Source: Acidobacteriota bacterium (GTDB lineage: Bacteria > Acidobacteriota > Terriglobia > Bryobacterales > Bryobacteraceae). From it: a DNA stretch of 39,324 bases. Below, one piece after another: positions 1-39,324 of the stretch. Every line of letters starts with the position of its first letter. The stretch's first letter is position 1. The notes under the pieces were generated by a model. That model did no database searches. It had not been told where the DNA came from and saw only the letters and a program-made list of their open reading frames with translations. Made by a program: the position numbers and the translations under genes. The DNA is taken from positions 1 to 39,324 of the forward strand of contig JACQZT010000333.1 in NCBI GenBank assembly GCA_016213755.1. The letters run 5' to 3'.

Positions 1-1034
1 TGCGGCATCCCGGAGCGACCGGAAACGAACACGATTTCGCGCCCCGTCTTGGGATTCACCTTGGGCTCCACCTCAATGGCCTGCGAGTTCGACAGCCGCC
101 GGAAATTCGTGCCGTCGACGTTGGCGATGAACAACTGGGCGTAGCGCAGGTTGCCGGCCGTGGAGAAGAGCAGCAACTGCCGGCCGTCCGGCGTGAAGTC
201 CGAAGCCGCATTCATGGACGCCGCCTGGTTGTAGAAGCGCAAATCCCTTCCGGTCTCCACAGAGTGTATCAGGATGGATGGATTTCCGCGCAGGTAACTG
301 GTAAATGCGAATTTGGTTCCGTCGGGCGACACTGCCGGGAACGACGAGATGGTCTTGTAGAAGGTCAACTGCTTCTGATTCGAGCCGTCGTAATCCATCG
401 ACCAGATCTCCTTGTTGCCCGAGCGGTTGGACACAAAGTAGATCTTGCTGCCCATCAGGCTCTTGCCGCCGAAGCGTGCCAGAATGTCGGCGGCGAACTC
501 CTGCGCCACCTTTCGCGCACCGGCCTCGTCGAGGGAACCGGAATACAGCTTGCCGATCACCTGCGCGCTGGAAACGTCGGCCTGGGTGACGTCGTACAGG
601 TAGCCGAACAGAACCAGTTGGCCGCCCTGCACCGCCGCATAACCGAAGGCCAGGTAGTTAGCGCCGACCGGCGGGCCGGACCAGTCGTCCAGCCACGGAC
701 CCTGGCGCACCGGTTTGGGCGGCGGCGCGCCGAGCCGGGCGGGCCGCGCCGGCGCCGCCAGCGGCGCGCGAAAGTCCCGCGGCTGCTGCGGGGTCTGCAA
801 AGGATACATGCTCTTGGGCGCCATTTTGAACAGGCCCGAGGCCTGCACGTCGTCCCACAGCGTCTGGTTGAAGCGCCCCATGAATGTCTGAGCGTCGCCG
901 GAACCGCGCAAGTCGGGAATGGCGATTGCCGGGCGGTCGCCGCCGGTCAGCTTGACCAGAATGTCGCTCTGCTGCGCCGCCGCCACTCCGGCGACCAGGA
1001 AGAGACCGAATATCGAAACCGTCTTGTTGGTCAT
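1..1034 (-). CDS. tolB: TolB-like beta-propeller translocation protein (3' end beyond window)
   Basis: Manual translation from ATG at 1034 (MTNKTVSIFGLFLVAGVAAAQQSDILVKLTGGDRPAIAIPDLRGSGD...SNRSGNKEIWSMDYDGSNQKQLT...PKTGREIVFVSGRSGMPQ). WD40-like TolB repeats. ATGA overlap with upstream gene. Absent from the ORF track because no stop lies in the window. Confidence 0.88.
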   Translation of the reverse strand, partial: MTNKTVSIFGLFLVAGVAAAQQSDILVKLTGGDRPAIAIPDLRGSGDAQTFMGRFNQTLWDDVQASGLFKMAPKSMYPLQTPQQPRDFRAPLAAPARPARLGAPPPKPVRQGPWLDDWSGPPVGANYLAFGYAAVQGGQLVLFGYLYDVTQADVSSAQVIGKLYSGSLDEAGARKVAQEFAADILARFGGKSLMGSKIYFVSNRSGNKEIWSMDYDGSNQKQLTFYKTISSFPAVSPDGTKFAFTSYLRGNPSILIHSVETGRDLRFYNQAASMNAASDFTPDGRQLLLFSTAGNLRYAQLFIANVDGTNFRRLSNSQAIEVEPKVNPKTGREIVFVSGRSGMP

Positions 1035-1831
1035 CGTTTTAACTGAAACCAGAATTCCACGGACGCCGAATCCCGGCTGAAATCGCTGGGGAGCTGCGGA
1101 AGGGGACTGGCCTGCAAAACCGCCCGCTGCGCGGAGTTGTCCAGCGCCAGGATGCCGCTGCGCTGCAACAGCCGCACGTTGCGCACCGAACCGTCCCTGA
1201 AAATGTCGAACACGACAATCACCGGCGGAGCCGTCTGCATGCGGGGATCGACGTCGTCGGTCCGCCAGGCGCGCGCCACGCGTTCGCGCAACAGCCGCTC
1301 GTACCATCCGTAACGCGTCCCGAACACGCCGCCGGGGCCCAGGCCGACGCCCCCCGAGCCGGTCGTCAGGCCGTACATGGGTGAGGACATGGCCTGGCCG
1401 GTGGCCGAGTAGAGCTGGTTCGGCTTCTCTTCCTTCGAGGCGCGGTAGCGCTGGCTGGATGCCGCGATGTCGCTCTGCTTCTTCTTCAGCCTTTGCGTCT
1501 TCAGCGAGATGGCGTCCGGGTCTTCGGCCGGCGCGCGCTTGCGGGCGGCCTTATCCCTGGGCGGGGCCGGCACGCGCGATTCCGTATCGTTAGCCACCGG
1601 GTTTTGCAGGCCTCCGGGCGTAACCACCGGAATCTGGCTCACCGACGTGATGGCTACGCTGCCTCCGCCCAGAGCGGTGGGATCGCCCCAGCGCTCCCGC
1701 GCCACGGCCCCGATGAAGTTGTACGCCACCACCGAGCCGGCCAGCAGGGCATGCGCGGCCAGAGACGCCGCCAGCGGTCTGTTCAGCGTGTCGAGCTGTT
1801 CCAGGATATCGGGATGCGCCGCGCCGGCCAT
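1031..1831 (-). CDS. TonB/TolA family C-terminal domain protein
   Basis: N-terminal TM segment, charged central region, C-terminal TonB-like domain (VVIVFDIFRDGSVRNVRLLQRSGILALDNSAQRAVLQASPLPQLP). Lies between tolR and tolB. Confidence 0.85.
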   Translation of the reverse strand: MAGAAHPDILEQLDTLNRPLAASLAAHALLAGSVVAYNFIGAVARERWGDPTALGGGSVAITSVSQIPVVTPGGLQNPVANDTESRVPAPPRDKAARKRAPAEDPDAISLKTQRLKKKQSDIAASSQRYRASKEEKPNQLYSATGQAMSSPMYGLTTGSGGVGLGPGGVFGTRYGWYERLLRERVARAWRTDDVDPRMQTAPPVIVVFDIFRDGSVRNVRLLQRSGILALDNSAQRAVLQASPLPQLPSDFSRDSASVEFWFQLKR

Positions 1832-2281
<450 letters not shown>

Positions 2282-2285
2282 GGTC

Positions 2286-2972
2286 CTATCTTTCGAACAG
2301 CCGTTCGGCGAAGTTCACGAATTCGAGCGCGAAGTCGTCCATTCGCGCGCCGATCTCGCGGATCACGTGGCCGAAGTGATTGAAGAAAATCGCGGCCGGA
2401 ATGGCCGCCGCCAGGCCCATGGCCGTGGCCACCAGGGCGTGCGCGATGCCCGGCCCCACCGCGCGCAGGCTGACCCCTCCTGACAAGCCCAGCGCCTGAA
2501 AGGCGTCGATGATGCCCCACACCGTGCCGAACAGCCCGATGAACGGCGTCACGCTGGCCACCGTCGCCAGCCAGTTCATGTTCCGCTCCAGCTTGGTCAA
2601 TTCCTCGCCCACGCCCAGTTGCAGGCAGCGCTCCACGGCCGGCAGGTTGCCCAGCGCGCCGCGCCGTTTCATTTGCCGCTCAATTTCTTCGTAGCCGAAA
2701 TCGAACACCGCCACCAGCGGCGCGCGCGCGAACTGCTCGCTGGCCAGCGCCACGGCCTCCAGTCCGGAGGCCTTGCGGAAGGCCCGCAGGAAACGCAGGT
2801 TGTCCGTGCGCGCCTGCCGCAGCACGTTCCACTTGGAGAAGATGATGGCCCACGAGAAGACCGAAAACAGCAGCAGGATCGAGAGCACCGCGGTGGGAAC
2901 CGGCCCCGCGGTCGAGATCAGGTTCCAGATGCTCACTTGCAGCAGGAAACCAGCGAAAGAAACGGGCGGCAA
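2286..2972 (-). CDS. tolQ: MotA/TolQ/ExbB proton channel family protein
   Basis: WNLISTAGPVPTAVLSILLLFSVFSWAIIFSKW...VTPFIGLFGTVWGIIDAF. Track start is GTG at 2987, but AAAGGAG (complement of 2978-2984) sits 5 nt before a TTG at 2972, the more likely start. Confidence 0.9.
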   Translation of the reverse strand: MPPVSFAGFLLQVSIWNLISTAGPVPTAVLSILLLFSVFSWAIIFSKWNVLRQARTDNLRFLRAFRKASGLEAVALASEQFARAPLVAVFDFGYEEIERQMKRRGALGNLPAVERCLQLGVGEELTKLERNMNWLATVASVTPFIGLFGTVWGIIDAFQALGLSGGVSLRAVGPGIAHALVATAMGLAAAIPAAIFFNHFGHVIREIGARMDDFALEFVNFAERLFER

Positions 2973-3009
2973 TGCAACTCCTTTCACCTTAGTCTACTAT
3001 CATAGCGTT

Positions 3010-3140
3010 TGTCTCCCGCTGGGGAGCCGTCGCGGAACAACTGTTCCAACCGTCGGCACCTTCCGCCGTGGCGCACGTTCTCAACGTGCCGCATCGACAC
3101 TCGTGCCGATGCTCGGGCGTCCACACGAATCTGGACGCGG
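3010..3140. repeat. Cluster of consecutive short palindromes in the divergent intergenic region
   Basis: CTCCC/GGGAG (3013-3026), GGAACA/TGTTCC (3034-3047), CGGC/GCCG (3054-3068), GCACGTT/AACGTGC (3073-3089), CATCGACAC/GTGCCGATG with one mismatch (3092-3111), GCGTCCA/TGGACGC (3117-3138). Confidence 0.75.
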
Positions 3141-3215
3141 CCCGTCTCATGCAGCTGTTGTTTCTCGTTTACAAATGTGGGCAAACGAAATTCAATTCGG
3201 CTACCATGATAGGTC

Positions 3216-3764
3216 GTGGAGCGCTGCTCCTTTGACCGCGATTACGTCGAATCGCTGCGGGCGAACGATCCAAGTGTGCAGCAGCATTTCGCCGGCTACT
3301 TCCGCGAGTTGCTGCTCATCAAGCTTCGCCGGCGCGTGCGCAGCGAAGAGATCGCCAACGACCTGGTGCAGGAGACGTTTCTGCGCGTGCTGACCACGCT
3401 TCGCAGCGACGGCCTGCGGAGCGCGCCAAGTCTCGGGGCGTTTGTGAACTCCGTCTGCAACAACGTTTTGCGGGAGCATTACCGGTCCGATGGCCGCCTC
3501 GTCGGTTTTCCCGAAGACTCCCCCGGCCCTCCCGACCGGCGCGCCGGTCCGGAAGATGAGGTGGTGACGCGACAAGGCCAGAAGCAGGTGCGGGCCGTGC
3601 TCCGCAAACTGCCTTCGAGGGATCGCGATTTGCTGCGCAAGGTCTTCTTCGAGGAGGAGGACAAGGACGACGTTTGCCGGGAGTTGGGAGTGGATCGGGA
3701 GTACCTGCGCGTGCTGCTGCATCGCGCCCGGAACCGCTTTCGGGAGCTGCTGAAAGGCGGGTGA
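3216..3764 (+). CDS. ECF-type RNA polymerase sigma factor
   Basis: Region 2 (EEIANDLVQETFLRVLTTL) and region 4 HTH (LPSRDRDLLRKVFFEEEDKDDVCRELGVDREYLRVLLHRARNRFRELL). GTG start. Confidence 0.9.
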   Translation: MERCSFDRDYVESLRANDPSVQQHFAGYFRELLLIKLRRRVRSEEIANDLVQETFLRVLTTLRSDGLRSAPSLGAFVNSVCNNVLREHYRSDGRLVGFPEDSPGPPDRRAGPEDEVVTRQGQKQVRAVLRKLPSRDRDLLRKVFFEEEDKDDVCRELGVDREYLRVLLHRARNRFRELLKGG

Positions 3765-3771
3765 GATTGGG

Positions 3772-4491
3772 ATGAAACGGTTTCGACCGCCGGAACACTA
3801 CGGGACGGGTGAAGATATGGAACACGAAACGGCAGTTCGGACCCGGGCGGCGGAACGCTACGCTCTTGACGAAATGACAGCCGAGGAAGGCGCGGCCTTT
3901 GAGGCGCACTACTTCGAATGCGGCGACTGCGCCGCGGACGTGAAAACGACGAGTCACTTCGTCGCCAACGCCCAGGCGTGGTTTGAAACACAGCGCGCCC
4001 CCGCGCGGCGAAACGCCGCGGCGGCGTCCCCGGGCTCGGCCCTGTGGGGATGGTTCCGCCCGGTCTGGCTGTCGCCCGCCCTGGCCACCGTGTTCGCGGT
4101 TCTGGCCGGCTACTCCTGGCTGGTCACGATACCGGGCCTGCGACAGGAGCGAGCGGCATCCGGCGCGGTCGAGGTGTTCCAGCCGGTGGTACTGCGCGCT
4201 CAGCTCCGCGGCGAAGAAGCGCCCGTGGTCCGCGTAGCACCCGGCTCTCCGGCGGTGATCACTCTCAACATCGAGAGCGATCGCGAGTATCCAGGTTACG
4301 AGATCGAAATCCTCAACGCCTCGGGCGCGACCATCTCCAAGGTCGCCGCGCCCGGATGGCCCACCATCAACCTGAGATTGCCGCCGGCGCTGAGCGGCAA
4401 CGGAACGCACACTGTCATTGTGCGCGGAGGCAGCGATGAGCATCCGGAGATTGGCCGGTACCGGTTCCAACTCGTCCGGGAACCCAAGTGA
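3772..4491 (+). CDS. Putative zinc-finger (zf-HC2-like) anti-sigma factor with one TM helix
   Basis: ALDEMTAEEGAAFEAHYFECGDCAADVK followed by a TM segment (LATVFAVLAGYSWLVTI), directly after the sigma factor. ATG at 3817 is an alternative start. Confidence 0.8.
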   Translation: MKRFRPPEHYGTGEDMEHETAVRTRAAERYALDEMTAEEGAAFEAHYFECGDCAADVKTTSHFVANAQAWFETQRAPARRNAAAASPGSALWGWFRPVWLSPALATVFAVLAGYSWLVTIPGLRQERAASGAVEVFQPVVLRAQLRGEEAPVVRVAPGSPAVITLNIESDREYPGYEIEILNASGATISKVAAPGWPTINLRLPPALSGNGTHTVIVRGGSDEHPEIGRYRFQLVREPK

Positions 4492-5233
4492 AGCATTTCG
4501 GTTTGTCTATCGGGGCAACGCCGTGGGAGCGGCGGGGTTCCTGACCCGCATCGACGGGCACGACGACAGAAACTGCAATCTTCCCGACCAGGCGACGAGT
4601 TCCCTGCCGGTCATCGGCGGAAGGTCGAAGAGCCGGGTCAAAGCACCATTCTGGCAGATCTTCCCCGGGAAGCAGTCGCTGTACGTCGGGTCCACCAGCG
4701 CGTGGGCTAATGGCGGCCCGGTCGAAGTCGACAGAAAATGGAAGACGGAAGTCTGCGCCGAGGCGCACGACATTCACCTTCTCAAAGACAAAATCACCGT
4801 TGCGAGCGTGGCGGCCCACGTCAGCAGCGAATTCCAACTGGACCCGCCCCTGGCGCAGTTCAGCCTGGAAGGGTGCTGGATTGCGGGATTAAAGCTGGAC
4901 GGAGCGCCGGTAAACGTGAAGGTCAAGGCGCTCGGCCCGGAGGGGATGAGGGCGATGGTGCACGGGCAGTCCGAGGCGGACCGGAGGAGGGTGGTTGAGC
5001 TCGGCATTATCGACAGCGTGGAATTTCCCGAAGGCATGCCGCCCGGAGTCAGTTACGATCCGGCAATCCGCAACCGGATTCTTTGGGAAGACGTGGGCGC
5101 GATCTATCTGGGTGAGCTCTTAGTCAGCGGTTTCTCGCGGCGGCTGACCATGCTGCGCATCGAGTTCGGCTGTCCGAACAAGGGAGGTTTCTGCGCGCCC
5201 GATGTCCAGGATGAAGGCCATACCGTCCCATGA
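4436..5233 (+). CDS. Hypothetical protein between anti-sigma and CHAT genes
   Basis: Open frame overlapping the anti-sigma 3' end; its stop overlaps the start of the CHAT gene (ATGA at 5230-5233). Exact start uncertain. Confidence 0.6.
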   Translation: MSIRRLAGTGSNSSGNPSEAFRFVYRGNAVGAAGFLTRIDGHDDRNCNLPDQATSSLPVIGGRSKSRVKAPFWQIFPGKQSLYVGSTSAWANGGPVEVDRKWKTEVCAEAHDIHLLKDKITVASVAAHVSSEFQLDPPLAQFSLEGCWIAGLKLDGAPVNVKVKALGPEGMRAMVHGQSEADRRRVVELGIIDSVEFPEGMPPGVSYDPAIRNRILWEDVGAIYLGELLVSGFSRRLTMLRIEFGCPNKGGFCAPDVQDEGHTVP

Positions 5234-7716
5234 TTCGGAGGAGCCTTGGCCTGGCCGCCTGCCTGCTTCTGGCCGGGTGCGCGGGCCGCCGGGAAGCTGC
5301 CATCGAAAAGGAATACCAGACCGCGCAAGCGGAGCTACGGCAGGGTCGGCTGGCCGAAGCCCAGAAACGGGCCGAAGGTTGCGAACTCCGGTGGGCCCGC
5401 TCGCTGACCGGTCGCCAGCGGTGGCGGTTGCGCCTGCTGAAAGCCGACGTACTGGTGGCGCGCGGGCAGTCGCAGGAGGCTCTTCCACTGGTCGCCAGCG
5501 CCGCGCCGCCGGCCGCCTGGGCTGCCGAATTGGAGCTGCGCCGGCAGGTGATTCTCGCCACCATCTGGAGCCGTGACGGAAAGACACGGCAAAAGGACGC
5601 CCTGGAACTTCTTGAGCGAGCCGGAGCCGAAGCGCAAGGCCTCGGCGACAGCGGCACATCGCTGGAGATCGAGAACATCCGCTTCAATGTTCTGATGGGC
5701 AGCGGGGAGCCTGCCGCGGCCGAAGAGTGTATCATTCATGCAGTTGCGCTTGCCCGCAAGGCGCGAAACGACTACTGGCTCGCCGGCTCTTTGCTCAACC
5801 TCGCCTATGTCAGGAACAGGGACCAATTCCGTCATGACGAAGCCGCTCGTTTCGGCGAGGAAGCGATCGAAGCGGCACGGCGGGCCGGCACGGATCGTTT
5901 TCTGGGTGCGGCCTATGGCAACACCAGCCAGGCGCTGGGACGGCTCGGTGCGTTCGAAAAGGCGGTCCGCTACCGCCGCCAGGCCCTGGAGTTGCAGCGC
6001 CGCGTGGAAGATCGGCGCCAGGTCCGGGTGAGCCTGGGCCAGATGGGTAACCTGTTTGCCCTCTGGGAACGCCACGCTGAAGCCGTGGATTGGCATAAGC
6101 AGGCATTCGACTACTCCGAAAAGACCGGCGGCGCCTTGGATGCCGCACGCTCGGCGGGCAACCTCGCCACGGCCCATATCGCCCTCGAGCAGTGGGATGA
6201 TGCCGAGGCGTGGAACCAGCGGGCCGCGGAACTGAAGCGGCAGACCGGCGACGGCGCCTCGCTCGGATATCAAAAACTCAACGCGGCCCAGATTGCAGAC
6301 GGGCGAGGCCAGTCGTCAGAGGCCGGCCGGTTGTACCGCGAAGTGCTCTTCGAGGAGCGCGACAATCCGGGCCTGCGATTCGACGCCGAGGTAGGGATCG
6401 GAAAGGTCTGCGCGAAGACAGGGGCGGCGGGCGAGGCCCGCCGGCACTTCGAAGCTGCCCTGCGCCTGGTGGAATCCAACCGCGACGCGATCGAAAGGCA
6501 GGAGTATCAGATCACGTTTCTGGCCCGGATGATCCGCGCCTGGCGGGAATACGTCGATTTTCTGGTTTCCCAGGGACGGACGGAAGCCGCGTTCGAGGTA
6601 GCCGAACGCAGCCGCGCCCAGGTGCTGGCCGGGCGGTTGCGCGCGCACGAGGACGGCATTGCGCGCAGTGTTCCCCTGACCCGGTTGCGGCAGGTGGCCG
6701 CGCGGCAGCGCTGCACGTTCCTGTCGTACTGGCTGGGCCCGAAATGGTCTGCGGTCTGGATCGCCGACGCGTCCGGACTGCGCATGCGGAGGCTGCCGCC
6801 CGCGAGCGAGATCGACCGGCTGGTGGAGGCCTGGCGGCGCCGCATCGAGGAACAGACGGGGGATGCTCTGGAGACCGGACGCCAGGCGGGCGATCGCCTG
6901 GCGGCGCTGCTGCTCGAAGGCGTCGACTTGAAAACCGCGAAACGCCTGGTTGTCGTGCCGGATGGCAGCCTGCACGGTTTGAACCTGGAGAGCCTGCCCA
7001 TGCCGGGCCGGAAGCGGTACCTGCTGGAAGAGGCGACCATCGTGCTGGCGCCTTCGCTGGCGGTGTTCGCGACGGACCGGGCGGGACGCGCGCGGCCGGC
7101 GCGGCAAGCGCTGCTGGTGGGCGTGGGGCAGCCCGGCGATGCGGCCTATCCTCCCTTGCCGAAGGCCGAAGACGAAGTGCGATCCATCACCGCGCGGTGG
7201 CCCGCGGACCGGCGGGTGCTGCTGACCGGCGCCGCCGCCACTCCGGCGGCCATCCGGAATCTCGATCTGCGGCGCTTCGGCTTCATTCATCTCGCCGCCC
7301 ATGCCGAGGCCAATCGCGAGAGCCCGCTGGACTCGGCGGTGATCCTGGCGCGCGGGGGCGAGGAATCGAAGCTGTACGCCCGCGAGATCGCCAGCCTGCC
7401 GCTGAACGCCGAGTTGGTGACCCTCTCCGCCTGCCGCTCCGCCGGCGCGCGCGCCTATTCCGGGGAAGGCCTGGTGGGGCTGACCTGGGCCGTGCTTTCG
7501 GGGGGAGCGCGCAATGTCATCGCCGCGCTGTGGCCGGTTTCCGACAGTGCGACGTTCCTGCTGATGGAGAACCTGTACGCCGCGCTAAGCCGGGGAACGC
7601 CGCCCGCTTCCGCGCTCCGCGAGGCCAAACTCGCGATGCTGGGCTCGAGCGGCGCTTTCCGCCAACCGTTCTACTGGGCGCCGCTTCAGATTTACGTTCG
7701 CGGCGCTGAATTCTGA
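5230..7716 (+). CDS. TPR-repeat CHAT-domain (caspase-like) lipoprotein
   Basis: Lipobox signal MIRRSLGLAACLLLAGC; TPR-type helical repeats; C-terminal CHAT with His (FGFIHLAAHAEAN) and Cys (LVTLSACRSAGARAYSGEGLVGL...VIAALWPVSD). Confidence 0.92.
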   Translation: MIRRSLGLAACLLLAGCAGRREAAIEKEYQTAQAELRQGRLAEAQKRAEGCELRWARSLTGRQRWRLRLLKADVLVARGQSQEALPLVASAAPPAAWAAELELRRQVILATIWSRDGKTRQKDALELLERAGAEAQGLGDSGTSLEIENIRFNVLMGSGEPAAAEECIIHAVALARKARNDYWLAGSLLNLAYVRNRDQFRHDEAARFGEEAIEAARRAGTDRFLGAAYGNTSQALGRLGAFEKAVRYRRQALELQRRVEDRRQVRVSLGQMGNLFALWERHAEAVDWHKQAFDYSEKTGGALDAARSAGNLATAHIALEQWDDAEAWNQRAAELKRQTGDGASLGYQKLNAAQIADGRGQSSEAGRLYREVLFEERDNPGLRFDAEVGIGKVCAKTGAAGEARRHFEAALRLVESNRDAIERQEYQITFLARMIRAWREYVDFLVSQGRTEAAFEVAERSRAQVLAGRLRAHEDGIARSVPLTRLRQVAARQRCTFLSYWLGPKWSAVWIADASGLRMRRLPPASEIDRLVEAWRRRIEEQTGDALETGRQAGDRLAALLLEGVDLKTAKRLVVVPDGSLHGLNLESLPMPGRKRYLLEEATIVLAPSLAVFATDRAGRARPARQALLVGVGQPGDAAYPPLPKAEDEVRSITARWPADRRVLLTGAAATPAAIRNLDLRRFGFIHLAAHAEANRESPLDSAVILARGGEESKLYAREIASLPLNAELVTLSACRSAGARAYSGEGLVGLTWAVLSGGARNVIAALWPVSDSATFLLMENLYAALSRGTPPASALREAKLAMLGSSGAFRQPFYWAPLQIYVRGAEF

Positions 7717-7915
7717 TTCCCCTCTCCCGTTCCCCTGTGCAGTTTGTAACGCTTTACCGTTGTCGCGCACTAATTGGCGGAAAGCGGGAGGAGAAGGACA
7801 TGCCAGAGCAACGCGAGCGGATGACCGCCAGTGCCCCGCGCCAATTGGTGGATGACGATCCGTGGCGAACCACGAACCGGATGCGCGGCCCCAGCATCCG
7901 AGAACCGGGGGGAAC

Positions 7916-8683
7916 ATGAAGATGGCGGCAGAGGATCCGGCCGGCGGGAACGATACCCGGTTCGAGAAGCGCGACCGGCTGGTGGTGGAAAACCTGCCGC
8001 TGGTGAGAGCGATCGCGCTCCGTATTTCCGACCACCTTCCCGCGCACGTGGAACTCGACGATCTGATCCACGAGGGCCTGCTGGGCCTCACCGACGCGGC
8101 GACCCGGTTCGACTCCGCCAAACACGTGCCCTTTTCCGTGTATGCCCGGCACCGGATTCGGGGTGCGATCCTCGACAGTCTCCGCGAATCGGACTGGGCC
8201 ACGCGCGGTCTGCGCCGGCGGCAGCGGCAGATGGAGGCGGCGACGCACGAGCTCCAGGCAAACTTGCAGCGCGCTCCGAGCGAGGAGGAGATTGCCGCGA
8301 AAATGGGGATTGAGACCTCCCGTTTGCGCCGCATCGCGCTCGAGTTTCGCCAGGCGGATTTCATCTCCGCTTCCAGCCGCGCGCCGGCGGACGCGGATTT
8401 GCCCGCGCCGGAATTCCCCGCCCATCCCGAATCGCGGCCGGACTCCATGTGCGCCCGGACACAGATCCGGGAGAAGCTCGAGGCGGCGATGAGCACCCTT
8501 CGCGAGCGCCACAGGCAGGTAATCTCGCTGTACTACAACCAGGAGATGTCGATGAAAGAGATCGGCGACGCCATGGGAGTCAACGAAAGCCGCGTATCGC
8601 AGATCCACAAGGCCGCCCTGACGGCCATGGCGGCGGCGCTCAAATCCAACGGCATCACCTCTGGCTGGGCCTGCTATCCGTAA
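7916..8683 (+). CDS. FliA/WhiG-type sigma-70 factor
   Basis: NLPLVRAIALRISDHLPAHVELDDLIHEGLLGLTDAATRFD...FSVYARHRIRGAILDSLRESDW...LRERHRQVISLYYNQEMSMKEIGDAMGVNESRVSQIHKAAL. Confidence 0.92.
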   Translation: MKMAAEDPAGGNDTRFEKRDRLVVENLPLVRAIALRISDHLPAHVELDDLIHEGLLGLTDAATRFDSAKHVPFSVYARHRIRGAILDSLRESDWATRGLRRRQRQMEAATHELQANLQRAPSEEEIAAKMGIETSRLRRIALEFRQADFISASSRAPADADLPAPEFPAHPESRPDSMCARTQIREKLEAAMSTLRERHRQVISLYYNQEMSMKEIGDAMGVNESRVSQIHKAALTAMAAALKSNGITSGWACYP

Positions 8684-8729
8684 CCAACTCCGCTGGGCGG
8701 CATCATAATGGCGGAAGGAGACGAAAGCG

Positions 8730-9110
8730 ATGCTGTTCGAAGTCACTTCCACCAAGTCCATCGCCGAAATCGACCAGAGGCTGCGCGATTCGGCCGCGCG
8801 ACAGAAATTCGGCGTGGTTGCCGTTCACGACCTGAAGGACACGATGCGGAACAAGGGCGTCGAGTTCGCCGGCGAATGCTACATTTACGAGGTCTGCAAC
8901 CCCCAGCAGGCCAAGCGGGTGCTGGAAGCCAACGGCGCGGTGTCCACGGCTCTGCCCTGCCGCATCTCGGTGTACCAGGCCGGAGAGGGCTACAAAATCG
9001 CCACCCTGCTGCCCACCGCTTTGATGCAAATGTTCAATTCCCCGGAACTGGAACCCGTGGCGAAAGAAGTGGAAGGCGTCATCCGGCGGATGGTTGAGGA
9101 CGCCGCCTGA
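8730..9110 (+). CDS. DUF302 domain-containing protein
   Basis: 126 aa, MLFEVTSTKSIAEIDQRLRDSAARQKFGVVAVHDLKDTMRNKGVEFAGECYIYEVCNPQQAKRVLEAN; GGAG upstream of ATG. Confidence 0.85.
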   Translation: MLFEVTSTKSIAEIDQRLRDSAARQKFGVVAVHDLKDTMRNKGVEFAGECYIYEVCNPQQAKRVLEANGAVSTALPCRISVYQAGEGYKIATLLPTALMQMFNSPELEPVAKEVEGVIRRMVEDAA

Positions 9111-9480
9111 GCCAGCGGCGCAGAACCCACACCACCCAGCCCAGGCCGGCCAGCGCCGCCACCGGCGGGATCACGTACATCCAGAACGAGCGCTCGCCTT
9201 CCGGCACGATCAGGATGCGCATCCCGTAGCGGCTCTTATAATGATCCAGGATCTCGCGGTCGGACTTGCCGGCGGCCACCATCCGATTGACCTCGGCGCG
9301 CATCTCCAGCGCCACCTCGCTGCGGTGCGCCGAAATCGGCTCCGACCAGCAGCAGGGGGCCAGCAGTGTCTTCTGCAAATTCGCCGCTCTTGCCTTTTCG
9401 GCCGGAGTCAGTTCGCCCAGGAGGGGCAAAGCGAGCGCCGCTATGACGGCCATCGTAAACCAAACAAAGGGTTTTGTCAT
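9079..9480 (-). CDS. CcmH/CycL/NrfF-family cytochrome c biogenesis protein
   Basis: Signal/TM start MTKPFVWFTMAVIAALALPLLG, LLAPCCWSEPISAHRSEVALEMRAEVNRMVAAGKSDREILDHYKSRYGMRILIVPEG, then a C-terminal TM. Upstream part of the 442-aa track ORF is antisense to the GT2 gene. Confidence 0.85.
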   Translation of the reverse strand: MTKPFVWFTMAVIAALALPLLGELTPAEKARAANLQKTLLAPCCWSEPISAHRSEVALEMRAEVNRMVAAGKSDREILDHYKSRYGMRILIVPEGERSFWMYVIPPVAALAGLGWVVWVLRRWLRRRPQPSAG

Positions 9481-9570
9481 TGAACTGGCTCCCAGCCGTG
9501 TCCCCGCATCACTTTTAGGATACCGCAGCCGCAAAACCGTGTAGAATGGGAAAGTCCGCTCAGTCATACA

Positions 9571-11190
9571 ATGGCTGCTTTTGCCCTGTTCGCGCTTCTT
9601 CTCGTCTCCCCGGCCAGTCAACTGGTCCGTTCGCTGTTCGACGATACTTTCGCCGGCATCCACCAGTTGGACTGGTTCGACTGGGCGATAATGATCCCAT
9701 ACTTTACGGTGCTGATCATCCTGTCGCTCTACGGCCTGCACCGCTACGAGATCATCCGCACCTACCTCAAGCACCACAAACGGCTGCCCAAGGAACCGCC
9801 CCAGCGTTTTGAGGAACTGCCGCGCGTCACCGTGCAGCTCCCTCTGTATAACGAACGCTTCGTGGTCGAGCGGTTGATGGAAGCCGTCGCCAAGCTGGAG
9901 TACCCGCGCGAAAAGCTGCAAATCCAGGTGCTCGACGATTCCACCGACGAGACGCACCCCTTCACGCGCGCTCTGGTGGCCCGCTATCGCGAAGAGGGAC
10001 TGCCGGTGGAGTATCATCACCGGGCCAACCGCCACGGTTACAAGGCGGGCGCCTTGCAGGAAGGCATGGCCACCGCCACCGGCGAGTTCTTCGCGATCTT
10101 CGACGCCGACTTCGTCCCCGCGCCGGACTTCCTGATGCGCACTATTCACTTCTTCGCCGAACCGGACATCGGAGTGGTGCAGACGCGCTGGAGTTACCTC
10201 AACCGGCACGACAACCTGCTCACCGAAGTCGAGGCCATGCTGCTCGACGGCCATTTCGTGCTGGAACACCCGGCGCGCTGCGGCCGCGGCCTGTTCTTCA
10301 ACTTCAACGGCACGGCCGGTCTGCTGCGCCGCCGGATGATCGAAGACGCGGGCGGCTGGCAGCACGACACGCTGACCGAGGATTCCGACCTGAGTTACCG
10401 CGCCCAACTGGCCGGCTGGCGCTTCATGTACCTGCCGGGCGTGGATTGCCCCTCCGAGCTGCCGGTGGAGACTTACAGCTTCCAGGTGCAGCAGTCGCGC
10501 TGGGCCAAGGGCCTCACCCAGGTGGCCCAGAAACTTCTGCCGCGGATCCTAAAGGCGGACCTGCCCTTTCGCGTCAAAGCCGAGGCTTTCTTTCACCTCA
10601 CTCCCAACATCTCTTACCCCCTGATGATCGTCGTCTCGGCGCTGATGCTGCCGGTTATGATCGTGCGCTTCTACATGGGCTGGCTGCAAATGCTGCTCAT
10701 CGACATGCCGCTGATCGTGGCCAGCTTCTGGTCCATCTCTGCGTTTTACGTCATGGCGCAGAAAGAGCTGTATCCGGACCGCTGGAAGCGCTCCATCGCC
10801 TTGCTGCCCATGTTGATGGCCGCCGGCGTGGCGCTGACCGTTTCCAACACGCGCGCCGTGATGGAAGCCCTGTTCGGCGTGCAGACCGCCTTCGCGCGCA
10901 CGCCGAAGTACGCCTACTCGGGCGAAAAGAAGCCAAAGGTGGAGGCCGCCGAGTACCGCCGGCGCAGCGGCTGGCTGCCGTTCGCCGAACTGGCCATCGG
11001 CACTTACTTCCTGGGTATGGTGGCCTTCGCCATCGACACCTTCAACTTCCTGGCCATCCCCTTCCTGATGCTGTTTGTGGGCGGCTACTACTGGGCCGGC
11101 CTGACCACGCTCGGGCAGGAGCACCAGGGACGCCTGCGCTGGCAGCGGGAAATCGAACTGGCGCGCTCGGCCGCCAACCGCGCCGGCTAG
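9571..11190 (+). CDS. Family 2 processive glycosyltransferase (cellulose synthase/mannan synthase-like), membrane bound
   Basis: [74 protein letters not shown]- and C-terminal TM helices. Confidence 0.92.
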
Positions 11191-11209
11191 CGGGACTTTA
11201 CTGCTGCGC

Positions 11210-11242
11210 AAACCCCGTCAGCCTGACCTGCCCGGGTTTTTT
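11210..11242 (+). terminator. Candidate Rho-independent terminator after the GT2 gene
   Basis: AAACCC (11210-11215) pairs with GGGTTT (11234-11239), nested GTCA/TGAC, followed by a T6 run at 11237-11242. Confidence 0.5.
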
Positions 11243-11265
11243 CGAGGCGCCGGAAAGGTGCGCGG

Positions 11266-11874
11266 TCACAGCTCTTCGCTTTGGTCGCGAATCTCCAGTT
11301 TGAACTGCCAGCCTTCATAGGTCATCAGCATGCGGCCAAAGTCGTCCCAGGCGATTTCGCGACCGTCGACGACGAGGAGCGGCAAGCGAGGATCGCAACA
11401 AAGGTCGCACTCGATCCGGCCTCGGACGACTCCGGAATCCGTTATCCCCAGTCCAAACTCACGGTCCACGATGTGCTGGGTGGACAGGGCGCGACGCATC
11501 TTCTCGATCAATCGTCCCAGCAGCACCATCAGATCGTCGCTCGGATCGCCGATAATTTGGAACTGGTAGCCGGCGGGATACCCGTCGCGGAGCTCGAAGG
11601 CATCCAGTGCGACCCCCGGCCCGAACAGCCGGGTCCGAAAGTGAAACTCGCGGACTTTTCCCGCGCAGTCGGCGAGACGGACCGGTTCGAACCGGGGGTC
11701 CTCAAATCCCTCCAGACCGTCCTCTCTGGCTACCTCCGCGTTGAGGCAATGGTTGCACAGCAGCCTGTATCCAAGCTCCGGGGAGCCGTAGTTGACGCTG
11801 TCATAGCCCGGCGTGATCTCGCCACAAACGTCGCAACGATTGGGCCGCTCGCGCGCGGGCTGGCTTGGTTTCAT
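11266..11874 (-). CDS. Hypothetical protein with N-terminal CxxC...CxxC zinc-ribbon-like motif
   Basis: MKPSQPARERPNRCDVCGEITPGYDSVNYGSPELGYRLLCNHCLN...FHFRTRLFGPGVALDAFELRDGYPAGYQFQIIGDP. Confidence 0.7.
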   Translation of the reverse strand: MKPSQPARERPNRCDVCGEITPGYDSVNYGSPELGYRLLCNHCLNAEVAREDGLEGFEDPRFEPVRLADCAGKVREFHFRTRLFGPGVALDAFELRDGYPAGYQFQIIGDPSDDLMVLLGRLIEKMRRALSTQHIVDREFGLGITDSGVVRGRIECDLCCDPRLPLLVVDGREIAWDDFGRMLMTYEGWQFKLEIRDQSEEL

Positions 11875-11967
11875 TTTCAACGAGCATAGCAGACGGCTGA
11901 GCGCGCATCGAACGGCCGCTCCAGGCAGCCGGAAGGATGCGGATCGCGGTTGTGCTGCCGCGCCCCT

Positions 11968-13044
11968 CTATCGCGCCTCCATCGCCGCTTGCAGCATGGC
12001 CCGGGCGTAGGCCACGTTGTACGTCCAGGCGGCATACTGGCCGCTTTTCGGCTGCTCGCGGTCGGCGTCGAGACCGCGGGGGTGCTCGGGGTAGATCAGG
12101 CGCGGGTACTTCTGCCGCACCAGTTCTTTCATCACCGCGAACATGTTCACCTCGCCCTCGTCCGGAAAGACCTCGGTGTACTGTTCCCGGGGCGTCTTCA
12201 CGATCACGTTGCGGAAGTGCACGTGGTTGATGCAGTCGCGCTTGCCGAACCAGCGGCAGACCTCCACCGGATCGTGCCCCATTTCGCGGGTCACGCCGCA
12301 ATCGAAGGTGATGCCGTTGCAGGGGCTGGGAACGATGTCCACCAGCCGCTTCCAGCCTTCGACACTGCCCATGATCTGGCCCGAGCCCCGGCTGACGGGC
12401 GCCGGCGGGTCGTTGGGGTGCAGCGCCAGCCGCACGCGCGACTCCACCGCCACCGGCACCACGGCTTTGAGGAAGTAGGTGACGTTGTTCCACATCTCCC
12501 CGATCGGGTGGGCGCCCTCGTTGGGCAGCGGCGGGAGGTTTCGCACGCGCTCGTAGTCGAACGACAGCATTCCGGAGCCGGCCCGGCCGGGCGTTTCGTG
12601 GTAACCCTCGACGGCGCGGTGCGCGTAGAAGTTGTACTCGATCACCGGCAGCCCGGCCTGGCCCGCGGCGCGGATCGACTGGCGCACCTTGTCGATCTCC
12701 TCGTCGCGGCCGGGCCGTCCGTAGAGGGTATTGCCGAACCCGCCGATCATCAGGTTAGACACGCTCAGGCCGCCGGCTTTGTAGCGCTCCATCATGGCGC
12801 GCAGGTCCGCCTCCGTCCAGGGGATCGGGGGCCCGCCCCCGAGCACGTGGTCCACGCCCAGTTGTTTGATGCGGCGCATCGCGGCCGCGCTGGGCTCGCG
12901 CGCCGACAGGATCATGCAAAGCTTGGGCGTGTTCTGCCCTTCTCTCCGCGGCCAGCCGCCGGCGGCCCCGGACATTGCCTTCGGCGCCAGAGCCGCGGCG
13001 CCCGCGGTTTGAAACAGCGTTCGCCGGGAAATGGGGACGTTCAT
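11968..13044 (-). CDS. Tat-signal TIM-barrel protein, mannonate dehydratase-like / xylose isomerase-like
   Basis: Twin-Arg signal (MNVPISRRTLFQTAGAAALAPKAMSGA); RLALHPNDPP, GITFDCGVTREMG, NHVHFRNV, EVFPDEGEVNM resemble UxuA-type motifs. Confidence 0.8.
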   Translation of the reverse strand: MNVPISRRTLFQTAGAAALAPKAMSGAAGGWPRREGQNTPKLCMILSAREPSAAAMRRIKQLGVDHVLGGGPPIPWTEADLRAMMERYKAGGLSVSNLMIGGFGNTLYGRPGRDEEIDKVRQSIRAAGQAGLPVIEYNFYAHRAVEGYHETPGRAGSGMLSFDYERVRNLPPLPNEGAHPIGEMWNNVTYFLKAVVPVAVESRVRLALHPNDPPAPVSRGSGQIMGSVEGWKRLVDIVPSPCNGITFDCGVTREMGHDPVEVCRWFGKRDCINHVHFRNVIVKTPREQYTEVFPDEGEVNMFAVMKELVRQKYPRLIYPEHPRGLDADREQPKSGQYAAWTYNVAYARAMLQAAMEAR

Positions 13045-13056
13045 CGGATCACCTCC

Positions 13057-14847
13057 TCACCGCGTTCTTTTGCCGGCACCCTGGGTCATGAGGGCTTTGA
13101 GGTCCGGCAGGTGTTGCGCGTAAACCCCGCGCGGGGTCGTGGCGTGCTTCTTGCACAGCGAGGCGGCCATGCCCACCACCTCGCCCATCATGCCCGTGGT
13201 GCGCTGGACGCGCACCGTGCCCAGCGCCACGTGGGTCACGCTAATGTTGCGCCCGGCCATGAACAGGTTCTCGACGTTGCGCGAGTAGAAACACCGGTAG
13301 GGCACCGCGAAGGGCTCCTTCTTGCCGAACTTGGCGATGGTGCGGAACTCCTGGCCCGGGAACTGCTCGCTGTTCTTGGGGTCCGGGTAGTGCAGGTCGA
13401 TGGACCAGGTGGCGGTCACCGCCGCGTCCGGAAACTCCCGCTTCTCCAGGATGTCCTGCTCCTTGAGAATCACGTCCCCCAGCAGCCGGCGCGACTCGCG
13501 CTTGCCGCCCACGTAGGCCACCCAGGCCAGGCGCAGGTTGGCGTACTTCTCTTTGTTCCTGGCGCGGTTCTTTTGGAACGACCAGTTGCCGTACACCGCG
13601 CGCATACCGTGATCGCGGATGGACTCGAACTCGCCGATCTGGTCCTTGTCTAATCCGGTCTCCCAGTTCCAGTCGCCGTGATCGGCGTTCTGCACCGTCT
13701 GGTCGTTGAACGCAAGCGCCCAGGGCGTCTCCGGGAAGGCCACGGGCTGGCCGGCGTCTTCCGAGTACCACATCACGGAAGTGCCCATCACCAGCTTGTC
13801 GGCGGTCTCCGGCGCGGTCGGTTCGCCGAACTCGCTGCGCGCCTCGCGCCCGTAATGGTAATCCGCGCCCGCCAGGTAGCCAATGGTCCCGTCGCCGGTG
13901 CAGTCGGCAAACAGCGGCGCCGTGTAGCGCAGTTCCTCTCCGCTGAAAACGTCGCGCGCCACCACGGCCGCTATCCGGTGGCCGCTCTTTTCGACGCCGA
14001 AGGCCCGGGTGTTGAGGAACAGGCGGATGTTCTTTTCCGCCTTCACCACGCCCAGCTTTTTCTCGTCATCGTAGCGGGCGGCGGGCTGCGCGTTGCCTTG
14101 ATGGCCGGAATCCAATTCGGCGACCACCGCTCCGAGGGCCGGATACGGCGGCAGGTGGATGTTGCCGCCCAGGTGCACGCGCACGTCGGAGCTGTTGTTT
14201 CCGCCCAGCACCGGACGGTCCTGAATGAGCGCCACCTTCAGCCCGTGCCGCGCCGCCGAGATGGCGGCCGCCGTGCCCGCCATTCCTCCGCCCACCACCA
14301 CCAAGTCGAACTCGCCGGCCGACCGCGGCCGATGGGAAGGCCGCAAGGCCGCCAGTCCCGGCCCGACGTCCGGCGGGCGGAAGTTGAGATCCCGCGTCAG
14401 CAGGATGGCGTCACAGCGGCCTTCGAAGCCGGTCTGATCGTGCAGGGCCAGCGCGACCTTGCCGCTCTCCAGCTTGACCGTGCCGCCATCCTGCCAGTGC
14501 CACTTCGCGCCTTCCGTGCCGAAGACCGTCTTGAGCGGCTGGCCGTTGACCAGCAACTGGAACTTGCCCGGCGCGCCAGGCGCCTTCCACGGCGCCACCC
14601 AGTCGCGGGTCCGGACCCACACGCGATAGGCGCCGGTCTGGGGCGCCTGCACGGTGGTCCTGGCATCCGCCACAGGCGTACCCATGCCGTGCGCCAGCAG
14701 GTAGGCGGAGCCCATCTGTTCCATGAACTGCTGATCCACCGCCCAGCCGCCGAGGAACTCGAAGCTCTCGGCCTCCACAAAAACGGCGGGCGGGGCCGCG
14801 GCCAGCGAGAAGGCGGCCATTAGGAACGGTGTAACAACTCGGATCAT
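13057..14847 (-). CDS. FAD-dependent oxidoreductase with N-terminal carbohydrate-binding-like domain, secreted
   Basis: Signal peptide MIRVVTPFLMAAFSLAAA from ATG at 14847; dinucleotide-binding motif FDLVVVGGGMAGTAAAISAARHGLKVALIQDRPVLGGNNSSDVRVHLGG; LFADCTGDGTIGYLAGADYHYGRE. Confidence 0.88.
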   Translation of the reverse strand: MIRVVTPFLMAAFSLAAAPPAVFVEAESFEFLGGWAVDQQFMEQMGSAYLLAHGMGTPVADARTTVQAPQTGAYRVWVRTRDWVAPWKAPGAPGKFQLLVNGQPLKTVFGTEGAKWHWQDGGTVKLESGKVALALHDQTGFEGRCDAILLTRDLNFRPPDVGPGLAALRPSHRPRSAGEFDLVVVGGGMAGTAAAISAARHGLKVALIQDRPVLGGNNSSDVRVHLGGNIHLPPYPALGAVVAELDSGHQGNAQPAARYDDEKKLGVVKAEKNIRLFLNTRAFGVEKSGHRIAAVVARDVFSGEELRYTAPLFADCTGDGTIGYLAGADYHYGREARSEFGEPTAPETADKLVMGTSVMWYSEDAGQPVAFPETPWALAFNDQTVQNADHGDWNWETGLDKDQIGEFESIRDHGMRAVYGNWSFQKNRARNKEKYANLRLAWVAYVGGKRESRRLLGDVILKEQDILEKREFPDAAVTATWSIDLHYPDPKNSEQFPGQEFRTIAKFGKKEPFAVPYRCFYSRNVENLFMAGRNISVTHVALGTVRVQRTTGMMGEVVGMAASLCKKHATTPRGVYAQHLPDLKALMTQGAGKRTR

Positions 14848-17800
14848 GCAGAGAATTCTAGCGCGAAGGGTGGCAGAATGGTTTGTGCGTCGCATCCCAG
14901 TTTTACTCCTCATTCTGGCCGCGGCCCAAGGCCGGCCGGCCTGGCACCCCACAGTCGATTCCTATTCCCGGTTGAAAGAGCTGTTTGCCAATCCGCCCAT
15001 GGAATACAGCACCTCGCCGTTCCTGGTATGGAACGGCGAAGTAATGGAAAGCGAGATCGACCAGCACCTGACGGCGTTCCGCGATCAGGGCGTGCGATCG
15101 GTTTTCATCCACCCCCGGCCGGGAATGATCACCTCGTACCTGTCCGATCGCTGGTTCCAACTGGTCCGCCACACCGTCGACAAGGGCAAGTCGCTGGGCA
15201 TGGAGGTGTGGCTCTACGACGAAAACTCCTATCCCAGCGGCTTCGCCGGCGGCCACGTGCCGGCCGAGATGCCCGAGTCCTGGAACGAAGGGCAGGGGCT
15301 GTCGCTGCGCCGCGGGCGAAACCTTCAGCCCGACCCGGCCAAGAAGTACCCGGTGATTCTGCGCCCGAATGGCGAGGCGGGCGATACTTACCTTTTTGAA
15401 CTCGCCTTCTACGACAAGCGCGCCTGGCACGGCGGCTTTTCCTACGTCGACCTGATCCGCCCCGGCGTCACCGAGAAGTTCATCGAACTGACCATGCGCG
15501 GCTATGAGAAGACGCTGGCCGGCGACCTCGGCAAGCGCGTTCCGGGCATCTTCACCGACGAGCCCAACATCATTCCGCCGCCGGGCAAGCTCACCATGCG
15601 CTGGACGCCCGACCTGTTCGCCCAGTTTCAGAAACGCTGGGGCTACGACCTCAAGCCTCAGCTTCCCGCGCTGTTCGAAGAGACCGGCGACTGGCGCAAG
15701 GTCCGCCACAACTACTACTCGACGCTGCTGGATTTGTTCATCGAGCGCTGGTCCAAGCCCTGGTTCGACTACACCGAGAAGCGCGGCATCCAGTGGACCG
15801 GCCACTACTGGGAGCACGGCTGGCCCAATCCGCAGCACGGCCCCGACAACATGGCCATGTACGCCTGGCACCACGTGCCCGGCATCGACATGCTCTTCAA
15901 CCAGTTTGACGAGGGCGTGAACGCGCAGTTCGGCAACGTGCGCTCGGTGAAGGAACTCGCGAGCGTGGCCAGCCAGATGGGCCGCCGCCGCACCATTAGC
16001 GAGACCTACGGCGGCGCCGGATGGGAGCTGCGCTTCGAGGACATGAAGCGCCTGGGCGACTGGGAATACGTGCTGGGCGTCAACTTCATGAACCAGCACC
16101 TGGCCTTCGGCACCCTGGCCGGGGCGCGCAAGCACGACTACCCGCAATCGTTCACCTACCACACACCCTGGTGGAACGACTACCACGCGCTGGCCGGCTA
16201 CTTCGCCCGCCTCTCGCTGGCCCTCTCCTCGGGCGAACAGGTGAACGGCATCCTGGTGCTGGAGCCGACCACCACCGGATGGCTGTACTCCTCGCCCGCC
16301 GGCGCCCACCCGCGCCTGATGGAAAACGGCCGCGCGTTCCAGGCCTTCCTAAACCGCCTGGAGGCTGCGCAGGTGGAATACGACCTGGGCTGCGAGAACA
16401 TCCTGCGCGACCGCGCCAAAGTCGCCGGCGCGGCGCTCACAGTCGGGCAGCGATCGTACGGCGTAATCGTGCTGCCTCCGGGCACGGAGAACTTGGATTC
16501 GCCGACCGTGAAGCTTCTGACGGATTTCCAGCGCGGCGGCGGGAAGGTGCTCTCGTTTGTGGACCCGCCGCGCTACGTGGATGGCGCCGAGAGCGGCGAA
16601 GTTGCGAAATGGGAGAAAGTCAGCGATCTTAAGCTCCTCGCCTCCCCCGATTTCGAGATCGTTCGCACCGCGCCCCAGGGCAAGCTGTTCCACCAGCGCC
16701 GCCGGATCGACGGCGGCCAGATCGTGTTTCTGGTCAACTCCAGCTTGGAGGAGAACGCGGCCGGCTCGCTCAAACTGGGCGGGCGCTCCGCCACCCGGCT
16801 GGATCCGCTGACCGGGAGCCTGGCCCCCTACCCGGCACGGCTCGACGGCGCCCGCCTGGCTCTGGACTTCGACCTGCCTCCCGCCGGGAGCCTGCTGCTC
16901 TACGTCGCCCGCACCGGCCAACCCGCCGCGGCGCCGGTGGCGCCCGCGGCCGAAAAGCCGGTGGCGGCCTCCGGTCCGTTGTCCGTCCGGAGGCTGGCCC
17001 CCAACACGCTCACGCTCGACTACTGCGATCTCAAACTGGGCGCCGAGGTCGAACGCGGTCTCTACTATTACGTGGCACAGGAGAAGATCTTCCGGCATCA
17101 CGGTCTGGGAACCAACCCCTGGAACACCGCCGTTCAGTACAAGACCTCGATCCTCGACCGCAACAAGTTCGCGCCGGATTCGGGTTTCGAGGCGGCCTTC
17201 TCCTTCGAGGTCGCCGGTCTCGCGGACAAATCCTCGCTGCGCGCCGTGGTCGAGCGGCCGGAGCTTTGGACCGTGGCCATCAACGGCCACGCTGTGGCGC
17301 CGCGCAAAGGCGAATGGTGGCTCGACCGCGCTTTCGGCGTCTTCGACATCTCCGCGCACGTCCTCGAGGGCCGCAACACGCTGGCCGTGACCGCCCGGCC
17401 CATGTCGATTCACGCCGAACTGGAGCCGGTTTACATTCTGGGCGACTTCGGCCTGGCCGCGCAGCCGGCCGGGTGGCGCATCACGCCGCCCGCGGCGCTG
17501 GCCGCCGGCGCCTGGAAGGAGCAGGGACTGCCGCTTTACTCGCAGGCGGTCTCCCTACCGGTGTTCCTACACCCTGCGCCGCGGCGCGGGGCGCGTGAAG
17601 GTGCGCCTGGGCGCCTGGCACGGCACGGTGGCCGAAGTGCGCGTCAACGGCAAGCCGGCCGGCATCATCGGCTGGCAGCCCTACGAACTGGACATCACCC
17701 GCCTGGTCGCCGACGGGTCCAACACGATCAAAGTGATCGTGGTCGGGTCGCTCAAGAACCTGCTCGGACCGCACCACGGCAAAATCAACAAGGGCCTGGT

Positions 17801-17912
17801 GTCGCCCGGCAGTTTCCGGCCCGCTCCCGCCCAGCCCCCGCCGGGCGCGGCCTACGACCTGGAAGCGTACGGCCTGATGGGAGAGTTCCGAGTGGTTGAA
17901 ACCGCGCGCTGA
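14846..17912 (+). pseudogene. GH106-like glycoside hydrolase (alpha-L-rhamnosidase-like), reading frame disrupted by an apparent 1-nt insertion near 17553-17555
   Basis: FANPPMEYSTSPFLVWNGEVMESEIDQHLTAFRDQGVRSVFIHPRPGM...GMEVWLYDENSYPSGFAGG. Coherent protein runs in one frame to ~17550 and continues in another (SPYRCSYTLRRGAGRVKVRLGAWHGTVAEVRVNGKPAGIIGWQPYELDITRLV...) to 17912. GTG codons at 14870 or 14885 are alternative starts. Confidence 0.75.
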
Positions 17913-17993
17913 TTCCGATTTAGCTTTCCGAATCCTGGTTTTTGGCGTATTCTGGACTCGGACTTCCCTCCGGGCGCTAAGAAGGAGGGCACA

Positions 17994-18470
17994 ATGCCGA
18001 TTCTCGCCAAACTGCGGGAGATGCTCGACGCTTCGGACGTCTCCTATACGCATCATGTTCACCCGCTGGCCTATACGGCCCGGGAACTCGCTTCGGTCGA
18101 ACACATACCAACCCACGAGGTCGCCAAGGTGATTGTGTTTCTTGCCGATCCGGGCTACGGTATGGCCGTGCTGTGCGGCGACTCGCTGGTTGACGTGCTC
18201 GAACTTCGCTCCACGCTGGGCTACCAGCGTCTGCGGCTGGCCACCGAAGCCGAACTGGCGGAGTTGTTCCCCGACTGTGAACTGGGAGCCATGCCGCCGT
18301 TCGGGAACCTCTTCGGGTTGTCCGTATACGTCGACTCCCGGGTGGCGGGCGAAGAAACCATCGCTTTCAACGCGGGCACGCACCGCGACGTGGTCCTGAT
18401 GCGCTTCCAGGACTACCGGAACCTGGTCCAGCCGGAGGTGATCCACTTCGCGCGCCAGGCCGCCGCTTGA
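17994..18470 (+). CDS. YbaK/ProX-like aminoacyl-tRNA deacylase domain protein
   Basis: MPILAKLREMLDASDVSYTHHVHPLAYTARELASVEHIPTHEVAKVIVF...MPPFGNLFGLSVYVDSRV. RBS AAGGAGGG before ATG. Confidence 0.85.
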   Translation: MPILAKLREMLDASDVSYTHHVHPLAYTARELASVEHIPTHEVAKVIVFLADPGYGMAVLCGDSLVDVLELRSTLGYQRLRLATEAELAELFPDCELGAMPPFGNLFGLSVYVDSRVAGEETIAFNAGTHRDVVLMRFQDYRNLVQPEVIHFARQAAA

Positions 18471-18540
18471 CCTAATCTGGCGCGACCCCGTACATGCCGG
18501 GCGGCCGCCGCCCCGATGCCGGTCAAGTACGGCGAGCGGA

Positions 18541-19173
18541 TCAGCGCGGGATGTCCGGCAGCTTGGGCGGCGGCGGCGGAGCGTAGCCGGCGGGAACCTG
18601 AAACAGCGCAGGGTCCGGCTCTCGCGCCTCGATGTACCGGCAGCGGGTGGTCTGCTGACCGAAGTCACCCGTCATCTTCCGCAGTACCGGCAGGTGCAGC
18701 CGGGTGCTGGTCCAGACTTCCGCGGTCGTAACCGGCGAGGGCGGCAGTTGCGGCGCCTGGGGCATCGACGGAGGCTGAGGGACGGCGGGCGGCTGCAACG
18801 TATACAGCTTGCCTTCCACTTCGTGGCCGTCGATGATCGACCGGCCCAGGTTCTGCACCTTGCTGATGGCCGCGGGTGGCGCAACGGCGCCCGCCAGCCC
18901 GGAAGGGTCGTACTGGCCCGCCGGCAGCTTCTGCATCGGAACCACGCTGACCGCTTTGGTCACGTGGTCCAGCATCGTCGTCTGCTGCGTAGCCAAGTCG
19001 AGTATCACCGTGGAATTGCCCGCATCGCAGCGAATCTTCCCTTCGGCCGAGCGGTACATTCTCGAGATGGATTCCTGGGGCGCGGCGCCGGGCTGGGCCG
19101 GCTGGAACGTGGTCACGCACTCGCCGATCACCGGCGGCAAAGACACTTGCGAAGGCTGTGTCACGGCACCCAC
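18541..19173 (-). CDS. Hypothetical protein with proline-rich segment
   Basis: 210-aa ORF, GTG start 3 nt after the upstream epimerase gene; LQPPAVPQPPSMPQAPQLPPSP linker and PPPPPKLP tail. Confidence 0.6.
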   Translation of the reverse strand: MGAVTQPSQVSLPPVIGECVTTFQPAQPGAAPQESISRMYRSAEGKIRCDAGNSTVILDLATQQTTMLDHVTKAVSVVPMQKLPAGQYDPSGLAGAVAPPAAISKVQNLGRSIIDGHEVEGKLYTLQPPAVPQPPSMPQAPQLPPSPVTTAEVWTSTRLHLPVLRKMTGDFGQQTTRCRYIEAREPDPALFQVPAGYAPPPPPKLPDIPR

Positions 19174-19176
19174 AGA

Positions 19177-20184
19177 TTACCACGTCCGCGCCGCGCGCAG
19201 GCCTCCCTCGTAAGCTTCGATGACCCTGTCCCAGGCCGCGCCGGCCTCCGCGTCCACCTGCCGGCGCGCGGGGTCGGCGTCGAACCAGGCCAGGGTCCGG
19301 CGGATGCCCTGTCCGAAGGGTACGGTGGCGCGAAAGCCGGGCACGAAGCACTTGATCTTACTGTTATCGAAGACCACGCTGACCGCCTTGTCTCCGATCA
19401 GCCCGCCCAGTTTGTCGGGCAGGCAGGCGCCGATAAAATCCGAGGGGATGTGGACCAGTCGCGGCTCCACGCCCGCGGCTGCGGCGGTGATCCGGTAGAA
19501 CTGGTCCCAGCACAGGACCTCGTCGGAGGTGATGTGAAAAGCGTGTCCAATCGCTTGTTCGTGGCCCAGCAAACCCACCAGGCCTTTCGCGAAATCGGTA
19601 TTGTGCGTGATGACCCACAGCGACGAGCCGTCGCCCGGCACAATGACCTTCTTGCCGCGGCGCATGCGGTCCACCGCGGTGTAGGACTTCGCCCAACTGT
19701 TGACCGCCAGCGCAATCTGCGTCTCGCCGTACGTGTGCGAGGGGCGCACGATGGTGACCGGGAAACCCTCCTCGCGATAGGCCCGCATCAGCCGCTCCTC
19801 GCAGGCGATCTTGTTCCGCGAATACTCCCAGTACGGGTTGGTCAGCGGCGTCGCCTCGGTGATGAGATAGTGCGTCGCCGGCTTCTGATAGGCGCTGGCG
19901 GAACTGATGAAGATGTACTGCCGCGTGCGTCCGCCAAACAGCGCCAGGTCGCGCTCCACGTGTGCGGGAGTGAACGCGATCCAGTCCACGACCACGTCGA
20001 ACGTCTCCTTCGTGAGCGCCTGCGGAGCGTCGTCGATGTCCGCGGTCAGCGTCTTCACCCCGGCGGGAAGCTCCGCCGCCCGGCGTCCGCGGGTCAATAG
20101 CGTCAGGTCGATCCCGCGCTCGGCCGCCAGCGCCGTGCAGGCCGTGCTGATGATTCCGGTTCCGCCGATGAAAAGAACCCGCAT
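19177..20184 (-). CDS. NAD-dependent epimerase/dehydratase (SDR family)
   Basis: MRVLFIGGTGIISTACTALAAERGIDLTLLTRG; YIFISSASAYQKP; YSRNKIACEERL (YxxxK); VRPSHTYGE. Confidence 0.9.
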   Translation of the reverse strand: MRVLFIGGTGIISTACTALAAERGIDLTLLTRGRRAAELPAGVKTLTADIDDAPQALTKETFDVVVDWIAFTPAHVERDLALFGGRTRQYIFISSASAYQKPATHYLITEATPLTNPYWEYSRNKIACEERLMRAYREEGFPVTIVRPSHTYGETQIALAVNSWAKSYTAVDRMRRGKKVIVPGDGSSLWVITHNTDFAKGLVGLLGHEQAIGHAFHITSDEVLCWDQFYRITAAAAGVEPRLVHIPSDFIGACLPDKLGGLIGDKAVSVVFDNSKIKCFVPGFRATVPFGQGIRRTLAWFDADPARRQVDAEAGAAWDRVIEAYEGGLRAARTW

Positions 20185-20224
20185 GGAAACCTTTGTAGCA
20201 GACTATCGCCGCGTCCCCTTGCCG

Positions 20225-20255
20225 ATACGTATTGACCCGGATGTACAATACGTAT
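20225..20255. promoter_or_regulatory. Perfect 10-bp inverted repeat (ATACGTATTG-N11-CAATACGTAT), candidate TA operator
   Basis: Left arm 20225-20234, right arm 20246-20255, 1 nt before the antitoxin GTG start; -10-like TACAAT at 20244-20249 overlaps the right arm. Confidence 0.7.
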
Positions 20256-20256
20256 A

Positions 20257-20484
20257 GTGCCGAAGCTGACTTTGAGTGTAGACGAATCCGTGGTGTCGCG
20301 AGCCAAGAGCTACGCCCGCCGCAGGGGCACTTCGGTCTCGAAGCTGGTCGAAAACTACCTGAAGACCCTGGCCGCCCCCGCCGAGAGCGGGGAAGATCCC
20401 CCCATCCTGAGGTCGCTGCGAGGAATTCTCAAGAAGGGCGATCGCGAAGCGTACCGGAAGCACCTGGCGGATAAATACTTGTGA
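20257..20484 (+). CDS. DUF6364-type ribbon-helix-helix-like antitoxin
   Basis: MPKLTLSVDESVVSRAKSYARRRGTSVSKLVENYLKTL; small gene overlapping a downstream PIN gene. Confidence 0.82.
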   Translation: MPKLTLSVDESVVSRAKSYARRRGTSVSKLVENYLKTLAAPAESGEDPPILRSLRGILKKGDREAYRKHLADKYL

Positions 20485-20897
20485 AGCGATTCCTGGTCGA
20501 CATCAACGTCATCCTCGACGTTCTGCTGGACCGGCAACCTCACGCCGAGGCCAGCGCTCGGGTGTGGGCCGCGATTGAAACCGGCAAGGTCGCAGGCGCC
20601 CTGGCTGCGCACGCAATCACGACCATCCACTACCTCGTGCGCAGGGAGAGAGGCGCCTCGGTAGCCCGACGAGCGGTGACCGCCCTGCCGAAAGTGTTTC
20701 GAATTGTCGCCGTCGGCGAGGAAGTGATTCGTGCGGCGCTCCTGTTACCCGGCCTGGACTTCGAGGATAACGTAACCGCGGCCGCGGCCCACATGGCGGG
20801 CTGCGACGCCATCGTGACTCGAGATCCGAAAGGCTATCCGAATTCGCCCGTTCCGGCGATAACGCCCGAAGCGGCGGCCGAGTGGCTCTCAGCCTGA
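20481..20897 (+). CDS. PIN-domain toxin (VapC-like ribonuclease)
   Basis: MKRFLVDINVILDVLLDR, LDFEDNVTAAAAHMAGCDAIVTRDPKGY. GTGA overlap with the antitoxin stop. Confidence 0.87.
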   Translation: MKRFLVDINVILDVLLDRQPHAEASARVWAAIETGKVAGALAAHAITTIHYLVRRERGASVARRAVTALPKVFRIVAVGEEVIRAALLLPGLDFEDNVTAAAAHMAGCDAIVTRDPKGYPNSPVPAITPEAAAEWLSA

Positions 20898-20949
20898 ACT
20901 GCTACGATATGGAGCGGTTGCGGAAGTCGCTCTCGCACCGGGAGGCATT

Positions 20950-22191
20950 ATGCATCGCCGAGATTTCCTGCGCGCCGCCCCGCTGGCGGGCGGTGCGGGA
21001 CTGCTGCCGCCGGCGTTCGCGGCGGAAACGAGCAAACTCAAAATCACCAGCGTGCGGCTGGTGCGAACCAAGCCCCGGCGTCCCGTGCCATCTTACCGCC
21101 CCGCTCCGGGTTCGTGGTCCACGGGCGGGGTGGAAGTGGCCAATCCGATGTCGATCTACCCGGAGTACAAGGCGCAGCGCTCGCTGTTCCAGCCCGACCC
21201 CGGGAAGCTGGGCGGATTCACGGTGGAGATCGCCACCGACAAGGGGGTGAAGGGTTACGGCAGCGGCGGCACGGGGGGCGGCCAGGTGGTGGAGCAGCAC
21301 TTCACCAAGCTTCTGCTGGGCGAAGACCCCTTCAACGTCGAGCGCATCTGGGACATCCTGTGGCGTTCGAGCATGTCCTATGGCCGGGCGGGCATCGCCA
21401 TCAACGCCATTAGCGGAGTGGACCTGGCGCTATGGGACCTCATCGGCAACGCGCTCCAGATGCCCGTATACAAGCTGTTGGGCGGCGAAACCAAGGCCCG
21501 CATTCCGGCTTACTGCACGGGCAACGACATCGAGCAGCACATCGCCTTCGGCTACAAGCGGCTCAAGCTGGCCATCCCGCACGGCCCGGCCGACGGCCGC
21601 GAAGGGCAGCTTAAGAACGTCGAACTGGTGAAGCGCACGCGCGAGGCGCTGGGTCCCGCCGGCGACATCATGCTGGATTGCTGGATGGCCTGGACCGAGC
21701 GCTACACGCTGGAGATGGCCGAAATGGTGGCGCCCTACCGGGTTTATTGGATGGAAGAGTGCTTGCAGCCGCACGACTACGAAGGGTTCGGCCGGCTCAA
21801 CGCGCAAATCCAATCCACCCGCATTGTCACCGGCGAGCACGAGTATACGCGCTACGGGTTCCGAAAGCTGCTGGAGCACCGCTCGGCTTCCATCTGGCAG
21901 CCAGACATCCACTGGTGCGGAGGTCTCACCGAACTGCGCCGCATCGCCGCGCTGGCCGCCGCTTACGACATCCCGGTGATTCCCCACGGGGGCGGCGGGC
22001 AGGACTCGGTGCATTTCATCCTGGCCACCGTGAATTCGCCCTGGGCCGAACTGTTTATGCCCGCGCCCGGAGGCCCGCCGGAGGTCTACCGGCGCTACGA
22101 GGAAGACAACCAGATCACGCGCGGGCCCGAAGGCATCTACATGCGCCCGTCCGAACGGCCCGGCTTCGGCTGGGACTTCGACGCCGCCTGA
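20950..22191 (+). CDS. Mandelate racemase/muconate lactonizing enzyme (enolase superfamily) with Tat signal
   Basis: MHRRDFLRAAPLAGGAGLLPPAFAAE signal; AINAISGVDLALWDLIGNALQMPVYKLLGG; MLDCWMAWT; WMEECLQPHDYEGF; TGEHEYTRYGF; PDIHWCGGLTELRRIAALA; VIPHGGG. Confidence 0.9.
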   Translation: MHRRDFLRAAPLAGGAGLLPPAFAAETSKLKITSVRLVRTKPRRPVPSYRPAPGSWSTGGVEVANPMSIYPEYKAQRSLFQPDPGKLGGFTVEIATDKGVKGYGSGGTGGGQVVEQHFTKLLLGEDPFNVERIWDILWRSSMSYGRAGIAINAISGVDLALWDLIGNALQMPVYKLLGGETKARIPAYCTGNDIEQHIAFGYKRLKLAIPHGPADGREGQLKNVELVKRTREALGPAGDIMLDCWMAWTERYTLEMAEMVAPYRVYWMEECLQPHDYEGFGRLNAQIQSTRIVTGEHEYTRYGFRKLLEHRSASIWQPDIHWCGGLTELRRIAALAAAYDIPVIPHGGGGQDSVHFILATVNSPWAELFMPAPGGPPEVYRRYEEDNQITRGPEGIYMRPSERPGFGWDFDAA

Positions 22192-22206
22192 GTTTCGCGC
22201 GACAGG

Positions 22207-25200
22207 CTACGAAACCCCGAAACTCAGGTCTTGCGCCAGCGTGGGCAGGAAATCGGGCGTGGTTTGCAGGTAGAAGTGCCCGCCGTCGAAGATGCGGGCC
22301 GCGAACGAGCCGCTGGTCTGGCAGTTCCAGGCCTCGACGTGCTCTTCGCGCACGTTCGGGTCGGCGGCGCCGCCGTAGGCGCGCAGGGCGAAGCCGAAGG
22401 GCAGCTCGGGGGTGTAGACGTAGTTGCGGTAGAGCGCCGTGTCGGCCCGCAGCACGGGCGCCAGCACGCGCATCAACCCGTCGTTTTCGAGCACCTCGGC
22501 GGGCACGCCTTCCAGGCGGCGCAGTTGCGCGCGGAACTCCTCGTCGGCGGGGGGCGGCAGAGGCGTCCAGCCTTCCCGAAACTGCGGGGCGCGCGCGCCG
22601 GAAACGATCAGGCCGCGCGGCAGCGCCTTGCCGTTGCGCCGCAAGTGGCGGGCCAGTTCGAAAGCCACCGCGGCGCCCATGCTGTGTCCGAAGAAAACGA
22701 AAGGCCGGTCCAGCAGCGGGCGGATCGCCCCGCCCAGGGCCGCGACGAGCGCCTCCATGCGCTCGAAGGGCGCTTCCGCCGAGCGGCTCTCGCGCCCCGG
22801 CAAGCGCACAGGGCAAACCAGCACGCCCGCCGGCAGTGCGGATTGCCAGCGTGCGAACGCCGCCGCGCCCCCGCCCGCGTGCGGGAAACAGAACAGGCGC
22901 ACGTCGCCGGCGGCCTCCGCGCCGGGGAACCAGGAAGCCGTGCTGGCGCGCTGGCGCAGTAGAATCGACAGCAGGCGGCGCCGCTCCGGAGACAGATTCT
23001 CGACTGGGGCGGCGCGTTTGGGCCGGCGGCGCGTCTCTTCGAGCAGCGCCTCGAAAGGCTCCACGCTCAGGCTTTCGGCGTACGCCAGCGCGGCGGCGCG
23101 CGAGGCGCGAGAGATTTCCTCCCAATGCGCGCGGTCGCCGAGCAGCCGCTCGAGCGCCTCGCGCCAGGGCGAAAGATCCTGCTCGGGAGCCTGGGCCAGC
23201 GGCACCATCTGCTCGTCCAGGCTGGGCTGGTAACTCGCGATGGGACGCACCGGGATCAGGTACGGCACGCCCATCTTCGCTTCCGGAATGCCGCCCACGT
23301 CGGAGGCGATGACCGGCACGCCGGCGAGCATCGCTTCCACCACGATGCGCGAGCGCGCCTCGGCCCACAGCGACGGCGCCAGCAGCACCCGCGTTTGCTC
23401 CAGCAGGCGGGCGATATCGTCCACCGGATCCAGCAGCGTGACGTTGGGCCGGGCGGCCAGCGCGGCGCGGTCTCGCTCGTTCGTTCCCCAGGTGGGGACG
23501 GCCGCGAAACGCACTTGCGGCAGCGCATCCGCCAGCGCGAGGAAAATCGAGATGCCCTTCACAATGCAAGGGTTCACCATGGTCGCGAACGGGCTGTCGA
23601 AACGGCCCAGCGCGGGCCGGGAGCCGGCCTCGAGCAGCGAAATGGGAACGTGCACGGCGTCCATCGCGCCATGGCGGCGCACATAGGAAGCCACGTACTC
23701 GCTCACGCCAACCACGCAGTCGGCGCGGCGCAGTTGCGCGGTCTTGGATTCGCTCGGGAAGGCTGAATCCGGGCCGAAGGGCACGGCCAGGGTGGCACGC
23801 ACCAGGTACACCACGCGGGCTTGGGAGCGCAGCGCGGTCTCGAACAGCATCTGCGCCGGGTCGTCCGTCGAAGTGAGGATGACGCCGGGCTGAAACGTCT
23901 CCGCCTCCTGCGCGAAGGAAGCGCGCATGGGCGCATCGGCCACCACCGTCACCGCCACGCCGCCCAGGGTGAAGCGCACCAGGCCCGCCTGTGCCGCGGC
24001 CTCGACGCCCCGCCGCGCCAGTTCTTCGAGATACAGACGCTGGGCTTCGGCGCCGAAGCGGGGGATGCGGGCCACCACGCGGCATTCGTGACCGCGCGCC
24101 GCCAGCGCCTCCATCAGCAGGCGGTTGGATTTGTCCCCGCCGCCGTGAGCCGGAAAGTACATCGAATTCTGCGCCAGCAGGATGCGCATCCCGGGGCGAG
24201 CGCGAAGTTGGCCCGCCAGCAGGTGTTCCAGCGCGCCGGCGCCGATGCCGCGGACGAACTCGGCGGCCCGCTCGCGAGCCAGCGCCGATTCGCGCTCGTA
24301 CAGCGCGCGGTCGGAGAGCAGCGTCGAGAGTGCCCCGGCCCAGGGCTCGGCATCCAGCGCGGGCAGCACCGGGCGCGGCATGCCGCGTTCGTCGAAAGCC
24401 GCCTGGTAGCGCGGGATGGGCGGCGCGGGCACGACGAAACCCGTTCCCAGCTTGGCCTCGCGCAGCCCGCCCGAGTCGCTCGCAATCACCGGGATGCCGC
24501 GCAGCATGGCCTCGACGACAATCAGCCCGAAGCCCTCGTACCACAGCGAGGGCATCAGCAGCACGCGTGTCCGCTCGAGCAGCGCGCCGATGTCGCGCGC
24601 GTTGGGCAGCGCTTCGACGTTGGGCAGCCGCTCCAGCTTCCGGCGATCTTCCGCCGTGGTTCCCCATCCGGGAACCCATCCGAAGCCGAGGTCCGGGAAG
24701 CGTTCCGCCAGCGCGGCGAACAGGTCGATGCCTTTCACCGCGCAGGGATTGATCATGGTGACCAAACCGCTCTCGAAGCGCGCGCGCACGGGCCAGGGGC
24801 CCGGACCGTAGATGGGCGGGTGGATGACCGCCGCCTCGCGCCCCAGGTGCTCGCGAACGTAGCCCGCCATGTGCCGGCCAATCACGACGATCACGGCCGA
24901 CCCGGCCAGCAGGCGCGCGGCCTGCGGATCGGGATTCCAGCTCTCGGGGCCGAAGGGGAAGAACTGCGGCGTGTGCGCCAGGAAGACCACCCGGCCGGGC
25001 GCCGCGGCGTGCGCCTCCCGCAAAAGGAGATGGCCCAAATCCTCCGAGGAAACCAGCACCCAGTCGGGCTGGAACTCGCGCACCTGTTCGCTCAACAGCC
25101 GCACCCGGCGCGACGGCTCTTCCACGCCCATCACCGCAATGCTTCCACGCAGCGAATGCTCGACGCCGTCGCGGACGTCCACGCTTCCGACACCCTCCTG

Positions 25201-25362
25201 CCGCATTTGTTCGCGCTTGCCGGGCGAATCGGGGATGGTGGCGCAAACCACGCGGCACTGGTGCCCGGCCGCGGCCAGCTCGTCCAGCCAGGCCAGGTTG
25301 GCGCGCGTGGCGCCGCCCCGAGGGGGAGCGTAACTGGCGCTGGCCGTTAGCAGGATCTTCAT
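22207..25362 (-). CDS. Tandem GT4 glycosyltransferases fused to a type II (GrsT-like) thioesterase, ~1051 aa
   Basis: ATG at 25362 (MKILLTASASYAPPRGGATRANLAWL). GT4 domain 1 has EGFGLIVVEAM. GT4 domain 2 starts at 24189 (MRILLAQNSMYFPAHGGGDKSNRLL) and has EARSRIVVEAM. Thioesterase from ~22905 (DVRLFCFPHAGGGAAAFARWQ...FVFFGHSMGAAVAFELARHL...FDGGHFYL). Confidence 0.88.
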   Translation of the reverse strand: MKILLTASASYAPPRGGATRANLAWLDELAAAGHQCRVVCATIPDSPGKREQMRQEGVGSVDVRDGVEHSLRGSIAVMGVEEPSRRVRLLSEQVREFQPDWVLVSSEDLGHLLLREAHAAAPGRVVFLAHTPQFFPFGPESWNPDPQAARLLAGSAVIVVIGRHMAGYVREHLGREAAVIHPPIYGPGPWPVRARFESGLVTMINPCAVKGIDLFAALAERFPDLGFGWVPGWGTTAEDRRKLERLPNVEALPNARDIGALLERTRVLLMPSLWYEGFGLIVVEAMLRGIPVIASDSGGLREAKLGTGFVVPAPPIPRYQAAFDERGMPRPVLPALDAEPWAGALSTLLSDRALYERESALARERAAEFVRGIGAGALEHLLAGQLRARPGMRILLAQNSMYFPAHGGGDKSNRLLMEALAARGHECRVVARIPRFGAEAQRLYLEELARRGVEAAAQAGLVRFTLGGVAVTVVADAPMRASFAQEAETFQPGVILTSTDDPAQMLFETALRSQARVVYLVRATLAVPFGPDSAFPSESKTAQLRRADCVVGVSEYVASYVRRHGAMDAVHVPISLLEAGSRPALGRFDSPFATMVNPCIVKGISIFLALADALPQVRFAAVPTWGTNERDRAALAARPNVTLLDPVDDIARLLEQTRVLLAPSLWAEARSRIVVEAMLAGVPVIASDVGGIPEAKMGVPYLIPVRPIASYQPSLDEQMVPLAQAPEQDLSPWREALERLLGDRAHWEEISRASRAAALAYAESLSVEPFEALLEETRRRPKRAAPVENLSPERRRLLSILLRQRASTASWFPGAEAAGDVRLFCFPHAGGGAAAFARWQSALPAGVLVCPVRLPGRESRSAEAPFERMEALVAALGGAIRPLLDRPFVFFGHSMGAAVAFELARHLRRNGKALPRGLIVSGARAPQFREGWTPLPPPADEEFRAQLRRLEGVPAEVLENDGLMRVLAPVLRADTALYRNYVYTPELPFGFALRAYGGAADPNVREEHVEAWNCQTSGSFAARIFDGGHFYLQTTPDFLPTLAQDLSFGVS

Positions 25363-27452
25363 GACTCGACCGGAGGCGTCTCTTCTCGGGCCAGCAACGC
25401 CCGCACTTCTTCGTCCGAGAGGCCCTCGACCTCTTTGAGCAGATCGTCGTAGCCCGCCACAACCGCCTGCTCGATCTCCTTCAGTTCGACGGCGCGAGCC
25501 AGCGCCGCGGGAGTGAACTCGCCCGTGTACACGACCTCCAGGGAAAGATCGGCGCCGAAGCGCCGGCGAACCCGCGCCAGCAACTCGACCGCCATCAGCG
25601 AGTGGCCGCCCAGGTCGAAGAAGCTGTCGTTGGCGTTCACCGTTGCGACGCCCAGCAATTCCGCCCACAACGCGCGGATTTCGCGCTCGATTTCGGCGCC
25701 CGGCGCCTGCCCCGCCTTTATCGCTGATGCAGGCGACGATTTGCGCTTCCGGATGCGCTCCAGGATCGCCTCCGCCGTGCGCAGTTCCCGCGCGATGCGT
25801 TCGTAATCGGCGCGCACGGGCGCGGCTGCGGCGGCCTTCGGCCCGGGCTCCGCCGGCCGGCCGTTCACCGGCCGGTATTCGAGGGCCGCGGCGATTCCGG
25901 CCGGAAAGGCAAAAAGCTGTCCCCCTTCGCGCGGCTGCTGATACCGGCGGCCGCCGGCGTTTTCCAGGAACAGCAGCGCGGGGCGATTGCGCGCCGATGT
26001 AGCGAACGGCGCTTCCACCCGCTTCAATCCCCGGTCCAGCGCCATGCGGCCCAGATGCCGCAGAACGTAGTGTTCCACTCCCCGGCCCAGCACCCGGCAA
26101 CTGAGCAGGAACGTGTCGATCTTCAGCGCTTCGGCATCGCAGGCGAACAGCACCGCGCCGGTGAGGCCGTAGCTGCCAAAGCGGTCTTCGACTTCCACCG
26201 TCAGGCACTCGCCGCTGGCGCGAAGGAACTCGCGGATCTCGCTCTCACCGCGCCGCCGCGTGGTGAAGTTCATCTGGTTGGTGCGCTGGGTGAGCTGCGC
26301 GATGCGCGCGAACTGGCCGGGGCGCGCCGTTTCGATGCGCACTTCCAGCCGCAGCGAGGCGAGAAAACCCTCCAGGCTGGCCGACTGACGTTCCAGGCGG
26401 TGGCGCTCCATCTCCAGCGCGTACATCGCCGCGCGGCGCCGGTCCTCTTCGGTGATCCGCAGCCGGTCGAAAGCCCACACATGTTCGAGGAAGGCGGGGA
26501 TCTCCCGCTCGTCGGCGGGCAGCGCCAGGGCCAGGATCTCCGGGCACGCCGCCTGCGCTTCGCGGCACTCCTTGGGGTTGTCGTCCACGAAGACGAACGA
26601 GTCCAAACCCAACTGCATCTCTTCGGCCAGCCCGCGCAGGTTGTGGCCCTTGGAATCCCAGTTGATGCGGTGGGATACGAAGTTCTGAAGCCGCAGCGGC
26701 ATCTCCGGATGCACGCGGAAGGTTTCCAGCACTTCTTCCACGTTGTTCTTGCTGGCCAGGCACAGCAGCAGGCCGGCCTCGTGCTGCCGGAGCATGAACT
26801 CTTGCAGCGCCTGCCGCGGGGCATCCAGCGTCACGCCCTCGGGGCCGTCCTCGCCGCACACCCCGCGCCACAGCGTGTCGTCGCAATCCAGCGCGCAGAC
26901 TTTGAACGGCGTCATGCGCAGCGCGTTGATCTTGCGCGCCAGCAAAGTCCCCAGCGCGGCGAACAGCAGTGGCGTATAAGGGACGCGGCCCAGTTCGTCG
27001 CTGTGCGGGTCGTGCACTTCAGCCACCGGGTATAGCTTCAACAACTCCTCGGAGGTGACGACGTGGACCGTGCTCACGGCGGCGAGTTCCGCGCGCAGGT
27101 TCGCGGCGGCGTCCCGCTCAGGCTCGGGACAGAAGACCACCAGCAGAGGCACGGACCAGCGGGCGGCGGCCGAGCGCACGGCCTCGGCGAACTGCCGCGT
27201 CACGTCCCCGGCGGCGCCGCCGGCCGGCAGCCAGTCCCTCAGGCGGACCAGCAAGACGTTGACGCCGTCCGCGTTTGCCGCCAGCAGGCTGGTTGGGTCC
27301 AGCAGTTGCTGGAAGACCTGGTTGAAGGGCGCGAAGCGGACCGTGTCCCGCCAGCCCAGCTCCTCGATCCAGAAGCGCAGCGATTCCTCCACCGGTTCGG
27401 CGGTGAAGGTGGCGCTGATGGCGATGGCGGGCGCGTGTTCGGCGGCGGTCAT
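25359..27452 (-). CDS. FkbH-like HAD-IIIC protein with C-terminal acyl/peptidyl carrier domain
   Basis: KVCALDCDDTLWRGVCGEDG (HAD motif I), ASKNNVEEVLETFRVHPEMPL, FVFVDDNPKECREAQ, FGSYGLTGAVLF; carrier motif DSFFDLGGHSLMAVELLARV with Ser codon at 25599-25601; tail VEGLSDEEVRALLARE. Confidence 0.92.
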   Translation of the reverse strand: MTAAEHAPAIAISATFTAEPVEESLRFWIEELGWRDTVRFAPFNQVFQQLLDPTSLLAANADGVNVLLVRLRDWLPAGGAAGDVTRQFAEAVRSAAARWSVPLLVVFCPEPERDAAANLRAELAAVSTVHVVTSEELLKLYPVAEVHDPHSDELGRVPYTPLLFAALGTLLARKINALRMTPFKVCALDCDDTLWRGVCGEDGPEGVTLDAPRQALQEFMLRQHEAGLLLCLASKNNVEEVLETFRVHPEMPLRLQNFVSHRINWDSKGHNLRGLAEEMQLGLDSFVFVDDNPKECREAQAACPEILALALPADEREIPAFLEHVWAFDRLRITEEDRRRAAMYALEMERHRLERQSASLEGFLASLRLEVRIETARPGQFARIAQLTQRTNQMNFTTRRRGESEIREFLRASGECLTVEVEDRFGSYGLTGAVLFACDAEALKIDTFLLSCRVLGRGVEHYVLRHLGRMALDRGLKRVEAPFATSARNRPALLFLENAGGRRYQQPREGGQLFAFPAGIAAALEYRPVNGRPAEPGPKAAAAAPVRADYERIARELRTAEAILERIRKRKSSPASAIKAGQAPGAEIEREIRALWAELLGVATVNANDSFFDLGGHSLMAVELLARVRRRFGADLSLEVVYTGEFTPAALARAVELKEIEQAVVAGYDDLLKEVEGLSDEEVRALLAREETPPVES

Positions 27453-27543
27453 GCGTTGGGTTTCGGGTGCGTCCTTCTCATTATGAGCCGCGGCCTGCCT
27501 GGCCTACAACCGGCCGCTGTTATGATGAGAGTTCCTTCCGGCC

Positions 27544-28806
27544 ATGTCGGACCTCCTGGCGCTCTTACGGTCGAACCCCAATTACCGCCACACGTGGCTG
27601 GCGCAGGTGGTGAGCGAGGTCGGAGACTACTTCAACAATATCGCTGTCTTCAGCCTGGTGCTGCAGACCGGCGGCTCGGGGCTGGTGGTGAGCGGCGTGA
27701 TGCTGGCCCGCGCCATTCCGGCGGTGGCCGCCGGGCCGGTGGCCGGCGTTGTGCTCGACCGCTTCGACCGCCGGCGCATCATGATCGCCTCCGACCTGGT
27801 GCGCGCGGTGGTGGCGGCCGCGTTTCTGCTCGCCATCGAGCGCCCCAGCGCCTGGCTGCTCTACCTGCTGAGCGCGCTGCTGATGTTTGCCTCGCCGTTC
27901 TTTTCGAGCGGCCGGGCGGCGATCCTGCCGGCTATCGCCAGCCCGCGCGAGCTGCACACCGCCAACTCGCTCACCCAGACCACGCAGTGGGCCACCCTCA
28001 CCGCGGGGACGCTGGCGGCCGGTTACGCCACTGCTTGGTTCGGCTACCGGGGCGCGTTCGTCCTCAATGCTCTGTCGTTCCTGTTTTCGGCCTGGGCCAT
28101 CTCCCGGCTGCGCGGCGGTTTCCGGCCCCGGCGCGAAGCCGCGCCCCACCACGGCGCGCGGCGCGCGTGGACCGAGTACGCCGACGGACTCCGCTACATG
28201 CGCTCCGTGCCCCTGATTTTCGGCATCGCCATGATCTCGGTGGGCTGGGCCACCGGCGGCGGAGCGGCGCAGATCCTGTTCGCGCTGTTTGGCGAGCAGG
28301 TGTTCCACCGCGGTCCGCGGGGCATTGGGACCATCTGGGGCATGGCCGGCGTCGGGCTGCTGGCGGGCGGCGCGCTGGGACACCTGGCGGGGCGCCGCGC
28401 GAGCTTCGCCGGCTACAAGCGGACCGTGGCGGTGTCCTACATCTCGCACGGCCTCACCTACGTGCTGTTCAGCCAGATGGAAAACTACGCCGCGGCGCTG
28501 GTCATGATCCTGCTCTCGCGGGTGGGTATGGCCGTCTCCAGTGTGCTGAACCAGTACCAACTGCTGCGCCACACGCCGGACCAGTTCCGGGGCCGGGTCT
28601 TCTCGACGCTCGAATCGCTGCGCTGGGCGGTCATGATTGGCTCGATGGCTGCGGCCGGCATCGCCTCGCAGTACTACAGCCCCCGCGCCATCGGCCTGGT
28701 AGCCGGCATCCTCAGCTCCCTGACCGCCGTCTGGTGGACCTGGGCCGACTGGACCGGCCGGCTGCCCGAGCCCAATTCGGTGACAGGCTACTCTTTCCCC
28801 AATTAA
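27544..28806 (+). CDS. MFS transporter (EntS/MFS_3-like exporter)
   Basis: 12-TM-like hydrophobic pattern; VVSEVGDYFNNIAVFSLVLQTGGSGLVVSGVMLARAIPAVAAGPVAGVVLDRFDRRRIMIASDLVRA. Confidence 0.88.
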   Translation: MSDLLALLRSNPNYRHTWLAQVVSEVGDYFNNIAVFSLVLQTGGSGLVVSGVMLARAIPAVAAGPVAGVVLDRFDRRRIMIASDLVRAVVAAAFLLAIERPSAWLLYLLSALLMFASPFFSSGRAAILPAIASPRELHTANSLTQTTQWATLTAGTLAAGYATAWFGYRGAFVLNALSFLFSAWAISRLRGGFRPRREAAPHHGARRAWTEYADGLRYMRSVPLIFGIAMISVGWATGGGAAQILFALFGEQVFHRGPRGIGTIWGMAGVGLLAGGALGHLAGRRASFAGYKRTVAVSYISHGLTYVLFSQMENYAAALVMILLSRVGMAVSSVLNQYQLLRHTPDQFRGRVFSTLESLRWAVMIGSMAAAGIASQYYSPRAIGLVAGILSSLTAVWWTWADWTGRLPEPNSVTGYSFPN

Positions 28807-28911
28807 ACCCCGTACCGGGCTGGTCAATCCCGAGTTTGGAATCGGCAAGTTCAATGACGTCAACAAGTCCCTGATCGCGAAATTGGGGAAAGAGTAGCCT
28901 GTCACCGGATT
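28774..28911. repeat. MITE/REPIN-like element with ~31-bp imperfect terminal inverted repeats
   Basis: Arms 28774-28804 and 28881-28911 are complementary with one mismatch (28777/28908); 27-bp perfect core CGGTGACAGGCTACTCTTTCCCCAATT; 76-bp spacer. Confidence 0.85.
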
Positions 28912-28951
28912 TGATACGATTTTGATGAACGTGCTACTTTGGGAGCGGCCG

Positions 28952-29860
28952 ATGCATATACCCGATGGATTCCTTTCGACTCCGGTGTGGGCGGCCCTGG
29001 ACGCCGCCGCCGTGGTTTCGGTCGGATCCCTGGCGCGCCGGACGCAGCGGGAAATCGAGGATTGCCGCATTCCCGCCCTGGGAGTGATGGGCGCGTTCGT
29101 CTTCGCGGCGCAGATGATCAACTTCCCGGTGGGCCTGGGAACCAGCGGCCACCTGTTGGGCAGCGCGCTGCTGGTGGTGACGCTGGGGCCGGCCGCGGCC
29201 TCGATCGTAATGGCGGCCATCCTCGTGATTCAGGCGCTAATCTTCCAGGACGGCGGAATTCTGGCCCTGGGCGCCAACGTCTTCAACATGGCCGTGGCGG
29301 GGGTTCTGGCCGCCTATCTGCCGTACCGGATCTGGAGCGCGGGGCGCATGCGGAATTTCGCCATCTTCGCCGGCGGCGCTTTGGCGGTATTGGTTGGCGC
29401 GGCACTGGCGGTGGGCGAGTTACTGGCCTCGGGCATTCGGATGGGTCCGGGGATTCTAGGTATCTCGTGCGGTCTGTTTGCCGTGAACGCTGTGCTTGAA
29501 GGGTCCATCACCGTGGCCGTGGTGCGATCGCTGGAGGCGATGCGGCCGGACTGGGTGCGGGCCCCGGACTCCTCCGGCCGGCTGGTGCTCGGGTCCCTGG
29601 CGGCCGCCGCGGTGTTGCTGGCCGTAGTGGGCGTGCTGTTTGCCTCCGCCGATCCGGACGGCCTCCAGCGACTGGCCGAGCGGGCTGGAATCGCGGAGCG
29701 GGCGAAAAACCTGTTCACCACGCCCATGACGGACTATCAACTGGGTGGCGTGCGCTCGGAGTGGGCGCGCAAGGCGGTGGCCGGCCTGGCCGGAGTGGCC
29801 GCGATCACGCTGCTCACGCTGGGTCTGAGCAAGGCCCTGGCACGGCGCGGGAGAGCCTGA
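28952..29860 (+). CDS. cbiM: CbiM-type ECF metal transporter substrate-binding membrane protein (CbiN-like C-terminal region)
   Basis: MHIPDGFLSTPVWAALDA: the family's N-terminal Met-His metal-site motif favours ATG at 28952 over track start 28922. C-terminal extension ends MTDYQLGGVRSEWARK...TM. Confidence 0.88.
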   Translation: MHIPDGFLSTPVWAALDAAAVVSVGSLARRTQREIEDCRIPALGVMGAFVFAAQMINFPVGLGTSGHLLGSALLVVTLGPAAASIVMAAILVIQALIFQDGGILALGANVFNMAVAGVLAAYLPYRIWSAGRMRNFAIFAGGALAVLVGAALAVGELLASGIRMGPGILGISCGLFAVNAVLEGSITVAVVRSLEAMRPDWVRAPDSSGRLVLGSLAAAAVLLAVVGVLFASADPDGLQRLAERAGIAERAKNLFTTPMTDYQLGGVRSEWARKAVAGLAGVAAITLLTLGLSKALARRGRA

Positions 29861-30583
29861 GTGCACCAGGTCGTCATTGACCGCTGGAGCCGGCAGGCCA
29901 GCCCGCTGCACAGGATCGAGCCTCGCACTAAGCTCGTGGCGCTGGCGGTTTTTCTGGTGGCCCTGGCCACCGCTCCGGGCGCGCCGCTGGGCCGCGGTGC
30001 GGCCTATCTGCTCATGATCGCGGCCGTCATCGCGCTGGCGAGGCTGCCGGTTTTCGGTCTTCTGGCTCGCGCCGCGGTGGTGCTGCCGTTTTCGGCAACC
30101 TTCGCGCTGGTCAGCCTGCTGGCGGGCGACAGCCAGCGCGCGGCGGCGCTGGCGATCAAGAGTTACCTGTCCGCCTCCGCGGTGCTGCTGATCGTCGCCA
30201 CGACGCCACTGGAGCGCCTGGTCCGGGCCATGGAGGCGCTGGGAGCGCCGCGCCCGGTCGCCCTGATCGCCCAGTTCCTGTATCGCTACCTTTTCGTCGT
30301 CTCCGAGCAGGCGCAGCACATGCGGGTGGCCTCGCTGTGCCGGGCCCCGGAGGCGTCGGGCGCGGCGCGCCGCCTGCGGTTCCGCGCCGCCGCGGGAGCG
30401 GTCGGGGTCCTGTTCGCGCGTTCGTACGCGCGCGCGGAAGGGATTCACCGGGCGCTCATGGCGCGCGGCTTCGAGGGCCGCTTTCCGTCCGTCTCGCTTC
30501 CCCGCCCGCAAGCCTCCGATCTCGCCTTCCTGGCTCTGGCGGCAACTTTATCCGTGGCCATCCGATGGGGAGTGCCAGGCTGA
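29861..30583 (+). CDS. cbiQ: CbiQ-type ECF transporter transmembrane (T) component
   Basis: GTG immediately after the cbiM stop; HRIEPRTKLVALAVFLVALAT; RSYARAEGIHRALMARGFEGRFP. Confidence 0.88.
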   Translation: MHQVVIDRWSRQASPLHRIEPRTKLVALAVFLVALATAPGAPLGRGAAYLLMIAAVIALARLPVFGLLARAAVVLPFSATFALVSLLAGDSQRAAALAIKSYLSASAVLLIVATTPLERLVRAMEALGAPRPVALIAQFLYRYLFVVSEQAQHMRVASLCRAPEASGAARRLRFRAAAGAVGVLFARSYARAEGIHRALMARGFEGRFPSVSLPRPQASDLAFLALAATLSVAIRWGVPG

Positions 30584-31290
30584 TGCGGGACCAACTGCTG
30601 GTGGAAGCGCGCGGAGTGCGATACCGGTACGAAGACGGAACGCCGGCCCTCGAAGGCGTGGATTTCGAACTGCGCCGCAACGAAACCGTCGCGCTGTTCG
30701 GCCCGAACGGATCGGGCAAGACCACCTTCGTTCTGCTGCTGAATGGCTTGCTCACCGGAGAAGGCGAGATCCGCGTGTGCGGCCTGCGCGTGGAGAGAAA
30801 AAACCTGCCGGTCATCCGGCGCAAGGTCGGCGTGGTTTTCCAGGATCCGGAAGAGCAACTCTTCATGCCCACGGTTCTGGAAGACGTGGCGTTTGGCCTG
30901 CTCAGTCAGGGTATCGAGCGCGAGCGGGCACTGAAGGCCGCCACCGGGGCGCTGGAGAAGGTCGGCATGAAGCACAACTCTAACCGGGCGCCCTATCACC
31001 TGAGCGCGGGCGAGAAAAGGCGCGCCACCCTGGCCGGAGTCCTGGTGATGAAACCGGAGATCCTGATTCTGGACGAGCCCACCACGTTCCTGGATCCGCC
31101 GGGCCAGCGCGACCTGATTCACTTACTCGAAGAACTGCCTCAGTCGAAGATCGTGGTCACACACGACACCTGCTTCGCCCGGGCGCTGGCCCAGCGAGCG
31201 GTTTTCTTTGAAAAAGGCCGGGTAACGGGCGCGGGCGCCGTCGAAGACATCGCACGCCGCTTCGACTGGGACAGCCGTCCGGCCCGCTGA
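30583..31290 (+). CDS. cbiO: CbiO-type ECF transporter ATPase
   Basis: ATG at 30583 overlapping the cbiQ stop; Walker A FGPNGSGKTT, Q-loop VFQDPEEQLFMPTV, signature LSAGEKRRATLAG, Walker B ILILDEPT. Confidence 0.92.
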   Translation: MRDQLLVEARGVRYRYEDGTPALEGVDFELRRNETVALFGPNGSGKTTFVLLLNGLLTGEGEIRVCGLRVERKNLPVIRRKVGVVFQDPEEQLFMPTVLEDVAFGLLSQGIERERALKAATGALEKVGMKHNSNRAPYHLSAGEKRRATLAGVLVMKPEILILDEPTTFLDPPGQRDLIHLLEELPQSKIVVTHDTCFARALAQRAVFFEKGRVTGAGAVEDIARRFDWDSRPAR

Positions 31291-31321
31291 CACGAACCAT
31301 CTGGGGCGTCCGGAGCGGCTA

Positions 31322-31603
31322 CTAATCGCCGCCCTTGGCCGCCGCGTTCTTGGCTTTCCGGTACTCCGCCCAGCGCCTCTTCTGCGCCAGGGCGATACGC
31401 TTGCGCGCGGCGTCGCTCAACTCTCGCTTGACCGGCGCTGGCGCGGAACTCGCTTCCGCGGCGAAAGCGGCGGGCCGCTTCCTGCCGAGCAGCGACCTCA
31501 CGTACCGGATCTGTTCCTCGATACGATTGCGCTGTAACTCCAAACCCTCCAGCGCCGCGTTCAGGAACGCAGGATCTTGTGCTGGTTGTCTTACTTTAGC
31601 CAT
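31322..31603 (-). CDS. Hypothetical basic protein
   Basis: MAKVRQPAQDPAFLNAALEGLELQRNRIEEQIRYVRSLL...LSDAARKRIALAQKRRWAEYRKAK; purine-rich RBS (GGGGAGAAAG) before ATG at 31603. Confidence 0.7.
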   Translation of the reverse strand: MAKVRQPAQDPAFLNAALEGLELQRNRIEEQIRYVRSLLGRKRPAAFAAEASSAPAPVKRELSDAARKRIALAQKRRWAEYRKAKNAAAKGGD

Positions 31604-31647
31604 AACTTTCTCCCCATCTCCGATTGGATACCAATCCCGCGCAAATG

Positions 31648-32097
31648 TCAACGCCTGACTGGAGATTCGCAAAGAATAGTTACAGGTCCGTCATTTACAA
31701 GATGAACCTGCATGGCGGCCTGAAAGATGCCCGTTTCGACGTGCGCTCCCGAGGCCCGGCAGGCCTCCGCGAAGCGCTCGTAGAGCGTGCGAGCCTGCTC
31801 GGGCGCAGCGGCGTCGTCGAAACTCGGGCGCCGGCCCTTGCGGCAGTCGCCGCACAAAGTGAATTGAGAGACGATCAAGAGCGCGCCCTGGCTCTCCAGC
31901 AAACTGCGATTCATCTTTCCTGCCAGGTCCGGAAAAATTCGCAGGTTGACCACCTTGCCGGCCAGATAGGCCGCATCGGACGAGTCATCGGTCCGGGACA
32001 CGCCCACAAACACCACCAATCCCCTGGAGATGGCGCCCGCCACTTGGCCCTCCACCTCGACCCGAGCCTCGCTCACTCTTTGCAGCAGCGCTTTCAT
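31648..32097 (-). CDS. dtd: D-aminoacyl-tRNA deacylase (D-Tyr-tRNA deacylase)
   Basis: [37 protein letters not shown]...[21 protein letters not shown]...[13 protein letters not shown]. Confidence 0.95.
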
Positions 32098-32143
32098 CGC
32101 ATTCACCCCGTGGTATACATGGCAAGAGGCGTTTTCGTTTCCT

Positions 32144-33139
32144 ATGATCGAAACCTATGCATACGCCCGGGCGGGCTTTCTCGGCAATCCGAGCGACGGC
32201 TACTTCGGAAAGACCATCGCCTTCCTGGTGCGAAATTTCCGTGCCAGGGTCTTACTTTACCCCAGCGCCAAACTGGAGATCAAGCTTTCCAAGGCGGACA
32301 CGCCGGCGTTCGAGAATCTGGATGATCTCTATCGCACCACCCGCTGGAGGGGCTACTACGGAGGTGTGCGTATCATCCAGGCGCTGCTGGTGCGATTGGT
32401 GGATTACTGCCGGGATAACGGGATCGAACTGCCGGAACGCAATTTTACCATTGAGTACGAAACCACAATTCCGCTGCGGCTGGGTCTGGGCGGTTCGAGC
32501 TCTATCATCACCGCGGCCTTGCGCGCCCTGATGCAATATTACGCCCTGGACATCCCGCTCCCGGTACAGGCCAACCTGGCCTTGGAAACCGAGACCCGGG
32601 AGCTGGGCGTCGGCGCGGGTTTGCAGGACCGCGTGGTGCAGGCCTACGAGGGCCTGGTGTTCATGGATTTCGCGCGAGACATCATGCAGCGGCAGGGCCA
32701 CGGGGAGTACGAACTGCTCGATCCGGCGCTGCTCCCTCCCGTCTATGTCGCCTACCGAACCAGCCTGAGCGAAGGCACCGAGGTGTTTCACAACGACGTG
32801 CGCGCGCGCTGGCGGGCGGGCGACCCGGCGGTGACCGCGGCCATGCTCCGCTGGGCGCAGATCGCCAGCGAGGGCCGGCAGGCCCTGCTCGCGCAAGATT
32901 ACGCCGCGCTCGACGCCCTGATCGACGAGAATTTCGATTTGCGGGCGCTGGTCTACCCGGTCAGCGCCGGCAACCGGGAGATGATCGATACCGCGCGTTC
33001 GGCCGGCGTGAGCGCCAACTTCGCCGGCTCGGGCGGCGCCATCGTCGGCGCCTATCGGGACGAAGCGGCCTTCGAGCGCCTCAGCGCCGCGCTGCGCGCC
33101 ATCGGGGTGGCGGTGATCCGGCCGCGAATCCGGCCCTAA
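32144..33139 (+). CDS. GHMP kinase family protein (glucuronokinase-like)
   Basis: [78 protein letters not shown]. Confidence 0.88.
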
Positions 33140-33222
33140 TACGGCCGTAAGCAAGTCGCCCGGCCGGAACGAGGGGTTTGCCCGATGCTACCGCTGGCGC
33201 CGTCTCCCGATACATTCTATAG

Positions 33223-33507
33223 ATGATCTACCGTCGTCGCCGGCAGCGGAACTCGGTCTCGGGTGGTTTCTACCGCTTTGAAGGCGGGCACGGCCAATCC
33301 GTTTTCGGGTTTGGCGACCACGACTACATCCGGTTGCGCGACGAATTCGGGAACGTCTGGCGCGGGCACGCCGAAAAGCAGGGCGACAGCACCTTGCGCT
33401 TTTCCTTCCGCGATTCCAACGGCAGCTTCATCACCGGCATTTCCGACCACACCGGCATTCTCCTGCGCGACGAACACGGCAACACCTGGCGCGGATTCAA
33501 GGACTAA
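33223..33507 (+). CDS. Hypothetical protein with two internal repeats
   Basis: 94 aa; GFGDHDYIRLRDEFGNVWRGHAE and GISDHTGILLRDEHGNTWRGFKD share 13/23 positions. Confidence 0.65.
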   Translation: MIYRRRRQRNSVSGGFYRFEGGHGQSVFGFGDHDYIRLRDEFGNVWRGHAEKQGDSTLRFSFRDSNGSFITGISDHTGILLRDEHGNTWRGFKD

Positions 33508-33563
33508 CCGGCCGCCCCGGCCACTCGCTATAGTAGGAATTCGGGTCGCGCCCGAATCGTGCC

Positions 33564-34610
33564 ATGGCTTCCAGGAAACAGATCCGATACAAAGACGCCG
33601 GCGTGAACATCGACGAGGCCGGCCGCGCCGTCAGTTTCATCAAGAAACACGCCGGCAAGACCTTCACGGCGAGCGTGCTGACCGACATCGGAACCTTCGG
33701 GGCCGGGTTTCGCCTGGCGGGCTGGAAACAGCCGGTGCTGGTAAGTTCGGCCGATGGCGTGGGCACCAAGCTCAAGATTGCGTTTCTCACCGGGCGTCAC
33801 AACACCATCGGCGAAGACCTGGTGAATCACTGCGTGAACGACATCGCCGTGCAAGGCGCACAGCCCCTGTTCTTTCTGGATTACTATGCGACCGGCCGGC
33901 TGCGAGCCGACGTCGCGGGCCAGGTGGTGGAGGGACTGGCGCGCGGCTGCCGCGCCAACGGCTGCGCCCTGATCGGAGGCGAGACGGCGGAGATGCCGGG
34001 CCTGTACACGCAGGGCGAGTACGACCTGGCGGGCTTCATCGTCGGCGCGGTGGAGCGCAGACGCCTGCTCACCGGCGCGGCCATCCGCGCGGGGGACGTG
34101 CTGCTGGGTCTGCCATCGTCGGGGCTGCACACCAACGGTTACTCGCTGGCGCGGAAACTGCTGCTGGAAACCGCCGGCTACGGGCCCCAGACCTATCTTC
34201 CCGAGCTGAAGTGCACGGTGGCCGACGAACTGCTGAAGGTGCACGTCAGTTACCTGGGGTCAATCCAGGCGATGCACACGGCCGGCGTGCTGAAAGGCGC
34301 GGCGCACATCACCGGCGGCGGCATCACGGACAACACCCCGCGCATGCTGCCCAAAGGGCTGGGCGCGCGGATTGACACGGGCAGTTGGAAGGTCCTGCCG
34401 GTCTTCGAGCTGCTCAAACGCATCGGACGGATTCCGGACCCGGACTGGCGGCGCACGTTCAACCTCGGCGTGGGTCTGATTCTGGCCGTCGGCGGCCGGG
34501 ATGCGGCGAAGGCGGAGCGCCTCCTGCGCCGGCAGGGAGCGTCGCCGTTTGTAATCGGGGAAGTCGTCAAACACCCCCGCGGCGGGAAGCCGCGCGTCAC
34601 CTACCAATGA
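33564..34610 (+). CDS. purM: Phosphoribosylformylglycinamidine cyclo-ligase
   Basis: KDAGVNIDEAGRAVSFIK; SSADGVGTKLKIAF; HCVNDIAVQGAQPLFFLDYYATG; GGETAEMPGLY; GLPSSGLHTNGYSLAR. Confidence 0.96.
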   Translation: MASRKQIRYKDAGVNIDEAGRAVSFIKKHAGKTFTASVLTDIGTFGAGFRLAGWKQPVLVSSADGVGTKLKIAFLTGRHNTIGEDLVNHCVNDIAVQGAQPLFFLDYYATGRLRADVAGQVVEGLARGCRANGCALIGGETAEMPGLYTQGEYDLAGFIVGAVERRRLLTGAAIRAGDVLLGLPSSGLHTNGYSLARKLLLETAGYGPQTYLPELKCTVADELLKVHVSYLGSIQAMHTAGVLKGAAHITGGGITDNTPRMLPKGLGARIDTGSWKVLPVFELLKRIGRIPDPDWRRTFNLGVGLILAVGGRDAAKAERLLRRQGASPFVIGEVVKHPRGGKPRVTYQ

Positions 34611-35209
34611 AACGACTGGGCATTCTGCTTTCCGGACGGGGATCCAATTTCGAGGCCATCGCCGACAGCGTCGAGGCGGGCCGCATCCCGGCGTCTATCG
34701 CCGTGGTCCTCTCCAACCGTCCCGAAGCGCGGGGCCTGGAAACCGCCCGCCGGCGGGGCCTCAACGCCGTCTCGATCCCTTCCAAGGGGTTGGACCGCGA
34801 GGTATACGACCGGTTGGTGGTAGCGGAACTTCGCAAACATGAGGTCGACCTGGTCTGCCTGGCAGGATTCATGCGCCTGCTGTCGGCTTACTTTGTGCGC
34901 GAGTTTCCGCTGCGCATTCTGAACATCCATCCTTCCCTGCTGCCGGCGTTTCCCGGTCTGGACGCGCAACACCAGGCGCTCGAGCACGGCGTCAAGATCA
35001 GCGGCTGCACGGTGCACTTTGTGGACGAGTATCTGGACCACGGGCCGATCGTCGTGCAGACCCCTGTCCCGGTGCTGGACGGCGATACCGATGAGACGCT
35101 TTCGCTCCGCATCCTGAAAGAAGAGCACCGCATATACACCGAAGCCATCAACGTGGTTCTCTCCGCCGGGTGGCGGATCGAAGGCCGGCGAGTGGTTACC
35201 GCGCGTTAG
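34607..35209 (+). CDS. purN: Phosphoribosylglycinamide formyltransferase
   Basis: MKRLGILLSGRGSNFEAIADSVEAG; VLSNRPEARGLETA; LAGFMRLLS; NIHPSLLPAFPGLDAQHQALEHGVKISGCTVHFVDEYLDHGPIV. ATGA overlap with purM. Confidence 0.96.
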   Translation: MKRLGILLSGRGSNFEAIADSVEAGRIPASIAVVLSNRPEARGLETARRRGLNAVSIPSKGLDREVYDRLVVAELRKHEVDLVCLAGFMRLLSAYFVREFPLRILNIHPSLLPAFPGLDAQHQALEHGVKISGCTVHFVDEYLDHGPIVVQTPVPVLDGDTDETLSLRILKEEHRIYTEAINVVLSAGWRIEGRRVVTAR

Positions 35210-36468
35210 GCGGCGCGCATTCCCTTGCGGCCGGCGGCGAGGATCTGCCGCAAGCGTTGTCCCACCAGCAGGTCCTCGCCGGGCTGCATGGTCATCGAGA
35301 TAATGCGAATGGCGTCGTTGCGGCGCGGCGACTTGCGGTCTCCGAGCACGGCCGGCACCAGGCTGGGGTTGTTCGCGGTGAGGACCTCGATGCGCGGTTC
35401 GCCCTCGCGCAGTTGGCGGTCGCAGTCGGCCACGCTGAAACCCCATTTCTCTTCGTCCCACGTCACCACCAGCGTGGGATAGCGGTTGCCGCCCTGGGGG
35501 ATTTCGATGCGGGTGGCGACGTCCGGCACGCTGTCCACCAGCTTCCGGATGCGCTGGACGCGCAGGTTCCACTCGCGGTCGAGGGCAGCCAGGTCCCGGT
35601 GCGCCCACGCTTCCACCGCCGCCAGGCAGCCCATGATCTCTTCCTTGCCCACTTTCATGGGGCGGCACACCGCGCCCTCCCAGGGGCTTGAGTTGGCCAG
35701 CGCGGCTTCGATCAGGTCCTTGCGGCCCAGCAGCAGGCCCGAGCACTGCGGGCCGCACAGTCCCTTGCCGCCGCTGAAGGTGTACAGGTCGGCGCCCATC
35801 TTCGCGTACAGGCGCAGGTTTTCGAAGGGCGGGATGCCCGCGGCGTCGTCCAGCAGCAGCGGCACGCGCGCGGCCTTGGCGATGGCGATCGCCTTTTCCA
35901 GCCGTTCGCCCAGCGCGGTGGTGTAGATCATGGCCGTGTTGGGGTTGAGAGCGGCCTGCAACTCGGCGTGAGCGCGGGTCAGCACCAGTTTGCCGCCCGC
36001 CAGGCGGATGGCGCTGTCGAAGGCGCTGCGCCCGCCGAACATGACCACCTCGTGCTTGAGGCCGGTGGTGTCGGGCAGTTGCCAGACCTTGGCCGGATCG
36101 CTGCCGGCGATGCAGGCGGCGGTGGCTGCCGCCATCGCGCCCGCGGCGCCCGAAGTGATCATGCCGGACTCGGCGCCCGACAACTGCGCCAGGCGCCGGC
36201 CCACTCCCCGCTGCAATTCGAACATGTCCACGAAGTGCAAGGCGGCCTGCTCCTTCGCGCGCCGGACCTCGGGAAGTTCGAGCGAGCCGCTCAGATAGGT
36301 CCACGTGCCGCGGGCGTTAATGAACGGGCGCACGCCGATGCGGGTGTAGATGTTGTTCCGGCCGCCCCAGGCCTTGGCCCACAAGCCGCGGGCATTGACG
36401 CAAGCAAGCAGAGGCAGCGCGCCCGCCCACTTCACGAACGCGCGCCGGTGAACCGATTCTGAAAACAT
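35206..36468 (-). CDS. SelA-like PLP-dependent aminotransferase-fold protein with Tat-like signal
   Basis: MFSESVHRRAFVKWAGALPLLACVNARGLWAKA; IYTRIGVRPFINARGTWTYLSGSL; MITSGAAGAMAAATAACIAG; PLLLDDAAGIPP; DLYTFSGGKGLCGPQCSGLLLGRKDLI. Confidence 0.86.
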   Translation of the reverse strand: MFSESVHRRAFVKWAGALPLLACVNARGLWAKAWGGRNNIYTRIGVRPFINARGTWTYLSGSLELPEVRRAKEQAALHFVDMFELQRGVGRRLAQLSGAESGMITSGAAGAMAAATAACIAGSDPAKVWQLPDTTGLKHEVVMFGGRSAFDSAIRLAGGKLVLTRAHAELQAALNPNTAMIYTTALGERLEKAIAIAKAARVPLLLDDAAGIPPFENLRLYAKMGADLYTFSGGKGLCGPQCSGLLLGRKDLIEAALANSSPWEGAVCRPMKVGKEEIMGCLAAVEAWAHRDLAALDREWNLRVQRIRKLVDSVPDVATRIEIPQGGNRYPTLVVTWDEEKWGFSVADCDRQLREGEPRIEVLTANNPSLVPAVLGDRKSPRRNDAIRIISMTMQPGEDLLVGQRLRQILAAGRKGMRAA

Positions 36469-36472
36469 GACG

Positions 36473-37060
36473 TTACTGGCCGGCGTTTTCGCCGTAGTCC
36501 TTCTTGGCTTTGTCGGTGACGGTCCACAGATACACCGTCCGCCCGTCGACCGAGATCTTCTTGTCGGGCTGCCAGTCGGCCATGTCGAAGGCGTGCGACA
36601 CGATGCGCGTTCCAGTCTTCAGTTGCTTGAGCAGGATCGGACGCAGCCGCCGGTTGACGTCGGGCAGCAGGTACAACGTCACGATCGTGGCTTCGTGAAC
36701 GTCGGCCTCGAACAGGTTCTTCTCGATGAATCGCGCCTTGTCGGACACGCCCGCCTGGCGCGCGTTTTCCTCGGCTTCCTTGATGCGCTCGGGGTTGATG
36801 TCGATGCCCGTTCCGCGCGCCGCGCCGAACTTCTGAAGGGCCATCACCACGATGCGGCCGTCGCCGCAGCCCAGGTCGAACAGGATGTCCGCGCTCTTGA
36901 TCTCACCGAGTTTCAGCATCCCTTCCACCACCTGCGGGGGTGTCGGAACGTAAGGGACCTCTCCGGGACCGTCGTCCCACTGGGCCCGCACGGGCAGGGA
37001 AACCAGAAGCAGGCCGCCGATCAGCGGCGCCAGCGCGAGAAAAACGCTCTTCGTCCTCAT
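36473..37060 (-). CDS. Class I SAM-dependent methyltransferase with N-terminal signal peptide
   Basis: MRTKSVFLALAPLIGGLLLVSLPVRAQWDDG; SAM motif DILFDLGCGDGRIVVMALQKFGAARGTGIDINPERI. Confidence 0.85.
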   Translation of the reverse strand: MRTKSVFLALAPLIGGLLLVSLPVRAQWDDGPGEVPYVPTPPQVVEGMLKLGEIKSADILFDLGCGDGRIVVMALQKFGAARGTGIDINPERIKEAEENARQAGVSDKARFIEKNLFEADVHEATIVTLYLLPDVNRRLRPILLKQLKTGTRIVSHAFDMADWQPDKKISVDGRTVYLWTVTDKAKKDYGENAGQ

Positions 37061-37185
37061 GCACGAGAGCTTATCACGATTCGGCGCCGCGAATTGGCCG
37101 AAAAAGAATCCTTGCCCGTCCGTGGTTCTTTGTGCACAATCGAAGCAGGACGTTACCGAAGTACCGTAAGTACCGGAAGGGCTCC

Positions 37186-37512
37186 ATGAGACATATTGGG
37201 TCCATTGCAGGCCTGCTGCCCTTGCTGGCGCCATACGCTTACGCGGGACATATCTTCGGCGCCTTGCGAGAGAGCGGCCAGCCCGTAAGAGGGGCGGAGG
37301 TCGTGGTGACCTGCGGCCCCAACCGCTACCCGTCGAAAACCGAAAGCGACGGATCATACCGCCTGTTTGCCAAGGAGACGACCCGCTGCAGTCTGCAGGT
37401 AAACTATAAGGGCCAGTCTCCCCGGGCCGAGATCTTCTCTTACAACGAGCCGACCCGCTACGACTTCGACCTGGTTTGGGAGCAGGGCCGGCTGACTCTC
37501 CGCCGGAGGTAA
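37186..37512 (+). CDS. Small secreted protein with carboxypeptidase-regulatory-like beta-sandwich
   Basis: Signal MRHIGSIAGLLPLLAPYAYA; GHIFGALRESGQPVRGAEVVVTCGPNRYPSKTESDGSYRLFAKETTRCSLQVNYKGQSP. SD GGAAGG 5 nt upstream. Confidence 0.72.
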   Translation: MRHIGSIAGLLPLLAPYAYAGHIFGALRESGQPVRGAEVVVTCGPNRYPSKTESDGSYRLFAKETTRCSLQVNYKGQSPRAEIFSYNEPTRYDFDLVWEQGRLTLRRR

Positions 37513-37513
37513 G

Positions 37514-38437
37514 ATGCCCGAACCAAAAGGGACCGGCGGACAGAGGCGTTGGTGGGAGACAATCGTCCTTCTCCCGTTGTTAACCGCTTTGGTGGGCTTT
37601 CTCTTTACCTGGCTTCAAAACCAGCGTGAGAACCGCGAAGCGAATACCCGCATCTACGCGGATTTGCTGAGCAAACGGGAAGAGGCCGATTCCGCGCTGC
37701 GCAAGGACATGTTCAGCACGGTCATGACCAAGTTCCTGGCTCCGGCGACCGAAGACGTCGATCAGCAGATTCTGCAAGTCGAGTTGCTGGCCTATAACTT
37801 CCACGAGGCTCTGGACATCGCGCCGCTGTTCAAACACATCCACCGGCGCATCGCCCTGCGGGGCGAAGGGACTCCCGAACAACTGGAGCGCCTGGAGAAA
37901 GCGGCCTCGGACGTGACCGCGAAGGAGACCGGCATGCTGGGAGAAGCCGGTGTGGTCGAGGTCCTGCACATCGACCTGGCGAAGCTCCAGGAGCACCCGG
38001 AAGGCGTGCTGGCGTTGCGCAAGAACCTGTGGCTGAAATCCGATTCCGACGGGCGGGGCGACCCGCTGACCGACCCGCGCGTCCAGGCGAACCTGCGGCG
38101 GTTCACCGTCGAGGTGCTGGAGTTCGACCGGCGCAAGAGGGAGTTTCAATTCCGGCTGCGTGTGAGCCCGCCCGGCAAACCGGAAGCCGAGGAGGAGGTG
38201 GATTCCTGGTTTTGGGCCGGGTTCTTCGACTTCCCCATGATCGACAACACGCGGCTGTCCAAGGGGCAGCGCTGCGCCATCGTGCTGAACACACTGGTGG
38301 AGAAGCAGTTCGCCAAAGCCACTCTGGCTTATTTCCCGGGCTCCCGGGCGAGCCTGAAGGACAAGCCCTACTACGACGAAGTCATTCAGGACCTGCTGCG
38401 CACGCGGCGGCGCGCCGGGGAGTTGAACCAGCCGTGA
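37514..38437 (+). CDS. Hypothetical inner-membrane-anchored protein
   Basis: N-terminal TM (WWETIVLLPLLTALVGFLFTWLQ) followed by ~270 aa with no recognised domain; tightly packed with flanking genes. Confidence 0.72.
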   Translation: MPEPKGTGGQRRWWETIVLLPLLTALVGFLFTWLQNQRENREANTRIYADLLSKREEADSALRKDMFSTVMTKFLAPATEDVDQQILQVELLAYNFHEALDIAPLFKHIHRRIALRGEGTPEQLERLEKAASDVTAKETGMLGEAGVVEVLHIDLAKLQEHPEGVLALRKNLWLKSDSDGRGDPLTDPRVQANLRRFTVEVLEFDRRKREFQFRLRVSPPGKPEAEEEVDSWFWAGFFDFPMIDNTRLSKGQRCAIVLNTLVEKQFAKATLAYFPGSRASLKDKPYYDEVIQDLLRTRRRAGELNQP

Positions 38438-38451
38438 ACCCGGAGCCGCGC

Positions 38452-38817
38452 ATGAGAAAAGCCATGCTGCCGAGAATTGCCGCCGCGGGCCTGATGGTTC
38501 TCCTGGCCAGCCAGGAGCCGCTGCTCGCGCAAGAAGAGGCCCAGCGTGCTCAACCTGCCAGCCTGCGAGTCGAAGTCGTGGCCGGCGAAACGCAGCAAGC
38601 GGTGGCCGATGCCGAAGTGAAGATACACCTGGAATCGACGGAGATTGAGTTCTCGCGGACTGGGTGGACCAAGGAAGACGGAGCGGCGGTCTTTTCCGAG
38701 GTCCCCAGAGGCAAGATCCGGCTTCAGGTGATCCACAAGGACTGGCAGACGCACGGAGAATTCTTCGTGCTCAACCAGGCGCAACAGACCGCGCGCGTGA
38801 TCCTCAAGAAAGACTGA
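38452..38817 (+). CDS. Small secreted protein with carboxypeptidase-regulatory/Ig-like fold
   Basis: Signal MRKAMLPRIAAAGLMVLLASQEPLLAQ; VEVVAGETQQAVADAEVKIHLESTEIEFSRTGWTKEDGAAVFSEVPRGKIRLQVIHKDW. Alternative GTG start at 38434 overlaps the preceding stop. Confidence 0.7.
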   Translation: MRKAMLPRIAAAGLMVLLASQEPLLAQEEAQRAQPASLRVEVVAGETQQAVADAEVKIHLESTEIEFSRTGWTKEDGAAVFSEVPRGKIRLQVIHKDWQTHGEFFVLNQAQQTARVILKKD

Positions 38818-38832
38818 CCGGCGCGCCGGCGC

Positions 38833-39324
38833 CTAAATGGTCTTGCCGATGGGGCCGGGACCGTAGTCGTGCAGCGCGTCGCGGATGGCCAGGCCCCGCA
38901 CGTCGATGCGCTTCAAGTCAGTGGTGCCAATTCCTACGGCCTCGGCCAGGGTCAGCGTGTTGTCTCCGTGCAGGAAGGGCTTTTCGCCGCGCGTGGCGCG
39001 CGGATCGTAGCCCATCACGGCGGTGCACACCGTGTCCAGACACACCGGGTTCTTGCCGGCCAGCATGAGTCCGGGCTTAATGATCTGCACGCCGCGGTTC
39101 CATTCGCCTTCGCCGCCGCGGATGGACCGCACGCCGTCGACAATGCCCAGGTCGATGGGGCGCGCCGCCACCAGGTCGGTGACGATGCGCGGCACGCGGT
39201 GGCCGGAATCGCGCGAGGAGTTGGGGTCCAATTCCTGCGGCACGCCCTTGGGTGGGGTGCGGGCGCCGTTGTGGCACACCGGGCCACGCTCCTGCTTGGG
39301 GTCCTCGTTGCCGTCGGGACCGCA
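38833..39324 (-). CDS. DUF362 domain-containing protein (5' end beyond window)
   Basis: Frame open to the window edge (CGPDGNEDPKQERGPVCHNGARTPPKG...); IVDGVRSIRGGEGEWNRGVQIIKPGLMLAGKNPVCLDTVCTAVMGYDP is typical of DUF362. Confidence 0.8.
   Translation of the reverse strand, partial: CGPDGNEDPKQERGPVCHNGARTPPKGVPQELDPNSSRDSGHRVPRIVTDLVAARPIDLGIVDGVRSIRGGEGEWNRGVQIIKPGLMLAGKNPVCLDTVCTAVMGYDPRATRGEKPFLHGDNTLTLAEAVGIGTTDLKRIDVRGLAIRDALHDYGPGPIGKTI

Follow-up and report, generated by a model that had tools for sequence, protein, structure and literature searches.

A conserved Bryobacteraceae operon that couples an FkbH-carrier protein to a glycosyltransferase-thioesterase fusion and may glycosylate carrier-bound glycerate

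What does an FkbH-carrier protein do when the next gene encodes two glycosyltransferases (GTs) and a thioesterase (TE), and no ketosynthase, adenylation (A) or condensation (C) domain is seen in the window (the whole 39,324-nt stretch of DNA analysed here)? A sequence-only reading had remarked on this absence, had called the carrier an orphan and had described two genes sharing an ATGA overlap; each of these points was recovered, the genes having the same coordinates when re-derived (Table 1). The answer that we favor, with a probability of roughly 0.55, is that a minimal assembly line of NRPS descent makes glycosylated glycerate on its carrier protein.

Domains of the two proteins

The FkbH-PCP and GT-GT-TE genes both lie on the minus strand, on which the sequence-only reading was silent, and are joined by a 4-nt ATGA overlap at 25359-25362. 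Because homologs with 44-77% identity keep the same gene order in dozens of genomes, sequence comparison indicates that both genes are real and that their arrangement is beyond chance. A promoter and terminator scan gave no signal exceeding chance.

Table 1. Positions of the operon, its domains and the neighboring exporter gene in the window
Feature	Coordinates	Strand	Details
FkbH-PCP	25359..27452	-	697 aa, ATG start; first gene of the operon
FkbH domain (HAD-IIIC and glyceryl-transfer part)	25947..26906	-	Residues 183-502; motif LDCDDTLWRGVCGEDG
PCP domain	25488..25682	-	Residues 591-655; DLGGHSL with Ser618 as phosphopantetheine site
C-terminal tail of FkbH-PCP, VEGLSDEEVRALLARE	25362..25448	-	Tail kept by homologs
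GT4-GT4-thioesterase fusion	22207..25362	-	1051 aa; second gene of the operon
GT1, GT4 domain	24199..25362	-	Residues 1-388; EX7E motif EGFGLIVVE intact
GT2, GT4 domain	22993..24189	-	Residues 392-790; EX7E motif EARSRIVVE intact
Linker between GT2 and TE, NLSPERRRLLSILLRQRA	22945..22998	-	Resembles the GT-to-C linker of related NRPSs
Thioesterase, RedJ/RifR-type (type II)	22261..22899	-	Residues 822-1034
MFS exporter (TIGR00900/EntS-like)	27544..28806	+	Divergent from the operon

FkbH-PCP scores 272 bits against TIGR01686 (FkbH), for which the cut-off is 147 bits, and 60 bits against PF00550 (PP-binding), in agreement with the FkbH-like HAD-IIIC enzyme and intact PCP described previously. The HAD DxD motif and the C-terminal RTNQ-type region are both present, and in an alignment D189, D191, W195 and RTNQ of FkbH are unchanged across 24 homologs, as is L614-GGHS-L619 of the PCP. 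These data support the assignment of a glyceryl-type FkbH fused to an intact PCP, with its glyceryl specificity predicted by homology. The C-terminal tail is a possible docking element, a role suggested for it in part by similar tails on six of the eight carriers upstream of NRPS-linked GTs (see below).

Two GT4 Pfam matches and a PF00975 match (E-value: 5e-47) along GT-GT-TE likewise bear out the two GT4 domains and type II thioesterase of the earlier description. Both GTs have the GT-B fold and EX7E motif of GT4 retaining glycosyltransferases. The TE is of type II by sequence, fold and its Ser-Asp-His residues (Ser and His are invariant among homologs and Asp is nearly so), and its nearest solved relatives are RedJ and RifR. 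Type II thioesterases are normally free-standing, whereas this one is fused to a GT. GT1 is a separate protein from GT2-TE in most relatives, an arrangement absent from the sequence-only reading.

Conservation of the operon and absence of a partner synthase

FkbH-PCP/GT-TE is a conserved operon of the Bryobacteraceae (Acidobacteriota). The search for FkbH-carrier genes beside GT-TE genes that had been suggested as a check was positive at 68 of 80 GT-TE loci, where the order is FkbH-PCP, GT1, GT2-TE with FkbH-PCP directly upstream. Contig ends cut nine of the 12 loci that lack an upstream FkbH-PCP; L090, L095 and L135 have no FkbH next door. An MFS homolog, the conservation of which had been missed, is found beside the operon in roughly one locus in four and probably exports the operon product. 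Among the compared operon neighborhoods there is no other widely shared neighbor, and the window's rhamnose and cobalt genes show no conserved adjacency to the operon.

Domain searches in the window's genome turned up one ketosynthase, of the FabF-like kind, but no condensation domain, and thus not the canonical PKS or NRPS in trans that would have counted against the sequence-only reading. The operon itself lacks the condensation and adenylation domains that mark an NRPS. For carrier activation, the genome encodes AcpS and an Sfp-superfamily PPTase. Across 118 neighborhood loci, the only condensation domains are those of FAAL-C fusions. These place a condensation domain ahead of the same FkbH-PCP in four Bryobacteraceae lineages, as FAAL-ACP-C-FkbH-PCP in three complete cases (L050, L053 and L058), with the fourth cut by the contig start. 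Judging from this domain order, the glycerate of the four lineages probably receives a fatty acyl chain as well, making the product a glycolipid. In an FkbH tree the FAAL-C fusions form a single clade with moderate support, but long branches leave the root unsure; for that reason, the tree was set aside as a guide to whether FAAL-C is ancestral. The NRPS ancestry to which these fusions point had previously gone unnoticed.

Glycosyltransferases behind carriers and the proposed pathway

In other Acidobacteriota, the nearest relatives of the window GTs stand at the start of NRPSs with the order GT-C-A-PCP (L164 and L176-L181). GT2 nests among these NRPS-linked or NRPS-embedded GTs in a tree, while GT1 forms its own clade (support 100/100). 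A glyceryl, Ser or Thr carrier precedes eight of the nine NRPS-linked GTs, including three loci where FkbH-PCP lies directly upstream; the exception is L164, where no carrier lies immediately before the GT-NRPS. When compared with a reference set of codes, all five A domains preceding an NRPS-linked GT have a Ser or Thr code, versus none of the 14 other A domains there (5e-4 once near-copies are merged). In the window and its relatives the GTs similarly follow a hydroxy-residue carrier, FkbH-PCP. Since related GTs stand behind glycerate, Ser and Thr carriers, the carrier-bound residue is predicted to be the sugar acceptor, and the subfamily most likely adds sugar to the hydroxyl of whatever residue the preceding carrier bears. 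Members of the subfamily also occur away from carriers (L165 and L186). Among the fold neighbors of the GT2 model are MshA and BshA, both of them retaining enzymes whose acceptors are small and hydroxylated. A Niveispirillum GT, found in another context with neither carrier nor FkbH, was rejected as a comparable case. No further GT-NRPS cases were found in another Acidobacteriota class, and FkbH searches of G307 and G439 gave no match, but the control gave none either, so this negative carries no weight.

We infer each chemical step of the favored pathway from these domains and their relatives. PCP Ser618 would be phosphopantetheinylated, probably by the Sfp-superfamily PPTase, and FkbH would load it with a glyceryl unit derived from 1,3-bisphosphoglycerate. 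The retaining GT4 domains would then transfer a sugar to a hydroxyl of the bound glyceryl, the second GT (GT1 or GT2) either extending the first sugar or using the other hydroxyl, such that one or two sugars are added on the carrier. The fused TE would release the glycosyl-glycerate and the neighboring MFS would probably export it. The conserved gene order, the missing partner, the presence of AcpS and the Sfp-superfamily PPTase, the nesting of GT2, the Ser, Thr and glycerate carriers ahead of related GTs, the common linker and carrier tail, the FAAL-ACP-C fusions and the likeness to MshA and BshA argue for this pathway; against it stand the dependence of glyceryl specificity on homology, the editing class of the TE, the subfamily members away from carriers, L164 and the three FkbH-less loci.

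The sequence-only reading had coupled FkbH-PCP to the GT-GT-TE fusion, and the conservation of that coupling upholds this part. It further suggested that the glyceryl may decorate a glycan or glycoside made by the fused GTs. In such a model the GTs would assemble the sugar part independently, and the TE would act as an acyltransferase that moves the glyceryl from the PCP onto it as a glyceroyl ester. TE-like folds can pass acyl groups to hydroxyls and this TE is fused to a GT, but its nearest solved relatives are hydrolytic and the position of related NRPS GTs right after carriers of Ser, Thr or glycerate would be left unexplained. We therefore consider this order of events rather unlikely and probably the reverse of the true one. 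It is also improbable that the TE only proofreads the PCP while the glycosylated glyceryl passes to an enzyme or acceptor from another locus, such as a membrane or envelope acceptor or an unknown acyltransferase. Type II thioesterases are known for editing, and the operon has no other conserved neighbor that could release the product; however, no conserved neighbor is an acceptor enzyme either, the presence of a conserved exporter points to a small molecule that is set free, and the genome offers no condensation domain and no ketosynthase beyond the FabF-like one. That FkbH-PCP and the GTs belong to separate pathways and are neighbors by coincidence is very unlikely. Although GT4 is a broad family with carrier-free members even in this subfamily, such coincidence sits poorly with the fixed order, the overlap and the GT-TE fusion, and with the repeated pairing of FkbH with GTs, both in NRPS settings and in an enediyne-type cluster of Streptomyces.

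Significance and comparison with known systems

Natural-product glycosylation is usually late, acting on the finished molecule. We see about an even chance that the operon represents a class of carrier-templated glycoside lines without ketosynthase, adenylation or condensation domains, in which glycerate, tethered as a thioester, receives its sugars in line from a GT4 subfamily whose members inside NRPSs work on Ser, Thr or glycerate bound to a PCP. If so, O-glycosylation would be a built-in assembly-line step, a GT that acts on a hydroxy residue still attached to its carrier would represent a tailoring domain of a new kind, and a GT after a glycerate, Ser or Thr carrier would be a simple genomic rule for finding it. 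The Bryobacteraceae operon would be the smallest working unit, with two proteins, few substrates and activity that intact-protein mass spectrometry could measure, and an unseen family of glycosyl-glycerates and glycolipids would be predicted for this large, poorly cultured soil family. The open literature (subscription papers and preprints being outside the search) yielded nothing relevant on GTs that work in line within NRPSs, on GT-TE fusions, or on the GT-C-A-PCP and operon clusters.

Glucosylglycerate and mannosylglycerate synthases glycosylate free 3-phosphoglycerate or glycerate, with no carrier, FkbH or TE. Their product could resemble that of the operon, glycerate bearing one or two sugars; unlike GpgS/MpgS-type synthesis, the window operon holds GT4 enzymes and a carrier. 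Tetronate and methoxymalonyl pathways, such as that of tetromadurin (PMC7489565), also use FkbH and a carrier to form a glyceryl thioester, but their glyceryl-ACP feeds a polyketide synthase, of which the operon has none. In the dysinosin, suomilide, varlaxin and cyanopeptolin NRPSs, an FkbH-type domain loads glycerate that is afterwards tailored by methylation and sulfation (PMC6520454, PMC10143770, PMC2533009); these are NRPS starters ending in peptides, whereas the window has putative glycosylation and no peptide module. The myxobacterial vioprolide and corramycin starter modules are FAAL-ACP-C-FkbH-T (PMC10099666, PMC8949500), the domain order of the four Bryobacteraceae lineages, and place glycerate on T/PCP via FkbH, as is predicted for those lineages. 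They lead into peptide modules, while the Bryobacteraceae FkbH-PCP leads to two GTs and a TE, and FAAL-ACP-C is absent from the window, its genome and most relatives. The GT-C-A-PCP NRPSs share with the operon the GT subfamily, the linker and, at three loci, the upstream FkbH-PCP, but continue after the GT with C-A-PCP modules, whereas in the window operon the TE directly follows the GT.

Organization of the operon

Both genes described in the sequence-only reading are present where it placed them, on the same strand and overlapping at ATGA. Its domain assignments are borne out by strong matches: 272 bits for FkbH and 60 bits for the PP-binding domain of FkbH-PCP, and two sets of GT4-type matches and a thioesterase match (5e-47) in GT-GT-TE. 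The LGGHSL carrier site that it had called intact is preserved in the PCP, as are the HAD aspartates, the thioesterase Ser and His and the EX7E motifs of both glycosyltransferase domains (GT1 and the thioesterase-fused GT2). Nearly all of these residues are invariant among 18-24 homologs. In a structure model of GT2-TE (mean pLDDT 89.5), both domains are confident and the linker is loose; the GT matches MshA and BshA, and the TE matches RedJ, BorB and RifR.

Positions of the operon genes and of other features in the window and in other loci (L numbers)
Feature	Location	Strand	Description
FkbH-PCP	window, 25359-27452	-	first gene of operon
GT-GT-TE	window, 22207-25362	-	second gene of operon
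TPR-CHAT protein	window, 5230-7716		828 aa; CHAT 196 bits; caspase-like peptidase family
Sugar-acid catabolism group	window, 11968-22191		UxuA-like mannonate dehydratase, FAD oxidoreductase, GH106 rhamnosidase, epimerase, rhamnonate-dehydratase-like enolase-superfamily protein; not kept beside operon in relatives
CbiM-CbiQ-CbiO	window, 28985-31290	+	cobalt ECF transporter, downstream of MFS gene
GT-NRPS	L164, 10170-19061		GT-C-A-PCP-C-A-PCP-TE, single 2963-aa protein
NRPS-like protein	L060, 9091-17373		2761 aa, very large, FkbH-containing; Bryobacteraceae; no relation to GT-TE operon
NRPS-like protein	L061, 7286-18799		3838 aa; as for L060
Enediyne-type PKS cluster	L185 (NZ_CP107920.1), 67236-98411		Streptomyces sp. 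NBC_00441 plasmid
GT of window subfamily	L186, 15007-16167		Niveispirillum plasmid

Conservation and the search for an assembly line

When 257 genomes of the order were searched, many Bryobacteraceae genera proved to have strong GT-TE homologs, usually in the layout FkbH-PCP, GT1, GT2-TE; GT1 is fused to GT2-TE in the window and some other genomes. A scan of named GTDB species genomes yielded 80 loci, of which almost all bear the titles Bryobacterales, Solibacteraceae or other Acidobacteriota; the FkbH of one MAG titled Arcobacter pairs with a Bryobacteraceae sequence (100/100, FkbH tree). FkbH-PCP lies directly upstream in 68 loci, and nine of the other 12 stop at a contig end, leaving L090, L095 and L135 as true exceptions. 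In the window, and at about one locus in four, the operon has a homologous MFS transporter (TIGR00900 and EntS-like) as its neighbour, so export of the product is probable. No further neighbouring gene recurs widely among the relatives' loci.

The carrier had been proposed to be an orphan, and no NRPS or PKS was found in trans: the metagenome-assembled genome (5.78 Mb, 94.1% complete), of which the window is a whole contig, contains no condensation domains and a single, FabF-like ketosynthase, encoded next to an ACP. This absence is strong but not absolute because the genome is incomplete. The lack of KS, A and C domains noted in the window extends to 118 neighbourhood loci (2.06 Mb, partly redundant), where none was found besides FAAL-ACP-C-FkbH-PCP fusions. 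The genome encodes three carriers and two PPTases, AcpS and an Sfp-superfamily (HetI-like) enzyme of which the PCP of FkbH-PCP is an obvious client. The only other non-AcpP carrier is a free ACP in a small cluster on contig C103 (L034), with an SGNH-hydrolase-like and a FabH-like protein.

NRPS-linked relatives and proposed chemistry

Outside Bryobacteraceae, the closest Acidobacteriota relatives found for GT1 and GT2 are NRPS-linked, as in L164. NRPS proteins open with GT-C in L176-L181 (other Acidobacteriota), and a free GT lies between NRPS genes in L182 and L183. The gene directly upstream is FkbH-PCP in L178, L180 and L181, a pairing that matches the window's; in L176, L177, L179, L182 and L183 the upstream module is C-A-PCP. 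A-domain codes were assigned by means of a PheA reference fragment and a code table; those of the five upstream modules are a Thr code (DFWNIGMVHK) or Ser codes (DVWHMSLVDK, DVWHISLIDK or DVWHISLVDK). A canonical Ser/Thr code is missing from all 14 remaining A domains of these loci, one of which is Thr-like (DMYNMGMIH). Fisher's exact test for the association gives 9e-5, or 5e-4 with the near-identical L182 and L183 merged. Since FkbH-PCP is upstream in three loci and a Ser/Thr-code module in five, the GT subfamily follows, where an upstream carrier is present, one predicted to hold a free-hydroxyl residue (glyceryl, Ser or Thr).

In the tree, GT2 of Bryobacteraceae nests within the NRPS GTs (100/98 and 98/94). 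A post-GT linker, LSPERRxLL, is common to NRPS GT-C and the window's GT2-TE, and a carrier tail, LSxEEVxALL, to window-type FkbH-PCP and the carriers that precede GT-NRPS proteins; the upstream carriers of L182 and L183 lack this tail. A GT of the subfamily can also occur apart from carriers: that of L186 lies beside an ATP-grasp/GNAT fusion and has neither FkbH nor carrier.

The best reading of the operon is on-carrier O-glycosylation of glyceryl-PCP: FkbH would load glyceryl on the PCP, GT1 and GT2 would glycosylate it while PCP-bound, and the TE would free the glycosylated product, probably for export. The sequence-only reading had suggested that the glyceryl thioester may decorate a glycan or glycoside; such an acyl transfer of glyceryl to a finished glycan is less likely, as it leaves the Ser, Thr and glycerate carriers ahead of the related NRPS GTs unexplained.

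Comparison with known systems

Glycerate loading by FkbH-PCP, type II thioesterases, GT4 enzymes and FAAL-ACP-C-FkbH-PCP starters are already known. The open literature searched yielded neither an assembly line of loading, glycosylation and release alone nor a GT subfamily that forms part of NRPSs and follows hydroxy residues there, nor any description of the GT4-first NRPS proteins (L164, L176-L181). The enediyne-type PKS cluster of the Streptomyces plasmid (L185 and L187) also contains FkbH-PCP, a GT4 of the window subfamily, ACP, TE, free condensation domain(s), MFS and sugar-nucleotide genes. This gene content suggests a glycosylated glycerate-derived side group and, since FkbH-PCP and a subfamily GT are both held there, hints that their pairing is wider than Acidobacteriota.

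Three relatives (genomes G071, G125 and G139) have an FkbH protein of 1818-1850 aa with the order FAAL-ACP-C-FkbH-PCP, followed by GT1 and then GT2-TE; in a fourth (G155), the contig begins within a C domain ahead of FkbH-PCP. Because these four lineages form a single clade with moderate support in two FkbH trees (90/81 and 81/91), a single gain or retention of the FAAL-ACP-C extension is probable. The domain order of the three complete proteins is identical to that published for the vioprolide and corramycin starters, in which glycerate on its carrier is linked to a fatty acid by an ester-forming C domain (PMC8949500, PMC10099666).
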